64,000 nucleotides of DNA from Planctomycetota bacterium. Lineage in GTDB: Bacteria; Planctomycetota; Phycisphaerae; Phycisphaerales; UBA1924. Position 1 is the first letter of the stretch; the number at the start of each line of letters is the position of its first letter. The notes beneath the pieces are model-generated. The model was given only the letters and a program-made list of their open reading frames with translations. It was not told the DNA's origin and did no database searches. Position numbers and translations under genes: made by a program. Below are positions 1 through 64,000 of the stretch, piece after piece. The DNA lies in the NCBI GenBank assembly GCA_024276195.1, contig JAJRXR010000044.1:1-64000 (forward strand), given 5' to 3'.

Positions 1-547
1 ACTTCGCGATATCAAAGTCCACGAAGTCCGCGTGGTGGAAGATGATGCTCTCGATGGAGCGTTGCACCTTGTCGCCCTCGTGGCTGTGGGTGGCGACGAT
101 GTGCATGACCTCGGGCGGGATGCCGTGCTTGTAGCACATGGCCACGCCTGAGAACGGGTGGCGGAGCAGTTTGCCGAACTGTCCCTGGATGACGTTGCCC
201 GAGGCGTCCTTGTCAAACTCCAGCGGCTTGCCGACGTCGGCTAGGAGCGAGCCGGCGATGAGATGGTCCAGGTTGATCGGGATGCGATCGCCGAAGACCT
301 CGCCGAGCACCTTGGCGATCGCGATGCACTGCTTGCAGCACGAGTTGAGGTGCTCGATGTAGCGCAGGTCGATATCGCCGGCGAGCAGCGTGAACGGGAC
401 GGCGCGAAGCTCGTCGGTCGTCCAGCCCTTGCCGCCGCACCCGGTGGTAATGGCTTCTTCCCAGACCTTCGCGACCTTCTCGCGAAGGGCGGCGTCGGTG
501 ATGTCCATCAGGTTCGGGAAAAGCTCAGCGATTTCGATCACGCCCAT
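1..547 (-). CDS. HD-domain (phosphohydrolase-like) protein, C-terminus cut by window edge
   Basis: The ATG is at 547 and the frame is open to base 1, so about 182 residues are visible. The protein has HD-superfamily layout: an early histidine in DHLIAG, the segment LLADVGK where family members usually have LLHDxGK, and later histidines in HPFSG, THSHEG and FHHADF. HD enzymes are metal-dependent phosphohydrolases. Here the His of the HD dyad reads Ala, so activity is doubtful. It is the last visible gene of the minus-strand citrate-cleavage-like operon and follows the citryl-CoA-lyase-like gene across a spacer holding an inverted-repeat pair. Substrate cannot be inferred. Confidence 0.7.
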   Translation of the reverse strand, partial: MGVIEIAELFPNLMDITDAALREKVAKVWEEAITTGCGGKGWTTDELRAVPFTLLAGDIDLRYIEHLNSCCKQCIAIAKVLGEVFGDRIPINLDHLIAGSLLADVGKPLEFDKDASGNVIQGQFGKLLRHPFSGVAMCYKHGIPPEVMHIVATHSHEGDKVQRSIESIIFHHADFVDFDIAK

Positions 548-567
548 GGGACTGGTCCTTTCGATTT

Positions 568-666
568 TTCACCACAGAGGCACAGAGGAGAAACGAGAAC
601 TGAATCACTGAAGATGGGAATCCGGATTCTTCCCCACCTCATCCTCTCTGTGTCTCTGTGGTGAAT
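568..666. repeat. Intercistronic inverted-repeat pair A (CACAGAGG family)
   Basis: Arms at 568-590 and 643-666 are near-perfect reverse complements built on CACCACAGAGGCACAGAGG, with about 50 bp between them. The pair fills the gap between the lyase-like gene (ends 675) and the HD gene (starts 547). In the transcript it would form a strong intercistronic hairpin. It resembles dispersed CACAGAGG repeats that I recall from other bacterial genomes; that comparison is from memory. Confidence 0.75.
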
Positions 667-674
667 CTTCCTGT

Positions 675-1445
675 TCAAATCGTCCGTGCCTCAGGCCCGG
701 AGTAGGTGTGGTTCACAGGGTCGATCTTGCGCATCGGTTTCTGGCTTGATTGTTCTTCGGTGACATGCGCGACGAGCCCAGGGACGCGGGCGATCATGAA
801 GACGCCGTTCATGATCTCGGGCGGGAAACCCAGGTCGGCGAGGATCGCGCCGATAGCGCCGTCCACGTTGATGGGCAGGGGCTTGCCCTTTGCGATGAAC
901 GCCTGTTCCACGGCGCGAGCCGCCAGCACATGCTCGGCGCAGGCGCCCGCCTCGGTTGCCAGCTCGAACAGGCGCGCCGTCCTCGGGTCGGCGGTGTGGA
1001 CCCGGTGCCCGAAGCCGCTCATGCGGACGCCCTTGGCCTTCATCTGGTCCAGCTCAACCTTCGCGGCCTCATCGAACGAGATGTCCATCGCGTGCTTGCG
1101 ATTGATGATCTCACTGAGCTGTCGGGCGCAGTTCTCGATGGCGCCGCCGTGGTGCTTGTTGATGGACATGATGCCCGCCGCGACGGACTGGCTCAGGCTT
1201 GCGCCGGTGCTGGCGACGGTCCGGGCGGCCAGACAGCTCGGGGGCGTGGCGCCGTGGTCGATGCTGCTGACGATGATCGCGTCCATCAGGCGGGCGACCT
1301 TCTCGCTGGGCAGCTCGCCCATGAGGATGAGGTAGACGCTGGCGCCAAACGAGACGCGCCCCATCAGCTCGGCGATGTCGTAGCCGCGGACGCGGACCTC
1401 ATTGGGGTTGATCTGGGTGATCTTGGTGTGCCAGGGTTCGGTCAT
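675..1445 (-). CDS. Citryl-CoA lyase / citrate synthase-family protein
   Basis: A 256-residue protein of the citrate synthase fold in short form, equivalent to stand-alone citryl-CoA lyase (about 259 aa in Hydrogenobacter) or the C-terminal module of ATP-citrate lyase. Landmarks are NKHHGGA (residues 96-102), GFGHRVHTADPR with the substrate-binding histidine, and NVDGAIGAILADLG followed by the C-terminal VAHVTEEQ region. Predicted reaction: citryl-CoA to acetyl-CoA plus oxaloacetate. It lies directly after SucD-like and SucC-like genes, the combination expected for two-step ATP-dependent citrate cleavage. A citrate/methylcitrate synthase role in the other direction remains possible. The ATG at 1445 sits 5 bp from a repeat arm and lacks an obvious Shine-Dalgarno. 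Confidence 0.78.
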   Translation of the reverse strand: MTEPWHTKITQINPNEVRVRGYDIAELMGRVSFGASVYLILMGELPSEKVARLMDAIIVSSIDHGATPPSCLAARTVASTGASLSQSVAAGIMSINKHHGGAIENCARQLSEIINRKHAMDISFDEAAKVELDQMKAKGVRMSGFGHRVHTADPRTARLFELATEAGACAEHVLAARAVEQAFIAKGKPLPINVDGAIGAILADLGFPPEIMNGVFMIARVPGLVAHVTEEQSSQKPMRKIDPVNHTYSGPEARTI

Positions 1446-1450
1446 GGATT

Positions 1451-1645
1451 TTCACCGCTGAGGGCCGCGGAGGGCCGCAGAGTTTGAGGCAAAGTATCGC
1501 AGGAAAAAGCCTAGGCGCCACCGCTGACCCGAAGGGCAGCGGTGCTCTGCGCCAACATCTCGTCCGCGAAGCACGCCTGCCCTAGCGGGTCAGGCGTGGC
1601 ACCGTCTCGATTTCTCTGCGGCTCTCCGCGGCCCTCAGCGTTGAA
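1451..1645. repeat. Intercistronic inverted-repeat pair B (CCGCxGAGGG family)
   Basis: Arms at 1451-1482 and 1614-1645 are reverse complements at about 30 of 32 positions. Each contains three degenerate 10 bp units, CCGCtGAGGg, CCGCgGAGGg and CCGCaGAG. The distal arm supplies the TGA stop of the SucD-like gene (1635-1637). The proximal arm ends 5 bp before the ATG of the lyase-like gene. A smaller inverted repeat (CACCGCTG/CAGCGGTG) lies in the loop near 1518-1543. Confidence 0.8.
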
Positions 1646-2540
1646 CTCCTTGAAGCACGCGCTGTGTCGCCCCCGGCAGATCCCCGAACCCATCCACAAC
1701 CGTCGCCCCCGCCTCGGTCAGGGCTTTGACCTTGCCCGCGTGGGTGCCACGCCCGCGTTCGATGATGGCGCCGGCGTGGCTGAAGCGGGTCCCCTCCTTG
1801 GCCGCCTTGCCGCCGATGTACGCGACGACGGGCTTTGTCACACGCCCATCCTTCATCAGCGCCGCCAGATCCTCTTCCATGGAGCCGCCGATCTCGCCGA
1901 AGATAACGATCGCCTCGGTCTGCGGATCGTCCTGGAACATGAGGGCGACATCGGGGAAGCGCAGGCCCAGGACCGAATCGCCGCCGACGTGGCAGATGGT
2001 CGAGATCCCGATGCCCGCCTGGCCCAGGTAGTACGCGGTGGACGAGCTCATGCCGCCCGAGCGGGAGATGACGCCGACGCTGCCCGGCTTGAACCAGGCC
2101 TTGGCGCTCTCGGCCCTGCCGCCCATCATGCCGATGACACCCTTGTCCGGGCTCAACACACCCAGGGTGTTGGGACCGATGAACTGAGCGCCGTTGGCCT
2201 TGGCGCAGGCCGCGATCTCCATCGCGTCCCAGACCGGCACGCGGTCGGGCACGATGAGCGCGAGCTTCACGCCCGCCTCGATGGCCTCGATGGTTGCGCC
2301 CTTGACAAACCGCGCCGGAACAAGCACGACGGAGATATCCACGCCGCCCGCCGCCTCGACGCTGTCCTTGACGGAGTTGAACACGGGGACGCCGAGCACG
2401 TCCTGGCCCGCCTTGCCCGGAGTCACGCCCCCGACGACGTTGGTGCCGTAGCCGAGCATGAGTTTGGTGCGGGCCTGGCCCTCGCGTCCGGTGATGCCCT
2501 GGACGATGACCTTCTTTGATTCGTCGATGATGATTGCCAT
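1635..2540 (-). CDS. SucD-like alpha subunit of an acyl-CoA synthetase (citryl-CoA or succinyl-CoA synthetase)
   Basis: A 301-residue protein with the succinyl-CoA synthetase alpha architecture: an N-terminal CoA-binding Rossmann domain (VIVQGITGREGQ, then YGTNVVGGVTPGKAG) and a ligase domain ending in the phosphohistidine loop FSHAGAI. FIGPNTLGVLSP and ISRSGGMSSSTAYYL match the family. It should form the phosphorylated-His and CoA-binding half of an ATP-dependent ligase with the SucC-like protein upstream. Because a citryl-CoA-lyase-like gene follows, citrate is the favoured substrate. Plain succinate-CoA ligase or malate-CoA ligase cannot be excluded. Stop and start codons are both crowded by repeat arms. 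Confidence 0.85.
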   Translation of the reverse strand: MAIIIDESKKVIVQGITGREGQARTKLMLGYGTNVVGGVTPGKAGQDVLGVPVFNSVKDSVEAAGGVDISVVLVPARFVKGATIEAIEAGVKLALIVPDRVPVWDAMEIAACAKANGAQFIGPNTLGVLSPDKGVIGMMGGRAESAKAWFKPGSVGVISRSGGMSSSTAYYLGQAGIGISTICHVGGDSVLGLRFPDVALMFQDDPQTEAIVIFGEIGGSMEEDLAALMKDGRVTKPVVAYIGGKAAKEGTRFSHAGAIIERGRGTHAGKVKALTEAGATVVDGFGDLPGATQRVLQGVQR

Positions 2541-2545
2541 GAGTA

Positions 2546-2653
2546 TTCAACGCTGAGGGCCGCGGAGGGCCGCAGAGGAAACTTCAATGAGAAAGAAATC
2601 GAACAACCCGTTCACGCCTGACCTCTGCGCTCTCAGCGGCTCTCAGCGGTGAT
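2546..2653. repeat. Intercistronic inverted-repeat pair C
   Basis: Arms at 2546-2578 and 2621-2653 are the same family as pair B, with more mismatches and a loop of about 42 bp. The distal arm again supplies a TGA stop (2633-2635, end of the SucC-like frame). The proximal arm ends 5 bp before the SucD-like ATG at 2540. Confidence 0.75.
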
Positions 2654-3109
2654 CTCTTCTAACCCGGGGATTTCCAGGTCAACAAACACAACATCCGCCC
2701 CCGCCATGCGGCACTCAACCTCGCACGCGATCAGCTCAGAGTCCTTGCCTGCAACATCTTCTTCACTGACCGCCAATGCCGGGCGCCCGTTGTCATCCTT
2801 GAGCAAGCCCCCGGAGTGCTCGATGGCCTTGGCGCCAAACTCACCCCAGCGGGCGCTATCGATCCAGACCGTGCCGCCCGTGATCGGGAAGTTGAAGGCG
2901 CCGTCCATGCCCACGAAACCGGGCACGCGGTGCGAACGAACATTGTGAACAGTGCCGCCCGCGCTCTGCACGAGGGTGTCGAACCTCTCGGCGATACGTT
3001 GCGGCGTGTCATCCTTCTTGAAGCCCTCGACCGTCGCGCTCAGCCCCTTGCAGGCGCGTTGGAGAATGTCCACCGCTCGGTCCTCAGAGTTGCCCCCCAG
3101 GCGGATCAC
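2633..3109 (-). CDS. SucC-like ligase domain, C-terminal part of an interrupted gene
   Basis: This is the same frame as the upstream piece (3173-4168), separated from it by one TAG at 3173-3175. Coding similarity resumes at once after the stop with QFWSAYGLSKAFWEVGLRIP, so the 21 codons from 3172 to 3110 also belong to the protein. The coordinates given begin at the first possible GTG (3109). The fragment holds the C-terminal ligase/flavodoxin-like domain (VIRLGGNSEDRAV, then FNFPITGGTVWID). Intact, the subunit would be about 510 aa, longer than E. coli SucC (388) and in the range of citrate-specific large subunits. It could be made by readthrough, be reinitiated as a separate chain, or be a pseudogene or sequencing error. 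Confidence 0.7.
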   Translation of the reverse strand: MIRLGGNSEDRAVDILQRACKGLSATVEGFKKDDTPQRIAERFDTLVQSAGGTVHNVRSHRVPGFVGMDGAFNFPITGGTVWIDSARWGEFGAKAIEHSGGLLKDDNGRPALAVSEEDVAGKDSELIACEVECRMAGADVVFVDLEIPGLEEITAESR

Positions 3110-3172
3110 CGCGGGGATCCGGAGCCCGACCTCCCAGAACGCCTTGCTCAGCCCGTACGCGGACCAGAACTG

Positions 3173-4168
3173 CTACTGGCTGGCGACGCCCGAGCCGGAG
3201 CCGAAGTAGCCGATGAGTCCGGGCTGGCTCATGATGATCCGCGCCGCCCGGTAGACCTTGCTGGCCGAGGGGTTGCCGGAGGTGTCGGTGAAGTTGGCGA
3301 TGGTGTACCCGGCGTTGGTGATCGCGTCCATGCTCATCATGGAGCCGCCCCCGCCGGCGCCGTGGAACCCGATCAGGCCCTTGGTCCCGCTCTCCGCCTC
3401 GGTGTTGAGCTGCGCGAAGTAGAACGTGCCCCGGTGGTCCGCCTGCTCGACGTTGTACGCGACGATCTCAAGCTCTGTCGGCGGGTGATCCAGCTCACGC
3501 GCGATCTCAATACCCAGCTCGGGCCTGCGGAACACGGCGTAATCGTCGATCGTCATGCGGCAGTCCGCCGCCATCACACGCCCGTCCTCGAGCACCACCA
3601 GCGGGTTGACCTCGAGCGACCGCGCCTCGCACGCCCGGGCTGTCTGATAGATCTTGGCGATCGCCTCGCCCAGTCGCCCGGTGACCTCCGCGCTCTCGTT
3701 CATCCCACCTAGCGCAGCTTCAACCTGCCCGGCGTCCGGCCCGGCGTTCACGTCGCACGCGAGCTGGTGGACCGAGTCCGCCCGTTCTTCGATGCCCGTC
3801 CCGCCGCCGGGGGCGATGAGCATCGTCGGCGCCCGGGCCGCGTCGTCGATCATCAGCGAGACGAACAGCTCACCCTTGATTGGGACCTGCTCCTCGACGA
3901 GCACCTCGGTCACGGGGAAAGCGTCAACTTTCATCGCCAGCAGACACTCGGCGGCCTGACGCGCCTCGGCGGGCGTCTTGGCGAAGACCACGCCGCCCAT
4001 TGCCTTGCGCCCGGTCGTCCAGGCCTGGATCTTGACAACAACCGCCCCGCCCAGATCGCGGGCGATCCGCTCGGCGTCCTCGGGCGTGGACGCGGCTTCC
4101 CCCCGTGGGGTCTCGATGCCGTGAGCCCGGAGCTGGGCCTTGGCCTGGTACTCGTGCAGGCGCGCCAT
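3173..4168 (-). CDS. SucC-like beta subunit, ATP-grasp N-terminal part, ends at in-frame TAG
   Basis: 331 residues from the ATG at 4168 (MARLHEYQAK, the usual start of SucC/AclA-type subunits). An in-frame start at 4216 would add 16 atypical residues. Visible features are the ATP-grasp fold with VVKIQAWTTGRKAMGGV, EVNPLVVLEDG (metal and nucleotide contacts) and GFHGAGGGGSMMSMD. The frame ends inside the second domain at GSGVASQ followed by TAG. Predicted role: the nucleotide-binding large subunit of a citryl-CoA (or succinyl-CoA) synthetase, first gene of the minus-strand citrate-cleavage-like operon. See the entry at 2633-3109 for the remainder. Confidence 0.8.
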   Translation of the reverse strand: MARLHEYQAKAQLRAHGIETPRGEAASTPEDAERIARDLGGAVVVKIQAWTTGRKAMGGVVFAKTPAEARQAAECLLAMKVDAFPVTEVLVEEQVPIKGELFVSLMIDDAARAPTMLIAPGGGTGIEERADSVHQLACDVNAGPDAGQVEAALGGMNESAEVTGRLGEAIAKIYQTARACEARSLEVNPLVVLEDGRVMAADCRMTIDDYAVFRRPELGIEIARELDHPPTELEIVAYNVEQADHRGTFYFAQLNTEAESGTKGLIGFHGAGGGGSMMSMDAITNAGYTIANFTDTSGNPSASKVYRAARIIMSQPGLIGYFGSGSGVASQ

Positions 4169-4260
4169 GGGCCTGATCCTCTCGCGTTGGACGCGCCACT
4201 CCGGCGCGGGAGGCAAGCGTAGGAGAGGGTCTGATCCCCGTCATCACCCCGAAAACGAAG

Positions 4261-4290
4261 TCGGCGCCCCCCCGCTGGGGAGGGCGCCGA
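4261..4290 (-). terminator. Intrinsic terminator after the V8-like protease gene
   Basis: A 9 bp perfect stem TCGGCGCCC/GGGCGCCGA (extended inward by C/G runs). On the minus strand it is followed by a T-rich stretch, CTTCGTTTTC. It lies 28 bp beyond the stop of the gene ending at 4318. Confidence 0.7.
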
Positions 4291-4317
4291 AGATGGAGCT
4301 GTGCTCAGGTTGAAGGC

Positions 4318-6384
4318 TTACGGGCAGCCGGCCCCGTACGCCGTGAGGAACCGCAGGACATCGTCGAAGTCCCACACCCCGAAGGCCGGGGCGAGGTCCG
4401 CCGAGCTGTCCTCGGCGCCGAAGGCGACGAGGAAGGCGAGAACATCATCGAAGTCCAGCACGCCGTAGGCCGGGGCAAAGTCCGCCACGCACTCTTCGAC
4501 GGTGATCGGGATGGCGTCAAAGGTGACGTTGTTCGTGCCGTCAACATCGTCGGTCGCGCTGGTGAAGAACCCGATGTAGTAGGTCCCCGGCGCCAGGTCC
4601 GGCGGGAGCTGGACGATGGCGAGATTGCTGACGACTTCACCCCCAGAGAGCCCGCCGAGGTTGGCGACGCCGATCTGCGGGTCGAACGCAGAAATGGTTG
4701 TGTTGAGAGAGGCGCGGAAGTCAACGGTCACCGCGTTGGACGGGTCACCGCCCTGGTTGTTGACGTTGTAGCTGATGAAGAAACTCTCGCCCGGGTTGAA
4801 CGTCCCGCTCGGAGCCGAGATCGAGTTGGCGACGATGTCCGCGACACCCGAGACCGAGACAGCGAAGGAATCCCACCCCTGGGTGTTGTCGTTGGAATCG
4901 AAGGCGTCCGTCGCGGGGTCCATCTCGACACCGAGCCAGTAGTCGCCCGTGGGCGTGCCGATCGGGATCGTGATGCTGTGCGGGTTGACTCGGACATTTT
5001 CCATGGAGCTGTAGTTGTAGTTGTAGAACCACGAGCCGCCGATCTGCGTGTCGAACGACGAGATGAAATCATTCGTCGAGATGTAGTGGCGGAACGTGTA
5101 GGTATCACTGCCGGGGTTGGCGTTGGTCGGGTTGGGCGCGTCAAACTCACCCGTGATGGTCTGGCCCGCGGTCGGGGTGCTGTCGGAGTACCGGGCCTGG
5201 AGGGCCTGGATATCGAAGGTCGAGCCGCGGCTGCCGTTGACGAAATCGACCCTGTAATCACTCCAGCTCTCCCACTGCTTGACGTGGTTGGCGAAGGTCG
5301 CGTTGTTCGAGTTGGAGATGACCGCGTGGACAAATCGGTCGCCGTTGCCGTCGATAAAGTACGACCCCCCGCCGCTCATCCCGCCCCACTGGGCCGTGAG
5401 GCACCCGGGGGTGGTGAGGGTCTGGACCTGCTGGCCCGGGCAACTGTCATAGGTCCCCCACCAGTAGTACTGGTCGCGCCCGTTGTGCAGACCGCCGCCA
5501 CACCCCTCGGCCGGGTACGACCCGACGTTGTAGGAGCGGCTCATGACCGAGGCGCAGTCCCCGCCCCACCACCATCCGTACCAGCCGGTGAGCATGCCCA
5601 CCGCCCGGTTCACACGGACAAAGCCCAGATCCCGGTTGAAATCGCCGTTCTGGGTCCATCCTGTCCAGGAACCAAGACCTGTGCTGTTGGCCTCGCCCCA
5701 GTTGCCGGAGAACTCGTTGGTCGAGCCCACGCCGTCCCAACCCGGGTAGACCCAGACATCCGTAGCCCAATCGTTGATCGCGATACCGTTGGGCGAACGG
5801 GCATACACGACATGCCCGGCAGTCAGCACCGTCTCCGCATCGGCCATGGAGCCCGAGGCAACGAAGAACCGGGCCGTGCCCCCCTCGTCAACGAAACGCA
5901 TGACGAGCTTGGCGTTCATCCGCCAGGGGAAGGCGCCCTCATCAACATGGCTCATCGTCCCGAAGCTGCGAGACCCCGCATAGTCCTCAAAAGAGTCGGC
6001 CATGTCGGCGCCGTTGAAACCGACACCCTTGCCAGACTCCGCCCGCGATCCCGCACTCACCGGCAGAACAGTCTCCACACCGGTTGCGAGGTCATACACC
6101 ACAGGCGAACCGATCCCCATGCCCTGCGCCGGCGGCATCTCCAGCACGTGCGGCATCGGCATCGCCGGGATCTGGTCGATCGGCGGGTGGCTCCGGCGCT
6201 GCCTGACGGGCTCGCCCCCGAGCCTCTTCGGCGCCGGGGTCATGTCGCCCGTCGCGACCGCCTCGACCGACCCTGCACTTGCTGCGGGCTGATCCGGGCG
6301 CTCGCCCGCCGCAGGCCCCGCGACCGCTGCTCCAGCGGCGAGCAGCATCGCCAGAACGCTTCCTGTATTTCTTGTCGTAGCCAT
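4318..6384 (-). CDS. Secreted V8/trypsin-like serine protease with CARDB-like domains and GC-type dockerin anchor
   Basis: 688 residues from the ATG at 6384, chosen for the GGAG about 9 bp upstream and the signal peptide that follows (hydrophobic core about residues 9-23). The triad is visible: His191 in LTAGHVVY, Asp252 in NRDLGFV, Ser337 in GGMSGGGS. About 16 cysteine-, tryptophan- and glycine-rich loops lie between Asp and Ser. Two beta-rich repeats of CARDB type follow the protease domain. The C-terminus has two repeats, ADFAPAYGVLDFDDVLAFL and ADLAPAFGVWDFDDVLRFL, ending in AYGAGCP. This is the Gly-Cys-ended dockerin-like sorting domain seen on exported planctomycete proteins (recalled family). 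Likely cell-surface or secreted endopeptidase. Confidence 0.85.
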   Translation of the reverse strand: MATTRNTGSVLAMLLAAGAAVAGPAAGERPDQPAASAGSVEAVATGDMTPAPKRLGGEPVRQRRSHPPIDQIPAMPMPHVLEMPPAQGMGIGSPVVYDLATGVETVLPVSAGSRAESGKGVGFNGADMADSFEDYAGSRSFGTMSHVDEGAFPWRMNAKLVMRFVDEGGTARFFVASGSMADAETVLTAGHVVYARSPNGIAINDWATDVWVYPGWDGVGSTNEFSGNWGEANSTGLGSWTGWTQNGDFNRDLGFVRVNRAVGMLTGWYGWWWGGDCASVMSRSYNVGSYPAEGCGGGLHNGRDQYYWWGTYDSCPGQQVQTLTTPGCLTAQWGGMSGGGSYFIDGNGDRFVHAVISNSNNATFANHVKQWESWSDYRVDFVNGSRGSTFDIQALQARYSDSTPTAGQTITGEFDAPNPTNANPGSDTYTFRHYISTNDFISSFDTQIGGSWFYNYNYSSMENVRVNPHSITIPIGTPTGDYWLGVEMDPATDAFDSNDNTQGWDSFAVSVSGVADIVANSISAPSGTFNPGESFFISYNVNNQGGDPSNAVTVDFRASLNTTISAFDPQIGVANLGGLSGGEVVSNLAIVQLPPDLAPGTYYIGFFTSATDDVDGTNNVTFDAIPITVEECVADFAPAYGVLDFDDVLAFLVAFGAEDSSADLAPAFGVWDFDDVLRFLTAYGAGCP

Positions 6385-6530
6385 TTGAAACATCTCCATC
6401 TGTTGAGTGCTCGTACGAAACCGCACGTGTCCTCTTCGGCGTCTTGGGCACACTGCCCGCACACGCCTCTCTGCCAGCGTTCTGCGCCTGGCCCCCCGAT
6501 CTCTCACCATCTTCTCAAAAAAGATCGCGA

Positions 6531-9050
6531 CTACCTAGAGCGAAGGGTTGTCTCGAAGAGCTTCAGCACCCTCCGGTACTCGTCCAGCCAACTGCTCGGC
6601 TCCGTAAACGAATGTGACTCAAGGGGATACATCGCCACCTCCCAATCCTCCTTGCCCAGCTCAATCAATCGCTGGGCCAGGCGAACCGTGTCCTGAAAGA
6701 CCACATTGTCGTCGAGCATCCCGTGGCAGATCAGTAGCGGGTCGTCAAGCCCCTCGGCGAACTCGATCGGGCTCGAACGCTCGAACGCCTCCGGGTCCAG
6801 CTCGGGCGTGTTGAGGATGTTCGACGTGTACCCGTGGCTGTAGTGTGCCCAGTCCGTCACCGGGCGGAGCGAGGCGCCGCAGGCGTAGGTGCCGGGTTCC
6901 AGAAACAGGGCCATGAGGGCCATGAACCCGCCGTAGGAGCCGCCGTAGATGCCGATCTTGGTCGGATCGACACCGTGCGTGCGCACCATCCAGTCGATGC
7001 CGTCGCTGAAGTCTTCGAGCTCCGGGCGCCCCATGTTGCGGTAGATGGCCGTCCGCCAGTCGCGCCCATACCCGCTCGATGCGCGGTAGTCCATGTCGAT
7101 CACGACGTAGCCGAGGTAGGCAAGCATGGAGTGGAACATCTGCTCGCGGAAGTAGTAGGGCCAGGCGTCGTCGGAGTTCTGCGTGTACCCGGCGCCGTGG
7201 ACGAACACGATGCCCGGGCGCCCCTCGCCCTCCCAGGCGCGATCGACTTGGTACACCTTGGTCCAGATCGGGCGACCGTGGTCGCCCTCGATCGCGACAA
7301 ACTCGGGCTCGATCCAGGGGTATCGCGTATATTTTTCTGACAGCGTAGTCGTCAGTTGAACTAGCTCAGGATCACGCTCGATAGGTTGGAGAAACAACTC
7401 GGGAGGCGATATCGCACTTGAAGCTTTCACGAAAACAGTCTTCCCGTCAGGCGAGAGCTGGAACCGTTCAACTTGGCCCGGTACATCCGTGACAGGAAAT
7501 ACACGTCCGCCAGCCCAGTCAATGCGGTACACCTGATGCTCGATGGGGCGTTCGATGTTCGCGCGGAAGAAAAGCGTTCCATCGCCATAAGAGCCCCAGT
7601 AATCCGCATCTGACTCGACGACACCTGACACTTCCCATTCACCCGATGTCAGCATCATCCACGCGTCTGATTCTGGCATCCACATATAAAGGTGGCTGTA
7701 GCCACTTTCCTCAGAGAGAAACCAAAGCCCGGTTCCGTTGCGCAGCCACTCCATCTCATTGAACCGCCAGTTGATCCACGCCTCGTCGTGTAAGTGATCG
7801 ATGACATCAAACTGTGGCTCGTCGCTCCGTGTATCGATCGACACAATCCAGCGGTCTTTGTTGTCGTTGGACCGGAGCATGAGCGCGACCATCGAGCTGT
7901 CCGGGCGCCACCGAACGCTCATCACCGTCACCGGGCGGGGCTTGTCAGTGTCGTCTGAATCCGAGTCGTCACCATCGCCCGATTCGTCGCCCGTCTCTTC
8001 GTCAGATTCTTCGTCAGCCTCTTCAGGCTCATCGTCGGCGTCGTCTTTGACCTTCTCGCGCAGCCACGCCAGCGGGTCATCCGTGATCGTCGGCAGCCCG
8101 TCCCGCTCCAGCTCTGTCCACCTTTCCGCTTCCAGATCCAGCAAAAAGACCCGGTCGTCGCGCCGCGCCGCAAAGCCCACCTTGGGGCGGACGCTGACAA
8201 CATCGACGTACCCGCTCTCGGTGACGTACTTGGGCATGTCGTCGCGCTCACCATCCTTTGCTGGCTTTGCACCCACCACGATCATCCATCGCCCGTCGGG
8301 CGAGAGGCTCCGCCGGCGCTCCTCGAGCTTCTCCGGCAGATAGAACGGCCCCGGCACATCCGTCCGGTCGATCTCGCGCAGAGCGCGTGTGCGCCCTTCG
8401 CGCTCGTGGCGTGATTCCCGGTGCTCTTCCAGTACCTCGAAAAACCGGTCCTGCTGGCGGTCGAGGTAGTCCTTGTCCTTCTCTTTCTTCTCGCGCGCCT
8501 GCTCCGGCGTCTTCTCGAAGCGGACGTCCGCCGGCTCCCACTCCAGGCCCGAATCCAGCTCGCGCACCAGCAGCGTCCCGCCCCGCCTGAACGCGACGGC
8601 GTTCTCATCGCTCAAAAACTGCGGGCGAGACTCGGCCGCGGTTGTCCGCGTCAGCTGGCGCTCGGTCCCCGCGGCGACGTCCTTGATAAACAGATCACCA
8701 TCGCGCACATACACCTTGAGCGATCGGTCCCGGCTCCAGTCCCCGTTGCTGACATCGACCGAGGCCAGCTCGTCGTCGGGGATCAGCGCCGGGTCGCCCC
8801 CGTCGAGCCCGACGCGGTAGAGATCACGCAGGTCCGAACCCTCGCGCTGGCGCCGGAAGTAGACAGACTCCCCGTCGTCCGCCCAGTACGCCCCCTCGGG
8901 CGAGCGAGCGACCCAGGCGGGGTCTTGCATGATGAGTTCGAGGGTGATGGCGTGGGTGTCGCGCCCGACCTGGCTCTCAGGCCCCGCGATCACACCGCCG
9001 CCCAGGGCCAGACCGGCGCCGATCGCGCACAGATTCGTTCTTATCCGCAT
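6531..9050 (-). CDS. S9-family prolyl oligopeptidase / dipeptidyl peptidase-like, secreted
   Basis: 839 residues with a signal peptide (MRIRTNLCAIGAGLALGGG), a beta-propeller of WD/DPP4 type, then an alpha/beta hydrolase domain. The nucleophile is the Ser in GIYGGSYGGFMA, the acid is in GMLDDNVVFQDT, and the His is in YPLESHSF. Predicted function: exported peptidase releasing short peptides, matching the peptidase neighbours. An insert made almost only of Asp, Glu and Ser (about 7965-8050) interrupts the propeller. The stretch 7325-7870 is clearly less GC-rich than the rest. It is divergent from the M24 gene with 91 bp between starts. Confidence 0.88.
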   Translation of the reverse strand: MRIRTNLCAIGAGLALGGGVIAGPESQVGRDTHAITLELIMQDPAWVARSPEGAYWADDGESVYFRRQREGSDLRDLYRVGLDGGDPALIPDDELASVDVSNGDWSRDRSLKVYVRDGDLFIKDVAAGTERQLTRTTAAESRPQFLSDENAVAFRRGGTLLVRELDSGLEWEPADVRFEKTPEQAREKKEKDKDYLDRQQDRFFEVLEEHRESRHEREGRTRALREIDRTDVPGPFYLPEKLEERRRSLSPDGRWMIVVGAKPAKDGERDDMPKYVTESGYVDVVSVRPKVGFAARRDDRVFLLDLEAERWTELERDGLPTITDDPLAWLREKVKDDADDEPEEADEESDEETGDESGDGDDSDSDDTDKPRPVTVMSVRWRPDSSMVALMLRSNDNKDRWIVSIDTRSDEPQFDVIDHLHDEAWINWRFNEMEWLRNGTGLWFLSEESGYSHLYMWMPESDAWMMLTSGEWEVSGVVESDADYWGSYGDGTLFFRANIERPIEHQVYRIDWAGGRVFPVTDVPGQVERFQLSPDGKTVFVKASSAISPPELFLQPIERDPELVQLTTTLSEKYTRYPWIEPEFVAIEGDHGRPIWTKVYQVDRAWEGEGRPGIVFVHGAGYTQNSDDAWPYYFREQMFHSMLAYLGYVVIDMDYRASSGYGRDWRTAIYRNMGRPELEDFSDGIDWMVRTHGVDPTKIGIYGGSYGGFMALMALFLEPGTYACGASLRPVTDWAHYSHGYTSNILNTPELDPEAFERSSPIEFAEGLDDPLLICHGMLDDNVVFQDTVRLAQRLIELGKEDWEVAMYPLESHSFTEPSSWLDEYRRVLKLFETTLRSR

Positions 9051-9141
9051 GGCGCGAGCCTACGGACCCGCCCCCGACCCGTCAAAGGCTTCCCGCCGTG
9101 CGCCCGCGATACCATCGGGATCTGATCCCAAGGAGCCCGAC

Positions 9142-10299
9142 GTGACCGAACCCAACGCCCGCCCCCGCGTCATCGCCGGCGCCCCGAGCCACAACCTGAC
9201 GCTCTACCACCAGATCCGCTTCCAGTGCGGCGACCCGGCCGCCCTCGTCATCTTTCCAGACGACAGGGGCAAGACGCTCATCATCCGCGATATCGAGGCC
9301 GACCGGGCCAGAGCCCAGACCGATGTGCCCCGTGTCCTGACGCCGGCGGAACTCACGCCCGAGGGCGGGCTTTCCGCCGAGCGTGAGACCGCGACGGCTC
9401 AGGCGCTGGGCGAGTTGCTCAACCGCGAGGGAGAGAGTGCAGTCATCGCCGACCGGACGTTCCCGTTGATCTACGCCGAGGCTCTGCGCGAGCGCGGGAT
9501 CAGCATCGCCTATGACCCGAATATGGGCGTGCGCGAGCGGCGCTCCAAGGATGAGCAGGAGATCGCGTGGCTGCGCGAGGCTCAGCACGCAACGGAGCAG
9601 GCGATGGCCCTGGCATGCGAGACCATCGCCCGGGCGACTGCCGGGGGCGATGGTGTTCTTCAGCACAAGGGCGCGCCGCTCACCAGCGATCGCGTACGCA
9701 CGATGATCGATGTCCTCCTCCTCCAACAGGGGTACAGCAACGGGCTGTGCATCGTCGCGTGCGGTGTTGAGGGCGGCGACTGCCACAACCGGGGCGAGGG
9801 GGCGATCCGCACGGGCCAGCCCGTCATCGTCGATATCTTCCCCCAGAACCGCGAGACGCTGTACAACGGCGATTGCACCCGCACCGTCGTACACGGCGAC
9901 ATCCCGGACGACATCCGGCGCGCGCACGAGGCGGTGGTTCGCGCAAAGGGCGCCGCGACGGGCGCGACGCGCGCGGGCGTCACGGCAGACGCGGTCCATA
10001 GAGCCACCATCGACAGCCTCGCGGGCGACGGGTACCGGGTCTGTGCGCCCGAGGATGTGCCCGATAGCAACGAGTTCGCCATGGTCCACGGCACCGGGCA
10101 CGGCATCGGGCTCGAGGTCCACGAGCACCCGCTGATCGATCACGGCGGGCCAGAACTCGTCCGGGGCGACGCGCTGACCATCGAGCCCGGGCTCTACGCC
10201 CGGGGGCGCGGCGGCGTCCGGGTCGAGGACATGGTCATTGTCACCGACGCCGGGTGTGACACCCTCAACGCCCTGCCCGAGGGACTGAGCTGGGCCTAG
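9142..10299 (+). CDS. M24-family Xaa-Pro aminopeptidase (creatinase/prolidase fold)
   Basis: The GTG at 9142 is chosen because AAGGAG lies 6 bp upstream; the open frame extends further 5' but overlaps the divergent S9 gene. This gives 385 residues. A creatinase-like N-domain is followed by the pita-bread catalytic domain. All five expected metal ligands are visible: Asp in VIVDIFP, Asp in YNGDCTRT, His in HGTGHGIG, Glu in TIEPGLY and Glu in GVRVEDM. It should remove N-terminal residues preceding proline, probably in the cytoplasm since no signal peptide is seen. It complements the secreted S9 peptidase next door. Confidence 0.87.
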   Translation: MTEPNARPRVIAGAPSHNLTLYHQIRFQCGDPAALVIFPDDRGKTLIIRDIEADRARAQTDVPRVLTPAELTPEGGLSAERETATAQALGELLNREGESAVIADRTFPLIYAEALRERGISIAYDPNMGVRERRSKDEQEIAWLREAQHATEQAMALACETIARATAGGDGVLQHKGAPLTSDRVRTMIDVLLLQQGYSNGLCIVACGVEGGDCHNRGEGAIRTGQPVIVDIFPQNRETLYNGDCTRTVVHGDIPDDIRRAHEAVVRAKGAATGATRAGVTADAVHRATIDSLAGDGYRVCAPEDVPDSNEFAMVHGTGHGIGLEVHEHPLIDHGGPELVRGDALTIEPGLYARGRGGVRVEDMVIVTDAGCDTLNALPEGLSWA

Positions 10300-10437
10300 C
10301 CGACCGTCTGGCTTTGCCCAGATTCCCCTCGGTCTCGGGCGAGGCCTCTGGTAGCTTGGCGTGCAACTGATCGCTCCCCGGCGCGTAGAACAGGGGTTCG
10401 CTGTCGCCGATCGATCCTGCACGGAGGTTCTCAAACG

Positions 10438-13182
10438 ATGTCACGCCCCACCAACCGACTCCGCGTCGCGGCCATCGCCGCGCTGACCGCCTGCGCCGGG
10501 ACCGCCATCGCTGGCGATGAACTGCCCGCCTTCGACAAGGTCTCCGAGGGCTATTCCAAGGTCACCTCGACGGCCGAGGGCAAGTCGCTCATCGGCATCT
10601 GGAAGCGGGACAAGGACGCCCAGGTTCTGGCGGAGATCCCCAAGAGCATGGTCGGCAAGCGGTTCTACATGGTGCCGACGATTGTTTCGGGGTATCGGAT
10701 GGCGGGCACGGCGACGCAGTACGCCGTTCACGATGCTGCGGGCACGCGCCTTGTTTACTGGAAGAAGTACGACAAGAAGCTCGCGCTGATCGAGCCGAAC
10801 ATGAACTTCCGTTCGAGCGGGGACACCGAGTCCAAGGCCGCGACGGAGCGTGTGTATACGGATCGTGTGCTGCTGAGCGTCCCGATCATCGCCAAGGGTC
10901 CGTCGGGCGGGTATGTCGTGGACATGGACAAGATGCTGCTGGGCTCGTCGAGCTCGTTCTTCGGCAGCTATCTCAAGGGCGCCAACACGGGGCTCAGCGA
11001 GCTGACGATGTGCAAGGCGTTCCCGAAGAACGTCGAGATCCGGTTCAAGCTCCCTCGCCGGGGCGGCACGCTGACAGAGGTTCACTACTCGCTGGGCATG
11101 CCCGACAAGAGCAAGAGCTTCAAGGCGCGCGAGGCGGATCGGCGCGTTGGGTTCTTTTACACCAACTACACCGACCGCGCCAAGAACGACGGCGAATCGC
11201 AGATCATCCGGTACGCCCACCGCTGGAACATCGAGAAGCGCGACGCCAAGCTCAAGATGGGTCCGCCCAAAGAGCCCATTGTTTACTACATCGAGCACAC
11301 CACCCCCGTCCGGTACCGGCGCTGGGTCCGCGACGGCATCCTCGCCTGGAACAGGGCCTTCGAGCAGGTCGGCATCCTCAACGCCATCGAGGTCCGCCAG
11401 CAGGACGCCCAGACGGGCGCCTATATGGACATCGACCCCGAGGACATCCGCTACTCCTTCGTCCGCTGGACCAACTCCCACCAGGGATACGCCATCGGCC
11501 CCTCCAACGCCCACCCCGAGACCGGCGAGATCTACGAGGCCGACATCGTCATGGACGAGAGCTTCATCTCCGGCTGGGCCAACACCTGGCTCGATGTTGA
11601 GCTTGCCCGCGAGGCCATGCGTGGGTTCGACTCCGAGACCATCGCCTGGCTCGACGCCAACCCGGACTGGGACCCGCGCGTCCGCCTCGCGGACCCGTCC
11701 GAGCGGGCCAATGTTCTGGCGTACCGCAAGGCATTGGACAGCGGCATGGACTGGGAGGGCGATATCCCGCGCACCATGAACCCCGTGCTCTGGCAGGACG
11801 CGATTGATGCGGGCGAGGCGCCGAGCTACCGGTGCGAGTGCGCCTCGGCCCAGTCGCTGTCTGTGGCGACGCACCGCCTGTCGATGGCTGCGGGGTTGTT
11901 TGATGACGACGAGGGCGAGAACGGCGAGAAGGACGAGGACGAGTCCATCCTTGACGGGCTTCCAGAGGATTACATCGGCCCGCTGCTCAAGGACGTCATC
12001 ATGCACGAGGTCGGGCACACCATGGGCCTGATGCACAACTACAAGGGCACGAGCCGGCACACATTCGCCGAGATCAACAACGGCAATGATTCCGCTCCCA
12101 TCGGCGTGTCCGTCATGGATTACATGCCGACGAACACCATCGTCGATCACGAGAATCTCAGGCAGGGCGACTGGTCGATGATGGACATCGGTACCTACGA
12201 CATGTGGGCCATCGAGTGGGGCTACACATTTGATGACCCGGAGAAAGTCGCGAAGCAGGCGGCGGATCCGGACCACCTCTTCATGTCCGATGAAGCGAAC
12301 TCAACGCCCGACCCCACGGCCAAGACCTGGCTGCTCGGGCGAAACTCGATCGACCAGGCCGAGGCCGACATGGTCTGGGCCAAGCACATGCGTGAGCGGA
12401 TCGTTGACACGATCGTCAAGGACGGCGACTCGTGGTCCAAGGCCCGCACCGCGTACAACAAGACGCTCTGGAAGCACATGGGCGCCATGAGCAAGTCCGC
12501 CAACTGGATCGGCGGCGCCTACGTCAACCGCTTCCACAAGGGCGACGAGGGCGCGCCCGACCCGGTCCGCCCCGTCGAGGTGGACCAGCAGCGACGCGCC
12601 CTGGCGTTCATCATCGACAACGGGCTCAACGAGGACGCCTTCGGGCTCACCCCGGAGCTGCTCGCCAAGCTCGGCGCCGACCGCTGGTTTGATTCCGGCT
12701 GGGGCTCGAGCGCCGACCTGCCCGTCCAGGACACGATCCTCGGCGCCCAGTCCAGCGCCCTCACCATGATCCTCAACCCCATGCGCCTCCGGCGCGTCAT
12801 GGACAACGAGGTTCGCACCCCCGCAGACCAGGACGCCCTGAGCGTGCCAGAGATCCTCACGGCGCTGCGCGACGCCGTCTGGAAGGACAGCGAGGGGTCG
12901 TCCGATCGCTACACCCCCCGCAACCCGATGATCTCGCCCTTTGACCGGAACCTCCAGCGCGAGCACCTCGATCGCCTCATCTCGCTGGCGACCGGGCGTT
13001 CATGGGGCTCGGCCTCCGGACGCACCATGGCCTCGCTGGCCCGTCAGGAGCTGCGCGAGATCCGCTCGTGGATCAGCGAGGCGTCGAGCGTGGAGATGGA
13101 CTCGTACAGCAGGGCGCACCTTGCCGACGCGAAGGAACGGATCGACCGGGCGCTCGAGGCGAACTACATCCGGCGCGACTGA
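10438..13182 (+). CDS. Secreted zinc metalloprotease (DUF5117/DUF4953 type)
   Basis: 914 residues with an N-terminal signal peptide (MSRPTNRLRVAAIAALTACAG). The extended zinc motif HEVGHTMGLMH (HExxHxxGxxH, metzincin-like) sits in the second half at about 12004-12036. The N-terminal half matches the DUF5117 style, and the motif-bearing part the DUF4953 style, of the family annotated as zinc-dependent metalloprotease (from memory). An acidic Asp/Glu linker (about 11905-11945) precedes the catalytic domain. The gene is followed by a strong terminator and is probably monocistronic. Substrate unknown. Confidence 0.85.
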   Translation: MSRPTNRLRVAAIAALTACAGTAIAGDELPAFDKVSEGYSKVTSTAEGKSLIGIWKRDKDAQVLAEIPKSMVGKRFYMVPTIVSGYRMAGTATQYAVHDAAGTRLVYWKKYDKKLALIEPNMNFRSSGDTESKAATERVYTDRVLLSVPIIAKGPSGGYVVDMDKMLLGSSSSFFGSYLKGANTGLSELTMCKAFPKNVEIRFKLPRRGGTLTEVHYSLGMPDKSKSFKAREADRRVGFFYTNYTDRAKNDGESQIIRYAHRWNIEKRDAKLKMGPPKEPIVYYIEHTTPVRYRRWVRDGILAWNRAFEQVGILNAIEVRQQDAQTGAYMDIDPEDIRYSFVRWTNSHQGYAIGPSNAHPETGEIYEADIVMDESFISGWANTWLDVELAREAMRGFDSETIAWLDANPDWDPRVRLADPSERANVLAYRKALDSGMDWEGDIPRTMNPVLWQDAIDAGEAPSYRCECASAQSLSVATHRLSMAAGLFDDDEGENGEKDEDESILDGLPEDYIGPLLKDVIMHEVGHTMGLMHNYKGTSRHTFAEINNGNDSAPIGVSVMDYMPTNTIVDHENLRQGDWSMMDIGTYDMWAIEWGYTFDDPEKVAKQAADPDHLFMSDEANSTPDPTAKTWLLGRNSIDQAEADMVWAKHMRERIVDTIVKDGDSWSKARTAYNKTLWKHMGAMSKSANWIGGAYVNRFHKGDEGAPDPVRPVEVDQQRRALAFIIDNGLNEDAFGLTPELLAKLGADRWFDSGWGSSADLPVQDTILGAQSSALTMILNPMRLRRVMDNEVRTPADQDALSVPEILTALRDAVWKDSEGSSDRYTPRNPMISPFDRNLQREHLDRLISLATGRSWGSASGRTMASLARQELREIRSWISEASSVEMDSYSRAHLADAKERIDRALEANYIRRD

Positions 13183-13210
13183 CCGGCCCCGTCCATTCCC
13201 AGACCTCACC

Positions 13211-13247
13211 CACCCCCGTCCGCCTGTGCGGGCGGGGGTGATTTTTG
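13211..13247 (+). terminator. Intrinsic terminator after the zinc metalloprotease gene
   Basis: A 13 bp stem CACCCCCGTCCGC/GCGGGCGGGGGTG (one G-U pair) with a 4 nt loop followed by ATTTTTGG, 28 bp past the stop codon. Confidence 0.85.
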
Positions 13248-13355
13248 GTGCGCTGGTGGTCATCGCTGCTTGCGCACACGAACGGGCGAGGGGTGTTCCT
13301 GCGAATCACCCCCCGCCCTGGACTGGTCCATGATCTCACGCCCCTGGCGGATGTA

Positions 13356-13883
13356 TCACCACCTCAGGCCGATTGAGAAATGGGGGTACGGGCGTCGGTG
13401 TCTGGGGCCAGAGCGCCACGGACCTCGGTGTATGCCCCTGTCGTAGTCCCACGCCGGGCGGTGCGGCGCCTTGACGCGATGGCCAGCACGCCGGTAGCTC
13501 TTGGGGATCGCCTTGATCACGAGGCAGTCGCCCTCATACCAGGTCTTCACCCGGTAGGAGCCCGACTTCCAGCGAACGCGCGGGCGATGTGAGTATCCGA
13601 CGCGGACATAGACCTTGCCGTAGCTGGTCCACGCCTCGTAGCCCATCTGTCTGAACAGATACATGATCTCGTCGTTGACATACACGTCGCTGCGCACGGT
13701 GAACCGGCGGTCACCGATGCGCAGCGTCCCGGCGGAGTACGGGTCGTACTGCTTGTACCCGTCTCGGCGGTCACCTCGGCGGTGCTTGTCGTCCGCCATC
13801 GCCGGCGTTGCAACACCGGCCAGCGCGGCGCTCGCCAGAAGAACACCCAGCACACCCAGTCGTTTCCCTGCTGTGGTCCGCAT
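13356..13883 (-). CDS. Small secreted basic protein, unknown function
   Basis: 175 residues starting at an ATG with a very strong Shine-Dalgarno (AAGGAGG about 6 bp upstream). The signal peptide reads LGVLGVLLASAALAG then ATPAMA. The mature part is rich in Arg, Tyr and His, with a middle domain around VRSDVYVNDEIMYLFRQMG and a C-terminal tail of RRAGHR/HRP/RHRRP basic and proline clusters ending FSIGLRW. I do not recognise a family. It may be an envelope or nucleic-acid/polyanion-binding protein, but this is composition only. A 12 bp perfect inverted repeat lies 34 bp upstream of the start. Confidence 0.65.
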   Translation of the reverse strand: MRTTAGKRLGVLGVLLASAALAGVATPAMADDKHRRGDRRDGYKQYDPYSAGTLRIGDRRFTVRSDVYVNDEIMYLFRQMGYEAWTSYGKVYVRVGYSHRPRVRWKSGSYRVKTWYEGDCLVIKAIPKSYRRAGHRVKAPHRPAWDYDRGIHRGPWRSGPRHRRPYPHFSIGLRW

Positions 13884-14180
13884 CGTGGACCTCCTTGCTC
13901 TGTGGAACCCGGAACCCGAACCGGCGGGGGCGCGCCATCCCGCCGGTTCGCAAGACGCAACCCGCGTCCTGCCGAGCCGACCGCCCGTGCTCCGCCCGGG
14001 CTGACAGAATCGTGAAAAAATGGCGTTCAGCGCCTCTCAGAGGCGTCCGCTGGAACCGGACCGGTCGGAATACGAACAAATGATTGAGAATTCCGCGAGA
14101 ATCGTGTCATACATGGGCATGCGCAGCGGTTCTTCTCAGTAGGACAGCAGGCGCCGACGCGCCGCAACAGGAGCCGACCG
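13884..14180. other. Divergent intergenic region
   Basis: 297 bp between the divergent genes starting at 13883 and 14181. It holds the inverted repeat at 13917-13950 and a short imperfect repeat around 14028-14048 (GCGCCTCTCAGAGGCGTCCGC). There is no clear sigma-70 promoter and no RNA gene that I can recognise. Confidence 0.5.
13917..13950. promoter_or_regulatory. 12 bp perfect inverted repeat, candidate operator
   Basis: CGAACCGGCGGG and CCCGCCGGTTCG are separated by 10 bp, upstream of the divergent small secreted protein gene. There is no T tract on either side, so a binding site or 5'-UTR hairpin is likelier than a terminator. Confidence 0.45.
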
Positions 14181-14840
14181 ATGGCAGAGATCAGGCAAAG
14201 CACGAGCACCGACGTCACGCTGGTGACGGCCCCATCGCCGAGCGAGCTTTCTCCGTTGGAGGCCGCGATCATGGATGCGTGCAACGAGATGCACGAGGCG
14301 CGTGAGGAGAGGGACACCTCCGGCGCCGCGCGTGTGGGCACGCTGCTGATGAAACTTGTGGATCGGTACGACGAAGCGGACGCCGAGGGGCACCCGAACG
14401 CGGCGTGGGCGCGCCCGAACCAGCGAGCGCTGGCGCTGAGCGCGTGCGCTCAGGTCGAGCGTGCGGTCGATGCGGAACTGATCGCGCTCAAGTACGCCGA
14501 CACAGATCGGCGGCGTGAGATCAGCCTGGGCAATCTGGCCGACCGGTGCATCAGGCTGGGACGCTACGAGGACGCGGTTCGGTTCTTTCTTGAGGCCCGC
14601 GAGGCGGCGCCCAAGAGCGTGCCCGTCATGCTCACCGGCGCCCAGGCGCTGTTCCTGCTCGGGCATCACGACGCTGCGGACAACATCTTCGCGTCGTTCC
14701 TCGATCGCCCGGAGATGCTCGCGCCCAACACCGAGCTGACGGCGTACCTCGACTGCGAGGCGCGCCTCCGCGAGATGGCGCTGGACCTGCCATCACTCCG
14801 CGAGCTGCTGGTCCGCTGGAAGGACATCCGCCCCGCCTAG
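14181..14840 (+). CDS. TPR-like helical protein, unknown function
   Basis: 219 residues, soluble, no signal peptide; RBS AACAGGAG about 9 bp before the ATG. The C-terminal half has tetratricopeptide-type pattern: NLADRCIRLGRYEDAVRFFLEA followed by SVPVMLTGAQALFLLGHHDAA, helix pairs with the usual small and aromatic positions. It is co-directional with the sigma-like gene 59 bp downstream, so it may be a partner or regulator of that protein. This is inference from adjacency. Confidence 0.7.
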   Translation: MAEIRQSTSTDVTLVTAPSPSELSPLEAAIMDACNEMHEAREERDTSGAARVGTLLMKLVDRYDEADAEGHPNAAWARPNQRALALSACAQVERAVDAELIALKYADTDRRREISLGNLADRCIRLGRYEDAVRFFLEAREAAPKSVPVMLTGAQALFLLGHHDAADNIFASFLDRPEMLAPNTELTAYLDCEARLREMALDLPSLRELLVRWKDIRPA

Positions 14841-14899
14841 CGAGCGAGGGGAAGACGTCCTTCACGACAAACGAACACCTCGACCGGAAAGGGTCGATC

Positions 14900-15763
14900 A
14901 TGAACGCTCAAGACTATGACAGATTCTGGATGCTCTACGAGAAGCAGGCGCGGGCGCCGCTCGCCCGTGCGTGCCGCAGCGCCTCGCGCCGCCTGACCGA
15001 CAGCACGATGGACCCGGACGACATGGGCGCGTGGATCGATACCCGCATCTGGAAGATGCTCGAGCGTGACCGATTCCCGACCTTCCACGACGACCCCACG
15101 CCCGAGCAGGCGATCGAGCGGATCGTCGGCTCGTCCAAGACGCTTGCCCGCTGGGCGTACCTGGCGATGTCGCGCAAGCACTTCCGGCGCGCCGAGCGCC
15201 AGCGGACGTACATGAACTCGATGTCCAAGGCCGAACGCCTGTCGATGGTGTCCGACTCAGGCGGAGCGTTCGAGGCGTCCGAGCAGGTCAAGGACGACCT
15301 GGCGCAGATCGCGCTCTCGCTGGGCACAAAGACGAGCGCCCAGCTCGCCGCGTCCTGGCCTGAGAAGAGCGAGCGCAAGCGCATCGCCATGGCGCTCGGC
15401 GCCACGGACGAGGCCTCGGACGAACTCATCGACCGCGCCACCAACGGCGACATGAAGGAAAACACCGTGCAGCAGATGCGATCTCGCACCCGCAAGCGGG
15501 TCGCTGAGGTGCTCGCCGAGGCTCGCAAGCACGCGACGCTCATCATGGCGATCGCGGGCCTGTCCGTGTTCTCGCTGACCGCGACCGACGCCATGGGCGG
15601 CGAGCAGTCCGGCGGACGACGCGGCGGCGGCATGACGGCGCCTCCCGCCGCCTCCGTCCTTGCCAAGGGCGGCGAACAATCCGGCGGGCGCGGCGGCATG
15701 ATCGCTGCCGATATCTCGCTCGTCTCCAAGGGCGGCGAGCAGACCGGCGGACGCGGCGGCTAA
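14900..15763 (+). CDS. Sigma-factor-like protein with TM segment and three GGEQ(S/T)GGR motifs
   Basis: 287 residues. The N-terminal part (about 35-110) has ECF region-2-like pattern: an acidic helix around MDPDDMGAWIDTRIWKML, then ARWAYLAMSRKHFRRAERQR. Residues about 135-215 look like region 4, ending in a recognition-helix-like ENTVQQMRSRTRKRV. A hydrophobic segment IMAIAGLSVFSLTA follows. The C-terminus carries three copies of GGEQSGGR/GGEQTGGR spaced about 20 residues apart, the last ending two residues before the stop. This suggests a membrane-tethered transcription regulator with an exported glycine-rich tail. The sigma relationship is weak and pattern-based. An intrinsic terminator follows. 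Confidence 0.6.
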   Translation: MNAQDYDRFWMLYEKQARAPLARACRSASRRLTDSTMDPDDMGAWIDTRIWKMLERDRFPTFHDDPTPEQAIERIVGSSKTLARWAYLAMSRKHFRRAERQRTYMNSMSKAERLSMVSDSGGAFEASEQVKDDLAQIALSLGTKTSAQLAASWPEKSERKRIAMALGATDEASDELIDRATNGDMKENTVQQMRSRTRKRVAEVLAEARKHATLIMAIAGLSVFSLTATDAMGGEQSGGRRGGGMTAPPAASVLAKGGEQSGGRGGMIAADISLVSKGGEQTGGRGG

Positions 15764-15789
15764 GCCCATTCCCCAGCAACAACTCCTCC

Positions 15790-15826
15790 AAAGACTCCGG
15801 CGCAGCGCGCCGGAGTCTTTGTGTTT
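15790..15826. terminator. Bidirectional intrinsic terminator
   Basis: A perfect 14 bp stem AAAGACTCCGGCGC/GCGCCGGAGTCTTT with a 3 nt loop, T-rich on both exits. It separates the convergent sigma-like gene and pntB. Confidence 0.9.
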
Positions 15827-15857
15827 CAACACCCAGCGTGATGAGAGGCGCTCCGGC

Positions 15858-17396
15858 TCAGCCCGACTTGAACTCGCCGACGAGGGCTTCAATCGTCGCC
15901 TTTGCATCGCCGAAGATCATCGAGGTGTTCTCCAGGTAGAACAGCGGGTTCTCGACCCCCGCGAACCCGGTGCGGAGCGACCGCTTGAGCACGAACACGT
16001 TCCGGGCGCGGTTCACCTCGACAATCGGCATCCCGTAGAGCGGGCTGGATTCGTTGCCCTTTGCGTCGGGGTTGACTACGTCGTTGGCGCCGATGACGAG
16101 CGCGACATCGACGGTCTCCATCGACGGGTTGACATCATCGATCTCGGCGAGCTGCTCGTACGGCACGTTCGCCTCGGCCAGCAGCACGTTCATGTGCCCG
16201 GGCATCCGACCCGCGACGGGGTGGACCGCGAAGCGGACATCGGCGCCGTTGGCCTCGAGCTGATCGGCGAGCTCCTTGACGGCGTGCTGCGCCTGGGCGA
16301 CGGCCATGCCGTAACCGGGCACGATGACCACACTCGACGCCGCTTCGAGAACATAGTACGCGTCGTGGGGCGTGAGCGAGCGGGCCTCTCGGTGCTCGCC
16401 TTTGGCGCCGGAACTCTGCTTGGTCACGCTCCCAAAGCCGCTGAAGAGCACGTTGGCCAGGCTCCGGTTCATCGCCAGGCACATGATGCGCGTCAGGACA
16501 ATCCCGGACGCGCCGACAAGGGCGCCGACGATAATCAGCAGCGTGTTGTCCGTCGCAAACCCGGCGGCGCACGCGGCCAAGCCCGAGTAGCTGTTGAGCA
16601 GCGAGATCACAACCGGCATGTCCCCGCCGCCGATCGGAACAACCGCAGCCACGCCCAGCACAAAGCTCAAACCGATGCACACGGGCAGCACCCAGCTCTC
16701 CTCCGGGTTCATCACCAGCAACACACCGGCGCCCGCGATGACCATGAGCAGCAGCCCGTTGATCAGATTCTGGCCCCTGTAGAGCAAAGGGCGCGTGGTG
16801 ATGAATCCCGAGAGCTTTCCGAAGGCGATGAGGCTGCCGGTGAAGGTGACGCCGCCGATGAGGATGGCGAGAAATATGGTCGCGGTGATGAACCGCCCGT
16901 CACCGCCGCCGAACGATCCGAGCAGGGCGGTCAGAGATACGTTCACTTCGGTCGTTATCGCCGAGTTGTCACCCGTCACGCCGTCGAGCACGCGCTGCGC
17001 TGACTGGTGCGCCGTGCTCGCCCGCTGGAAGGTCCCCCAACCCACGAGCAGGCTGGCGGCGCCGCCAAAGCCGTTGAAAATTGCCACCATCTCTGGCATC
17101 GAGGTCATCTTCACGAGGCGGGCGGCGGGGATGCCGACGACGGCGCCGACAAGCAAGCCCCCCGCGACGTACAGCAGCGCGTCAGGCGAGGCGCTCGCGG
17201 CGGTTTCCACCGCGTCGCTGGCGAGTCCCCGGCGCGCTTCAAGGATCGTCACCAGCGTCCCGAGCACCGCGCTGCCCATGGCGCACGCGGAGACGAGGTT
17301 GCCCTTGCGGGCGGTTTCGGGATGGGCGAGCATGCGCAGGCCGAGGATGAACCCGACGCCGGCGCCGACAAACAGAATGGTCGCCAGAGCTTCCAC
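15858..17396 (-). CDS. pntB: NAD(P) transhydrogenase subunit beta
   Basis: 512 residues starting at GTG 17396, 3 bp after the pntAB stop, with a GAGGGG Shine-Dalgarno inside the end of pntAB. The N-terminal half has about eight or nine TM helices (dII). The C-terminal half is the NADP(H)-binding dIII with VVIVPGYGMAVAQAQ, VRFAVHPVAGRMPGHMNVLL and VALVIGANDVVNP. It forms the proton-coupled transhydrogenase with PntAA and PntAB, using the proton gradient to reduce NADP+ with NADH. Confidence 0.95.
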   Translation of the reverse strand: MEALATILFVGAGVGFILGLRMLAHPETARKGNLVSACAMGSAVLGTLVTILEARRGLASDAVETAASASPDALLYVAGGLLVGAVVGIPAARLVKMTSMPEMVAIFNGFGGAASLLVGWGTFQRASTAHQSAQRVLDGVTGDNSAITTEVNVSLTALLGSFGGGDGRFITATIFLAILIGGVTFTGSLIAFGKLSGFITTRPLLYRGQNLINGLLLMVIAGAGVLLVMNPEESWVLPVCIGLSFVLGVAAVVPIGGGDMPVVISLLNSYSGLAACAAGFATDNTLLIIVGALVGASGIVLTRIMCLAMNRSLANVLFSGFGSVTKQSSGAKGEHREARSLTPHDAYYVLEAASSVVIVPGYGMAVAQAQHAVKELADQLEANGADVRFAVHPVAGRMPGHMNVLLAEANVPYEQLAEIDDVNPSMETVDVALVIGANDVVNPDAKGNESSPLYGMPIVEVNRARNVFVLKRSLRTGFAGVENPLFYLENTSMIFGDAKATIEALVGEFKSG

Positions 17397-17399
17397 GCC

Positions 17400-17684
17400 T
17401 CAGGCCCCTCTCTTCTTGAACATCGCGAGCATCCGGTCCGTCACGAGATACCCCCCCACCACGTTGACCGCCGCGAATCCCACGGCGGCGCTGGCCAGCC
17501 CGAGCCCGAGGGACGATTCCGCCTGGCTGGCGACGACCATCGCCCCGATGAGCGTGATCCCGCTGATGGCGTTGGAGCCGCTCATCAGCGGCGTGTGCAG
17601 CTGCGCGGGCACCTTCCGGATCAGCTCGAGCCCAAGGAACATGGCCAGGAGGAAGATGAACGCGGAAATCTGGATCTTGTCCAT
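17400..17684 (-). CDS. pntAB: NAD(P) transhydrogenase subunit alpha, part 2 (membrane)
   Basis: 94 residues with three hydrophobic helices, the membrane part of the alpha chain encoded separately, as in Rhodospirillum-type three-gene transhydrogenases. It lies 12 bp after pntAA and 3 bp before pntB. Contributes to the proton channel of the complex. Confidence 0.92.
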   Translation of the reverse strand: MDKIQISAFIFLLAMFLGLELIRKVPAQLHTPLMSGSNAISGITLIGAMVVASQAESSLGLGLASAAVGFAAVNVVGGYLVTDRMLAMFKKRGA

Positions 17685-17696
17685 GTGCTCGCTCGC

Positions 17697-18836
17697 CTAG
17701 GACGCGCCCAGGCGCTCCCGGATCATGGGGTGAATGATCTCGCCCTTATGGGTGATCAGTGTCGAGGCGATCAGGTCGCGCTCGAGGTCGAGCTTGAGTT
17801 CGCCCGACTCGGGGTCGCGGAGCTCTTCGACGAACGCCGCGAGGTTGTTGGCGTACATGCGGCTGGCGTCCACCGCGACCATGGCCGGGTAGTTGCGCAT
17901 GGCCAGGACGCGCACGCCGTCGATCTCGACTTCCTTGTCCGCCTGCGAGCCCTCGACGTTGCCGCCGCTTTCGATGGCGTAGTCAACGACGAGCGAGCCG
18001 GGCTTCATCCGGGCGAGCATCGCGCGTGTGACAACGACGGGCGCCGGGCGCCCGAAGAGCTGGGCGGTGGTGATGACAATGTCCGCAGCGGCGCACCGGT
18101 CGGCCAGCGCCTCGCGCTGACGCCTCTTCTGCTCGTCGGTGAGCTCTTTCGCGTACCCGCCCTCGGTCTGCCCGGTGTCGCCCAGGTCGATCTCGACAAA
18201 CTTCGCCCCGAGCGACTCGACCTGCTCTTTGACGACCGGGCGGGTGTCGAACGCCTCGACGCGGGCGCCGAGGCGTTTGCCGGTTGCGATCGCCTGCAGG
18301 CCTGCGACGCCGGAGCCGATCACGAGCATCCGGGCGGGGTGGATGGCGCCCGAGGGTGTCACCATCATGGGCAGGGCCTTGCCCAGACGCTCGGCCGCGA
18401 GCAGGGCCATGTAATACCCCGCGATCGAGTGCTGGGAGCTGAGGGCGTCCATTTTCTGTGCGGTGGTGGTCCGGGGCATCATCTCGACGCTCATGGCGCT
18501 GACGCCGCGAGCCGCCAGGGCCTCGATCGTCCCGTCCTTGCGGAAAGGGTCGAGAAAGCCGATGAGCAGGCCGCCCGGGCGGAGCTGGGAGGCCTGCTCA
18601 ATGGTGGGCCTGCGGACCGCGAGCACGATGTCGGCCTTCTCGAAGGCGAAGCGTCGATCAGGGGCGATCTCGGCTCCCGCGTCGCGGTAGTGCTCATCGC
18701 CCCAGAAGCAGTGCTCGCCCAGGTCGGACTCGACGACGACCTGGTCGCCGCCCTTGACCAGACGGGCGCTCGACTCGGGCGTGATCGCCACCCGGGTCTC
18801 GCCCGGTGCAGTTTCTCGAGCCGCTGCGATCCGCAT
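17697..18836 (-). CDS. pntAA: NAD(P) transhydrogenase subunit alpha, part 1 (NAD-binding)
   Basis: 379 residues of alanine dehydrogenase/PntA fold. Visible signatures are MRIAAARETAPGETRVAITP at the start, the dinucleotide fold MLVIGSGVAGLQAIATGKRLGA and a C-terminal region with RNYPAMVAVDASRMYANN. It binds NAD(H) in the cytoplasm and is the first gene of the pntAA-pntAB-pntB operon. It is divergent from the peroxiredoxin gene. Confidence 0.95.
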   Translation of the reverse strand: MRIAAARETAPGETRVAITPESSARLVKGGDQVVVESDLGEHCFWGDEHYRDAGAEIAPDRRFAFEKADIVLAVRRPTIEQASQLRPGGLLIGFLDPFRKDGTIEALAARGVSAMSVEMMPRTTTAQKMDALSSQHSIAGYYMALLAAERLGKALPMMVTPSGAIHPARMLVIGSGVAGLQAIATGKRLGARVEAFDTRPVVKEQVESLGAKFVEIDLGDTGQTEGGYAKELTDEQKRRQREALADRCAAADIVITTAQLFGRPAPVVVTRAMLARMKPGSLVVDYAIESGGNVEGSQADKEVEIDGVRVLAMRNYPAMVAVDASRMYANNLAAFVEELRDPESGELKLDLERDLIASTLITHKGEIIHPMIRERLGAS

Positions 18837-18968
18837 CGTCCGTGATCCCTCGCTGTCCCATTTCCGAGCCCGCCATGGTATCCGGGAATCCTGGGAAGCA
18901 TCCTCGCCCCGGGGGTGTTCCTACGCTCGGAATTGTTCCCCACCCCCACCAGAGACCGGAGAACCGCG

Positions 18969-19679
18969 ATGAATACGAAGTTTCCCGCCCGCCTGACCGC
19001 CCTGGGCGCCTCCCTGGGCTCTGTGGCCCTGCTCGCCGGGATGGCCCCGCCGGCGCCCCCGCCCACCCAGCCCACCGATGTCACCGAGATCGAGGACGAG
19101 CCCGTCCTGCCCGAGGAGCCGCTCGAGGTAGGCGACATTGCCCCGAACTTCAAGCTCCGCAACGCGGCGGGCACATGGATCGAGCTGAGCAGAGTTCTCG
19201 AGCGCGGCCCCGTGGTCCTCTCGTTCTACCGCGGCGTCTGGTGCCCCTACTGCAACAAGGAACTCAAAAGCCTCGAGCGAGCCCTGCCGAAAATGGAAAA
19301 GCTCGGCGCCACCGTTCTCGCCCTCTCGCCCGAGCTGCGAGCCCACGTCAAAGAGAACGTCAAGAAGAACAGTCTGCACTTCGACCTGTTGGCCGACAAG
19401 GACAACGCCGTCGCCAAGCTCTTCGGCGTCTCCTTCGAGCTCGATGACAAGACCATCGACAAGTACGACACCTACGGCATCGACGTCGCCAAGCACAACG
19501 GGACCGGCAAGCACGAGCTGCCCATCCCCGCGACCTACGTCATCGACACCGACGGCTCCATCGCCTTCGCCTTCACCCACGAGGACTACACCAAGCGGGC
19601 CAAGACCAAGGACATCCTCAAGGCCCTCGAAGCGCTCGCCGAGCAGCGGGCCGACGCCAGCGATTCCGGCGCCGGCTGA
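18969..19679 (+). CDS. Exported AhpC/TSA-type peroxiredoxin-like protein
   Basis: 236 residues from the ATG at 18969, with CGGAGAA just upstream. A signal peptide (LGASLGSVALLAGMA) and a Pro-rich linker (PPAPPPTQPT) precede a thioredoxin-fold domain beginning GDIAPNFKLRN. The active region is VVLSFYRGVWCPYCNKEL; the first Cys fits the peroxidatic position and the CxxC arrangement suits the peroxiredoxin-like family seen with two close cysteines. The cis-Pro region is PIPATYVIDTDG. Predicted periplasmic or membrane-associated peroxide reductase or thiol redox protein. Divergent from the transhydrogenase operon, which supplies NADPH; the functional link is speculative. Confidence 0.85.
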   Translation: MNTKFPARLTALGASLGSVALLAGMAPPAPPPTQPTDVTEIEDEPVLPEEPLEVGDIAPNFKLRNAAGTWIELSRVLERGPVVLSFYRGVWCPYCNKELKSLERALPKMEKLGATVLALSPELRAHVKENVKKNSLHFDLLADKDNAVAKLFGVSFELDDKTIDKYDTYGIDVAKHNGTGKHELPIPATYVIDTDGSIAFAFTHEDYTKRAKTKDILKALEALAEQRADASDSGAG

Positions 19680-19707
19680 GCAAGAACACAGTCCACCCCT
19701 CTCGCAG

Positions 19708-19737
19708 CGCCCCCGCCCCGCGCGGGGGCGTTGTTGT
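19708..19737. terminator. Intrinsic terminator between peroxiredoxin and hrpA
   Basis: An 8 bp stem CGCCCCCG/CGGGGGCG with a 7 nt loop followed by TTGTTGTG, 28 bp past the peroxiredoxin stop. It lies between convergent genes. Confidence 0.75.
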
Positions 19738-19757
19738 GCGCGGGGTTGGTCGCCAAG

Positions 19758-22700
19758 CTATGGGCGCACACGCTCCCACTGCTTGTGCATCCGCTTGGGC
19801 GAGACCGGCTCGCTCGTGCCCAGCTCCTGCGCGAACAGCGAGACGCGCAGCTCCTCGATCATCCAGCGCAGCCTCGCCAGCTCCGGGTCGTCCGTCCCGT
19901 CGAGCTCGTGCTTGGCCCGGCGCTCGTCGTAGTGCGCCAGCCATGCGCGCACCTCCCGCGTCCATCCCGCGTCCCGGTCCGGGCCGACGGTCCGCAGCTT
20001 CTCCAGGCGCTTGAGCATCGCCCGCAGATACCGCGGCAGGCAGCGCAGGCGGTCCCACTCTGTGCGCACCAGAAACCCGGGTTCGAGCAGGCGCGCAAGC
20101 TGCTGGCGCATGTCCGCGACGGCGCCCGCCCACGAGGGAACCCGGGCCTCGTCCAGGCGCCCGCCGACCTGCGTCGCCAGCGTCAGGATTGATTCCGTGA
20201 GCATGCACACCTCGTCAACCGCGGGGCCGACCTTGTTCCAGCCGTCGTCAACGCGAGCAATAAACGCCTCGCGCGAGCGCACCCACGGGTCCGCCCCCAC
20301 AAACGCCCGCCCCGTGACCACCAGCATCAGGTCCGCCCGCAGGTCCTTGCCCGAGCCGATCGGCGTGTACAGCACGCACAGGCGGCCGATCCCGGGCAGG
20401 TGTGACTCGCGGTACTTCATCTCCTCGCGCAGGTGTCGCACATACAGCCTCGCCAGCCCGGAGCGCATCGCGCGAGTCGCGCCTTCCCGTGACTCGAACA
20501 GGCGCATGCAGACCTGCCCATCGAGGTCCGCCAGGGCCGGGTAGCCGCGGAGGGTGCGCCCGTTGCGATCGACCTCGACCGACTCGGGCAGCTCGCCCAG
20601 GTCCCAGTCCGTCAGCCCGTCGCGCCGATACTCGTCGCCCAGGGCCGCTGCGAACCCCGCGCGGACCTTCACGCCCAGCTCGCGTTTGAGCAGGCCCAGA
20701 TCGCGTCCCTCGGCGAGCGTCTCGCCCGCCTCATCGACGACGCGGTAGTTCATCGCCAGGTGCGCCTCGAGCTGGTCCGCCCGGAAGTCCTCCGGGCGGA
20801 TCGTGACCCCGGCCCTGCGCCCGAGCGCCTCGGCGACTTCCTCGCTCATGGTGCGCGCGCCGGGGGTCAGCGTCAGCGCAAGCTCCTTCGCGCAGGCGCC
20901 GGCGTCGAACGGGCGGCGCAGCGCTTTGGGCAGCGAGCGGATCATCGCGCCGATTTTCTCCTCACGCAGGCCCGGCGCCACCCAGTCCGTCACCTCACGG
21001 CGCACCTGCCCGAGCGATTCTACAGGGATTTCGAGCGTCATCCCGTCGCGCTCATCGCCCGGCTGGTACTTGTATTCCAGCCCGAGGGTCCGCCCGTCGA
21101 TCTCCAGCGTGCTCGGGAACGCCTCGGGCGAGACCCGTCCCGGATCGCCGATGAGCAGGTCTTCGCGGCGCATCCGGATGATGTCGCGGTCCTTCGCCTC
21201 AGCAATCTTGATCCAACGCTCGAAGCTCTGGCCCGAGTAGACATCGCCAGGCAGGCGTTGGTCGTAAAACGCGAACCGGGCCTGGGCGTCGCCGAGGATA
21301 TCGCGTCTGCGGGCGCGCTCTTCCAGCTCCGAAAGCTCCTCGATGAGCGCCCTGTTGTGCGCAAGGGAGCGCGAGTTGCTGGCGTACTCACCCTCGACGA
21401 GGGCGTGATGGATAAACAGCTCTCGGCTGGCGGGCGCGTCCACGGGTCCGTAGTGAACACGCTTGCGCGGGATGACCTCCAGCCCGAGCAGCGAGACCTT
21501 CTCGAAGGCCATCACGCGGGCCGTGTGCTCGTCCCAGGCGGGCTCGGAATGTGTGCGTTTGACGAGGGAGCCGCCGATTGATTCGATCCATTCGGGCTCG
21601 ATCCGCGCGACGCACCGGGCGTAGGTCCGGGTTGTGCGCACAATCTCGGCGCTCATGATCCACCTGGGCTTGGCGCTGAACTGCCCGGAGCCGGGGAAGA
21701 TGTGGTACCGGCTCCCGCGCACGCCCTCGTACTCGAACCCGTCGCCCCGCTTGCCCACGCTCGTGAGCAGGCCCGTGAGCAAGGCCCGGTGGATCTGGTC
21801 GTAGCCCGCGTCGGCGTGCGTGGGCGTTGCGCCCATCTCGATGGCCAGAGCGCGGACCAGACGGTAGACATCGCGCCACTCGCCGATGCGGCGCGCCGAG
21901 AGGAAGTTCTGCCTGCACGCCTTCTCCAGCTTGCTCCGCGAGAGGTTCTTGCGCTGTTCGTGGTAGAACGACCAGATGCTCAGATATTCGAGAAAGTCTG
22001 AGCGCTCGTCGCGGAAGCGTTCGTGAGCCTCGTCCGCCTGGTCGCGCTTGTCGAGCGGTCGGTCGCGCGGATCCTGCGTCGCCAGAGCGCTGGCGATGAT
22101 GAGCACCTCGCGGACGCAGTCCTCGTCTCGGGCCGCGAGGATCATCCGGGCGATGCGCGGGTCGATCGGCAGGCGGGCCATCTCGCGCCCGACCGGGGTC
22201 AGCTCGCCCTCGTCGGAGATGGCGCCGAGCTCTCGCAGCGTCTCGTAGCCGTCGCGGATCAGGCGGGCGTCGGGGCGCTCAACAAACGGGAACTCGTCCG
22301 GGCGCCCGAGCCTGAGCGCGGTCATCTGGAGGATGACGCTGGCCAGGTTGGTGCGCAGGATCTCGGGCTGTGTGAACTCGTCGCGCGCGTTGAAATCCTC
22401 CTCGGCGTACAGACGCACGCAGACGCCCGCTGCCACACGCCCGCACCGCCCGGCCCGCTGATTCGCGCTGGCGCGCGAGATCGCCTCGATCTCGAGGCCC
22501 TGGACCTTTGAACGCGCGCTGTACCTGCTCAGCCTGGCCGTGCCCGGGTCCACGACCGAACGGATGCCCGGGACCGTGAGCGAGGTCTCGGCGACGTTGG
22601 TCGCGATGACGATCCTGCTCCCCGTGTGCTTCTTGAACACCCGCTGCTGATCCTGCGGCGAGAGGCGCGCATACAGCGGCAGGATCTCTGTGCTCGCCCG

Positions 22701-23714
22701 CCCCAGGTAGCGCTTGCGGAGCGACTCGGCGGTCTCACGGATCTCACGCTCGCCGGGCATGAAGACCAGCACATCGCCCGGCGCCTCACGCTGGCACTCA
22801 TCAACCGCGTCCCCCACCGCTTCGTAGAGATCACCCGGCGCTTCGGGCGCTTCGGGATCGACCAGCGGGCGGTAGTGGATCTCGACCGGGTAGGTGCGCC
22901 CGGAGACCTCGATGATCGGCGCCGGGCCATGGCCCAGGTCGAAATGCTGGGCGAAACGCTGCGGGTCGATCGTGGCGCTGGTGACGATGATCTTGAGATC
23001 GGGACGCTTTGGCAGGAGACGGCGCAGGTACCCGAGCAGGAAGTCGATGTTGAGAGATCGCTCGTGCGCCTCGTCGATGATGAGCGTGTCGTACTGGTTG
23101 AGGTTTCGGTCGCGCTGGGTCTCGGCGAGGAGGATGCCGTCGGTCATGAGCTTGACGAGCGACTCGGGCGAGGTGGAATCGCCGAAGCGGACTTTGTAGC
23201 CGACCACCCCGCCCAGCGAGACACCAAGCTCTTCGCTGACACGGGCGGCGACGGATCGGGCCGCGATGCGTCGCGGCTGGGTGTGCCCGATTGTCCGGTC
23301 AACGCCGCGCCCGAGCCCGAGGCAGATTTTGGGGAGCTGCGTGGTTTTGCCCGAACCGGTCTCGCCGCAGAGGATGACGACCTGGTGGTCACGGATAGCC
23401 TCGGCGATCTCACTCCGGCGCTGCGAGATGGGGAGCTGCTCGGGGTAGGTGATCTCGGGCACGGACTCGCGCCGCCTGACCCAGAGGGCCCCGGAGGCCT
23501 CGACATCTCGCTCGATCGCGTCGCGGATGGACCGCTGCCCGGCGGCGCCCGCGCCGGAGTTGAGGGCCGAACGCACGCGGGCGCGCAGGCGCCCGCGCTC
23601 GCTCGGCAGCGCCCGCTCGAGCAGGCGTCTGATCTCGTCGGGGATGGGTGCTCTCGGCTGCGCCACAGCCGGAACCGTAGGGGGAGTCGGGCGCATGAAA
23701 GAGGGGCGGGCCAT
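19758..23714 (-). CDS. hrpA: ATP-dependent DEAH-box RNA helicase HrpA
   Basis: 1318 residues, the usual length for bacterial HrpA. Walker A GETGSGKTTQLPK, DEAH box in TLIIDEAHERSLN, SAT motif VTSATID and motif VI QRAGRCGR are all visible. A helicase-associated and OB-fold region and a long C-terminal DUF3418-type domain follow. Role: RNA remodelling, mRNA processing or rescue of stalled ribosomes. The start at 23714 is preferred for its GGAGGGG Shine-Dalgarno, but that start lies in the loop of a 10 bp hairpin; the next Met is at 23696. It lies 42 bp downstream of the beta-lactamase-like gene. Confidence 0.95.
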   Translation of the reverse strand: MARPSFMRPTPPTVPAVAQPRAPIPDEIRRLLERALPSERGRLRARVRSALNSGAGAAGQRSIRDAIERDVEASGALWVRRRESVPEITYPEQLPISQRRSEIAEAIRDHQVVILCGETGSGKTTQLPKICLGLGRGVDRTIGHTQPRRIAARSVAARVSEELGVSLGGVVGYKVRFGDSTSPESLVKLMTDGILLAETQRDRNLNQYDTLIIDEAHERSLNIDFLLGYLRRLLPKRPDLKIIVTSATIDPQRFAQHFDLGHGPAPIIEVSGRTYPVEIHYRPLVDPEAPEAPGDLYEAVGDAVDECQREAPGDVLVFMPGEREIRETAESLRKRYLGRASTEILPLYARLSPQDQQRVFKKHTGSRIVIATNVAETSLTVPGIRSVVDPGTARLSRYSARSKVQGLEIEAISRASANQRAGRCGRVAAGVCVRLYAEEDFNARDEFTQPEILRTNLASVILQMTALRLGRPDEFPFVERPDARLIRDGYETLRELGAISDEGELTPVGREMARLPIDPRIARMILAARDEDCVREVLIIASALATQDPRDRPLDKRDQADEAHERFRDERSDFLEYLSIWSFYHEQRKNLSRSKLEKACRQNFLSARRIGEWRDVYRLVRALAIEMGATPTHADAGYDQIHRALLTGLLTSVGKRGDGFEYEGVRGSRYHIFPGSGQFSAKPRWIMSAEIVRTTRTYARCVARIEPEWIESIGGSLVKRTHSEPAWDEHTARVMAFEKVSLLGLEVIPRKRVHYGPVDAPASRELFIHHALVEGEYASNSRSLAHNRALIEELSELEERARRRDILGDAQARFAFYDQRLPGDVYSGQSFERWIKIAEAKDRDIIRMRREDLLIGDPGRVSPEAFPSTLEIDGRTLGLEYKYQPGDERDGMTLEIPVESLGQVRREVTDWVAPGLREEKIGAMIRSLPKALRRPFDAGACAKELALTLTPGARTMSEEVAEALGRRAGVTIRPEDFRADQLEAHLAMNYRVVDEAGETLAEGRDLGLLKRELGVKVRAGFAAALGDEYRRDGLTDWDLGELPESVEVDRNGRTLRGYPALADLDGQVCMRLFESREGATRAMRSGLARLYVRHLREEMKYRESHLPGIGRLCVLYTPIGSGKDLRADLMLVVTGRAFVGADPWVRSREAFIARVDDGWNKVGPAVDEVCMLTESILTLATQVGGRLDEARVPSWAGAVADMRQQLARLLEPGFLVRTEWDRLRCLPRYLRAMLKRLEKLRTVGPDRDAGWTREVRAWLAHYDERRAKHELDGTDDPELARLRWMIEELRVSLFAQELGTSEPVSPKRMHKQWERVRP

Positions 23715-23731
23715 CCCTGGTCCCGCCCCTC
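23701..23731 (-). promoter_or_regulatory. Hairpin around the hrpA start: terminator or translational control
   Basis: A perfect 10 bp inverted repeat, GAGGGGCGGG/CCCGCCCCTC. In the minus-strand transcript the Shine-Dalgarno-like GGAGGGG is in one arm and the hrpA ATG (23714) is in the 11 nt loop. Only TTTC follows, so it is weak as a terminator for the upstream gene. Confidence 0.5.
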
Positions 23732-23756
23732 CACAAATGGCTGGTTGCGCCAGCGA

Positions 23757-26156
23757 TCAGTCGGTCGGGACGAACGCGAACGAGTCGTCCTCGATCGGCA
23801 CGTTGATCCGCACGTTCTCGTACTGCGTCAGCGTACGCCCGGTCAGGGGAGTCTGGTCGATGATGCGGAAGGGCATGCGGACACCGAAGACGTCGCGGTA
23901 ATCCTCGAAGGTGGTGACGACGGGGACGGAGCCGTTCTTGAGGTCGAAGGTGAAGCCCTCGACCATGAGCGTGGCGCCGGTCTGAGCGCTGAGGGTGAGC
24001 GTGAGCACGGGGGCGCCGCGGGGAGCCGCCCGGACGGTGTAGGCGCTCTGGCCCTTGAAGGTGGTCTGCGCGACGACATCGACAAAGAGGAAGTGGTCAC
24101 GCAGGTCCTGGAAGACGACGGCCGGGTGCTGAAGGCGGGCCTGGGCCAGGGCGTCGCCGTCGAGGGCGTGGAAGCCCGCGGTGGTCGAGGCGGTCCAGGC
24201 GCCGGTGGAGTCGAGGCCCGAGCTGACGGAACCGAAGCGTCCGAAGGAGAGATCGAGTCGGTAGCGGTCGGCGCCTGCGAGCAGGGCCTTGGCGGGGCCA
24301 TCGACGCCGAGATTTTCGAGGTAGACACGCCCGTCGATGCGGATGGCGCCGACGCGATCCCAGAGCGGCGCCCCGAGCGAGCTGTTGCGCAGCGTCATCA
24401 GCTCATCAACGCTGGGCAGGCCCGGCGCGCGGGCGTCGGGGATGCGGGTGAGCTCGTAGTCGGCGCCGTTGACGATGAAGTCGATGGCGCTGGCAACGCC
24501 GTCGCCCCGGTCGATGAAGTTCAGACGAACGTTGATGTCGTCCTCGAAGGCCCAGAAGCCCTCGTCGCTGAGCCAGACGAGCGGGTGGGTGTGCTCCCAG
24601 GGAATGTGCATCGCGAGCCCGTCGTCGGTGCGGACAACCTGGACCGAGCCGTTGTAGAGGTCATAGCGGTAGCGACCGAGCACGCCGGGCACTTCGCTGG
24701 GCGAGAGCGGGCCGATCGAGCCGATCTCGGGGGCCTTGTCGTCGGCGCCGGTGCGCGCCAGGAAGTGCTCGCGCCCGTCCTGGTTGTAGCGCATGCCCAG
24801 GACGCGCCCGTTTTCGTCGCGCACGAAGCGGACGGTGATCGACGGGTTGGCGGCGAACCCGCGCGAGCCGTCGGGGCGGAGGGCGTCGAGCAGGGTCGAG
24901 CCCTGCCCGGGGATGGTCAGGAAGATGTCGCCCTGCTGGTCGTCAACTTCGATGTTGACGCCCATGGCCGTGAAGTGGTACGAGCCGGAGACGCCCGCGG
25001 GGTCGTCACGATCAGCGTCGGTGAGCGTTGGCTCCAGATCGCCGAACAGCGAGCCCATGACGATCGAGGCGATCTCGGAATCTATGGTCGGATCGGCGGC
25101 GTTGGCCAGAACCACAAAGGCCAGCGACTCGCCCGGCACGATGGTCATCGCGGAAGTGAAGGCGCCGAACGTGCCCGAGCGCCCGAAGTGGGCCTTGCCC
25201 TCGAACGAGCCGACGCGCCACCCGCGTGCGAACGAACTTGAGTCGTCGATGTCGATCTGCGGGATCCAGGTCTGGTTGAAGGCGCGCTCGGGGACGATGG
25301 TCTCGCCCGCGAAGGAGCCACGATCGAGGCAGAACTGGCTCCAGGTCGCCATGTCGCTGATGCTGGCGCCGAGCGCACGGGCGGGTGCGATGGGGGTGAC
25401 GCGGGGCGTCTCTTGCTCTTCAAACCGATCGAGGGTCGCGTTCCAGGTGTAGCCCCGGGCGCCGTCGGGGTTCGAGGCGATCGAAGCTGGGTCGGTGGTC
25501 GCTCTCTCCATGCCCAGCGGGACGAGCAGACGGGTACGGAGCATCGCTGCCCAGGATTCGCCGGTGGCCTGCTCGATGGCGGCCATCCCGGCGGTGAAGA
25601 CGACGCTGTTCTCGATGAACGTCGTCCGGAATGGAGCCGCGAGCGTCGCGTTGGACGCGGCGCGGAACAGGTCTTCCCGGTGGACCCGCGGCGCCTCGAC
25701 GAGCAGCGACGAATCGCTCAGCCCAGTCTGGTGCGAGAGCATGTCCGAGAGGTTCACACGCCGGGCCGCGTCCGGGTCGGACAGCGTCAAGGCGGTGAAG
25801 CTGCGAGAGATGGGCTTGTCCCAGGTGATCCTGCGCTCGTTGACGGCGATCGTCGCGAGCGTGGATGAGAATGTTTCGGTCAGCACACCGATCGGGAAGA
25901 CGGTGTCCTCGGTGACGGGGGCGCCCTCTTCGAGGTCGGAGAAGCCAAAGCCCCGGACGAGCTGGACGCGCCCGTCCTTGACGAGGGCGAAGGCGAGGCC
26001 GGGGATCTGATGCTGCTCTCGGCGGCGGTCGATCTCGCGCTCGAGATGCTCGATCCGGTCGTCCCAGGTCGGCTCGGCGCTGGCCTGTGAGGTCAGGAAG
26101 ATGGCGCCGCCTGCAAGGGCGAGGGCGGTCCAGGAGCGGTCACGGGTGGTCATCAT
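23757..26156 (-). CDS. Beta-lactamase-fold (serine hydrolase family) secreted protein with degenerate catalytic motifs
   Basis: 799 residues with a signal peptide (ALALAGGAIFLTSQASA). The N-terminal ~380 residues align with class C beta-lactamase/esterase family landmarks: IPGLAFALVKDGR, FGFSDLEEG, DMLSHQTGLS. However the SxxK box (normally GSxTKTF) reads GVLTETF at 90-96, so Ser is Val and Lys is Glu. The YxN box reads IEN, and the late HxG-type box reads GRSG. Catalysis by the usual mechanism is therefore unlikely. The C-terminal half is beta-rich and of unknown family. Could be a binding or scaffold pseudoenzyme. Confidence 0.78.
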   Translation of the reverse strand: MMTTRDRSWTALALAGGAIFLTSQASAEPTWDDRIEHLEREIDRRREQHQIPGLAFALVKDGRVQLVRGFGFSDLEEGAPVTEDTVFPIGVLTETFSSTLATIAVNERRITWDKPISRSFTALTLSDPDAARRVNLSDMLSHQTGLSDSSLLVEAPRVHREDLFRAASNATLAAPFRTTFIENSVVFTAGMAAIEQATGESWAAMLRTRLLVPLGMERATTDPASIASNPDGARGYTWNATLDRFEEQETPRVTPIAPARALGASISDMATWSQFCLDRGSFAGETIVPERAFNQTWIPQIDIDDSSSFARGWRVGSFEGKAHFGRSGTFGAFTSAMTIVPGESLAFVVLANAADPTIDSEIASIVMGSLFGDLEPTLTDADRDDPAGVSGSYHFTAMGVNIEVDDQQGDIFLTIPGQGSTLLDALRPDGSRGFAANPSITVRFVRDENGRVLGMRYNQDGREHFLARTGADDKAPEIGSIGPLSPSEVPGVLGRYRYDLYNGSVQVVRTDDGLAMHIPWEHTHPLVWLSDEGFWAFEDDINVRLNFIDRGDGVASAIDFIVNGADYELTRIPDARAPGLPSVDELMTLRNSSLGAPLWDRVGAIRIDGRVYLENLGVDGPAKALLAGADRYRLDLSFGRFGSVSSGLDSTGAWTASTTAGFHALDGDALAQARLQHPAVVFQDLRDHFLFVDVVAQTTFKGQSAYTVRAAPRGAPVLTLTLSAQTGATLMVEGFTFDLKNGSVPVVTTFEDYRDVFGVRMPFRIIDQTPLTGRTLTQYENVRINVPIEDDSFAFVPTD

Positions 26157-26246
26157 GTCTTTCCCCGATCAGAACACAGAAAACAGGGCGCCGATCGCCC
26201 CAGAGAAGGCCATTCGGAGAGGTTGTCGGACTTTTTGCAAACCGGG

Positions 26247-26274
26247 TTGACGCATGGTCCGAAATCGCTACTGT
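26247..26274 (+). promoter_or_regulatory. Candidate sigma-70 promoter
   Basis: TTGACG and TACTGT separated by 16 bp, about 60 bp upstream of the leader ORF. The -35 match is good; the -10 match is moderate. Confidence 0.45.
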
Positions 26275-26332
26275 TCGCCCGTCCGAGGGAACAAAGAACC
26301 GCCCGCGGACGTACACCCTGCTGAGAAGCACC

Positions 26333-26425
26333 ATGACCAAGCTCGTTCACCTCAACCCGCAGACCCAGATCACCATGTGCCGAGTCGCACGTGGTGGCTG
26401 GCTGCACACGGGACGAGCGGGCTGA
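26333..26425 (+). CDS. Candidate 30-residue leader peptide
   Basis: Reads MTKLVHLNPQTQITMCRVAR then GGWLHTGRAG and stops 28 bp before a terminator stem. A weak GAGAAG lies upstream. The last codons overlap a segment (26392-26404) able to pair with the left terminator arm. No run of one regulatory amino acid is evident, so the sensed signal is unclear; it may not be translated. Confidence 0.4.
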   Translation: MTKLVHLNPQTQITMCRVARGGWLHTGRAG

Positions 26426-26453
26426 GCAACCCCGATAACCCCGAGACCTGCAG

Positions 26454-26490
26454 CAGGCCACCGCAACACGCGGTGGCCTGTTTCGTTTGT
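26454..26490 (+). terminator. Intrinsic terminator / attenuator
   Basis: A perfect 11 bp stem CAGGCCACCGC/GCGGTGGCCTG with a 5 nt loop, followed by TTTCGTTTGT. It lies 93 bp before the downstream start codon. GGTGGC...CTGC at 26392-26404 can pair with GCAGGCCACC (26453-26462) with a 3 nt bulge, a possible antiterminator. Confidence 0.75.
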
Positions 26491-26582
26491 GGATGAATCA
26501 ACCAACCCGGAGCGGAGAGCCGCCCCAGAGCCTTGAGACCCCGGAAGTCGCGTGCATCAGGACCGCACGCAGGAGCAGAGCT

Positions 26583-27653
26583 ATGAGCCTTGAGAACGCG
26601 ATCGTGCTTGGATTGACGCTTGCTGATGACGACGCCCACGACGGCGCCGTTGCGCAGATCCGCGCCCAGCTTACCGCGGGCCATCGGGTCATCGCTGTCG
26701 CCTCGGCAAGCCCGCCCCGGCGCCAGAGCGGTGTGCTCAAGGCCAACCGCCTGCCCGCTTCGGCAGACGCCTACGAGATCGCCCGTGCCATGATCGAGCC
26801 GGATCTGGGCGCGAGCGTCTCGCTCGTTGAGCGCCTGGGCGCTGCGGGGATCGGCGCGGTTGCGCTGGCGCCCGAGGAGAGCGCCCCGCTGACGCGCGGC
26901 GGCGCCCTCGACGCCGAGCCTCGCGTCATCGACGCCAACGCGCTGGCCCTGGCTCTGGATGAAAGCCGGGTTGTCGTGCTTGCCGGCGGAGTCGGGCGTG
27001 ACTTTGACGGGCGCCTGACCTCGCTCGGGGGTGACGGGGGCGCGCTCAGCGCGGTGTTTATCGCCGAGCGTCTGGCCCTGGGCGTCCGTGTCCAGGTGGA
27101 GGCGGGCGAAAGTACCCTACCGCGCAAGGCGGCGCTATTCGCCAGACGTTGCGCGCTGCGTCCAAGGCTTGTCGGCGCCTCCGGGCTCGACCTTGGTGTG
27201 TTCGAGCCGGCGGACGCGCCCGGCGCCCCCGCCGGCGCCCCGCTGCGCATCTCGCTGCTCGGGCTTGGCCCCGTCGGGCGGGGTGTGCTCGACGAGCTGC
27301 TCGGCGCGCCCGGGCGATACCGCGTCGTGGGCGTGGCGCTGACCAGCGCCGATGCCCGGTACGCGGCGGGGCTCGCGCCCGAGTTGGCCTCATTCGATGT
27401 CCACGAGATCCTGACGCGCAAGGCCGACGTGGTAATCAACCTTTCGTCAGATGATGGCGCCATCGCGGATGCGATCGGGCAGGCGCGCCTGCGGGGTGTG
27501 AACATCGTCCGCGGCGCCAGCGCCCTGGCGCTTGCTGAGCGCGCGCACGCCAGCGATGCCGAGGCGCAAAGCGCTGCTCCCGCAGCGTGCAGCAAGCGAC
27601 GGTCATGGCGGGGCGTAGCCGCCAGAAAGGTCAACCACTCTCAGGACGCCTGA
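26583..27653 (+). CDS. Degenerate aspartokinase / homoserine-dehydrogenase-like fusion
   Basis: 356 residues from the ATG at 26583 with AGGAGCAGAGCT upstream. Residues about 110-200 resemble the amino-acid-kinase core of aspartokinases (VVVLAGGVGRDFDGRLTSLG), but the N-terminal KFGGTS substrate/ATP motif is absent. From about 220 there is an NAD-binding domain of homoserine dehydrogenase type (ISLLGLGPVGRGVLDELL, then ADVVINLSSDDGAIADA). The normal ANK motif reads GASA, and the whole catalytic C-terminal domain is missing. The tail (SKRRSWRGVAARKVNHSQ) is unlike either family. It looks like a non-catalytic remnant or a regulator of threonine-pathway origin. Confidence 0.6.
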   Translation: MSLENAIVLGLTLADDDAHDGAVAQIRAQLTAGHRVIAVASASPPRRQSGVLKANRLPASADAYEIARAMIEPDLGASVSLVERLGAAGIGAVALAPEESAPLTRGGALDAEPRVIDANALALALDESRVVVLAGGVGRDFDGRLTSLGGDGGALSAVFIAERLALGVRVQVEAGESTLPRKAALFARRCALRPRLVGASGLDLGVFEPADAPGAPAGAPLRISLLGLGPVGRGVLDELLGAPGRYRVVGVALTSADARYAAGLAPELASFDVHEILTRKADVVINLSSDDGAIADAIGQARLRGVNIVRGASALALAERAHASDAEAQSAAPAACSKRRSWRGVAARKVNHSQDA

Positions 27654-27754
27654 TCGCGCCAGCATCACCCCGCCTCCCTCTCCTGCGGCGGGCACTCACC
27701 GACGGGTCCGGGCGGCGACTGCGACGCTGCCCGGGCCTGTCGCCGTGATGGGGT

Positions 27755-28582
27755 TCAGCCCCGTGCGGACCGGACGGAGGCGACCATGGCCTCGCACCGG
27801 GGCGGGTCGAGCGGGTTGGCCCAGTGCCCGTCCTCTTTGATCGCCGAACCGACGATGAGCGCGTCGGCGTGCTCCAGCAGCGCCGGGGCGCTCTCGGGCG
27901 TGACACCACTGCCGATGAGGACGGGCAGGCTCGTTGCGCTGCGCGCTTCGGTGACGTCGCTCATGTCTGCGGGTTGCCCGGTGGAGGTTCCGGTGATGAT
28001 GATGCCCTCGGCGCCGAAGAACTCCGCCGCCTGCACACATTCGCGCAGCGGGATATCCGCCGTGATGGCGTGCGAGGCGTGCTTCTTTTTGATGTCGCAG
28101 AAGACGCGGACCGACTGGGCGCCGATCGTCCGGCGATAACGGAGCAGCGCCCCCGCCTCGGCCTCGCCCAGGAGCCCCTCGTCGGCGATGTGCGCAAACA
28201 CGAAGTTCTCGCACCGGATGAACCCGGCGCCGATGGACTGCGCCACCGCCAGCGCCTGGCGGTTGCCGCCGGAGAGGATCTGCACGCCGATGGGAAGGTC
28301 GATGGTGTGCTGAACCTCGAGCCCGACGCGGGTCATGACGCTGACGATCTCGGGGCCGAGTTGGTCGCCGTGAATGTACGGCGCGTCGTGCATGTTCTCG
28401 ATGATGATCGCATCGAAGCCGGCGTCGCACAGAAGCCTGGCCTCCTGCGAGGCGATGGCCGCGAGCATCTCGACGCTCTCGCCTGTGTTGCCCGGGCTGG
28501 CCGGCGTCGGGCGAACATGGATCATGCCGATCAGGGCCTTGGGCGGCAGGGTCGGGCTGGCGTGCGGTTCGGCGCTGGGCAT
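27755..28582 (-). CDS. BtpA/SgcQ family TIM-barrel protein
   Basis: 275 residues from the ATG at 28582 (GGAGAG 5 bp upstream; an in-frame start 27 bp earlier is less likely). Family landmarks are ALIGMIHVRPTPASPG, FDAIIIENMHDAPY, GADG-like GAEGIIITGTSTG and the phosphate-binding ending VLIGSGVTPESAPALL then ALIVGSAIKEDGHW. BtpA proteins are TIM barrels of uncertain enzymatic role, named for photosystem I assembly in cyanobacteria; SgcQ relatives sit in sugar operons. In this context a nucleoside/sugar-phosphate role beside NupC and a uridine-kinase-like gene is plausible but unproven. Confidence 0.85.
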   Translation of the reverse strand: MPSAEPHASPTLPPKALIGMIHVRPTPASPGNTGESVEMLAAIASQEARLLCDAGFDAIIIENMHDAPYIHGDQLGPEIVSVMTRVGLEVQHTIDLPIGVQILSGGNRQALAVAQSIGAGFIRCENFVFAHIADEGLLGEAEAGALLRYRRTIGAQSVRVFCDIKKKHASHAITADIPLRECVQAAEFFGAEGIIITGTSTGQPADMSDVTEARSATSLPVLIGSGVTPESAPALLEHADALIVGSAIKEDGHWANPLDPPRCEAMVASVRSARG

Positions 28583-28628
28583 CAGTTCTCTCCGGCGGAT
28601 GGGCGCCATTCTACGCGCCGCGCCGGAC

Positions 28629-29960
28629 TCAGAACTCGATAAAGAGCCCGGCGATCGAGGCCGTCATCCACGAGGCGAGCGCCCCGCCGACCATGGCGCG
28701 GAAGGCCAGCGTGACAAACTCGCGCCGCCTCCCGGGCGCGAGCACACTCAGGCCGCCGATCTGGATCCCGATCGATCCGAAGTTGGCGAACCCACACAGC
28801 GCGTACGCGGAGATCTGGGCGGACCGCGCCGAGATTCGCGCCCCCTCCGGGTCGTTGACGGCCAGCGAGAGCGATCGGAACGCGATGAACTCCGTCGCGA
28901 GCACCTTCTCGGCCAGCAGGCTCCCGACGAACACCGCCTCGCCCTTGGGGATACCCATGCTCATCGCCAGCGGCGACAGGATGGCCCCCAGGATCAACTG
29001 GATGCTCAGCTCCTCGTGCCCGCGCTCGGTGAGCCAGGTGTCGATGAACCCGATGCGCCCGATCTCCTCGATCGGCCAGTTCAGCAGCGCGAGCAGGGCG
29101 ACAAACGCGATGAGCATCGCGGCAACGTTGAGCGCCAGCTTCATCCCGTCTGTGGCGCCGTGGGCCGCCGCGTCGAGCACATTGGCCGAAGGTGTTTCAA
29201 GCTCAAACGATGATAAGTCCTCGTCGACCGGCTGCTCGGTTTCGGGGACAAGGATTTTGGCCATGACGAACGCGGCGGGCGCCGACAGGATGCTGGCCGT
29301 GAGCAGGTGCTTGATCCACTGCGCCTGCGCCTCCTGCGCCGCAGCAACGACGACCGCCCCCGCGCTCTCCGGCGGGATCGGATACAGGAAGTTTGCGTAC
29401 CCCGCCAGCACACTACCCGCGATTGTCGCGAACCCCCCCACCATCAGGGTCATCAGCTGCGAGCGGGTCATGCGTTCGATGTACGGCTTGACACACAGGG
29501 GCGCCTCGGTCTGCCCGACGAAGACGTTGGCCGCCATTGCCATCGCCTCGGTCCCCGTGACGCCCAGCGTCCCGCGAAGAACCCACGCCAGCGCGGCGAT
29601 GATGCGCTGCATCAGCCCGAGGTGGTACAGCACCGCCATGAGCGACGCGAAGAAGATGATCACGGGGAGCACGCGGATCCCGAACACAAACCCCCAAGGC
29701 CCGGTGGGGTCCATGAGCTGCGGGCCGAAGATGAACTCAATCCCCTCGTCGGCGAACCCGATCACCCTTGATACGCCGCGCGAGAACCAGTCAAAGAGAC
29801 CAACAACAACCGGCGTTTTGAGCAGCAGCACCGCGCCGACGAACTGGAGCCCGACACCGCCGACGATGATCCGCCACGGCACGCGCCGCCGATCCGTGGA
29901 CAGACCCCACGCGATCAGCAGCAGCACAACGATGCCAATCAGTCCAATCGGTGATCCCAT
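28629..29960 (-). CDS. NupC-family concentrative nucleoside transporter
   Basis: 443 residues with about ten TM segments. The CNT signature is clear: NVFVGQTEAPLCVKPYIERM with the Gln-Thr-Glu-Ala-Pro nucleoside-binding segment, and a re-entrant region GIRVLPVIIFFASLMAVLYH. The Ser/Asn-rich second half includes GFANFGSIGIQIGG. It should import nucleosides with Na+ or H+. It is transcribed with BtpA, which follows 46 bp downstream, and is divergent from the uridine-kinase-like gene, a logical uptake and salvage pair. Confidence 0.92.
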   Translation of the reverse strand: MGSPIGLIGIVVLLLIAWGLSTDRRRVPWRIIVGGVGLQFVGAVLLLKTPVVVGLFDWFSRGVSRVIGFADEGIEFIFGPQLMDPTGPWGFVFGIRVLPVIIFFASLMAVLYHLGLMQRIIAALAWVLRGTLGVTGTEAMAMAANVFVGQTEAPLCVKPYIERMTRSQLMTLMVGGFATIAGSVLAGYANFLYPIPPESAGAVVVAAAQEAQAQWIKHLLTASILSAPAAFVMAKILVPETEQPVDEDLSSFELETPSANVLDAAAHGATDGMKLALNVAAMLIAFVALLALLNWPIEEIGRIGFIDTWLTERGHEELSIQLILGAILSPLAMSMGIPKGEAVFVGSLLAEKVLATEFIAFRSLSLAVNDPEGARISARSAQISAYALCGFANFGSIGIQIGGLSVLAPGRRREFVTLAFRAMVGGALASWMTASIAGLFIEF

Positions 29961-30033
29961 AGGCCCGCTCCGACGAGGATCGCCGAGCGTACCGGATCGG
30001 CACCGCCCGCGTCCTCGTCCCTACGCTCTCCCG

Positions 30034-30684
30034 ATGCCCGGGGCTCAGAAGCCATCTCATTCGAGCGCGAAGCGCCTGTCATGGCAGGAGGCGCCGCTGG
30101 CGCTGCTGGCGATGATCCGCGCCAAGCGGAGCGTTGGGGCGCCCGTGCTCGTGGGCGTCACCGGGCCGGTCGGATCGGGCAAATCCTCACTCGCCCGCCG
30201 CCTCGGCGGCGTCACCCTCCGCACCGACGACTACCTGCCCGACTACAAGGGCCTTCCCGAGCGCGAGCGCGACCTGCCCGAGCGGGCGGATCTTGCCCGC
30301 CTTGCCGACAATCTCGCCTCGCTGCGCGCCGGCAGAGCGGCGCTCGCCCCGGTCTGGTGCTTCCACGAACACCGGCGCATCGGTGAGCGCACGATCGACG
30401 CGGGCGAGCTGATCGTCTGCGAGGGCATCCACGCGCTGCACGCGAGCCTGGTCGAGCACTACGAGATCAGGGTCTTTGTGGATGCGCCGCGGGGCGTCCG
30501 CTGGGAACGCTGGCGAGCGATCGAGCAGCAGAACCAACGCGGCTGGGGGGTCGAGCGCGCCCGGGCGTTCTTTGAGAATGTCGCCGAGCCGACGTTCGGC
30601 GAGCGCGCCCCGGGGTACCGGGCCGCAGCGCACGTTATCGTCGTCAATGACCGCGGGGATACCGTCGAGGAGGACCGATCGTGA
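30034..30684 (+). CDS. Uridine-kinase-like P-loop kinase
   Basis: 216 residues from the ATG at 30034; the frame is open much further upstream, but that part is antisense to nupC. P-loop GVTGPVGSGKSSLARRL, then RTDDYLPDYKGLPERERD (the Asp-Asp-Tyr segment typical of uridine/phosphoribulokinase family), CFHEHRRIGE and EGIHALHA. It should phosphorylate a nucleoside such as uridine; a related kinase substrate is possible. Its stop overlaps the M61 start by 4 bp. Confidence 0.85.
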   Translation: MPGAQKPSHSSAKRLSWQEAPLALLAMIRAKRSVGAPVLVGVTGPVGSGKSSLARRLGGVTLRTDDYLPDYKGLPERERDLPERADLARLADNLASLRAGRAALAPVWCFHEHRRIGERTIDAGELIVCEGIHALHASLVEHYEIRVFVDAPRGVRWERWRAIEQQNQRGWGVERARAFFENVAEPTFGERAPGYRAAAHVIVVNDRGDTVEEDRS

Positions 30685-32579
30685 GAGTGCTGGTTGTCGT
30701 GTTGCTTTTCATTTCGTCCCGGGCGGTCGCCGGGGAGGCGCGCGTTGAGTACATCGTCAGGCTCGACCGCGCCCACGCCCAGATCATCGAGATCGAGATG
30801 ATCCTCCGCGCCCTTGACCCCGGCGAGATCGAGCTGGTCATGCCCACCTGGCGACCCGGGCGCTACAGCATCATCGATCCTTCGGGCACGGTCCGGCGCT
30901 TTGAGGCGCTCGGCGAAAACGGCGACCCGCTCGAATGGAAAAAAACACGCAAGAACGCGTGGTCCGTGCGCTCAGACGGCGGGACCGTCCACGCCCGCTA
31001 CGAGATATACGCAAACTCGATCCGAGACCGGACGCGATACGCAAACGATTCGCACGTTTTTATCAGCGCCTCTTCTGTCTTCCTGTTCCACCCGCCCCGG
31101 CGGAGCGAGGAGGTCGTCATCCGCCTGGAAGGGGCGCCGGAGAGCTGGCGCGTCGCCACGGGGCTTGCGCCCAGGGGCGATGATCCACGCGTGCTGGTCA
31201 GCCCGGACTACGACGTGCTCGTCGATTCCCCGATCGAGATCGGACGCCTGAGCACGATCACCTTCGAGGTCGAAGGCGCGGCGCACGAGATCGCCGTCTG
31301 GGGCGAGGGCGACTGGGATCTCTCCGCGCTCGCGCGCGACTTTGAGACCATCGTCCGAAGTCAGTTTGAGGTGTTCGGTGAGCTGCCCTACGAGCGCTAC
31401 GTCTTCCTCTTGCATGTCGCACCGGGCCTCGGCGGCGGGACCGAGCACCTCAACTCCACGATCATGCAAACCCGCCCGAGTTCCTTCGAGAGCGAGAGCG
31501 CGTACCAGGGCTTTCTCGGGCTCGTCAGCCACGAGTTCTTTCATACCTGGAACGTCAAGCAGCTCAGGCCAAGCGGCATTCACCCCTACGACTACGAGCG
31601 GGAGAACTACACCAAGCTGCTCTGGGTCGCCGAGGGGACGACCAGCTATTACGACGACCTCACGCTCGTACGCACAGAGCTGATCGATACAGACGAGTAC
31701 TTCAAACGCATCGGCTCGGCCATCACCTCCCTGCGTCGGACGCCCGGGCGCAAGCTCCAGAGCCTGGAAGAATCCAGCTTTGACGCCTGGGTGAAGTTCA
31801 GCAAGCGAACGCCGGACTCGGGCAACTCCACGATCAATTTTTACTCCAAGGGCGCCCTCGTCAGCCTGATGCTCGATCTGGAGCTGCGATCGCGTTCGGA
31901 CGGGAATGTCTCGCTCGATGACGTCATGCGGGCGCTCTACAAGCTGCACCCCCTCTCGGGCCCAGGGTACACGCCCGATGACGTCGTCAACACATGCGGC
32001 ATGCTCACGGGCCAGGACTTCGCCGGCTTTTTCGACGCCAACGTCAGCGGCATCGATGACCTTGAGTTCGAGCCGCTGCTCGAATGGGCCGGTGTTGATC
32101 TCTATTTCAAGCACGACAAGGCGCCCTGGCGCTTGTCTCTCGATGAACCCGAGACCGACGAAAAGGATGAAGACGAACTGAACGTCGCGATCACTCGCAT
32201 CGATCTCGGGCTCTCGCTCACGAGCGAGGACGGGAAGGTCACCATCCGCGCTCTGCGCGAGGGCGGCGCCAGCTTCGACTCGGGCCTGATCGCCGGCGAC
32301 GAGCTCATCGCCATCAACGGGCGACGCGTCACCTCGACCGATGTAAAGAAACTGCTCGAAGGCATCGAGCCGGGCTCCGAGATCACGCTGACGACCAGCC
32401 GACACGCCCTGCTGCGCGAACTCACGATCGTCGCGGACGCGGTCCCCGCCGGCTCATGGAAGCTCCGGCGAGTGAAAGACCCTTCACCCGAGCAGAAGAG
32501 CCGCTACGAGGCGTGGCTGGGTCAGGCGTGGCCAGATGATGATGACAACGATATGGACGACGACACCGAAACGCCCTAG
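30681..32579 (+). CDS. M61-family (glycyl aminopeptidase-like) zinc peptidase with PDZ domain, secreted
   Basis: 632 residues, GTG start overlapping the uridine-kinase-like stop (GTGA). A signal peptide (VLVVVLLFISSRAVAG) leads a beta-sandwich N-domain. The zinc site is HEFFHTWNVKQLRP with the downstream Glu in WVAEGTTSYYDDL. The C-terminus has a PDZ domain, VTIRALREGGASFDSGLIAG, then ELIAINGRRV. Typical of M61 peptidases, which act in the periplasm or outside. The tail is acidic (DDDDNDMDDD). Stops 1 bp from the convergent small membrane protein. Confidence 0.9.
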   Translation: MRVLVVVLLFISSRAVAGEARVEYIVRLDRAHAQIIEIEMILRALDPGEIELVMPTWRPGRYSIIDPSGTVRRFEALGENGDPLEWKKTRKNAWSVRSDGGTVHARYEIYANSIRDRTRYANDSHVFISASSVFLFHPPRRSEEVVIRLEGAPESWRVATGLAPRGDDPRVLVSPDYDVLVDSPIEIGRLSTITFEVEGAAHEIAVWGEGDWDLSALARDFETIVRSQFEVFGELPYERYVFLLHVAPGLGGGTEHLNSTIMQTRPSSFESESAYQGFLGLVSHEFFHTWNVKQLRPSGIHPYDYERENYTKLLWVAEGTTSYYDDLTLVRTELIDTDEYFKRIGSAITSLRRTPGRKLQSLEESSFDAWVKFSKRTPDSGNSTINFYSKGALVSLMLDLELRSRSDGNVSLDDVMRALYKLHPLSGPGYTPDDVVNTCGMLTGQDFAGFFDANVSGIDDLEFEPLLEWAGVDLYFKHDKAPWRLSLDEPETDEKDEDELNVAITRIDLGLSLTSEDGKVTIRALREGGASFDSGLIAGDELIAINGRRVTSTDVKKLLEGIEPGSEITLTTSRHALLRELTIVADAVPAGSWKLRRVKDPSPEQKSRYEAWLGQAWPDDDDNDMDDDTETP

Positions 32580-32580
32580 A

Positions 32581-32859
32581 TCAGGGTTCCGCCCCGTCGG
32601 AAGCGGGTTTGGCGTTCTCTGAACCGGGCGCCTTCCAGACCAGGTACGACCGAACGCTCAGCACGAGCACGACGGCGTTGATCGCGATGCCCGGGGCCGA
32701 AACCGGCGTCAGGCGGGCGTTGAAGACGATCCACGCGATCGCGGCCCCCGCCGACCACAGGAACCCGTCGCGCTTGTGGTGGGCCAGGCGCCAGAGCATG
32801 AGCACCATGAAGGCGCCGGCGATCCAGTCCACCCCGTTATGGCCAAAGAGAAAGTCCAT
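32581..32859 (-). CDS. Small membrane protein, unknown function
   Basis: 92 residues from the ATG at 32859, which lies right where coding character begins; the open frame upstream runs into the divergent transporter. Three predicted TM helices: VDWIAGAFMVLMLWRLA, FLWSAGAAIAWIVFNARL and GIAINAVVLVLSVRSYLVW. The pattern recalls half of a PnuC/YgjV-type protein, but this is weak. Divergent from the POT transporter (73 bp apart). Confidence 0.65.
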   Translation of the reverse strand: MDFLFGHNGVDWIAGAFMVLMLWRLAHHKRDGFLWSAGAAIAWIVFNARLTPVSAPGIAINAVVLVLSVRSYLVWKAPGSENAKPASDGAEP

Positions 32860-32932
32860 CGCCGGAGGGTAGGCGAGACTTGTTGGCGCGGGGGCCAGCC
32901 CATAGGCTGGCCCGACCCACCGAGGAGCCCCC

Positions 32933-34639
32933 ATGGACGAGCATCGTAAAGAAGACGCCTTCTCAGGCAGCGACCCGGAGTTTCGTGACGAGGCGATGCG
33001 CGGGCTCGAAGGCGGACCCGGCGCGCCCCTGCGCATGAAGCACCCCAAGGGGCTCTGGGTTCTCTTCATCACCGAGATGTGGGAACGGTTCAGCTATTAC
33101 GGGATGCGAGCACTCCTCGTCCTCTACCTCACCGCCACCACGGCCCAGATGATCGACGAGGACACCGTCAACACCAACCCCGGGTTTGGGTGGACCAAGG
33201 AAGACGCCTACCTCCTCTATGGCGTCTACACCTTCATGGTGTATCTCACCTCGATCTTCGGGGGGATCGCGGCCGACCGGCTGCTCGGCACACACCGCTC
33301 CATGCTCGTCGGAGGCTGGATCATTGCGCTCGGCCATATCACGCTCGCGACAACGGAACTGTTCAGTATCGTTCCGGGACAGCCCGTTCTCATGGGCTCG
33401 AGCCCCGGGTCGCTCGTCACGTTCTTGCTCGGACTCACACTCATTATCATCGGTACCGGCTTCTTCAAGCCCTGCGTCTCGGTCATGGTCGGGCAGCTCT
33501 ACGGCGACAACGATCCACGCCGAGACTCTGGCTTCACAATCTTCTACATGGGGATCAACCTCGGCGCGTTCTTTTCCCCGCTCGTTGCCGGGTATCTCGG
33601 CGAAAAAATCGGCTGGCACTGGGGCTTCGGGTCTGCGGCTGTTGGCATGATTGCCGGGCTGCTCTTCTACCAGTTCTTTCGCCCTCGCATCCTCGGCGCC
33701 ATCGGCGATCCGCCCAGCCGTGAACCGAGCAAAGGGAACAAAGCGGCCATAATCGCCATGGTTGCCCTGCTCGCGATCCCGCTGATCCCACTGACTCTCT
33801 TTATCACTGGCTCGCTTGCCCCGGTTGTAAATGTCTGGAACAGTCTCACCGGATTCCTGGGCGATGTCGGTCTGCCTATCGTGATCATCACGCTGCTGAT
33901 CGCCGGCATTGGGCTGTTTCTCAGCATGCAACCCAAGGGTGAACGCTCTCCGCTCGCCGTCATCTTCGTCCTCGCGTTCTTCGGCAATATCTTTTTCTGG
34001 TCTGCGTTCGAACAGGCCGGCAGTTCGCTCAACATCTTTGCCAAAGAGAGCACCGACCTCAGCGTGTACGGGCTTCTCGACGATGGATTCCCCGCGTCCT
34101 GGTTCCAGTCTGTAAACCCGCTGGTCATTCTGCTGTTCGCCCCGATCTTTTCATGGCTCTGGATCTGGCTTGATCGGCGCAACGCCAACCCGTCAACCCC
34201 GATGAAGTTCGCCATCGGCCTCTGGCTTCTCGGGCTTGGATTCGGCGCGATGGTGCTCGGGTCGTTTGAATCCGGTAACGGCGGGCTCGCTGGCCCGCAC
34301 TGGCTGCTCATCACCTATCTCGTCATGACCTGGGGCGAGTTGTGTCTCTCCCCCGTCGGCCTCTCGATGGTGACCAAGCTCAGCCCCAAACGCCTTCAGT
34401 CGCTGATGATGGGCCTCTGGTTCTTCTCGCTTGCGCTCTCGAACCTGGCCGCAGGGCTTGTTGCGCGATTCTCGATCAAGTTCATCCCAGGCGACGATGG
34501 GACTCCCGCAGAACAAACATTCATTATCGACGGCCTGCCCGGGTTCTTTCTGATGCTCGTAATCGCCCCGATCTGCGCCGGGATCATCGTCGCGATCATT
34601 TCACCCATCCTCAGACGGATGATGCACGGGATCAAATAA
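32933..34639 (+). CDS. POT/PTR-family proton-dependent peptide transporter
   Basis: 568 residues with about 14 TM helices. The ExxERFxYYG proton-coupling motif is in EMWERFSYYGMRALLVLYL, and the second family motif is around FTIFYMGINLGAFFSPLVAGYLGE. Also WGELCLSPVGLSMVTKLSPKR, typical of the late helices. Imports di- and tripeptides with protons, fitting the peptidase-rich surroundings. Base composition is visibly lower in GC than its neighbours in the second half. Confidence 0.93.
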   Translation: MDEHRKEDAFSGSDPEFRDEAMRGLEGGPGAPLRMKHPKGLWVLFITEMWERFSYYGMRALLVLYLTATTAQMIDEDTVNTNPGFGWTKEDAYLLYGVYTFMVYLTSIFGGIAADRLLGTHRSMLVGGWIIALGHITLATTELFSIVPGQPVLMGSSPGSLVTFLLGLTLIIIGTGFFKPCVSVMVGQLYGDNDPRRDSGFTIFYMGINLGAFFSPLVAGYLGEKIGWHWGFGSAAVGMIAGLLFYQFFRPRILGAIGDPPSREPSKGNKAAIIAMVALLAIPLIPLTLFITGSLAPVVNVWNSLTGFLGDVGLPIVIITLLIAGIGLFLSMQPKGERSPLAVIFVLAFFGNIFFWSAFEQAGSSLNIFAKESTDLSVYGLLDDGFPASWFQSVNPLVILLFAPIFSWLWIWLDRRNANPSTPMKFAIGLWLLGLGFGAMVLGSFESGNGGLAGPHWLLITYLVMTWGELCLSPVGLSMVTKLSPKRLQSLMMGLWFFSLALSNLAAGLVARFSIKFIPGDDGTPAEQTFIIDGLPGFFLMLVIAPICAGIIVAIISPILRRMMHGIK

Positions 34640-34655
34640 CGCTCACCCGTAACGC

Positions 34656-35387
34656 TTACCCGGCGCCCAGCGCCTCAACCGCGCTGCGCGACAGGTACGT
34701 CAGGTGCGTGCCCAGCTCCACCGCGATCAGCAGCAGCACGTGCCCCGAGACCACAACGCCCAGCTCCAGGCGGCTCAGGCGGAACAACGCCCAGACCGCC
34801 GCGCTGTACGCCAGCACCCCGAGGATTGCCGAAAAGACCAGCCCCACCGTGCCCGGGATCAGCGCTGGCAGGTGGTACACGAGCTGGAACGTCGCGACCG
34901 CCGCGAGCATGCGCGCTGCGGCCAGCTCCAGAGCGCCCGTGGGCCTGCGCTCGATCCGGGCCGCGACCATGACCGCAGCCACACCCGTGCCCGTGTGCAG
35001 CAGGCTCGTATACAGCGTGACGGCGACCGCCAGCGCCACCACCCGCGCCCCACTGCCCTCGATCCCGCCCGCACGGATCCCCGATGCCACGAGCGCGCCG
35101 AGCAGCAGCACAACACCCAGGCCCAGCGCGAGCTTGGCGCCGCCCATCCCCGGGCGGACCAGCGGGTCGCTGCCCTCCGCCTGCTTGGGCGGCGCCTTGG
35201 ACGAGGACTCGGTGATCCGGACCTCGACAACCTCGGGCACAACATCCGCCTCGGGCTGAGGCTCAGGAGCGATCTCAGGTTTAGGATCGGGATCGGGTTC
35301 GGGCGCCGCCTCTCCGACCGGCTCGAGGTCGATCGGATCGGGCGCGCTCTCGTCCTTGCTCGGGATGCGCTCATCTGATTCGGCCAT
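34656..35387 (-). CDS. Membrane protein with long acidic Pro-rich N-terminus
   Basis: 243 residues. The first ~75 are cytoplasmic-type low complexity, rich in Pro, Glu and Asp (PEPDPDPKPEIAPEPQPEA). Then about five TM helices (KLALGLGVVLLLGALVASGI onwards). No family recognised. Located 31 bp downstream of the site-2-type protease and probably co-transcribed with it and with rplT. Confidence 0.65.
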   Translation of the reverse strand: MAESDERIPSKDESAPDPIDLEPVGEAAPEPDPDPKPEIAPEPQPEADVVPEVVEVRITESSSKAPPKQAEGSDPLVRPGMGGAKLALGLGVVLLLGALVASGIRAGGIEGSGARVVALAVAVTLYTSLLHTGTGVAAVMVAARIERRPTGALELAAARMLAAVATFQLVYHLPALIPGTVGLVFSAILGVLAYSAAVWALFRLSRLELGVVVSGHVLLLIAVELGTHLTYLSRSAVEALGAG

Positions 35388-35418
35388 GGTTGCTCCTCAC
35401 GCCAGCGATGGTGTGCGC

Positions 35419-36102
35419 TCAGGCGACGCCGACTACACCCGCGAGCGCATCCCAGACGACAAACGCCCACGACGAAACCTGCCTGATGATCAGGTCGAAC
35501 CCAAAGAAGAACAGCAGCATCAGCAGGCCCAGGCCAACCCAACGCCCGTTCTCGCTCTCGAAGAAGCGCCGGTACCCGGGCGAGTAGTGCGCAACAATCC
35601 GGCTCCCATCGAGCGGCGGGATCGGCATCAGGTTGAACGCCATCAGCAGCACGTTGAGAAACACACCCGTGCGGAAGAACAGCACCATGTTCGAGTAGAG
35701 CGGCTCGTCGGCCTGGACACTCGGGATCCAGTGCCCGCCCGCGACGCCCATCCAGACCAGCCCGAGCACCATCGCGATCGCCGCCAGCGACAGGTTCATC
35801 GCAGGCCCGGCCAGCGCGACGAGTGATTCGGCGTGCCTGCCGCGCATCCGCGACGGATTCACCGGCATCATGCCCCACGCGATCCCGACAAGCGCGAAGA
35901 TAATCAGGCTCATCTGGCCCATGTGGACCAGCGGGTTCCACGTCATGTGCCCGGTCTCGATCGGTGTGCGATCACCAAACCGAATCGCGGCCCAGCCGTG
36001 GGCGAGCTCGTGCAGCACGATCGCACCGATCACCCAGACCGCCCACGATACGAGCAGCGCGGGATTCTGGCTCCAGAGATTGTGGACCCACCACCCAGAC
36101 AT
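35419..36102 (-). CDS. Site-2-protease-type M50 membrane metallopeptidase
   Basis: 227 residues, about six TM helices. Zinc motif HELAH in IVLHELAHGWAAIRFGD, and the third ligand motif NLMPIPPLDGSRI. This is the short, PDZ-less form of the family. It should cleave membrane proteins within the bilayer, for example anti-sigma factors; several membrane-anchored sigma regulators occur in the window, but no direct link is shown. Lies 51 bp after rplT on the same strand. Confidence 0.88.
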   Translation of the reverse strand: MSGWWVHNLWSQNPALLVSWAVWVIGAIVLHELAHGWAAIRFGDRTPIETGHMTWNPLVHMGQMSLIIFALVGIAWGMMPVNPSRMRGRHAESLVALAGPAMNLSLAAIAMVLGLVWMGVAGGHWIPSVQADEPLYSNMVLFFRTGVFLNVLLMAFNLMPIPPLDGSRIVAHYSPGYRRFFESENGRWVGLGLLMLLFFFGFDLIIRQVSSWAFVVWDALAGVVGVA

Positions 36103-36153
36103 CGGCGCCTCCCTGCGAGGTCATTGGGGATCGCGGCCTCGGCGCTACCCCGC

Positions 36154-36528
36154 CTACGCCTTGGCGGGCGTGGCCGTCGCGGACTTCTTGGCCGTCTCGA
36201 CGAGCGTGTCGAACAGCTTCGGGTCATCGATGGCGATCTGCGAGAGCATCTTGCGGTTCAGGTCGATCCCCGAGAGCTTCAAGCCGTTGATGAACAGGCT
36301 GTAGCGGGTGCCGCGCATCTTGCACGCCGCGGTGATGCGTGTGATCCACAGGGCGCGGATGTCGCGCTTGCGGGCGCGCCGGTCGCGGTAGGCGTAAACA
36401 CCCGCGCGGGTGACGGCGTCCTTGGCGCGGTACGGGCTCTTGTGGTTGGCGCCGAAGTAGCCCCGGGCCTGACGGAGAAGCCGCTTGCGGGCCTGCGCTC
36501 GTGCGGCGCCCTTGCGTACGCGTGGCAT
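36154..36528 (-). CDS. rplT: 50S ribosomal protein L20
   Basis: 124 residues, standard L20: MPRVRKGAARAQARKRLLRQ, ARGYFGANHKSPYRAKDAV, RRARKRDIRALWITRI, and GLKLSGIDLNRKMLSQIAI. A short Ala/Thr/Lys C-terminal extension (KKSATATPAKA) is present. It follows rpmI by 123 bp in the usual order. Confidence 0.98.
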   Translation of the reverse strand: MPRVRKGAARAQARKRLLRQARGYFGANHKSPYRAKDAVTRAGVYAYRDRRARKRDIRALWITRITAACKMRGTRYSLFINGLKLSGIDLNRKMLSQIAIDDPKLFDTLVETAKKSATATPAKA

Positions 36529-36651
36529 GATTCACCTCTATCAACTGTGTCTCGGCGGGGCGGGCTCGACTGCCCGGACTTTCATGCCCGACGGACGGTG
36601 CTTCGATCCAGACCGCGCCTCGGGCGCGGATACTTACTCAGTTCAAATCAG

Positions 36652-36936
36652 TCAGGACTCGCTGCCCTCACGCGCCGCGCGACGCTCTTCCGGCGACGGG
36701 CTGCGACGACGCGACCCGACCGCCTTGCCCCGACCACGCAACCGGCGGAACAGCATCTTCTCGAACCGCTTGGTCTCCGAGCTGGCGACCGTCGGATCCT
36801 TGCGCAGCTGGCGCAGGCGCTTGCCGCTCTTGTGGCTCGAAAGGTGCTTGTGATAGGCTGAGCGGTGGCGCACCTTGCCGGATTTAGAAATCCGGATGCG
36901 TTTGGCCAACCCCTTGTGCGGCTTCATTTTACCCAT
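36652..36936 (-). CDS. rpmI: 50S ribosomal protein L35
   Basis: 94 residues from the ATG at 36936 (MGKMKPHKGLAKRIRISKSG); the open frame continues upstream without family similarity. Standard L35 is about 65 aa, so there is a C-terminal extension of about 28 residues rich in Arg and Ser/Glu (GSRRRSPSPEERRAAREG). infC is not next to it as in many bacteria; a sigma-linked TM protein gene lies upstream instead. Confidence 0.95.
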   Translation of the reverse strand: MGKMKPHKGLAKRIRISKSGKVRHRSAYHKHLSSHKSGKRLRQLRKDPTVASSETKRFEKMLFRRLRGRGKAVGSRRRSPSPEERRAAREGSES

Positions 36937-37107
36937 CGCGTCACGCTCCTGGGCTCGTCCGCCCAAAAGGTCAATCGTCATCAAAGGCCCCGAAACACCC
37001 ACCTGCGGGCGTCTCAGAGCCCGGAAGCGTAGGCCGCCCCGCTCGCGACAGCAAGCGGGGCGGGCTTGAGAGAGGATGATCCTGGGCGGGTCGTGTCAGG
37101 GAATCGC

Positions 37108-38382
37108 CTACGGCGCCAGAAACACGTCCCGGTCCGAGGTCGGACGCTCATCGCCGCGGAGCCCGAGCTTGGCCCGCGCATCCCGGATGCCCTCCTCGGC
37201 CACCCGAGGCAACCAGATGTTGTCGCCCTCGACCACCGGCGACTCGAGCCACTGTGTGGACCCGTCGCTCGTGAGCGCGTGCTGCCCCTCGCCGGCGTGG
37301 TTCGTGCTGTTCGCCTCGGGGTAGACCGTGTCGCCCCGGACGATCCGCAGGATCACGGGCGAGCGGTCGGCCATGACGATCCGGCTCTGACCCCCGCCCC
37401 CGCCCCAGCTCGGGTTGGCGCCCCTGGGTGTCACCTGATAGCTGTACGAGACCTCTTCGAGGCGCCGCCAGTCGGTCTGGTTCGACGCCAGACGCACCGT
37501 GGGCGCCTCCGGGTTGCCCGGGCAGGCGAGCTGTTCGAGCTGGACGTGATTGGTGCGCACAAGCAGGTACAGGTTGGCCGAGTTCGAGCGTTCCGGGGTG
37601 GAGCCGACGTCGAGCCAGGTCCCGCCGAGCCCGGCGCTGGCCATGGGCAGCGCCGAGGCGTTGGAGTTGGCGTACATACCAAAGGCCCCGCCCACGCCCG
37701 CGAAGTTCGATCGGCACAGCTCGACCTGCTGAGTCTGGCGGACCGAGTTGAGCACGGGGAGCACAACCGCCGTCGCCAGCAGCAGCATCGCCGCGATCGA
37801 GATGACATCTGACAAGCGCAGCGAGCTGAGCCCGCCCCGCCGGCGGTCCAGGCGGAGGCTCTCGCTCTGCGTGTCGATCTGCTCTTGAATCGTTGAGAGT
37901 GTGCGATCAATGCGGGCGCTGCGTCCGTCGCTCTCGCCGGGCATTGGCGCGGTGCACAGCGCCGCGAGGTGTTCGTGCTGGGTGGCTTGGTCACGCAGGC
38001 TCGCCGGCGCGTTGGCCGCGTCAAACCCGCCCTGGACCCAGGCGTCGAGCCCGTCGGCGCTGATCGATTCCAGCTGCGCCTCGGGCGCCTCGCTCGCTCG
38101 CATCACCCGGAGGTAGGTCAGGTCAACGAGCGCCCGATCCGCCGGTCCGGCAGAGGCGCCGAGCAGGTCAAGCAGACGCCCGGCCCGCTCGATCCTTGGG
38201 TCAGAGATCAGGGTCTGGTCGCTGTTGGCGTTCTCACTGGAACTGGCCCGTGAGTCGATCAGGGCGTCGATCGCGGCCCGGTCCTCGGGGACAAGCCCGG
38301 GAAGCTGCTGATCGTTGGGCTCATTGCTGGGCTCATTGCTGGGGGCGCCGATTGGCTGGTCGTGCATCTCATCCGTGGACAT
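37108..38382 (-). CDS. TM-anchored protein with prepilin/DUF1559-like extracellular region, likely sigma partner
   Basis: 424 residues from the ATG at 38382. The cytoplasmic N-terminal half (about 200 aa) is acidic and helical, with anti-sigma-like composition. One TM helix follows (VISIAAMLLLATAVVLPVLN). Beyond it the sequence reads ELCRSNFAGVGGAFGMYANS, the pattern that follows the pilin-like helix in planctomycete DUF1559-type proteins, then VRTNHVQLEQLACPGNPEAP. It is 61 bp downstream of an ECF sigma gene on the same strand and is the probable regulator of that sigma. Function inferred from context. Confidence 0.65.
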   Translation of the reverse strand: MSTDEMHDQPIGAPSNEPSNEPNDQQLPGLVPEDRAAIDALIDSRASSSENANSDQTLISDPRIERAGRLLDLLGASAGPADRALVDLTYLRVMRASEAPEAQLESISADGLDAWVQGGFDAANAPASLRDQATQHEHLAALCTAPMPGESDGRSARIDRTLSTIQEQIDTQSESLRLDRRRGGLSSLRLSDVISIAAMLLLATAVVLPVLNSVRQTQQVELCRSNFAGVGGAFGMYANSNASALPMASAGLGGTWLDVGSTPERSNSANLYLLVRTNHVQLEQLACPGNPEAPTVRLASNQTDWRRLEEVSYSYQVTPRGANPSWGGGGGQSRIVMADRSPVILRIVRGDTVYPEANSTNHAGEGQHALTSDGSTQWLESPVVEGDNIWLPRVAEEGIRDARAKLGLRGDERPTSDRDVFLAP

Positions 38383-38443
38383 ACGCCGCTCCGATGATTC
38401 GATGGAACTGAGACCTGAGAACTGAGACCTGAGGGGACGGGTC

Positions 38444-39067
38444 CTACGACTCGCCCCGGGACCGGGTTCGGAGATTCCACTGACGCGCGAAAGAAGCCAC
38501 CGCCGAGTGGAGGCGGCTCTTGACCGTCCCAAGCGGGATTCCCAGGTCCTCGGCGATCTGGGCGTAGCTCAGGCGCTGGAAATACGCCAGGAGCAGAATC
38601 TCGCGCAGCGGGGGCGATAACCCGTCCAAGGCCCGCTGGACCTCCTCGTCCCGCTCGGCGTTGTCCATCGCATCCCCGGGCGCCGGGACGTCGATTTCCA
38701 TGAGATCGATGAACGAGGCGTCGCGTCCGCCGCCAGCGCCCCCGACCGGGGCGGACAGATCGACCGTCCGGCGGCGACCCTTCTTGCGCAGGTAGTCCCG
38801 CCCCTTGTTGGCGGCGATGGTAAAGAGCCAGGGCCTGAACCGGCGCGAGGTGTCGAAGGTGTCCTGTGAGATATGGACCTGCAAAAACGCGTCCTGGAAG
38901 ACGTCTTCCGCCGCGATCCGGTCGCCCAGCAGACGCGTCAGAAACCGGAGCAGGTCGTCGTGGTGGCGTTCGATGAGCGTCCGCAGCGCCTCCGCCTCGC
39001 CCGCTCGGTACCGCTCAAAGAGTTGCTCGTCTGAGATTGGGTCCACGCGGGCATCCTGGCGGGCCAT
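38444..39067 (-). CDS. ECF-type RNA polymerase sigma factor
   Basis: 207 residues from the ATG at 39067. Region 2: RFLTRLLGDRIAAEDVFQDA then RRFRPWLFTIAANKGRDYLR. Region 4: ALDGLSPPLREILLLAYFQR then LSYAQIAEDLGIPLGTVKSR. A Gly/acidic linker joins them. It should direct transcription of an envelope- or stress-related regulon and is probably controlled by the TM protein downstream. Divergent from a second ECF gene. Confidence 0.9.
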   Translation of the reverse strand: MARQDARVDPISDEQLFERYRAGEAEALRTLIERHHDDLLRFLTRLLGDRIAAEDVFQDAFLQVHISQDTFDTSRRFRPWLFTIAANKGRDYLRKKGRRRTVDLSAPVGGAGGGRDASFIDLMEIDVPAPGDAMDNAERDEEVQRALDGLSPPLREILLLAYFQRLSYAQIAEDLGIPLGTVKSRLHSAVASFARQWNLRTRSRGES

Positions 39068-39387
39068 CTGGCAGGAACCGAGAGGTCCCCTGGCAGAGCT
39101 TACGCGGGCGGCGCCGGATATCGCACGATGGTCCATCTCCCCCGAGTTCTCCCCAGCTCGCCCCTCTCAACGCCCGGGCGCCTTGCCCGGTTCGGTCGAA
39201 TCGGGCAAGGCGCCGCCTCCACCCTCACGCCAGCGGCGGACCGTCCGAGAAACCGGGGCGCCGGCGTGGGTAGGGGGGCAAGCGTGACGCCCGGGGGGGA
39301 TCTCTGTCATGATGCGGGCCAGCGCAATCGCCCGGCGGGGGTCGCCGGGGGTGCAATGCCGAGCCCGGTCGGGCGTTGAGCACCGGG
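39068..39387. other. Shared intergenic region between two divergent ECF sigma genes
   Basis: 320 bp without a credible gene. It contains the perfect 13 bp inverted repeat at 39177-39214 and a GC-rich stretch with an imperfect repeat (GCCCGGCGGGGGTCGCCGGGG near 39329-39350). The autoregulated promoters of both sigma systems are expected here, but I cannot assign -35/-10 boxes. Confidence 0.5.
39177..39214. promoter_or_regulatory. Perfect 13 bp inverted repeat between two sigma genes
   Basis: GGCGCCTTGCCCG and CGGGCAAGGCGCC separated by 12 bp. No T tract on either side, so an operator or RNA hairpin is likelier than a terminator. Confidence 0.5.
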
Positions 39388-39996
39388 ATGAGACCCGCAT
39401 TACGGATGGACCCGGAGCCGCCCGAGCACCCGGAGGACGAGCTCTCGGCCCTGATCCGGGGCGCGGGCGATGGTGACGAGCGCTCGTGGGAGCGTCTGGT
39501 TGATCTGTACGCACGCCGGATTTTCGCGTTGGCTCGGAGCCGGCGCCTGAGCCCGGAAATGTCCGAGGAGATTTCGCAGTCCGTGTTTGTCACCCTGGCG
39601 ACCAAGCTGAGCACCGGTGAGTACGACGAGCGGGGGCGGTTCGAGCCTTGGCTCTTCCGCGTCGCGATGAACCGGATCCGCGACGAGGCCCGCCGACAGA
39701 AACGCCACGCGACGCCCAGCGACCCGGTCTGGTTTGAGGGCGCCCGGACCCCGCCCCCTGCCGCCGAGGCGGACGCCTCGACCGACGCCCTCCGCGATGC
39801 GGTCGGGCAGCTCAACGATTCGGACCGAGAGATCATCGAACTGCGCCACCACGGGCAGATGAGCTTCAAGCAGATCGCCGAGATGCTGGGCGAGCCGGTC
39901 GGCACGCTCCTGGCAAGGCACCACCGGGCGCTCAAGAAACTGCGCTCCATGCTCGAGACCCCCCCGCAAGACCAGCGAAAGGCGGACGCGTCATGA
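39388..39996 (+). CDS. ECF-type RNA polymerase sigma factor (second system)
   Basis: 202 residues from the ATG at 39388 (a later Met at 39409 is possible). Region 2: ARSRRLSPEMSEEISQSVFV then GRFEPWLFRVAMNRIRDEAR. Region 4: QLNDSDREIIELRHHGQ then MSFKQIAEMLGEPVGTLLAR. It overlaps its putative anti-sigma gene by 4 bp (ATGA), indicating translational coupling. Confidence 0.9.
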   Translation: MRPALRMDPEPPEHPEDELSALIRGAGDGDERSWERLVDLYARRIFALARSRRLSPEMSEEISQSVFVTLATKLSTGEYDERGRFEPWLFRVAMNRIRDEARRQKRHATPSDPVWFEGARTPPPAAEADASTDALRDAVGQLNDSDREIIELRHHGQMSFKQIAEMLGEPVGTLLARHHRALKKLRSMLETPPQDQRKADAS

Positions 39997-40472
39997 CCAA
40001 CGAACACACGACGCCCGAGACCGATCCGATCGCGCAGCGCCTCGACGCGCTGGGCGCGATCGACCGCGCCTCCGCCCCGGGCAGCTTTGAACGGCGAATC
40101 GCCGATGCCGCGATGGACGCCCAGTCGTCAGCCCAGACGCCCGCCCCGATCCAGATCGGCGCCAGGCGCGTCTGGCTCCGCCCGGTCGGGGCGCTCGCGG
40201 CGGCGGTGCTGGTTGTCGGCGCTGGCGCCGCCGCGTGGTTCACGCTCCGCCCATCGCCCACCCCTGCAACCAATACCGAGAGCATCACCCAGCTCGCGAG
40301 CCTCGAGCAGGATGTCGATGATCTGCTGGCGCTGGCGGATCTGCTCGACGAGCACGCCGGGAGCTGGTCGGGCCAGCTCCGCAGCGACGCGGATTCGCTG
40401 GGTGATTCGATCGGGCGGACCTGGGACGCGCTCGGGACGATCGCCGACGAGTATGTCGAGGAGTCAATCTGA
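39993..40472 (+). CDS. Putative anti-sigma factor, single TM
   Basis: 159 residues. A cytoplasmic N-terminal segment (about 65 aa; PIAQRLDALGAIDRASAPGS) precedes one TM helix (PVGALAAAVLVVGAGAAAWF). A short external helical region follows (LEQDVDDLLALADLLDEH). Size, topology and 4 bp overlap with the ECF gene fit a membrane anti-sigma factor, although no conserved zinc-type HxxxCxxC motif is seen. Its stop overlaps the next start (TGATG). Confidence 0.7.
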   Translation: MTNEHTTPETDPIAQRLDALGAIDRASAPGSFERRIADAAMDAQSSAQTPAPIQIGARRVWLRPVGALAAAVLVVGAGAAAWFTLRPSPTPATNTESITQLASLEQDVDDLLALADLLDEHAGSWSGQLRSDADSLGDSIGRTWDALGTIADEYVEESI

Positions 40473-41461
40473 TGCGCATCGCAGCCGCACTGATCGCCGG
40501 GTTGCTTGTTGTGGGCTCCGCCCGGGCGCAGCAGCCCGAGCACGCCCCGGCGTCGCACGCGCAGCCCAGCGCCGATGAACGCCCGGATCGCCCGGACCGC
40601 GCCGGCGCCCCCCGCGAGATCAACCTCGATCGCCTCAAACGCCGGGTTCACGAGGCGCGGGCGCGGGCGGACCGCCTCGAGGCGGCGCTGGCCCGTCTTG
40701 AAGCCGGCGACGGGCTGCGCGAGGTCATGCGCGACCTGCGCCCGGACGAACGCAGGTACTTCATGCCTTGGTCCGGGAGGAACGCCCGGGGCGAGGGCGA
40801 CCAGCCCTACCGCCGGGTTGGGGCGATGCGCCCAGACGCCGAGCAACGAGCGGGGGGCGCCGGCGAACGCCCGACCCGCCCCGGCGCTCCCCTCAACGAC
40901 AGGCCCAGCGAAAGACCCGCCCGCTCGCCCGAGCACACCCCGGTCTCGCCCGAGCAGGTCCGCGCGTTCATCGCAACCCACCTGAAAGAGATGGACCAGC
41001 ACCTGAGCGGGATCGAGGCCCAGCACCCGGGCGCGAGCGCCCGCTTTATCGAGCGTCTGGCGCCGAGGATCAAGGATGTCATCAACGCCAAGCGGCGCGA
41101 CGCGACGCTCGGCGAGCTCAAGCTGCAAGAGCTCAAACGCAGCCTCGAAACCATCAAGATCGCACGCGAGGCGCGCGAGGCGGCCCGCGGGCATGAGCCG
41201 ACCCCGGAGCTCATCGCCAACACCCGACAACGCCTGACCAACCTCCTCACGGCCCAGGCCGAGATCCGGGCCAAGATCCAGCAGCGAGAAGTTGAGCTGC
41301 TCGAAGATCGGATCGAATCGCTCCGCGCCGAGCTGGCCGAGCGTGAGTCTGAGCGTTCGCAGGTCGTCGAGGAGATGGTCGACCAGATGATGCGTCGCCT
41401 GCTGCGGGGCGCTCCCGGGCGCAGCGCAGGAGGCGGAGCGACGCCCAAAGACGCGCCCTGA
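40472..41461 (+). CDS. Secreted coiled-coil protein, unknown function
   Basis: 329 residues with a signal peptide (IAAALIAGLLVVGSARAQ). It is highly charged and helical: a first coiled coil (INLDRLKRRVHEARARADRL), a Pro/Arg-rich middle, then long helices around KIQQREVELLEDRIESLRAE. It is translationally coupled to the anti-sigma gene, so it is likely the periplasmic sensor or effector of this sigma system, similar in role to Spy/CpxP-like partners. That role is inferred from position only. Confidence 0.65.
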   Translation: MRIAAALIAGLLVVGSARAQQPEHAPASHAQPSADERPDRPDRAGAPREINLDRLKRRVHEARARADRLEAALARLEAGDGLREVMRDLRPDERRYFMPWSGRNARGEGDQPYRRVGAMRPDAEQRAGGAGERPTRPGAPLNDRPSERPARSPEHTPVSPEQVRAFIATHLKEMDQHLSGIEAQHPGASARFIERLAPRIKDVINAKRRDATLGELKLQELKRSLETIKIAREAREAARGHEPTPELIANTRQRLTNLLTAQAEIRAKIQQREVELLEDRIESLRAELAERESERSQVVEEMVDQMMRRLLRGAPGRSAGGGATPKDAP

Positions 41462-41484
41462 CGCCATGCGGAATCAGCGTTGAG

Positions 41485-41883
41485 TCAGGAGACCGCCGAG
41501 CCGGGCTCGATCGGGCTCATGGGCGTCACGAGCACGACCTTCCGCACCTCGCCCGCGTCCTTGGGCGCGTTCGAGGCGGCCATGAGCATGCCGCGCGACT
41601 CCTCGCCCCTGATCGTGCGCGGAGCCAGGTTCGCCACGATGATGATCTGCTTGCCGACGAGGTCCGCCGGCTCGTAGTGCTCGCGCACGCCGGCGCAGAT
41701 CTGGCGGGGCGTCCCCGATCCATCGTCCACCTGGAGCTTGAGCAGGCGGTCGGCGTTGGGGTGCGCCTCGGCTTCGAGCACGGTCGCGACGCGCAGATCG
41801 AGCTTGACAAAGTCGTCAAACGTGATCTCGGGCTTGCTCGTGGGGGCGTCGGTCTTGGACGCGGGGGCCTGCTGGTCGGACAT
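41485..41883 (-). CDS. Stand-alone tRNA-binding (EMAP/Trbp111) domain protein, MetG beta-like
   Basis: 132 residues. The OB-fold tRNA-binding domain starts ITFDDFVKLDLRVATVLEAE, continues ADRLLKLQVDDGSG and ends LAPRTIRGEESRGMLMAAS, matching the C-terminal domain of bacterial methionyl-tRNA synthetase and free Trbp111. It dimerises and binds tRNA elbows in known relatives. The N-terminal 19 residues are low-complexity. It lies 44 bp after the eight-gene ExbB/ExbD operon. Confidence 0.88.
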   Translation of the reverse strand: MSDQQAPASKTDAPTSKPEITFDDFVKLDLRVATVLEAEAHPNADRLLKLQVDDGSGTPRQICAGVREHYEPADLVGKQIIIVANLAPRTIRGEESRGMLMAASNAPKDAGEVRKVVLVTPMSPIEPGSAVS

Positions 41884-41927
41884 GGTGGACTCCTCATCTC
41901 ATCGCCCGGGCTGCGGGCGGGGCGAGT

Positions 41928-42809
41928 CTAGGGAGCGTCCTCGCCCTCGGGGCAGATCACCCAGCGGTCGTCGCGCCAGCAGGCCCGGGCCGGGTCGATC
42001 GCGTAGTACGGCGCGACCTCGCGCGGGTCGGCCTCACGCAATGGATCACCCCGCCCCATCGCAAGCTGGGCCGACCACGAGTTGGCGCTGACACCCAGCA
42101 GCGCCGCCTCGACACGCAGATGCTCGAGCAGCCCGGCCCGGTCATGCACCGGACCCGGGTTCCCCGAGCATGTCGCGCACAGTCGGACCGCCCCGGGGCG
42201 GTCCGGGTCGGGCACAAACCGGTCGCCGCGGCACTCGGGGCAGGGCCAGCGCCTCGCCTCAGAGTCGAGATGCGCGATCCAGGCGTCCGGGGCGTGGGCC
42301 TCGATCGCGCGCCGGATCTCGGGGCGCTCGAGCGCACGCCGGGCGATGCGCCCATCGCCCGCGCGCACGCGCGTCAGCGCGGCGCTCGCGTCCAGCCCGG
42401 CCTTGCTTGGGACGGCGGCTCGCTCATCGCTCTGCGCCTCGACCCGATCGTCGGCGTTGCGCGCCAGCGCGATCAACCAACGGCGCTCGCGCTCGGTCTC
42501 GGCGATCTCAGCCAACGCCAGGCAGGCGCCGCCCGCGATCGCCCGGTCGCCCGCGTCGAGCCCCGATGTCAGCGCAAGCACATACAAGCGCCTCGCCAGC
42601 CCGATCGCCTCGTCCGTGCTCGCGCCCGCAGCGACCTCCTCGCCAAGCTCGAGGTACAGCGCCGGGGACTCGGGCGAGAGCAACGCAAGCCGCTCTGCGA
42701 GCCGGTCAATACGCGCCTCGCCCGCGGGCGCATCGCCGTCGTCCTGCTGCGCCGCAGCGAAAGCGCCCGTGAACAGAGCAATCAACACACAGAGCCACCT
42801 GCGCCTCAT
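41928..42809 (-). CDS. Secreted protein with CxxCxG zinc-finger-like motif; last gene of ExbB/ExbD operon
   Basis: 293 residues with a signal peptide (LCVLIALFTGAFAAAQ). The middle is helical and repeat-like. Near residue 200 there is CPECRGDRFVPDPDRPG then LCATCSGNPG, a pair of CxxCxG motifs of the DnaJ central zinc-finger type, which may bind zinc or act as a thiol site in the periplasm. No family recognised. Starts within the stop of the upstream gene (ATGA, 4 bp). Confidence 0.65.
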   Translation of the reverse strand: MRRRWLCVLIALFTGAFAAAQQDDGDAPAGEARIDRLAERLALLSPESPALYLELGEEVAAGASTDEAIGLARRLYVLALTSGLDAGDRAIAGGACLALAEIAETERERRWLIALARNADDRVEAQSDERAAVPSKAGLDASAALTRVRAGDGRIARRALERPEIRRAIEAHAPDAWIAHLDSEARRWPCPECRGDRFVPDPDRPGAVRLCATCSGNPGPVHDRAGLLEHLRVEAALLGVSANSWSAQLAMGRGDPLREADPREVAPYYAIDPARACWRDDRWVICPEGEDAP

Positions 42810-45607
42810 GGCGACACCCCCTCGCGGATCAGCCAGAGCCTCGCGATCGCGAGCTCGGTCGTGGAAACCTGGTCGAGCACGTGCGTCGCCTCGCGCAGCT
42901 CGCGCGCAAGATCGCTCAGCACGCCGTTGATCTCGCCCGAGATCCCGCCCCGCTCACCAGCGACAAGCAGCGCCAGCGACTCGCACAGCGCGATCTGCTC
43001 GCTGAGGAAGCGGTGGATGGGTGTCTCGCTCAGCGCGAGCCTTGAACGCCGGCGGCGCTCGATCTCTGGCGGGTCGATCCCCAGCCCGGGCGCCCCGCCC
43101 AGGCGGCTCGCCTCGCGCCGGTAGCGCAGCGCCAGCGTCCGGGCGGAATCGGTCAGGGGGTTCTGGGCATGCCCGGAATCCTCGGAAACTACGTCGCCGA
43201 GCGCCATCGCGTAGGCGTTCTCAAGCTCGGCGCTGAGTGTGTCAACATCGCCGTCGGCGCCCTCGCGCGCGACGACCTCGATCAGCGTTTCGAGCAGAGC
43301 TCGCCGGGCCTCGACGCGCCACGACCCATCCCCGGCGCCCGTGTCGATCGGGCGCGTTGTCATCAACTCCACCAGCCCGATGACCTGCGCCGAACGCGGC
43401 AGGTCATCGACACGCTCGAGCATCGCGTTAACCATCGCGGGCGAGGCGACAAACCTCGCCGCCACCAGCTGCGCCCGCTCGCGCACGCTTCTGGGCGTCC
43501 CGCGCAGCGCCAGCGAGAGCAACACCTCGGCGTCCACTGGCCCGATCCGCGACGACATCCGCTTGCCCAGGCGGTCCAGGGCTCTGAGGCGATCCTCGGG
43601 TGAATCGCCCGAGTTTTCCAGTCGCACCGCCCAGCTCCCGTCGCCGGGCGCATCGAACGGATCCGCGCTGGGCGTCGCGCCCCGGTCAAGCCCGAACGCC
43701 GTCGCCAGCCCCAACGCCCGGCTCGCATCCTCGAACCGCTCATCGCGCGCCAGCGCAGCCCCGGCGTTGGCGTACGCCAGACGCACCGCAGGAGCCAATC
43801 GCGCCGCGGGGTTCGGCGCGATCGAACGCTCGCGGATCGCCGCCCGGACAACCTCGCCCAACGCCTGCGAGAACGAGTCCGCCCGTTCATCGCGCCCGAG
43901 CCCCCACGCCTCGGTCAGACGCTCGCTCAGCGCGGCCCGCTCGCGCCCGGTCGCGTTGGGTGAGAGCGTCATCGTGGCGTCGAGCCCGCTCGCCCCGGAC
44001 TCGCTCACGACCGCCTCAACCAGCCCCGCGAGCGCAGCCTGATCCACGCCCCTCCGCCCCAGCACCATCACAAGCCAGCGGCGCGCCCCGGCGTTCTGGC
44101 GCCAGCTCATCGCCAGCGCGATCTCGCGGATCGCGCCCCCCTGCCTGCTCACGCCCATCTGCGCCGGCGCCAGCAGAGATTCGAGCGCCCCGGAGAGCAG
44201 GTCTGTCCGCAGCGCCTCGTCCTCGCGAGAGACCGCATCCACCGTCTCGATCCAACGCTGCCATGTGCGAAGCGAAGCCCCGTCGGCGGAGAGGCGGTCG
44301 CCGATGACCCGCACACCGATCGCGGCGCCAACACGAAAGCCCGAGCCCCGCGCCCCGTCGGGTGTGATGCGCCGGCGCAGGCGGTCGATCTGCCCCCGCA
44401 TCGAGGCGCCCAGAACCGGGTTGCGCTGGATCTGCGCGAGCATGCCCGCCGACCAGACCCCGCTCCACACCTCGTCGCCTTCGACCGGCGTCCCGGGTTC
44501 GCCCAGCGAGACCACGCCCGCGCCCACCGCGTCGAGCGCCAGGCGCGACACGTCCGGACGCACCAACGACTCCAGGAACACCTCCACAGAATCGTTGGCC
44601 AGCTCCAGCTCCTCGGGGCTGAACCCCGCCCAGCTCCCCGAGAGCAGGCGCACCGCCTGGGCAAAGCGGCGCGTTGATTCGTACGGCGTCAGCTCGAGCC
44701 CGCGGCGCGCCCCCTCGAGCTCGTGCACCACCAACGCCGGATCGCCCAGCGCATCGGGTTCTGGCAGGCGGCGCTGGCTCGCCGGCGTCCGCCCCGGTCG
44801 GTTCGCCTCACGTCTCACCCGCGCAGGTTCGGGCGGCGCACCGGTCGCGCCGTCATGCTGCGCAACACGCCCAGATTCGGCCCGATCGACCGCCATGATC
44901 GCGTACACACCCCCGAAAAGCACGACGAGCGTGGTGACCGCGACCGCCGCGACAATCAACGCCACCTTGAGCAGCCGCTGGGCTGGGTCGATCTGCTCCG
45001 GGAGCGGGTCAAGCAGCGACACCTGCGGGGGCGGCGCCCCGAACACCGGCGCCAATGGCGCCTTGGCGCCTGTTGACGCCGGAATAGCAACCCTTGCTCC
45101 CTGCATCGGGCGGCGCTGGCGCCCGATCCGGCGCAGCGTCTGCGCAACGTCCTGCGAGCTGAGCCCGCGCGCGTGCGCAATCGAGGCGATGCGCCGAAGC
45201 GACTTTCGGTTCCACCCGCCGAACATCGCCAGCGCGAGGATCGCGTCCTGCTCGAGCGGGTTCACGCGAGAGCCCGGCGGGCGCGCAGGCTGCGCAGCGC
45301 CGCTCTGTACACCGGCGGGGGGTCCGCCCCAGCTCTCGGCGAGCTGGGCGCGAATCACCGGGTTGAGCAGCTGCGCCGCCGCGGCGTACAGCGACAACCG
45401 CACCTCGTCCGCCTCGGGCGTCTCGGCGAGGCGATGAACATCGATCTCACGCATCCGCTGGTCGCGCGCCCTGAGAATTTGCTCATCATCAAGCGCCCCG
45501 GCGCGGAGCCCCAGCAACGCGAACGGCCCCCCTCGCGCCGCCTCGGCGCCGAGGAACATCGCCGTCGGCGACTCACGACCTCCCGCTCCCCCTTCGGCGC
45601 CGCTCAT
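42806..45607 (-). CDS. Large TM protein with DnaJ-like N-terminus
   Basis: 933 residues. Residues about 27-95 resemble a J-domain-like helical module (FALLGLRAGALDDEQILRAR, then LYAAAAQLLNPVIRAQLAES), but without HPD. A second helical region (about 115-160) precedes a single TM helix (VALIVAAVAVTTLVVLFGGV, about 220). The remaining ~680 residues would be periplasmic and form all-helical repeats. Overlaps both neighbours by 4 bp. Probably a structural subunit bridging cytoplasm and periplasm in the same complex; function unknown. Confidence 0.65.
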   Translation of the reverse strand: MSGAEGGAGGRESPTAMFLGAEAARGGPFALLGLRAGALDDEQILRARDQRMREIDVHRLAETPEADEVRLSLYAAAAQLLNPVIRAQLAESWGGPPAGVQSGAAQPARPPGSRVNPLEQDAILALAMFGGWNRKSLRRIASIAHARGLSSQDVAQTLRRIGRQRRPMQGARVAIPASTGAKAPLAPVFGAPPPQVSLLDPLPEQIDPAQRLLKVALIVAAVAVTTLVVLFGGVYAIMAVDRAESGRVAQHDGATGAPPEPARVRREANRPGRTPASQRRLPEPDALGDPALVVHELEGARRGLELTPYESTRRFAQAVRLLSGSWAGFSPEELELANDSVEVFLESLVRPDVSRLALDAVGAGVVSLGEPGTPVEGDEVWSGVWSAGMLAQIQRNPVLGASMRGQIDRLRRRITPDGARGSGFRVGAAIGVRVIGDRLSADGASLRTWQRWIETVDAVSREDEALRTDLLSGALESLLAPAQMGVSRQGGAIREIALAMSWRQNAGARRWLVMVLGRRGVDQAALAGLVEAVVSESGASGLDATMTLSPNATGRERAALSERLTEAWGLGRDERADSFSQALGEVVRAAIRERSIAPNPAARLAPAVRLAYANAGAALARDERFEDASRALGLATAFGLDRGATPSADPFDAPGDGSWAVRLENSGDSPEDRLRALDRLGKRMSSRIGPVDAEVLLSLALRGTPRSVRERAQLVAARFVASPAMVNAMLERVDDLPRSAQVIGLVELMTTRPIDTGAGDGSWRVEARRALLETLIEVVAREGADGDVDTLSAELENAYAMALGDVVSEDSGHAQNPLTDSARTLALRYRREASRLGGAPGLGIDPPEIERRRRSRLALSETPIHRFLSEQIALCESLALLVAGERGGISGEINGVLSDLARELREATHVLDQVSTTELAIARLWLIREGVSP

Positions 45608-48264
45608 CCGCCACTCCCTGCGGGCGCAAGCAGGATCTGCGCCTCAAGCTCTCGCATGCGTTGATCCCAGGGCGGCGGCGCCGTCCCGGGGTGCAACACG
45701 CGGTACTGCTTCATCGAGCCGCGCGCTCTGTCGGGATCGATCAGGAGCATCAGGCGGATCGAGTGGTACCGCGCTTCGTACCACTCGACATCGTTCTCGG
45801 GCACGCCGCCCATGAGCTGGAGCCATGCATCGAGCGCCCGCTCGGTTTGCCCGCCCTGCTCGGCGATCTGGGCGATGCGCCGGAGCAGGCCCGCGGTCTG
45901 GCGCCCGCTGTCGAGCACGCGCTGATCGAGGGAGAGCGCCAGCTCACCCATGGCCGGGTCGCCCTCGTCGCGCGCCAGATACGCCGCAGCGTCCGCGACG
46001 CGGTCGAGCACGCCGAGCGTCGCCGCGTTTTCCAGGGCCGGGTCCTGGGCGATGAGCGTCTCGGCAACGCGCGAGCCGTGTCGCACCAGCTCGCGCGCCT
46101 CCTCGGCCTTGCGAGGCGGCGCCGCCCACGCCAGCAGGGCGCGCCGGTACATCACCCGATCCGCCGCGTCGGCGTATCGCCCCCCGGCAAGGCGCAGCTC
46201 ACCCAGCAGACGATCAACATCCGACTCGCTCTCCTTCCGCAACGCGATCTGCAGGCGCCGGAACATCAGCTCTTCGCTGATCGAGCTCAGGTCCATCTTC
46301 CGAGCCTCGGCGACCCTCCCCAACGCTCTCAACGCGTCGTCGGCGAGCCGAACATCCAGACGCTCGACCCCAAGCACGACATCAAGAACCTGGCGAACAC
46401 GCACCAGCAGCGTCTGCGGCGCCCGCTCGCTCGCGGGCGATTCCGGATCAAGCGCCGCCCGCTCATCGCTCTCGATCAGCGGGATGGCGAGAGACACAAA
46501 CCGCGCCCCCGCCTCTTCGTGCGACTCGCTCGGAGCCGACCGATAGAGCCGATAAAGAAGTCGCGCCAGGTGACGCCTGGCCGCGTCCGCGTACGGCGCG
46601 TCGGGCGGGACACTCGAAAGAATCTCCGCCGCGCGTTCGTCGTCCACCAGATCCGCGTTGGCAAGGCGCATCACGAGCAGGGCCGCACGGCTTGAACGCG
46701 GATTCACACGCAGGTACTCGCCCGCAGCCGCATCGCGCGCCTCGCGCAGAGACTCATCCCCACCCTCCACACCCGTGTCCAACGCCACGACGCGCATCCA
46801 CTCCGCCTCGTCGCGGACACTGGCCACTTCGGACTCGCTCGCCCGGGCCAGCTCCTGCGCAGCGAGCGCCAGCTCACCGCTATAAAACAAGCTCAAACCG
46901 AGGCGCAGGCGGCACTCGTCCCGCTGCGCCGGGTACCGGCGCGCTTCATCGCTCTCGAGCGCTTGCGTCAGGGTCTCGCTGGCCTCCGCGTAGGCGAACC
47001 GGGTCTCGACGTCTTCCGCCGGGCGAGAATCATCCCGCCCCATCGCCCCGTGCCGCTCCCGCGCGTCGCGGTACTGGCGCAGGCCCCGTGCATACTGAAA
47101 GATAAACCCGTCATCGCCGATCGGCAAGTTCTCGTACCGCGTCGCCAGGTCCAGCACATGCGCCACCGATCCCTGCACTGAAAGATCCCCGAGCGCGATC
47201 AGTGCCAACGACTCGGCGCTGTTCACGTCCGAGCGCGAGAGCTGCTCATCGCGCAGCGCATCGAGCGTGAGCACAGCCAGCAAACGCGCCTCGCCCTCGG
47301 GCAGGGGCGTGAACTGGCTCCCGGCCCGCCGCCGGCGCCCGATCAGATCCGAGAGCTCCGCCCACGCCGAGGCCTTGGCAAAAACAACCATCGTCGCCGC
47401 GCGAAGCTGATCGACCGCCTCCGGCGCCAGCTCCTGGGCCTCGCCGAGCGCTTCGACCCAGCGGATCGCCTGGCCGTGGCGCTCTTCAAGCGAAAGACAC
47501 AATGCAACACCGATCGCCGAACGCGAAACATGCTCGAACCGGAGCAGACGCATGGGCAGACGCTCGAGCGTCGGGCGCTGCTCGGTCGAGTCGAGCAGGA
47601 ACCCGAAGTTTTTGATCGCCCTGGAGATGCCCGAAGTGTCGCCGGCCAAGAAGGCGCCGTAGTACCCGGCCCAGCCCGCGTAATACCGGCTCAGCGACCG
47701 GATGCGGCGCGCCTCGCCCAGACGCTCTTGCGCTTCGCGCCGCACGGATTCGCTGGCCGCTCGCTCGCGGCGCTCGAAGACCGCGATCTCGCGCTCGCTG
47801 GTCTGGGCGATGTCCATCAGCGAGTCGCGCACGCCGTCGAGTGTCCGGATCGCACGGGCGATCTCCTGCTCGGTCGCCAGCGACAGCCTCGCCCGCTCGG
47901 CGATCTGCTCGCTCGGGAGGTACAGCGCGATCGCCAGGCTGACTCGAAGGTCGAACAACCGCCCAGCCGGCATCGCGTCGAGCAGCGCCCGGCTCCTCGC
48001 CTCAATCGCCTCTCGCTGCTCGTCCGTCGTCGCCCCGGCGAGCTGGCGCGTGTACAGCCTCGCCAGACGCTCGGCGACCCGGACGCGCTCCTCCTCGCCC
48101 GCGCGCGACATGCGCTCGCGTAGCTGCACCCCGAGCAGATCATCGAGCGCCAACCGCTCAAGAAACTGCGCCACACGCTCATCAGGCGACGACGCCTCTT
48201 GCGCGCGCGCAGCACCCGCGAGCACCAGCACAATCGCAAAAATCTCAGTCAGACGCCGGGACAT
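45604..48264 (-). CDS. Large periplasmic helical-repeat (TPR-like) protein
   Basis: 886 residues from the ATG at 48264, chosen for the signal peptide (LTEIFAIVLVLAGAARA). The open frame extends upstream into exbD. It is entirely helical with TPR-like pairs, for example LRLGLSLFYSGELALAAQEL and AARRHLARLLYRLYRSAP. No enzymatic motif seen. It overlaps the preceding exbD by 20 bp and the next gene by 4 bp. Likely a periplasmic scaffold of the ExbB/ExbD-driven machine. Confidence 0.68.
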   Translation of the reverse strand: MSRRLTEIFAIVLVLAGAARAQEASSPDERVAQFLERLALDDLLGVQLRERMSRAGEEERVRVAERLARLYTRQLAGATTDEQREAIEARSRALLDAMPAGRLFDLRVSLAIALYLPSEQIAERARLSLATEQEIARAIRTLDGVRDSLMDIAQTSEREIAVFERRERAASESVRREAQERLGEARRIRSLSRYYAGWAGYYGAFLAGDTSGISRAIKNFGFLLDSTEQRPTLERLPMRLLRFEHVSRSAIGVALCLSLEERHGQAIRWVEALGEAQELAPEAVDQLRAATMVVFAKASAWAELSDLIGRRRRAGSQFTPLPEGEARLLAVLTLDALRDEQLSRSDVNSAESLALIALGDLSVQGSVAHVLDLATRYENLPIGDDGFIFQYARGLRQYRDARERHGAMGRDDSRPAEDVETRFAYAEASETLTQALESDEARRYPAQRDECRLRLGLSLFYSGELALAAQELARASESEVASVRDEAEWMRVVALDTGVEGGDESLREARDAAAGEYLRVNPRSSRAALLVMRLANADLVDDERAAEILSSVPPDAPYADAARRHLARLLYRLYRSAPSESHEEAGARFVSLAIPLIESDERAALDPESPASERAPQTLLVRVRQVLDVVLGVERLDVRLADDALRALGRVAEARKMDLSSISEELMFRRLQIALRKESESDVDRLLGELRLAGGRYADAADRVMYRRALLAWAAPPRKAEEARELVRHGSRVAETLIAQDPALENAATLGVLDRVADAAAYLARDEGDPAMGELALSLDQRVLDSGRQTAGLLRRIAQIAEQGGQTERALDAWLQLMGGVPENDVEWYEARYHSIRLMLLIDPDRARGSMKQYRVLHPGTAPPPWDQRMRELEAQILLAPAGSGG

Positions 48265-48667
48265 AGCTCCTCTTCTCAAAGCCCGCGTCGTACGCCGCCT
48301 GCATCGCCCGCGCCGCCGCCGCCACCGGCACCTCGCCCGCAACCCGGACCGCGACCCCGGCCTCTCGCGGGAGCTGGCGCAGGATCGCTGTCAGCTCCTG
48401 GACGCTTGTCGTCGTCCGCTGCCCAACCCGGAAGACCACGGCGGCTCCCAGACGTTCTACATGCACGACCTGCGGCTGCAGGTCGCTCGCGCTGGCGCCG
48501 CTCCCTTCCGCCTGCAGCGTGGAGTCGATCCGCCCTTCCTCGGGCGCGAAGCTCGACGTGACAAGAAAGAAAATCAGCAGCAGAAACACGACATCGATCA
48601 TGCTCGTCATGGGCAGCGCCCGGAGGCGCCCGCCGCGGTGTCGCTCTGAGAGGGGCGTCAGGTTCAT
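48245..48667 (-). CDS. ExbD/TolR-family protein (second copy)
   Basis: 140 residues from the ATG at 48667. A short cytoplasmic N-terminus leads to the TM helix with the conserved acidic residue, MTSMIDVVFLLLIFFLVTSS, where the Asp is the proton-path residue of ExbD/TolR. The periplasmic domain follows (VVFRVGQRTTTSVQELTAIL). It overlaps the first exbD by 4 bp. Two different ExbD chains could form a heteromeric inner rod with ExbB. Confidence 0.88.
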   Translation of the reverse strand: MNLTPLSERHRGGRLRALPMTSMIDVVFLLLIFFLVTSSFAPEEGRIDSTLQAEGSGASASDLQPQVVHVERLGAAVVFRVGQRTTTSVQELTAILRQLPREAGVAVRVAGEVPVAAAARAMQAAYDAGFEKRSYVPASD

Positions 48668-49098
48668 GGCTCCCCCCCCACCAACGCCGGGTCCATCGTC
48701 CCGATGCTCCACCGGCGCACGCCCGCGCGGGCCAGGCGGTTCATCAGCCGGTTCAAGTGAGCAGCGCGGCACTCGCGATCTGGGCGGACCCGGATCGTCA
48801 CCAGATCCGGGTCGCCGGCACGTTCGATCTCCATCGCCGCCAGCTGCGCGAGCCCCTCAAGCGTGATCGGCTCGCGATCGAGCAGGATCACGCCCTCGCG
48901 CGTCAGGTCGATCGCCAGCGTCGCCTTGGACGCCTGCTCCTCCTGGCCCGCCTCACGCGGCAGGTCCACCTCGGTGCGCGCCAGCTCTCCGAACTGCGAC
49001 GTGAACATGAAAAAGATGATGAGTTGCAGCACCACGTCGATCATCGGTGTGAGATCGAACTCGCGGATGCGGTCCTCGTGTGGGCGGGTGAACCTCAC
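48664..49098 (-). CDS. ExbD/TolR-family protein (first copy)
   Basis: 144 residues from GTG 49098, overlapping the exbB stop (GTGA). TM helix with the conserved Asp: DLTPMIDVVLQLIIFFMFTS. The periplasmic domain includes VDLPREAG and VTIRVRPDRECRAAHLNRLM. An ExbB/ExbD pair uses proton flow to power envelope processes. No TonB gene is in the window. Confidence 0.9.
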   Translation of the reverse strand: MRFTRPHEDRIREFDLTPMIDVVLQLIIFFMFTSQFGELARTEVDLPREAGQEEQASKATLAIDLTREGVILLDREPITLEGLAQLAAMEIERAGDPDLVTIRVRPDRECRAAHLNRLMNRLARAGVRRWSIGTMDPALVGGEP

Positions 49099-49853
49099 GC
49101 CTGGGGTGCTCCTGCGGGCGGCGGCGGGCGCACCGGGCGCGGCGCCGGCGGCGGGCCAGCCTGAGCCCCGCCAGATTCGAGGTAGGCCGCGAGCTCTTCG
49201 ATGGTCTCGCCGACCTCGCTCGTGAGCGTGTCGATCCTGTTTCGCAGGTAGGTGAACGCGGCGGTACACGGGATCGCGACGATCAGCCCGAGCACCGTGG
49301 TGACGAGCGCCTGCGAGATGCTCCCGCCGAGCTGGTCCGGGCGGGCCGGGCCTTCGGTCAGGGCGATGGTGTCGAAGGCGCTGACCATGCCGACGACGGT
49401 CCCGAGCAGCCCGAGCATGGGCGCGACCGAGGCGATGAGCCCGATGCCGTCGGTCATCCGGTACAGCCTTGCCACCTGCGCCTGCCCGACCTCTTCGAGG
49501 GCGCTCTTGAGCTCGAGAAACCCGAACGGCGAGCGCGAGCACCGGATCAACGCCGAGCCGAGCACGCGCGTGAGGAACGAGTCGTTCTCGACATCCGTGC
49601 AGAACTCGATCGCCGCCCCGACCTGATTGGCGCGCAGCAGCTCGTGCAGACGCTCGACCGTTTCGGGCGGCGCCAGGCGGCTCCGGCGCAGACGCAGCAG
49701 CTGCGCCACGATCATGCCCACCGCCGCCAGCGACAGCAGGATGATGACCAGCCCGACCTCTCGCCCCGCGGCGATGTACTCGAGCAATGACTTCGACGCC
49801 CCGTCCGACGCCTGCGCCAGAACCAGCGTGGATAGATCCCCTGGGCTCATCAT
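49095..49853 (-). CDS. ExbB/TolQ/MotA-family proton channel protein
   Basis: 252 residues from the ATG at 49853 (first of two adjacent ATG codons; overlaps the upstream stop as ATGATGA). Three TM helices: VGLVIILLSLAAVGMIVAQL, IASVAPMLGLLGTVVGMVSA and ALVTTVLGLIVAIPCTAAFT. The second and third carry the family GLLGTVxG and small-residue patterns. The tail is Pro-rich. It forms the pentameric stator with ExbD. Confidence 0.92.
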   Translation of the reverse strand: MMSPGDLSTLVLAQASDGASKSLLEYIAAGREVGLVIILLSLAAVGMIVAQLLRLRRSRLAPPETVERLHELLRANQVGAAIEFCTDVENDSFLTRVLGSALIRCSRSPFGFLELKSALEEVGQAQVARLYRMTDGIGLIASVAPMLGLLGTVVGMVSAFDTIALTEGPARPDQLGGSISQALVTTVLGLIVAIPCTAAFTYLRNRIDTLTSEVGETIEELAAYLESGGAQAGPPPAPRPVRPPPPAGAPQA

Positions 49854-51100
49854 GAGCGTCCGTTCCCTTCCGGCGCCGACCGTCCGTCGGCGCCCGTGCT
49901 GTTGTCTGTTGATTCGCCCCACGAAGCACCCGTCAAAGCACCCGCCCCGCGCCCCCAGTCGCGGATCGCGTCCCACCGGGCGCCCTCGCTGTCCGGGAAA
50001 CGTTCGAGCAGCTCGCGCCGGAGCGAGCCCGCGGCTTCGCCCTCGCCGAGAGATCGCATCGTCACCGCCGCCTCGGCCAGCGCCACCGATGCCAGCCCGG
50101 GGGCGGCCCGCTCGAACCTCGCCGGGACGTGCAGAAGCTGGATCACGCCCCGCCCGCGGATCTCCGGGTTGTCGTCAAGGATCATCGACCGCCCGAGCGC
50201 CGTGCGGATCCAGGCCTCGTGCCACACCGACGGTCGTTTGCGCAGTCGCGCCCGCAGCGCGGTTTGCGCCGAGGCCCGCTGCTCAGCCCCGCCCACACGC
50301 GAGAGCACGATCTCGAGCACAAGCGAGACCCCCGCCTCGCTCAGCGTGTCCGGGTCGATCTGCTCGTACATCGCCTCGATCTCGCGCCGGATCGCCTCGC
50401 CATCGCCCGGGTCGCTCTCGTAGAGCGCACTCACGCGGTACAGCGTGCTCAGCGCAACCTGGCGCATCCGCCCCGCCCCGGGTCGGGCGCCGGTCTCCGG
50501 CGCCTGCGCAACCGCGTGGCGCACCAGCCATGCGCTCTGCTCGTTGTCGAGCCAGATCGGCGCGAGCGATGGCGCCAAGCCCGTCGCCGGGTCGATCAGC
50601 GTGCTCGGATCGTCCGATGCGTCGCCCCCCGGCGCCCACCGCTCCGCCCCGAGCACACCGAGCCACGGCGCGATCGCCGGCGCCCGAGCCCCGCCTGCCA
50701 GGCGGGCGCGCATCAACCCCCGCGCCACGAATGACGACGCCGCCCCTTGCTCAAATCTTGTCCGGGCGAACAGGTCTTCGAGCAGCGGCTCGGCGTTGAC
50801 CAGATCCCCGCGCTCAAGACGGACGCTCGCCCGCCAGATGGCCCTAGCGTCGTCGCGGAACGCCGCAAACTCCTGGCCCCGGGCGCCGCTGACATCGCGC
50901 ACCTGCGTCCAGTCCAGCAGCGTGATCGTCCCATCGCCCAGCATGACGCTCACGCCCTGGAGATCAACCGACGTCACCGTGCCCTGCGGCGGGTCCTGCC
51001 CGTCCCACATCTCCAGGACCTGCGACGCCGGCTGCGCCAGCGCGGGCGCACACACGCCCAGCGCTACTCCGAGCCCGATCCATCCGCGCAGGCGCCTCAC
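49850..51100 (-). CDS. Secreted protein of unknown function in ExbB/ExbD operon
   Basis: 416 residues with a signal peptide (WIGLGVALGVCAPALAQ). A short beta-rich N-domain (VTSVDLQGVSVMLGDGTITL) precedes a long helical region with repeat character. No motif or family recognised. Overlaps the VWA gene and exbB by 4 bp each, so it is translated in fixed coupling with them and is probably a periplasmic subunit. Confidence 0.65.
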   Translation of the reverse strand: MRRLRGWIGLGVALGVCAPALAQPASQVLEMWDGQDPPQGTVTSVDLQGVSVMLGDGTITLLDWTQVRDVSGARGQEFAAFRDDARAIWRASVRLERGDLVNAEPLLEDLFARTRFEQGAASSFVARGLMRARLAGGARAPAIAPWLGVLGAERWAPGGDASDDPSTLIDPATGLAPSLAPIWLDNEQSAWLVRHAVAQAPETGARPGAGRMRQVALSTLYRVSALYESDPGDGEAIRREIEAMYEQIDPDTLSEAGVSLVLEIVLSRVGGAEQRASAQTALRARLRKRPSVWHEAWIRTALGRSMILDDNPEIRGRGVIQLLHVPARFERAAPGLASVALAEAAVTMRSLGEGEAAGSLRRELLERFPDSEGARWDAIRDWGRGAGALTGASWGESTDNSTGADGRSAPEGNGRS

Positions 51101-52173
51101 GGGCGTTTCCCTTCCACACGCGCAAAGCTCCCGCCCGAATCCGAGGCGATCTTGCGCATCATCCGCTCCACGTCGTCGCGGTCCGAGCTGCTGGAGAACT
51201 CGCCGAACATGATGCAGTGGATCGGGATCCGGGACCGCCGGTTGAGCTGCTCAATGCTCTCGGGCACGCTGGCCGGGAAATCCCCGTCGGTCATGAAGTA
51301 GATCGCGTCCGGCGGCGGGCGGAGCTTGAATACCAGTTCAAACCCGCTCATCGGGAGGGTCCAGCCTGCTGCCTTCACACTGTACAGCTCCCGCCTGGCC
51401 CAGAGCTTTTTCCGCTCCGTCGCGTCGGACCAGAGGCGGCGCGACCCGAGCGGCGTCGCACGGTCCGAGTAGAACACCACAAAGAACTCTGCGCTCTCGA
51501 GCAGCGCGTCGATCGAGCGGCCCAGCTCGCGCTGGGTCAGCTCCATGCGGGTGCGCCCGCTGGGCGTGTCGATTTTCATCGAGGCCGAGCGGTCCACGAT
51601 GTACGCGAATCGCCGCCCCTGGGCCTCGAGCCCGAAGAAGCTCGCCCCCGAGCCGGACCCGGCCGCGCCCGATCCGCTCGACGCGGCGCCGAAGCTCGAC
51701 GACCCGGTCACATCCCCCGATCCGAGCGCCGTATCGATCTGTGTCAGCTCGGGCGTGATCGCCTCGGCGCCCGCCGCGTCGGTCATCAGCTCTACCGGCG
51801 CGACATCCGCCGCCGATATCTCGGGCGCCGCGGGCGAATCCATCTCCAGCGCGTTCTGCTGCAGCGCCGCCAGCTCTGCGCTGGTCATCATCGCGAAGTC
51901 CACCGTGCCCGGGGCCGATCCCCCGGCGTCGGGCGTCGTGAAGCTCACCGTCCACACCGCCGCGATGAGCCACAGCACCAGATGGACCGCCAGCGACGCC
52001 CCGGCACCGACGAGCGTCGCCCGGCGCAGCAGGCGCCATGTCCCGCCATGGCTGGGCTTGGGCCTGGGCGCCGGCCCGGATTCCCCGACTTCCCAACCGA
52101 TATCAGCTGGGGCCTGGGCTGGGGCCTGGGGCGAGACATGGGCGCCGGCTGGCTGTGGGTGGGTGTCGCTCAC
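51097..52173 (-). CDS. TM-anchored von Willebrand factor A protein, first gene of ExbB/ExbD operon
   Basis: 358 residues from GTG 52173; the upstream open frame is antisense to pyrH. A cytoplasmic Pro-rich N-terminus, one TM helix (LAVHLVLWLIAAVWTVSFTT) and a Ser/Gly linker lead to a VWA domain. The MIDAS is DRSAS in AYIVDRSASMK, with the distal Asp in AIYFMTDGDFP and Thr in AAGWTLPMSG. VWA domains bind partner proteins through a metal ion. The gene heads an eight-gene overlapping cascade, suggesting it regulates or assembles the ExbB/ExbD complex. Confidence 0.85.
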   Translation of the reverse strand: MSDTHPQPAGAHVSPQAPAQAPADIGWEVGESGPAPRPKPSHGGTWRLLRRATLVGAGASLAVHLVLWLIAAVWTVSFTTPDAGGSAPGTVDFAMMTSAELAALQQNALEMDSPAAPEISAADVAPVELMTDAAGAEAITPELTQIDTALGSGDVTGSSSFGAASSGSGAAGSGSGASFFGLEAQGRRFAYIVDRSASMKIDTPSGRTRMELTQRELGRSIDALLESAEFFVVFYSDRATPLGSRRLWSDATERKKLWARRELYSVKAAGWTLPMSGFELVFKLRPPPDAIYFMTDGDFPASVPESIEQLNRRSRIPIHCIMFGEFSSSSDRDDVERMMRKIASDSGGSFARVEGKRP

Positions 52174-52450
52174 ACCTGCATCGTACAAACGGGCGGCCCC
52201 CTCGGATGGTCTTGTCACATTGGCCCGCTGGGCGGGCGATCGGTCGGGCGGAGGGCTCCTCGCCCTCACGCCCCCCCAGATCCTGCTGTTCTGTTCGCAA
52301 GGGGGGCTCGGGAGGTTCGCCCGAGTCTGCGGGGCGGAATCATGACCCGAGAGCGGCGGACGCACTTGATCCCTGTGCGGGGTGTCCGTTGAATGCCCAA
52401 GCGGGAGCCGCAGGCTCCGAGGACGATGCACGTCTCTGGGGGCTTCTCCG

Positions 52451-53236
52451 ATGCCGACCGACCAGGCCACCGCACGCAAGACCGACACCGACCGCCCCTG
52501 GAGCCCGGGGCGCCCGCCCTCGCGGGTGCTGCTCAAGCTCTCGGGCGAGGCCTTCTGCCCGGCGGGCGGCTTCGGGATCGACACGGGCGAGCTGAGCCTG
52601 ATCGCTGAGGAGGTCCGCGAGGCGACCAAGGCGGGGGCGCAGATCGCCGTGGTCGTGGGCGGGGGGAACATCATCCGCGGCGCCGAGCTGGCCAAGACCG
52701 ACGGGTTCCAGCAGGCGACCGCCGATTACATGGGCATGCTCGGCACCGTCATCAACGCGCTGGCCCTGCGCGAGCGCCTGCAGGCGTGCGGGGTGGACTC
52801 GCGGGTGCAGTCGGCCATCGAGATCCGCGCCGTCGCCGAGCCGTTCATCCGCGGGCGCGCCCTGCGCCACCTCGAAAAAGGTCGCGTCGTGATCCTCGCA
52901 GCGGGCACGGGCAACCCGTTCTTTACGACCGACACCTGCGCTGCGCTGCGGGCGACGGAGCTCGAGTGTGACATCCTGCTCAAGGCGACCAAGGTCGATG
53001 GTGTCTACACCGCCGACCCGAAGAAGGACCCGAGCGCCACGCGGTTCGACCGCCTGACCTTCACCGAGGCGCTCCAGCGCCGCCTCCAGATCATGGACAT
53101 GACCGCCCTGGCGATGTGCCAGGAGAACCACATCCCGGTGCTGGTGTTCGACTTCAAGCAGCCCGGCGCCATCCGGGCCGTAATCGAGGGTAAGCCCATC
53201 GGTACCCTGCTGACCTGCGCCGAGCCCGACACCTAA
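52451..53236 (+). CDS. pyrH: UMP kinase
   Basis: 261 residues from the ATG at 52451. Amino-acid-kinase fold: RVLLKLSGEAFCPAGGFGID, then VVVGGGNIIRGAELAK, ADYMGMLGTVINALALRERL, GTGNPFFTTDT and LLKATKVDGVYTADPKKDPS. Phosphorylates UMP to UDP in the cytoplasm. A 20-residue N-terminal extension is present. Followed by frr after 65 bp, the standard pyrH-frr order; tsf is not upstream. Confidence 0.97.
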   Translation: MPTDQATARKTDTDRPWSPGRPPSRVLLKLSGEAFCPAGGFGIDTGELSLIAEEVREATKAGAQIAVVVGGGNIIRGAELAKTDGFQQATADYMGMLGTVINALALRERLQACGVDSRVQSAIEIRAVAEPFIRGRALRHLEKGRVVILAAGTGNPFFTTDTCAALRATELECDILLKATKVDGVYTADPKKDPSATRFDRLTFTEALQRRLQIMDMTALAMCQENHIPVLVFDFKQPGAIRAVIEGKPIGTLLTCAEPDT

Positions 53237-53301
53237 ACCCTGATCGCTCCCCGGGGGCGTATCATTCAGTCTCCCGCCCCGAAGCAGACCGAGAGGACAC
53301 C

Positions 53302-53874
53302 ATGAGCACCGATCCCGACACCATCCTGCTTGAGGCCGAGGAGGCCATGAGCAAGGCCGTTGAATATCTCAAAAGCGAGATGCGCGGCATCCGCACGGGG
53401 CGCGCCTCGACCTCGCTCGTCGACTACATCAAGGTCGATTACTACGGGTCCCCGACCGACCTCAAGGCCCTGGCCGCGATCTCGATCCCCGAGCCCAGCC
53501 AGATCCTCATCAAGCCGTTCGACGCCACCTCGCTCGGCGCCATCCGCACCGCGATCGAGTCCTCCGACCTCGGGCTCAACCCGAACGTCGAGGACAAGAC
53601 CATCCGAATCAACGTCCCCACGCTCAGCCAGGACCGGCGCAAGACCCTCGTCGCCCAGGCCAAGAAGCACGGCGAAGAGCAGAAGATCGTCGTGCGCAAC
53701 ACCCGGCGTGACGCCAACAAGCACGCCGACTCGCTCGCCAAGCAGGCCGGGACGCACCACTCCGAGGACGACATCAAAACCCTCAAAGAGGAGATCCAGG
53801 ATCTCGTCAAAAAGTACGAGGGTCAGATCCAGGAGCTCATGGACGCCAAGGCCAAAGAGGTCATGGAGGTCTGA
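53302..53874 (+). CDS. frr: Ribosome recycling factor
   Basis: 190 residues, standard length. Hallmarks are LKSEMRGIRTGRASTSLVDY, VDYYGSPTDLKALAAISIPE and a C-terminal KKYEGQIQELMDAKAKEVME. AGAGGAC precedes the ATG. With EF-G it splits post-termination ribosomes. Convergent with the small zincin 18 bp away. Confidence 0.97.
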   Translation: MSTDPDTILLEAEEAMSKAVEYLKSEMRGIRTGRASTSLVDYIKVDYYGSPTDLKALAAISIPEPSQILIKPFDATSLGAIRTAIESSDLGLNPNVEDKTIRINVPTLSQDRRKTLVAQAKKHGEEQKIVVRNTRRDANKHADSLAKQAGTHHSEDDIKTLKEEIQDLVKKYEGQIQELMDAKAKEVMEV

Positions 53875-53892
53875 CCTCCCCGCCCGTCTGCC

Positions 53893-54294
53893 TCAGCCGT
53901 ACCCCAGCTCCGCCAGGTCGTCCTCGTCGAGCCCGAACTCGTGCCCGAGCTCGTGCAGGATCGTGATCCGGATCTGCTCGAGCACCTCGTCCTCATCATC
54001 CCACCCCCCGCTCTCGCTGATGATGCCCAGGCGATAGATGTGCACCTGGCTCGGCAGCACGCCATCAGCCTCGACGCTCCGCTCCGTGATCGGCACGCCC
54101 GTGTGCAGCCCGCACAGGCTCGCCCGGTCCTGGGCGCTTTCCGGGTCCATCCCGAACTCACGCAGCACTCGCGCCTCGGGCTCGTCATCAACCAGCAGCG
54201 GCGCCTCGTCAAAGATCGCCAGAATCTCCTCCGGCAGCGACGCCAGCACCCGCTCCACCAGCCCATCGAAACGCTCTCGCTCCTGATCGGTCAT
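53893..54294 (-). CDS. Minimal zincin, metallopeptidase family protein
   Basis: 133 residues. Zinc motif HELGHEFGLDEDDLAELGYG at the C-terminus, preceded by ITILHELGHEF, matching the small HExxHxxG metallopeptidase family (zincin-like, often annotated only as metallopeptidase family protein). Cytoplasmic. Overlaps the upstream zinc-ribbon membrane protein by 4 bp. Confidence 0.88.
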   Translation of the reverse strand: MTDQERERFDGLVERVLASLPEEILAIFDEAPLLVDDEPEARVLREFGMDPESAQDRASLCGLHTGVPITERSVEADGVLPSQVHIYRLGIISESGGWDDEDEVLEQIRITILHELGHEFGLDEDDLAELGYG

Positions 54295-55265
54295 CGCTTC
54301 GCCCCGCGCTTGATCGGTGTCTCATCAAGAATGTCGGCGATCCCGATCCCCGGGCGCGCCAGGGTCGGACGCAGACGCAGGCAGTCGATCACGATCCCGA
54401 CGAGCCCGATCGTCACCAGCACCGATCCGACCGCGACGAGCACAATCTCGCCCGTGTGCAGCGCCTGCCCCACCGGCCCGCGCACCTCGGGCGTGAGCAG
54501 GCGCAGCAGATCGCCCGCCGCCGCGATCCCGACCGCCCCGAGCAGCGCCAGCAGCGACTGCCGATCAACCTTCCCCGTGCGCACAACCACCGAACGCATC
54601 GCCAGCGCCCGCGCCGTTGGGCGCAGTCCCAGAATGACCAGCGCCAGCATCGCCCCGATCCCAAGGCGTACAAGCACGCGCACCCCGTCCTGCCCGCCAG
54701 CGCCAAAGACCGGCAGCGCACGCCCCGAATCGACCCGCATGAACAGATACCACAGCAGAAGCGCAAGAGGGATATACGCGAGCACCCCGCCGATCGCGCG
54801 CACCTGGCGCCCCCTGCCCAGCGCGGGGTAGGGGCGAATCAAGACCATCGCGCCCAGCCCGGAGACGAGCGTCATCCCGACAACCAGGCGCCCCATCCAC
54901 GCCGGACTCCAGCTCACATCCAGCCACGAAAGGCTCAGCTCGCTCAGACGGATCACCCATGACCCGAGCGCCGCGAGCAGCGCCGCGATCGACCAGACCA
55001 CGAGCCCCCACGCCGTCAGGCGCGGGCGCGTGAGCACCTTCAGCTCGCCCGCCTTCGGATCAACCAGCGCCAGGATCGTCGCGCGAACCGGAGCCCGGCA
55101 CTCCGGACACAGCTCCCGGATCGACAGCCCCCGCAGGTTGTACCCGCAGCGCACGCAGGGCAGATCGCCCGTCAGCTCGGACGCGAGCACGCTCGTCCAG
55201 GCTCGGGGGGCATTGCCCGACTGCTCAGGTTCTTGCTGTCCCGGTTCCACGCAGTTCCCCGACAT
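54291..55265 (-). CDS. Membrane protein with N-terminal zinc ribbon, unknown function
   Basis: 324 residues from the ATG at 55265 (an in-frame start at 55322 is possible but would add a 19-residue non-conserved stretch). A zinc ribbon near residue 36 reads CVRCGYNLRGLSIRELCPEC. Then about seven TM helices, including LVVWSIAALLAALGSWVIRL and MLALVILGLRP. The CxxCxYxLRG...CPEC ribbon recurs in the gene at 56612, there at the C-terminus. Function unknown. Confidence 0.7.
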   Translation of the reverse strand: MSGNCVEPGQQEPEQSGNAPRAWTSVLASELTGDLPCVRCGYNLRGLSIRELCPECRAPVRATILALVDPKAGELKVLTRPRLTAWGLVVWSIAALLAALGSWVIRLSELSLSWLDVSWSPAWMGRLVVGMTLVSGLGAMVLIRPYPALGRGRQVRAIGGVLAYIPLALLLWYLFMRVDSGRALPVFGAGGQDGVRVLVRLGIGAMLALVILGLRPTARALAMRSVVVRTGKVDRQSLLALLGAVGIAAAGDLLRLLTPEVRGPVGQALHTGEIVLVAVGSVLVTIGLVGIVIDCLRLRPTLARPGIGIADILDETPIKRGAKR

Positions 55266-55437
55266 CCGATCGACCCATCGCGGGGCGACGCCCGCGACGC
55301 CCATCGTACTCGATCCGCCCACGCTCCCCCCTCAAGCCCAGCGCCCGCCAGCGCCCGATCCGTATACTCGCCCCGCAACCACCGCCAGGACGCAACCCGA
55401 ACCGCGACGGGGCGTACCGACCCCCAGCAGGGACGCC

Positions 55438-56367
55438 ATGCAAGAACTTATCGAACGACTCCGCTCGAACATCACGCAGGTCTTTCTCGGCAACCCGAAC
55501 GCTGTGGACCGCCTGATCTGCTGCCTGCTCGCCCGCGGGCACGCCCTGATCGAGGACGTCCCGGGCGTCGGCAAAACCGTCCTCGCCTCGGCCATCGCCA
55601 AGAGCGTCGATTGCCGTTTCACCCGCGTCCAGCTCACCCCCGACATGCTCCCGGCCGACATCCTGGGCGTCACGGTCTATGACCGCGAATCCGGGAAGTT
55701 CGAGTTCAAGCGCGGCCCGATCTTCACCAACATCCTCCTCGCCGACGAGATCAACCGCGCCACCCCGCGCACACAGACGGCCCTGCTCGAAGCCATGAAC
55801 GAGTCACGCATCTCGATCGACGGCGAGGTCTACCCCCTCGGTCCTCCGTTCATGGTCCTGGCGACGCAGAACCCGTACGAGTTTGAAGGGACCTACCTCC
55901 TGCCCGAGAACCAGCTCGACCGGTTCTTGATGCGCATCGCCCTGGGGTACCCGCCGCCCGAGGAAGAGTCGAGGCTGCTCGAGATCCGCCCGGCCCAGAA
56001 CCGCTTGGGCACGCTCAAAGCGGTGCTCCACGCCGACGAGGTGATCATGCTGCAGAACGCGGTGGACGGGGTTCGCCTGGATGAATCGCTGCGCACATAC
56101 ATTGTTGATCTGGCGCGGGCCACGCGTGAGCACCCGGAGGTGCAGGTCGGGTTGTCGCCGCGCGGCTCGCTCGCGCTGGCGCAGGCCGCCCGCGCGACCG
56201 CCATCATGGACGCGCGTGACTATGTCATTCCCGAGGACATCCTCGATTCGATCCTGCCCGTCTGTGCGCACCGGATCATCGCCCGCGCCTACAGCGCCGG
56301 CGCCGAGGGCGAGGCGATGGGCGAGATTCTCGACGCCGTCGTCCAGTCGCTCACCAGCCCCGCCTGA
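55438..56367 (+). CDS. MoxR-family AAA+ ATPase
   Basis: 309 residues from the ATG at 55438. Walker A in EDVPGVGKTVLASAIAK, Walker B in ILLADEINRATPRTQTAL, sensor 1 in MVLATQNPYEFEGTYLLPEN and arginine-finger region QLDRFLMRI. MoxR ATPases act as chaperones for VWA-domain partners. The usual DUF58/VWA genes are not beside it; a VWA protein is encoded about 3 kb away in the ExbB/ExbD operon. Confidence 0.93.
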   Translation: MQELIERLRSNITQVFLGNPNAVDRLICCLLARGHALIEDVPGVGKTVLASAIAKSVDCRFTRVQLTPDMLPADILGVTVYDRESGKFEFKRGPIFTNILLADEINRATPRTQTALLEAMNESRISIDGEVYPLGPPFMVLATQNPYEFEGTYLLPENQLDRFLMRIALGYPPPEEESRLLEIRPAQNRLGTLKAVLHADEVIMLQNAVDGVRLDESLRTYIVDLARATREHPEVQVGLSPRGSLALAQAARATAIMDARDYVIPEDILDSILPVCAHRIIARAYSAGAEGEAMGEILDAVVQSLTSPA

Positions 56368-56403
56368 CCGTCCCCCAACAAGCCCAACCCGAGGAGTTCA
56401 CCC

Positions 56404-56610
56404 ATGCCCCGTCTGATCCGCCACGACGCCGAGGGTCCGATCCGGATCGACCCGCAGGACAAGCCGGTGTTCATCTGCGCCTGCGGCCTGACGAAGAACC
56501 TGCCGTTCTGCGACGGCTCGCACAAGGCGTGCAAGAGCGAGACGGAGGGGGTGGTGTCGGTGTATGACGCGGAGCGGGAGCGGGTTATTGAGGAGCGGGC
56601 GGAGGGGTAA
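56404..56610 (+). CDS. CDGSH-type iron-sulfur protein
   Basis: 68 residues. CACGLTKNLPFCDGSH is the CDGSH motif (CxC-x-x-x-PxCDGxH) binding a 2Fe-2S cluster through three Cys and one His. Small redox or Fe-S transfer protein. RBS GAGGAG is 7 bp upstream; 36 bp after the MoxR gene. Confidence 0.92.
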   Translation: MPRLIRHDAEGPIRIDPQDKPVFICACGLTKNLPFCDGSHKACKSETEGVVSVYDAERERVIEERAEG

Positions 56611-56611
56611 G

Positions 56612-57307
56612 TCACGATCGGACGAACTTGGCGCCGCACTCTGGGCACGGATGATCATCTGGAGTTCCCCGCAGGTCGTACCAACAAGACGGACATGCAC
56701 CTGCTGGCAACAGTGTTGCCTTGTAGAGAATGTATGGGAGCACTAGAACTCCTGCAAAGACCAGAGCTTTGCCGATACCAGGCAAACTGCGTAATAGCCA
56801 GGGGGATTCTGCAGGTAGACGACTAGTCCCAACCCATGCAAAGTTTGGCGTTCTACTCTCAAGGCCGTGCCACTGGAATGCCAGCGACGTTGACTTGTCC
56901 TCAATCATGGGAACTGAAACCACTATCGGCAATGCTGCCAGTACTACATCCGGATCGAGAAGATGCGTATCGGGAGCTTGTTCAACTCGCGACGACGAAG
57001 CTGCCATCGGAGTCAGTTCTAGAACTAGGCGAATCTCCTTTGCCGGGTAGCCTTCGCCATCCCGAACCCACCGCCACTGTTCTTCCAATGCAAACTCGTA
57101 ATAGTCTTTGCTCTTTTCGGATGACGAAGAATCTAGGTAGAAGACCCCGCGCTTCTGTTCGACCGTGTTGTACTGGCGAGTGAGGTCTCCAGCTCGGGTC
57201 TGCCATGCCTCTGCAATAGCGAATGCACACCCCAGTCCGAACAGGACAAGAAAGATCCATTTCACGCGCCGAGTTGCCTCTATTGCGCCATCGCGAGAGT
57301 ATCGCAT
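56612..57307 (-). CDS. Membrane protein with C-terminal zinc ribbon; lower GC than surroundings
   Basis: 231 residues from the ATG at 57307. One N-terminal TM helix (WIFLVLFGLGCAFAIAEAW), a long external region, a second TM helix (ALVFAGVLVLPYILYKATLL) and a zinc ribbon CPSCWYDLRGTPDDHPCPEC. Codon use is clearly less GC-biased than its neighbours, which hints at recent acquisition or weak selection. No known function. Convergent with the CDGSH gene (1 bp apart). Confidence 0.68.
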   Translation of the reverse strand: MRYSRDGAIEATRRVKWIFLVLFGLGCAFAIAEAWQTRAGDLTRQYNTVEQKRGVFYLDSSSSEKSKDYYEFALEEQWRWVRDGEGYPAKEIRLVLELTPMAASSSRVEQAPDTHLLDPDVVLAALPIVVSVPMIEDKSTSLAFQWHGLESRTPNFAWVGTSRLPAESPWLLRSLPGIGKALVFAGVLVLPYILYKATLLPAGACPSCWYDLRGTPDDHPCPECGAKFVRS

Positions 57308-57314
57308 CTTTCTA

Positions 57315-60275
57315 TTATAGTGCATCTCTCAGAAATACAATCGGATGCTCCGCGAAGAATCTTGCCCCATCCCGCGCCTGATGGCGACAGCTCGTCCCCG
57401 TCGCCAGCAGCACGTCGCCTTCTTCGAGTGACCGGGCTGCGGGCAGGAGACGCTGCTCTCCGATACGCATGGACAGGTCGAACCGATCCCGCGTGTACCC
57501 GAAGCTGCCAGCCATGCCGCAGCACCCGGCGTCGAGAACCTCCAGTGATTTGCCGACGACGCGCCGCAGCAGGTCCGCGCTGCTGGCAGCGCCCCACAGG
57601 GCGGTCTGGTGACAGTGCGTGTGCAGCACAACCCGCCCGCTCGCTGGCTTGAACTCCGGGCGGCGCGGGTGCGAATCCCAGAGGCGTTCGAGGAACTGCT
57701 CGGGCAGCTCGGCCCGGTCGGCCAGCCGCTGTCGCAGCTCGATCGGGCGACCGATCTTGAGCGAGAGCCAGTCGTCGCGGACCGCCGACAAGCACGAGGG
57801 CTCGATGATGAGCAGCCCGGCGAGCGAGTCGTCCTCGATCACGGGCTTGAGTTGGTCGAGCGAACGCTCGGCGCCGCGGATTGCGGGCGCGAGCAGGCCC
57901 AGCGAGATCCGCGCCCGCTGAAAATCGTCGCACCGGACCAGCTTCACGCGGTAGCCGAACGCCCCGAGGACTCGCCGTGTCGCCAGACCAATCTCCGGCT
58001 CGTTGAACTGCGTGAACGTGTCGGCAAGCAGGGCGACGACGGGCGCGCCGGGCGGGAGAGCCGCACCGTCTGGCCCCCACCGCTTGTGCAGCGGACGGCG
58101 GAACTCGGGCAGCGATCGCTGCGGATGCAAGCCCAGCGCCGCGTTGAGCAGCGCCCGCGTCGGACGAAATCTGTTGATCGCGTTGGTCAGCCCCGGCGCC
58201 ATCCCCGCCAGGCGGCTCGCGCCGTCGATCATCCCCATCGCGCGCACCCGCAGCGACGCCCCGGCCGCCTTGTAGCCCTGCGCCAGGTACTCGCTCTTGA
58301 GGCGAGCGATGTCCACGTTGCTCGGGCATTCGCTCTTGCAGGCCTTGCATGACAGGCACAGGTCGAGCGTTTCGAGCGTCTCGGGATCGCCCCAGGGGGC
58401 GCCGGGCGCGGATCCGAGTTGACCCGTGATGGCAAGGCGCAGGGCGTTGCCGCGCCCGCGTGTGGAGTGGCGCTCATCGAGCGTCGCCATGTAGGACGGG
58501 CACATGGTTCCGCCGGTTTTCTTGCGGCAGACCCCGGCGCCGTTGCACCGCTCGATCGCGTGCCCGAAACCGTCCTGGTCGGCGTAGTCGTAATACGTCT
58601 CGACGTCCGGCGTGCTCGCAGGAACGCCGGTCGGGTTGACACGGACCGCCTGGGCGATGGACTCGATCGGCAAGGGCGAGACGATGTTCCCCGTGTTAAG
58701 GCGCCCATCAGGATCGAAGATCTGCTTGATCTGGCGGAAGGCGTTCATCAGCTCAGGCCCGTAGTAGCTCTCAAGCATGGGGCCGCGGGCGCGCCCGTCG
58801 CCGTGCTCGCCCGACATGACCCCGCCCAGAGATTTGGCCAGCGCTGCAACGCGCACCGCGATGTCACGCATCCGCTCGGTATCGCCCGGGTCTTTCAGGT
58901 CCAGCAGCGGGCGGGCGTGCAGCACCCCCACCGAGGCGTGGGCGTAGTACGAGGCGATCGTGCCATGTTCCCCGATGATAGAGCGGCAGCCGCGCACAAA
59001 CTCCGCCAGGCGCTCGGGTGGAACGGCGTTGTCCTCCACAAACCCCAGCGGCTTGCGCGCGCCCTCGATCGCGTGCAACAACGGCTCGCCCGAAACCCGC
59101 AGCGCCCAGGCGTCGGACATCGCCGATTCGTCGGTCATCACGCGGGTCTGTTCCTCGTGGAACAGCGCCGCCGCTCGTTCGCACGCGGCCTGCACTTGGG
59201 CGAGGTCCTCCCCAAAGAACTCCGCGTACAGCACCGCCTTCGGAGTCGCGCCCGACGGCGCTGGCAGCGCCTCGACATACGCCCGGCACTGGGTGTTCTT
59301 GCGCGCCAGATCCAGGATCAGCTCATCGAGCAGCTCGACCGCAGCGGGCTTGAGCCTGAGCAACAGCTCGACCGCAGCAATCGCGTCGTCCATCGACTCG
59401 AACGCGATCACGCACAGGCCCTTGGCTTTGGGCAGCGGGCAGAGGCGGAGCGACGCCGAGAGTGTGACGGCGAGCGTTCCTTCCGAGCCGCACAAAAGCG
59501 GCGCCAGGTTGAGTCTGGCGGGGTCATCGCCGTGGGTGTCGAGCTGTTTGAGGATCTCGTCGAGCTGGTACCCGGCGCACCGGCGGAGGGTCTTGGGGAA
59601 CCTCTCGCGGATGAGCTGCGCATTCTTGCTGACGACGGTGAGGACCTGGGCGGTGAGGACCGTGACGACCGGGTCGCGGGCGGCGGCGCCCTCGTCGAAG
59701 GTGACGCGCCGACCGTCGGCAAGGCAGGCGTCGATGCCGAGCACGCTCTCGCTGGTGCGCCCGTACAGGATCGAGTGCGCCCCGGCGGCGTTGTTGCCGA
59801 TGCACCCGCCGATGTTCGCCTGGCGCGCGGTTGACGGGTCCGGGGCGAAGTGGAGCCCGGAGGACTCGATCTGGGCGTTGAGGTCGGCGATCGTCATGCC
59901 GGCCTCGGCTTGGCAGGTCCGCGCCCAGGTGTCGAGCTTGAGCAATCGCGTGCAGGCGTTTGAGAGATCGAGCACGATGCTGTGGTTGCCGACGCACTGC
60001 CCGGCGAGGCTGGTGCCGCCGCCGCGCGGGAGCAGGGGCAAGCCCCGAGCAGCACAAAACGCGACCGCTCGCTGGGCGTCGTCGGTTGAGGATGGGATCA
60101 CAACGCCCAGGGGCTCGACCTGATAGATCGAGGCGTCGGTTGAGTACAGCATCCGGTCGTGGAGCCCGAAACGGACCTCGCCCTCGATCGCGCTCATCAG
60201 ATCGCGCGCGATCGCGTCCCGCTGGGCGACATCGAGGCTCGGATGGGCAGTCGGCTGGGTGGTCGGCTGGGTCAT
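57315..60275 (-). CDS. FAD-linked oxidase/4Fe-4S dehydrogenase fusion (D-lactate/glycolate dehydrogenase type)
   Basis: 986 residues. An N-terminal FAD-binding PCMH domain (LPLLPRGGGTSLAGQCVGN, NIGGCIGNNAAGAHSILYGR) and an FAD-oxidase C-terminal domain (HASVGVLHARPLLDL, GEHGDGRARGPMLE) are followed by two 4Fe-4S motifs: CNGAGVCRKKTGGTMCPSY and CLSCKACKSECPSNVD. The C-terminus has CCG domains (HTHCHQTALWG, GCCGMAGSFGY). This corresponds to GlcD and GlcF fused in one chain. Probable role: oxidation of D-lactate or another 2-hydroxyacid, passing electrons to the respiratory chain. Confidence 0.9.
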   Translation of the reverse strand: MTQPTTQPTAHPSLDVAQRDAIARDLMSAIEGEVRFGLHDRMLYSTDASIYQVEPLGVVIPSSTDDAQRAVAFCAARGLPLLPRGGGTSLAGQCVGNHSIVLDLSNACTRLLKLDTWARTCQAEAGMTIADLNAQIESSGLHFAPDPSTARQANIGGCIGNNAAGAHSILYGRTSESVLGIDACLADGRRVTFDEGAAARDPVVTVLTAQVLTVVSKNAQLIRERFPKTLRRCAGYQLDEILKQLDTHGDDPARLNLAPLLCGSEGTLAVTLSASLRLCPLPKAKGLCVIAFESMDDAIAAVELLLRLKPAAVELLDELILDLARKNTQCRAYVEALPAPSGATPKAVLYAEFFGEDLAQVQAACERAAALFHEEQTRVMTDESAMSDAWALRVSGEPLLHAIEGARKPLGFVEDNAVPPERLAEFVRGCRSIIGEHGTIASYYAHASVGVLHARPLLDLKDPGDTERMRDIAVRVAALAKSLGGVMSGEHGDGRARGPMLESYYGPELMNAFRQIKQIFDPDGRLNTGNIVSPLPIESIAQAVRVNPTGVPASTPDVETYYDYADQDGFGHAIERCNGAGVCRKKTGGTMCPSYMATLDERHSTRGRGNALRLAITGQLGSAPGAPWGDPETLETLDLCLSCKACKSECPSNVDIARLKSEYLAQGYKAAGASLRVRAMGMIDGASRLAGMAPGLTNAINRFRPTRALLNAALGLHPQRSLPEFRRPLHKRWGPDGAALPPGAPVVALLADTFTQFNEPEIGLATRRVLGAFGYRVKLVRCDDFQRARISLGLLAPAIRGAERSLDQLKPVIEDDSLAGLLIIEPSCLSAVRDDWLSLKIGRPIELRQRLADRAELPEQFLERLWDSHPRRPEFKPASGRVVLHTHCHQTALWGAASSADLLRRVVGKSLEVLDAGCCGMAGSFGYTRDRFDLSMRIGEQRLLPAARSLEEGDVLLATGTSCRHQARDGARFFAEHPIVFLRDAL

Positions 60276-60446
60276 GCGGGCGGGGCTCCGGGGCGATCGT
60301 ACAGCGCCCGGGCGTGTGTCACGGGCGTGTCACACCTTGGGCAGTGTGGACCTCTGTCGGGCGTTGGGCGTATCAGAATGAGAACCAGACCGGCGGCGTG
60401 AGCCGATAGACGGTCCGAGTGAACCCCATAGAACTGGAGGCGTCCG

Positions 60447-62567
60447 ATGCGACGAGGTGAAGTGCTGGCGTTGGTGATGGCTGCGGGACTGGCGGCTTCG
60501 GGCGCGATGATGGCTGCGGGGCCGAGCCGCCCCGGGCAAGACCACCCGAACGCCCACGAGGCGGACGGAGCGGACAGCGAGCTGGCGATCAGCTCGATCA
60601 CGCTGTACCGCTCGGGCGTGGGCGCGTTCGAGCGGCGCGGGTTTGTGCATGACGACGGGCGGGTGAGCCTGAGCTTCGACGCCGACCAGATCAACGACAT
60701 TCTCAAGTCCATGATCCTGCTGGACCTGGACGGCGGGCGGATCGAGGCGGTGAGCTATGGGTCCAAGGAGCCGCTGGCGAGGCGATTGGCGAGCTTCGCG
60801 ATTGATATCTCGGACAACCCGAGAATCGCGACGCTGCTCGAGCGCCTGCGCGGCGCCCGGGTCCGCCTGGAGATCGACGGCGGGCCAATCGAGGGGACCG
60901 TTCTCGGGGTTGAGCAGCGGACCATGGGCGAAGAGCAGCAGGCCATCCGCCAGAGCTTTGTCACGCTGGTGACGAGTTCGGGCATGCGCACGGTCCCCAT
61001 CCGCGCCCTGCGCCGGATGGAGGTGCTCGACGAACGCCTGGCGCGGGAGCTGCGCCTGGCGCTTGAGGCGCTCAGCGAGCACCGGGCCGACAACGTGAAA
61101 GCCGTGGACCTGGCGTTCAAGGGCGAGGGGGATCGGCGGGTGATCGTGTCGTACGTCCACGAGATGCCGGTCTGGAAGGCGAGCTACCGCCTGGTGCTGC
61201 CGAACCCGGAGGCGGGCGGGGACGCGACGGTGCAGGGCTGGGCGATCGTTGAGAATACGACGGACGAGGACTGGGAGGACGTGAGCCTGTCGCTGGTGGC
61301 GGGGCGCCCGGTGAGCTTCGTGATGGACCTGTACGAGCCGTTGTACCTGAGCCGGCCCGAGGTTCCGGTGCCGGTGACGGGTGGGGCGAGGCCGAGGGTG
61401 TATGCGCAGGGGATGTCGGAGGGCGGGGGTGAGGTGAGATCTCGCATCACGCAACTTGGTCGAGCATCGGGAACTGCCGGGCTGAACAAATCATTACGGA
61501 TGTATTCAGGGCAAGCGGCCGCCAGCCCTACAGATGACTCATTCGCCTATGAGATGGATGCCGACGTCATGGCCAACTACGCCGCCCAGGCCCAGGCGTC
61601 GGCGGGCGAGGTCGGGGAGGTGTTCCAGTACAAGCTCGACGAGCCTGTGACGATCGAGCGGAGGCGGTCGGCGATGCTGCCGATCCTCTCGGCGCCGATC
61701 CAGGCGAGGCGCGTGAGCATCTACAACCGGGGCGAGAACGCGGTCCACCCGATGCGGGGCGTCGAGCTGACCAACACCAGCGGGCTGCAGCTCATGCCCG
61801 GGCCGATCAGCGTCTACGACGAGGGGATGTACGCGGGCGACGCGCAGATCGGGCACGTCTCGGCGGGCGACGAGCGCCTGCTGGCGTACAGCGTGGATCT
61901 GGCCGTCAGCGCTCAGAGCGAGCAGCGGACCAACCGGAACGTGACCAAGCTGCGGATCACGCGCGGCGTGGTCGAGCAGACGGTCAAGTCCGTCGAGACG
62001 ACAACGTACACGTTCGAGTCGAGCGACACGGAGCGCGAGCGGGTGGTGATCGTCGAGCACGCGCGCCGCCCGGGCTGGGATCTGGCCCGCGAGGACCACC
62101 TGAGCGAGAAAACCGAGGCCCCATACCGGTTCGAGATCGAGATCGAACCCGGTGGCGAGGGGAAGCTGAAGATCGCCCAGGAGACGATTCAGCGCCAGAA
62201 CGTGGCGATGGTCGGGTTCGACATGAAGACGCTGGTGCGGTATCAGCGGGACGGGAAGGTGAGCGCGGCGGTGATCGACGCCGTGCGCAAGGCGGGCGAG
62301 TTGCAGGCGTTGATCCACGAGAGTGAGCTGCTGATCACGCGCCTGGGGCAGGAGCGGACCGTCATCGGGGCCGACCAGAAACGCATCCGCGAGAACATGG
62401 CCCGGATCGACCGGACGAGCGAGCTGTACGGGCGGTACATGTCCAAGCTCAACGCCCAGGAGACGCGCCTGGAGCAGATCGAGGATGAGCTTGGCAAGGC
62501 CCGGACGCAGCTTGACCAGCGGCGTGAGGCGCTCAGCGCGTTCGTCGGCGGGCTTGAGGTCGAGTAG
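60447..62567 (+). CDS. Secreted DUF4139-type protein
   Basis: 706 residues with an N-terminal hydrophobic signal (VLALVMAAGLAASGAMMAAG). The layout is of the DUF4139/mucoidy-inhibitor-like family: ISSITLYRSGVGAFERRGFV, then WKASYRLVLPNPEAGG, WAIVENTTDEDWEDVSLSLV and a C-terminal coiled coil (ARIDRTSELYGRYMSKLNAQ). Function unknown for the family. A local patch (about 61436-61555) is much less GC-rich than the rest. Followed by a strong terminator. Confidence 0.82.
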   Translation: MRRGEVLALVMAAGLAASGAMMAAGPSRPGQDHPNAHEADGADSELAISSITLYRSGVGAFERRGFVHDDGRVSLSFDADQINDILKSMILLDLDGGRIEAVSYGSKEPLARRLASFAIDISDNPRIATLLERLRGARVRLEIDGGPIEGTVLGVEQRTMGEEQQAIRQSFVTLVTSSGMRTVPIRALRRMEVLDERLARELRLALEALSEHRADNVKAVDLAFKGEGDRRVIVSYVHEMPVWKASYRLVLPNPEAGGDATVQGWAIVENTTDEDWEDVSLSLVAGRPVSFVMDLYEPLYLSRPEVPVPVTGGARPRVYAQGMSEGGGEVRSRITQLGRASGTAGLNKSLRMYSGQAAASPTDDSFAYEMDADVMANYAAQAQASAGEVGEVFQYKLDEPVTIERRRSAMLPILSAPIQARRVSIYNRGENAVHPMRGVELTNTSGLQLMPGPISVYDEGMYAGDAQIGHVSAGDERLLAYSVDLAVSAQSEQRTNRNVTKLRITRGVVEQTVKSVETTTYTFESSDTERERVVIVEHARRPGWDLAREDHLSEKTEAPYRFEIEIEPGGEGKLKIAQETIQRQNVAMVGFDMKTLVRYQRDGKVSAAVIDAVRKAGELQALIHESELLITRLGQERTVIGADQKRIRENMARIDRTSELYGRYMSKLNAQETRLEQIEDELGKARTQLDQRREALSAFVGGLEVE

Positions 62568-62598
62568 GCGAGAGACTCATCGTACGCAGATCATAAAG

Positions 62599-62632
62599 AA
62601 GGCCCGCGACCGGGATGGTCGCGGGCCTTTGT
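62599..62632 (+). terminator. Intrinsic terminator after the DUF4139-type gene
   Basis: A perfect 13 bp stem AAGGCCCGCGACC/GGTCGCGGGCCTT with a 5 nt loop followed by TGTGATG. It could act on both strands for the convergent pair. Confidence 0.8.
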
Positions 62633-62648
62633 GATGCAATCACGAGAC

Positions 62649-62713
62649 TCGGCGAAGACAGGCGAGACGCCTGTCCCACTCTCGGCGATCACGGGCGGGA
62701 CGCCCGTGCCACT
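62649..62713. repeat. Two tandem palindromic repeat units (REP-like)
   Basis: Two ~32 bp units, each beginning CTCGGCGA and containing a palindrome: ACAGGCGAGACGCCTGT, then ACGGGCGGGACGCCCGT, each followed by (C/G)CCACT. They sit between a terminator and the stop of the prepilin-like gene. Confidence 0.7.
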
Positions 62714-62722
62714 TGAATCAGA

Positions 62723-63790
62723 TCAGTCGTAGTACACCCTGATGGAGAGGTCCTGGCTGCCGGCCGCAGCAACGACTTCAGAATAGGAGCGGAGGAAGGC
62801 GTTGCGGTTGTTGACCCGCATCGGAGAGGCGTCGCTGGTACGAACGAGATCGACGACGTTGGTGCCCGTGACGGAGACAGAATCGCGCGTCTGGTCGTCC
62901 TCGTTGGCGAAGACGTTGTCGGCGTGAGACTTGTTGACGCCGGTCGGGATCAGGTTGAAGGTGATGAGCAGGGAGCTCGGGTCGGGGCGGCTCTCGGAGT
63001 TGACGTGGTTGTCGTTGTAGCCGATGTTGCCGTCCCAGGTGGTGCGAGAGCCCTGGGCGAGGAGTGTCTGGGAGCTGGTGCCGAGGGGCGTCATGCCGTC
63101 GGCGGGGGCGTTCATGTCCGGGAGGAGGCGCCAGTCGCCTTCCTGGACGTCTTCAAGAATCCATGCGGGGCCTCGGTTGGCCAGAGCGGCATCGGTGGAG
63201 ACAAAGGTGTTGCTCCAAAGGGCCTTGCGCCGCCCGAAGGGGGGCGTGTGGACGTAGGAGAAGGCGCCAGCGTTGGCAAACGCGGGGTTCGGGGTGTAGG
63301 AGAAGGTGCCCTCGTTCGTGCTCATGCTGTCGATGGGGGTGGCGGTGAAGGCCGGGTCCCACAGGGCGAGCTGAGCGCGGGTCAGGTCGGTGATGGCCGA
63401 GGGCTGGTCGAACTCGTAGTCCTCGTACTGGGTGATCTGGCCGTTGGGCTCGGTGGGGCTGATGCACATCTCGGTGGGGATGCTGCCGCCGTAGATCAAG
63501 ATGGAGAAGATGTGGCGGGTGGTGTCCTTGGTCGTGCCGGGGAGAGCGCCACCCAGGAGGGTGTTGTCGCTCCGGTCAACACGGCTGGGGAGGGGGTAGG
63601 TCTCGTTGTTGCTGCTGGCGTAGGTGACGAGGGCCTGGAGGATGCCGCGGACCTGGGTCTTGTCCTTGAGGATGCGGGCGGCCTCGCGGGCCTTGCCCAG
63701 GGCGGGCAGGAGGATGCCGATGAGCAGCGCGATAATCGCGATGACCACCAGCAGCTCGATCAGGGTGAATCCCTTGCGGTTGCTTTTCAT
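62723..63790 (-). CDS. Prepilin-type N-terminal methylation domain protein (pseudopilin-like)
   Basis: 355 residues from the ATG at 63790 (GGAG 9 bp upstream; the TTG 15 bp earlier is rejected). The class III signal is [20 protein letters not shown], with the cleavage Gly and the +5 Glu visible. [18 protein letters not shown] follows, as in planctomycete pseudopilin-like proteins. The external domain (about 300 aa) is beta-rich with no recognised fold. Probably exported by type II secretion/type IV pilus-type machinery. The 210 bp upstream to the window end holds no further gene I can support. Confidence 0.85.
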
Positions 63791-64000
63791 AATCCGTTTC
63801 TCCAAACGTGAGTCGGTGTCGCATGCTCAGCGATCCGGGGCGGCGCCTCGGAACGTCGGGCATGCATGTCAATTTGTTGCGGGAGAACCCGAGAACGAGT
63901 CGCGGGTACGAGACCGGAAACCGGAGCCGCACCACGAATCGAGAACGGGATAATCGCCCGCACACGCAACGGAGCCGACCCATCCGGGGAGGGCTCCTGC

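Follow-up and report, generated by a model that had tools for sequence, protein, structure and literature searches.

The stretch of DNA that we analysed (64,000 nucleotides of contig JAJRXR010000044.1 from a Planctomycetota bacterium, hereafter the window) carries an eight-gene operon that probably, with a likelihood that we put at about 70%, encodes a PMF-driven trans-envelope complex that transduces force and is composed of an ExbB/ExbD motor, a VWA transducer and a periplasmic scaffold. ExbB and the pair ExbD1/ExbD2 would make up the inner-membrane motor, on which the VWA protein would dock via a helix bearing an SxxxH motif, as TonB and TolA do, and from which it would carry force across the periplasm. 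Its VWA domain, endowed with a MIDAS, would replace the C-terminal domain of TonB and grip a protein ligand in a metal-dependent way; this ligand would sit either on the TPR scaffold or at the outer membrane. SEC (a beta domain plus TPR), the giant TPR protein HEL and the membrane-anchored solenoid DNAJ would organise the periplasmic assembly, and CXXC may fold or stabilise it. The gene set and its order, the SxxxH motif, the MIDAS, the motor residues and the departures of the motor trio (ExbB-ExbD-ExbD) from the operon can all be read in the sequences. The sequence-only reading had proposed an envelope complex powered by ExbB/ExbD and furnished with large periplasmic scaffolds, a proposal that the conserved gene order supports and that the departure of the trio in some lineages qualifies.

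Layout and conservation of the operon

All eight reading frames are uninterrupted and follow one another on the minus strand from 52173 to 41928 in the order VWA, SEC, ExbB, ExbD1, ExbD2, HEL, DNAJ, CXXC (Table 1), with successive overlaps of 4, 4, 4, 4, 20, 4 and 4 bp, as had been described. Pfam matches above the curated cut-off are restricted to ExbB and both ExbDs, the other five window proteins having none, and a search of the window proteins against NCBIfam returned the motor families and nothing further. No protein among the eight matches an outer-membrane family by Pfam.

Table 1. Genes of the operon and of its upstream neighbourhood in the window.
Feature	Coordinates	Strand	Length	Remarks
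VWA, putative TonB-like transducer	51097..52173	-	358 aa	
SEC, secreted (signal peptide by eye)	49850..51100	-	416 aa	
ExbB/TolQ-type motor subunit	49095..49853	-	252 aa	PF01618 1.6e-26
ExbD1	48664..49098	-	144 aa	PF02472
ExbD2, distinct from ExbD1	48245..48667	-	140 aa	PF02472
HEL, secreted (by eye), TPR-type	45604..48264	-	886 aa	20 bp overlap with ExbD2
DNAJ	42806..45607	-	933 aa	
CXXC, secreted (by eye)	41928..42809	-	293 aa	Two CxxC pairs
pyrH (AA_kinase)	52382..53236	+		Divergent conserved neighbour outside the system
frr	53302..53874	+		
MoxR-type AAA ATPase	55030..56367	+		PF07726 1.8e-59; neighbour only

The identities initially given to ExbB (Table 1) and to the two ExbDs (PF02472, 6e-23 and 4.6e-16) hold. 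In ExbB, 31 columns including T152 and T186 are invariant across 31 aligned sequences of the 33 available (the alignment, A6, leaves out L066 and L073), and the transmembrane aspartates of ExbD1 (D21) and ExbD2 (D25) are each invariant in the 20 sequences aligned of the 35 available.

The remaining proteins are less easily classified. SEC has a small beta domain at 28-71 (SH3-like by eye) followed by TPR-like helices, and the C-terminal end of HEL, when analysed with its orthologues, is TPR-like as well. DNAJ has a weakly J-like N-terminal domain, a long helix (208-241) that holds the transmembrane segment (by eye) and an all-alpha periplasmic domain with a weak ARM/HEAT resemblance. Its original designation as DnaJ-like is weak: the five PDB matches listed for the N-terminal end are all J-domains, if weak (E 0.043 to 1.3), the helix pattern fits a J-domain by eye and the His is kept in at least 90% of the sequences, but none of the 39 members matches a Pfam J-domain at E <= 0.1 and the HPD triplet is found in one of 29 aligned sequences (L046). 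The DNAJ alignment, A5, excludes L070 and L072, whose frames are short, and the truncated L057. The four CXXC cysteines C190, C193, C211 and C214 are each kept in at least 90% of 40 sequences. In two loci of family f2 (L076, L077) the CXXC gene is still there, but most of the conserved cysteines are gone.

A search of 61 genomes found HEL in 43, among them 34 of the 37 of the window's own family; the three family genomes in which it was missed are 60, 81 and 86% complete. In other families it was found in 6/6 genomes of f4, 1/1 of f3 and 2/6 of f2, and the search was negative in f5 (0/6) and f6 (0/5). Conservation of gene order in relatives, the check proposed by the sequence-only reading, was found in the loci that we fetched (41, excluding L036, a stretch of the window's own contig that lacks the operon, and G019, where the locus is split over contigs): 32 have ExbB-ExbD-ExbD between SEC and HEL, five have SEC directly followed by HEL and no trio between them, and four are interrupted by the end of a contig, with ExbDs still visible in two of these four. 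CXXC was not detected in one of these loci (L074) and another (L057) is truncated. As the order recurs in dozens of genomes while the identity of HEL to the window protein falls to 27% among relatives, the arrangement is, judging from these sequence comparisons, beyond chance, and its occurrence in nearly all genomes of the family suggests that its role in the envelope is a housekeeping one.

Outside the order, the HEL profile has strong full-length matches in only two of 294 genomes sampled from the phylum (G178 and G260, 1.4e-85 and 2.5e-76), both from another class and both with all eight genes in unchanged order. The same search listed 73 of the 294 genomes at E <= 1e-3; most of these matches are short, and we did not take the short ones as orthologues. 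Twenty regions were fetched from this list. Two carry all eight genes (L128, L129), and others have parts of the system: VWA, a 1.1-kb gap, the trio and a HEL-like gene (L135); VWA, trio and HEL-like, plus a weak CXXC (L137); trio and HEL-like (L134); VWA, a 0.7-kb gap and the trio (L146); the trio only (L143); and ExbB with ExbD1 (L141). Five have a HEL-like gene alone (L130, L131, L133, L139, L145), and seven have none of the operon's genes at the threshold used (L132, L136, L138, L140, L142, L144, L147). The full operon is also found on L152, a contig labelled Cyanobacteria bacterium CYA N2_1, whose partner in the HEL tree is L153, from a Phycisphaerales MAG; the L152 assembly is probably misnamed or contaminated.

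Upstream, pyrH was found in 38 of 46 loci (a count that misses loci whose stop-to-stop VWA frame enters pyrH) and frr in 39 of 46. Bat (aerotolerance) and MoxR-VWA systems comprise VWA-TM and TPR proteins. The window resembles them in having both kinds of protein and a MoxR gene near the operon, and differs from them in that MoxR is outside the operon and ExbB/ExbD are present. The MoxR gene, pointed out by the sequence-only reading because MoxR is the usual partner of VWA proteins, is real, but it is on the opposite strand, beyond pyrH and frr, and among the loci with enough upstream sequence lies within 8 kb of the operon in only 21 of 46; a Bat-like reading was therefore rejected. Downstream of the operon, two divergent genes of the sigma-70 family lie close together (38444-39136 on the minus strand and 39376-39996 on the plus strand), and one of them also matches an ECF model.

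A VWA protein with a TonB-type helix

The VWA protein looks like a TonB-like transducer with a helix of the TonB/TolA type. It has a short N-terminal end (cytoplasmic by eye), a single transmembrane helix with S60 and H64, a linker and the VWA domain. S60 and H64 form the SxxxH motif, the core of the signature by which TonB and TolA dock on their motors; they are present in all 38 aligned sequences and are the sole invariant columns of the helix, the next best being A71, kept in 31. Relative to the His, Ala is the commonest residue at +7 (31/38) and Val at +11 (10/38), and Leu is common at +5 (19/38). By the spacing in TonB, +7 and +11 are presumably the positions of the Leu and of the second Ser of SHLS, and the clear conservation of this signature in the VWA proteins is limited to Ser and His. 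Between the helix and an FFG motif lie about 100 poorly conserved residues of low complexity. The C-terminal end has a VWA fold, as first read and now confirmed with orthologues (matches to VWA_3 in 33 of 38 members and to VWA_2 in 31, and to PDB 4fx5 with E 1e-12), in which the MIDAS residues D194, S196, S198, T272 and D296 are invariant.

The motif persists in larger samples. We scanned the best 80 of 187 confirmed named loci, a sample that favours close relatives, and found SxxxH in 77 of the 78 VWA proteins with a complete N-terminal end; in the exception (L180) Thr replaces Ser, and two proteins (L212, L225) are without the N-terminal end. It is also present in each of the five VWA proteins examined from more distant motor loci. 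The own-genome comparison with a VWA protein apart from a motor is a single paralogue on contig C81 (other VWA-like matches are on C26, C82 and C88), in which SxxxH is absent and which has no motor gene in the 16 kb fetched. This paralogue (L292, C81:36000-52000, at 5884-8901) lies in an open frame of 1006 residues that includes a hydrophobic stretch, and the operon's motor profiles matched nothing in the region fetched around it. The VWA profile matches 274 of the 294 genomes of the phylum, and a VWA protein alone is thus no mark of the system. The VWA proteins of the two operons outside the class (L128 5172-6284 and L129 5309-6346) have before the transmembrane helix a zinc-ribbon-like segment, made of two CxxC (by eye), that is not seen in the window protein.

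The C-terminal domain of TonB (PF03544) has no match in the window's own genome, in a search that was positive in three of 14 controls (E. coli, Caulobacter, Bacteroides). The earlier statement that there is no TonB is thus accurate for this domain but not for the transmembrane part, since a helix of the TonB type sits on the VWA protein; a fused TonB or Tol partner had been named as an outcome that would refute the original proposal, and the SxxxH helix comes close to one. The operon shares with the Ton system (ExbB-ExbD-TonB) the motor families and the SxxxH of the transducer, and differs from it by the lack of a TonB C-terminal domain, by a pair of dissimilar ExbDs and by its TPR and solenoid partners. 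One may then ask if the machine energises uptake through the outer membrane, as TonB does, with the VWA domain replacing the C-terminal domain. This would fit the TonB-type helix and the distribution of the TonB domain, which has at most two weak matches in 23 genomes of the family (G008, 21.9 bits for a cut-off of 24.6, and G022, 24.1 bits, or 24.7 with its neighbours and so counted over the cut-off) but clear ones, with E values between 1e-15 and 1e-25, in nine of 14 genomes from other families. Yet family f4 has both the eight-gene system and true TonB domains, so that replacement of TonB is not general, and no receptor is found among the eight proteins by Pfam. We regard this function as improbable.

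Departure of the motor trio from the operon

In the best 80 of the 187 named loci, the trio is in place in 63, VWA-SEC-HEL are found without it in 10, and seven are undecidable. These ten loci, three of which are contigs of the five motorless relatives, together with G018 and G033 make up 12 motorless genomes. In a HEL tree of 74 proteins (built by a quick method with midpoint root and no bootstrap, leaving out frames of less than 700 aa such as L190), six changes are needed to place the 11 motorless rows, and six are imposed by the well-supported branches, which indicates at least six departures of the trio from the operon. Translational coupling had been read as implying a fixed stoichiometry; in view of these repeated departures, it does not bind the motor to the other parts. 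Insertion of the trio, instead of its loss, is less favoured, since the trio is present in the order-level families f2, f3 and f4 and in the two operons from outside the class, although this preference for departure is limited by a tree made by a quick method, midpoint-rooted and not bootstrapped.

The SEC-HEL joint is tight in the motorless loci: an in-frame HEL start is overlapped by the SEC stop by 4 bp in 10/10 of those among the best 80 of 187, and the spacing is -4 in L055 and +2 in L050, values obtained from start codons picked near the expected 4-bp overlap and therefore leaning towards -4. Counts of such junctions ask only if an in-frame start exists, which beside a TGA is not rare by chance. 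With this proviso, the intact loci of the same best 80 of 187 have an in-frame start at -4 in 50/58 (VWA/SEC), 34/58 (SEC/ExbB), 42/58 (ExbB/ExbD1), 45/58 (ExbD1/ExbD2), 49/56 (HEL/DNAJ) and 45/50 (DNAJ/CXXC) cases, and an in-frame HEL start overlaps ExbD2 by 4 to 26 bp in 57 of 58. As a route of excision, recombination between the stretches at the ExbB and HEL starts is poorly supported by the counts of SD-like purine runs, which in the best 80 of 187 loci precede the junction in 10/10 motorless loci and the SEC/ExbB junction in 47/63, but the HEL start (picked by script) in only 17 of 62 intact loci.

The fate of the trio differs between lineages. A profile of the operon ExbB, which gives 344 and 383 bits in two intact control genomes, found a clear operon-type ExbB elsewhere in five of the 12 motorless genomes (259-282 bits) and nothing above 141 bits in the other seven. 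Each of the five relocated copies comprises ExbB, ExbD1 and ExbD2 together; an all-versus-all comparison of their surroundings (antisense frames inside the trio discarded; one locus ends soon after the trio) revealed no other conserved neighbours common to the five. The relocated ExbB of G015, the only relocated copy in the ExbB tree (two of the 39 ExbB rows, L228 and L246, were left out because their match is too short), falls inside the operon clade. On the HEL tree, the trio persists at another place after four of the six departures (L225; L192; L209 with L217; L175) but not after the remaining two (L200 with L215; L201, L202, L050 and L055).

Four of the seven genomes without detected trio are 92-98% complete and three have no known completeness. 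All seven have ExbB paralogues, with two adjoining ExbDs in six, and in the ExbB tree those of G018, G007, G033 and G022 are orthologues of a copy on contig C39 of the window's own genome. This copy adjoins a TsaE gene, as do the ExbBs of G018 and G033. In the own genome, this second ExbB-ExbD-ExbD trio (L230, C39:52000-69000, at 7314-9771) is 3' of a TsaE/YacG-like gene, and the region also has two open frames (742 and 410 aa) without Pfam match and then NAD synthase; TsaE also adjoins the trio in L235 and L241.

SxxxH is kept in 11/11 motorless VWA proteins with a complete N-terminal end, from which we infer that in these lineages the transducer still receives power, either from the relocated trio or from a borrowed motor. 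The lack of operon-type ExbB in seven of the 12 genomes implies that the rest may work without its native motor or with another. These observations open the alternative that the core of the system is the periplasmic set VWA/SEC/HEL/DNAJ/CXXC and that the trio is an exchangeable accessory, without which VWA is unpowered or borrows a paralogous ExbB-ExbD-ExbD. The six or more departures and the presence of paralogous trios where the native one is missing argue for it, and the kept SxxxH favours a borrowed motor over none; on the other hand, the trio is in the operon in 63 of the 73 decidable loci (from the best 80 of 187) and is found elsewhere in 5/12 motorless genomes, so that it is usually kept, and three of the seven trio-less genomes are those without known completeness. 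We consider this alternative less likely than not. With a similar degree of reserve, one can picture a fixed scaffold and VWA transducer whose native trio was repeatedly cut out at the SEC-HEL joint, moved, or lost with a paralogous ExbB-ExbD-ExbD driving the same transducer. If true, the change of engine would be a case of natural engine swapping in a proton-driven nanomachine. The motorless lineages are in any case natural tests of a TonB-like helix with a non-cognate motor and of a VWA protein without its own motor.

Known systems and possible role

The general type of this system was predicted in 2025: in the sections consulted, Williams-Jones et al. (PMC12204202) describe vWA force transducers beside one TolQ-like gene, two TolR-like genes and a TPR gene, and name the Planctomycetes among the bearers. 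The same sections describe the SHLS motif, which many members have, and its role in docking, as well as a disordered or proline-rich linker (domain II, about 100 residues) and models in which the vWA transmembrane helix binds the side of the motor via the conserved His; they suggest gliding as a function, for a class without known phenotype. The proposal that the machine was undescribed thus fails for the class. Our system is like those of these sections in its Ser/His helix, C-terminal vWA domain and neighbours (TolQ-like, two unlike TolR-like, TPR), has a low-complexity stretch of about 100 residues at the place of their linker, and is unlike them in that VWA leads the operon and that HEL, DNAJ and CXXC follow the motor. 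Since neither these three proteins as partners, nor the eight-gene version, nor the departure of the motor genes were found in the consulted parts of the published work, the larger version with a repeatedly departing motor may be undescribed. The predicted class would gain a defined set of components, deeply conserved, in bacteria whose cell biology is unusual.

We infer from the features above that the proteins form a complex, how VWA docks, in which direction the force acts, the kind of ligand and the physiological role, for which we favour a housekeeping transduction of force. Such a role could be that of a Tol-Pal counterpart which, by traction on an anchor in the outer membrane (OmpA-like or another), holds or constricts the envelope at division. 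Each of the 37 genomes searched has OmpA-domain proteins, which in the own genome are encoded outside the operon. The motor families are those of Tol-Pal, and the TPR protein resembles YbgF/CpoB in fold. None of the eight proteins is TolB- or Pal-like by Pfam, unlike in Tol-Pal, and the absence of HEL in all genomes searched of f5 and f6 means that the system is not essential across the order, which makes this role rather unlikely. A surface-motility or adhesion machine, in which the VWA domain would be the moving contact, seems improbable. Its model is the Agl-Glt machinery of Myxococcus, which in the sections consulted of PMC3169522 has the same motor make-up as our operon, one TolQ-like and two TolR-like genes (aglR, aglQ, aglS), and TPR proteins encoded in separate clusters, the motor cluster being apart from the other parts; the gliding suggested for vWA transducers points the same way, whereas near-universality in the family speaks for housekeeping. 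If the favoured reading of a housekeeping machine that pulls is correct, it bears on how inner and outer membranes are coupled in Planctomycetota. In Rhodopirellula, exbB and exbD are induced at high salinity, according to the part consulted of PMC2754498.
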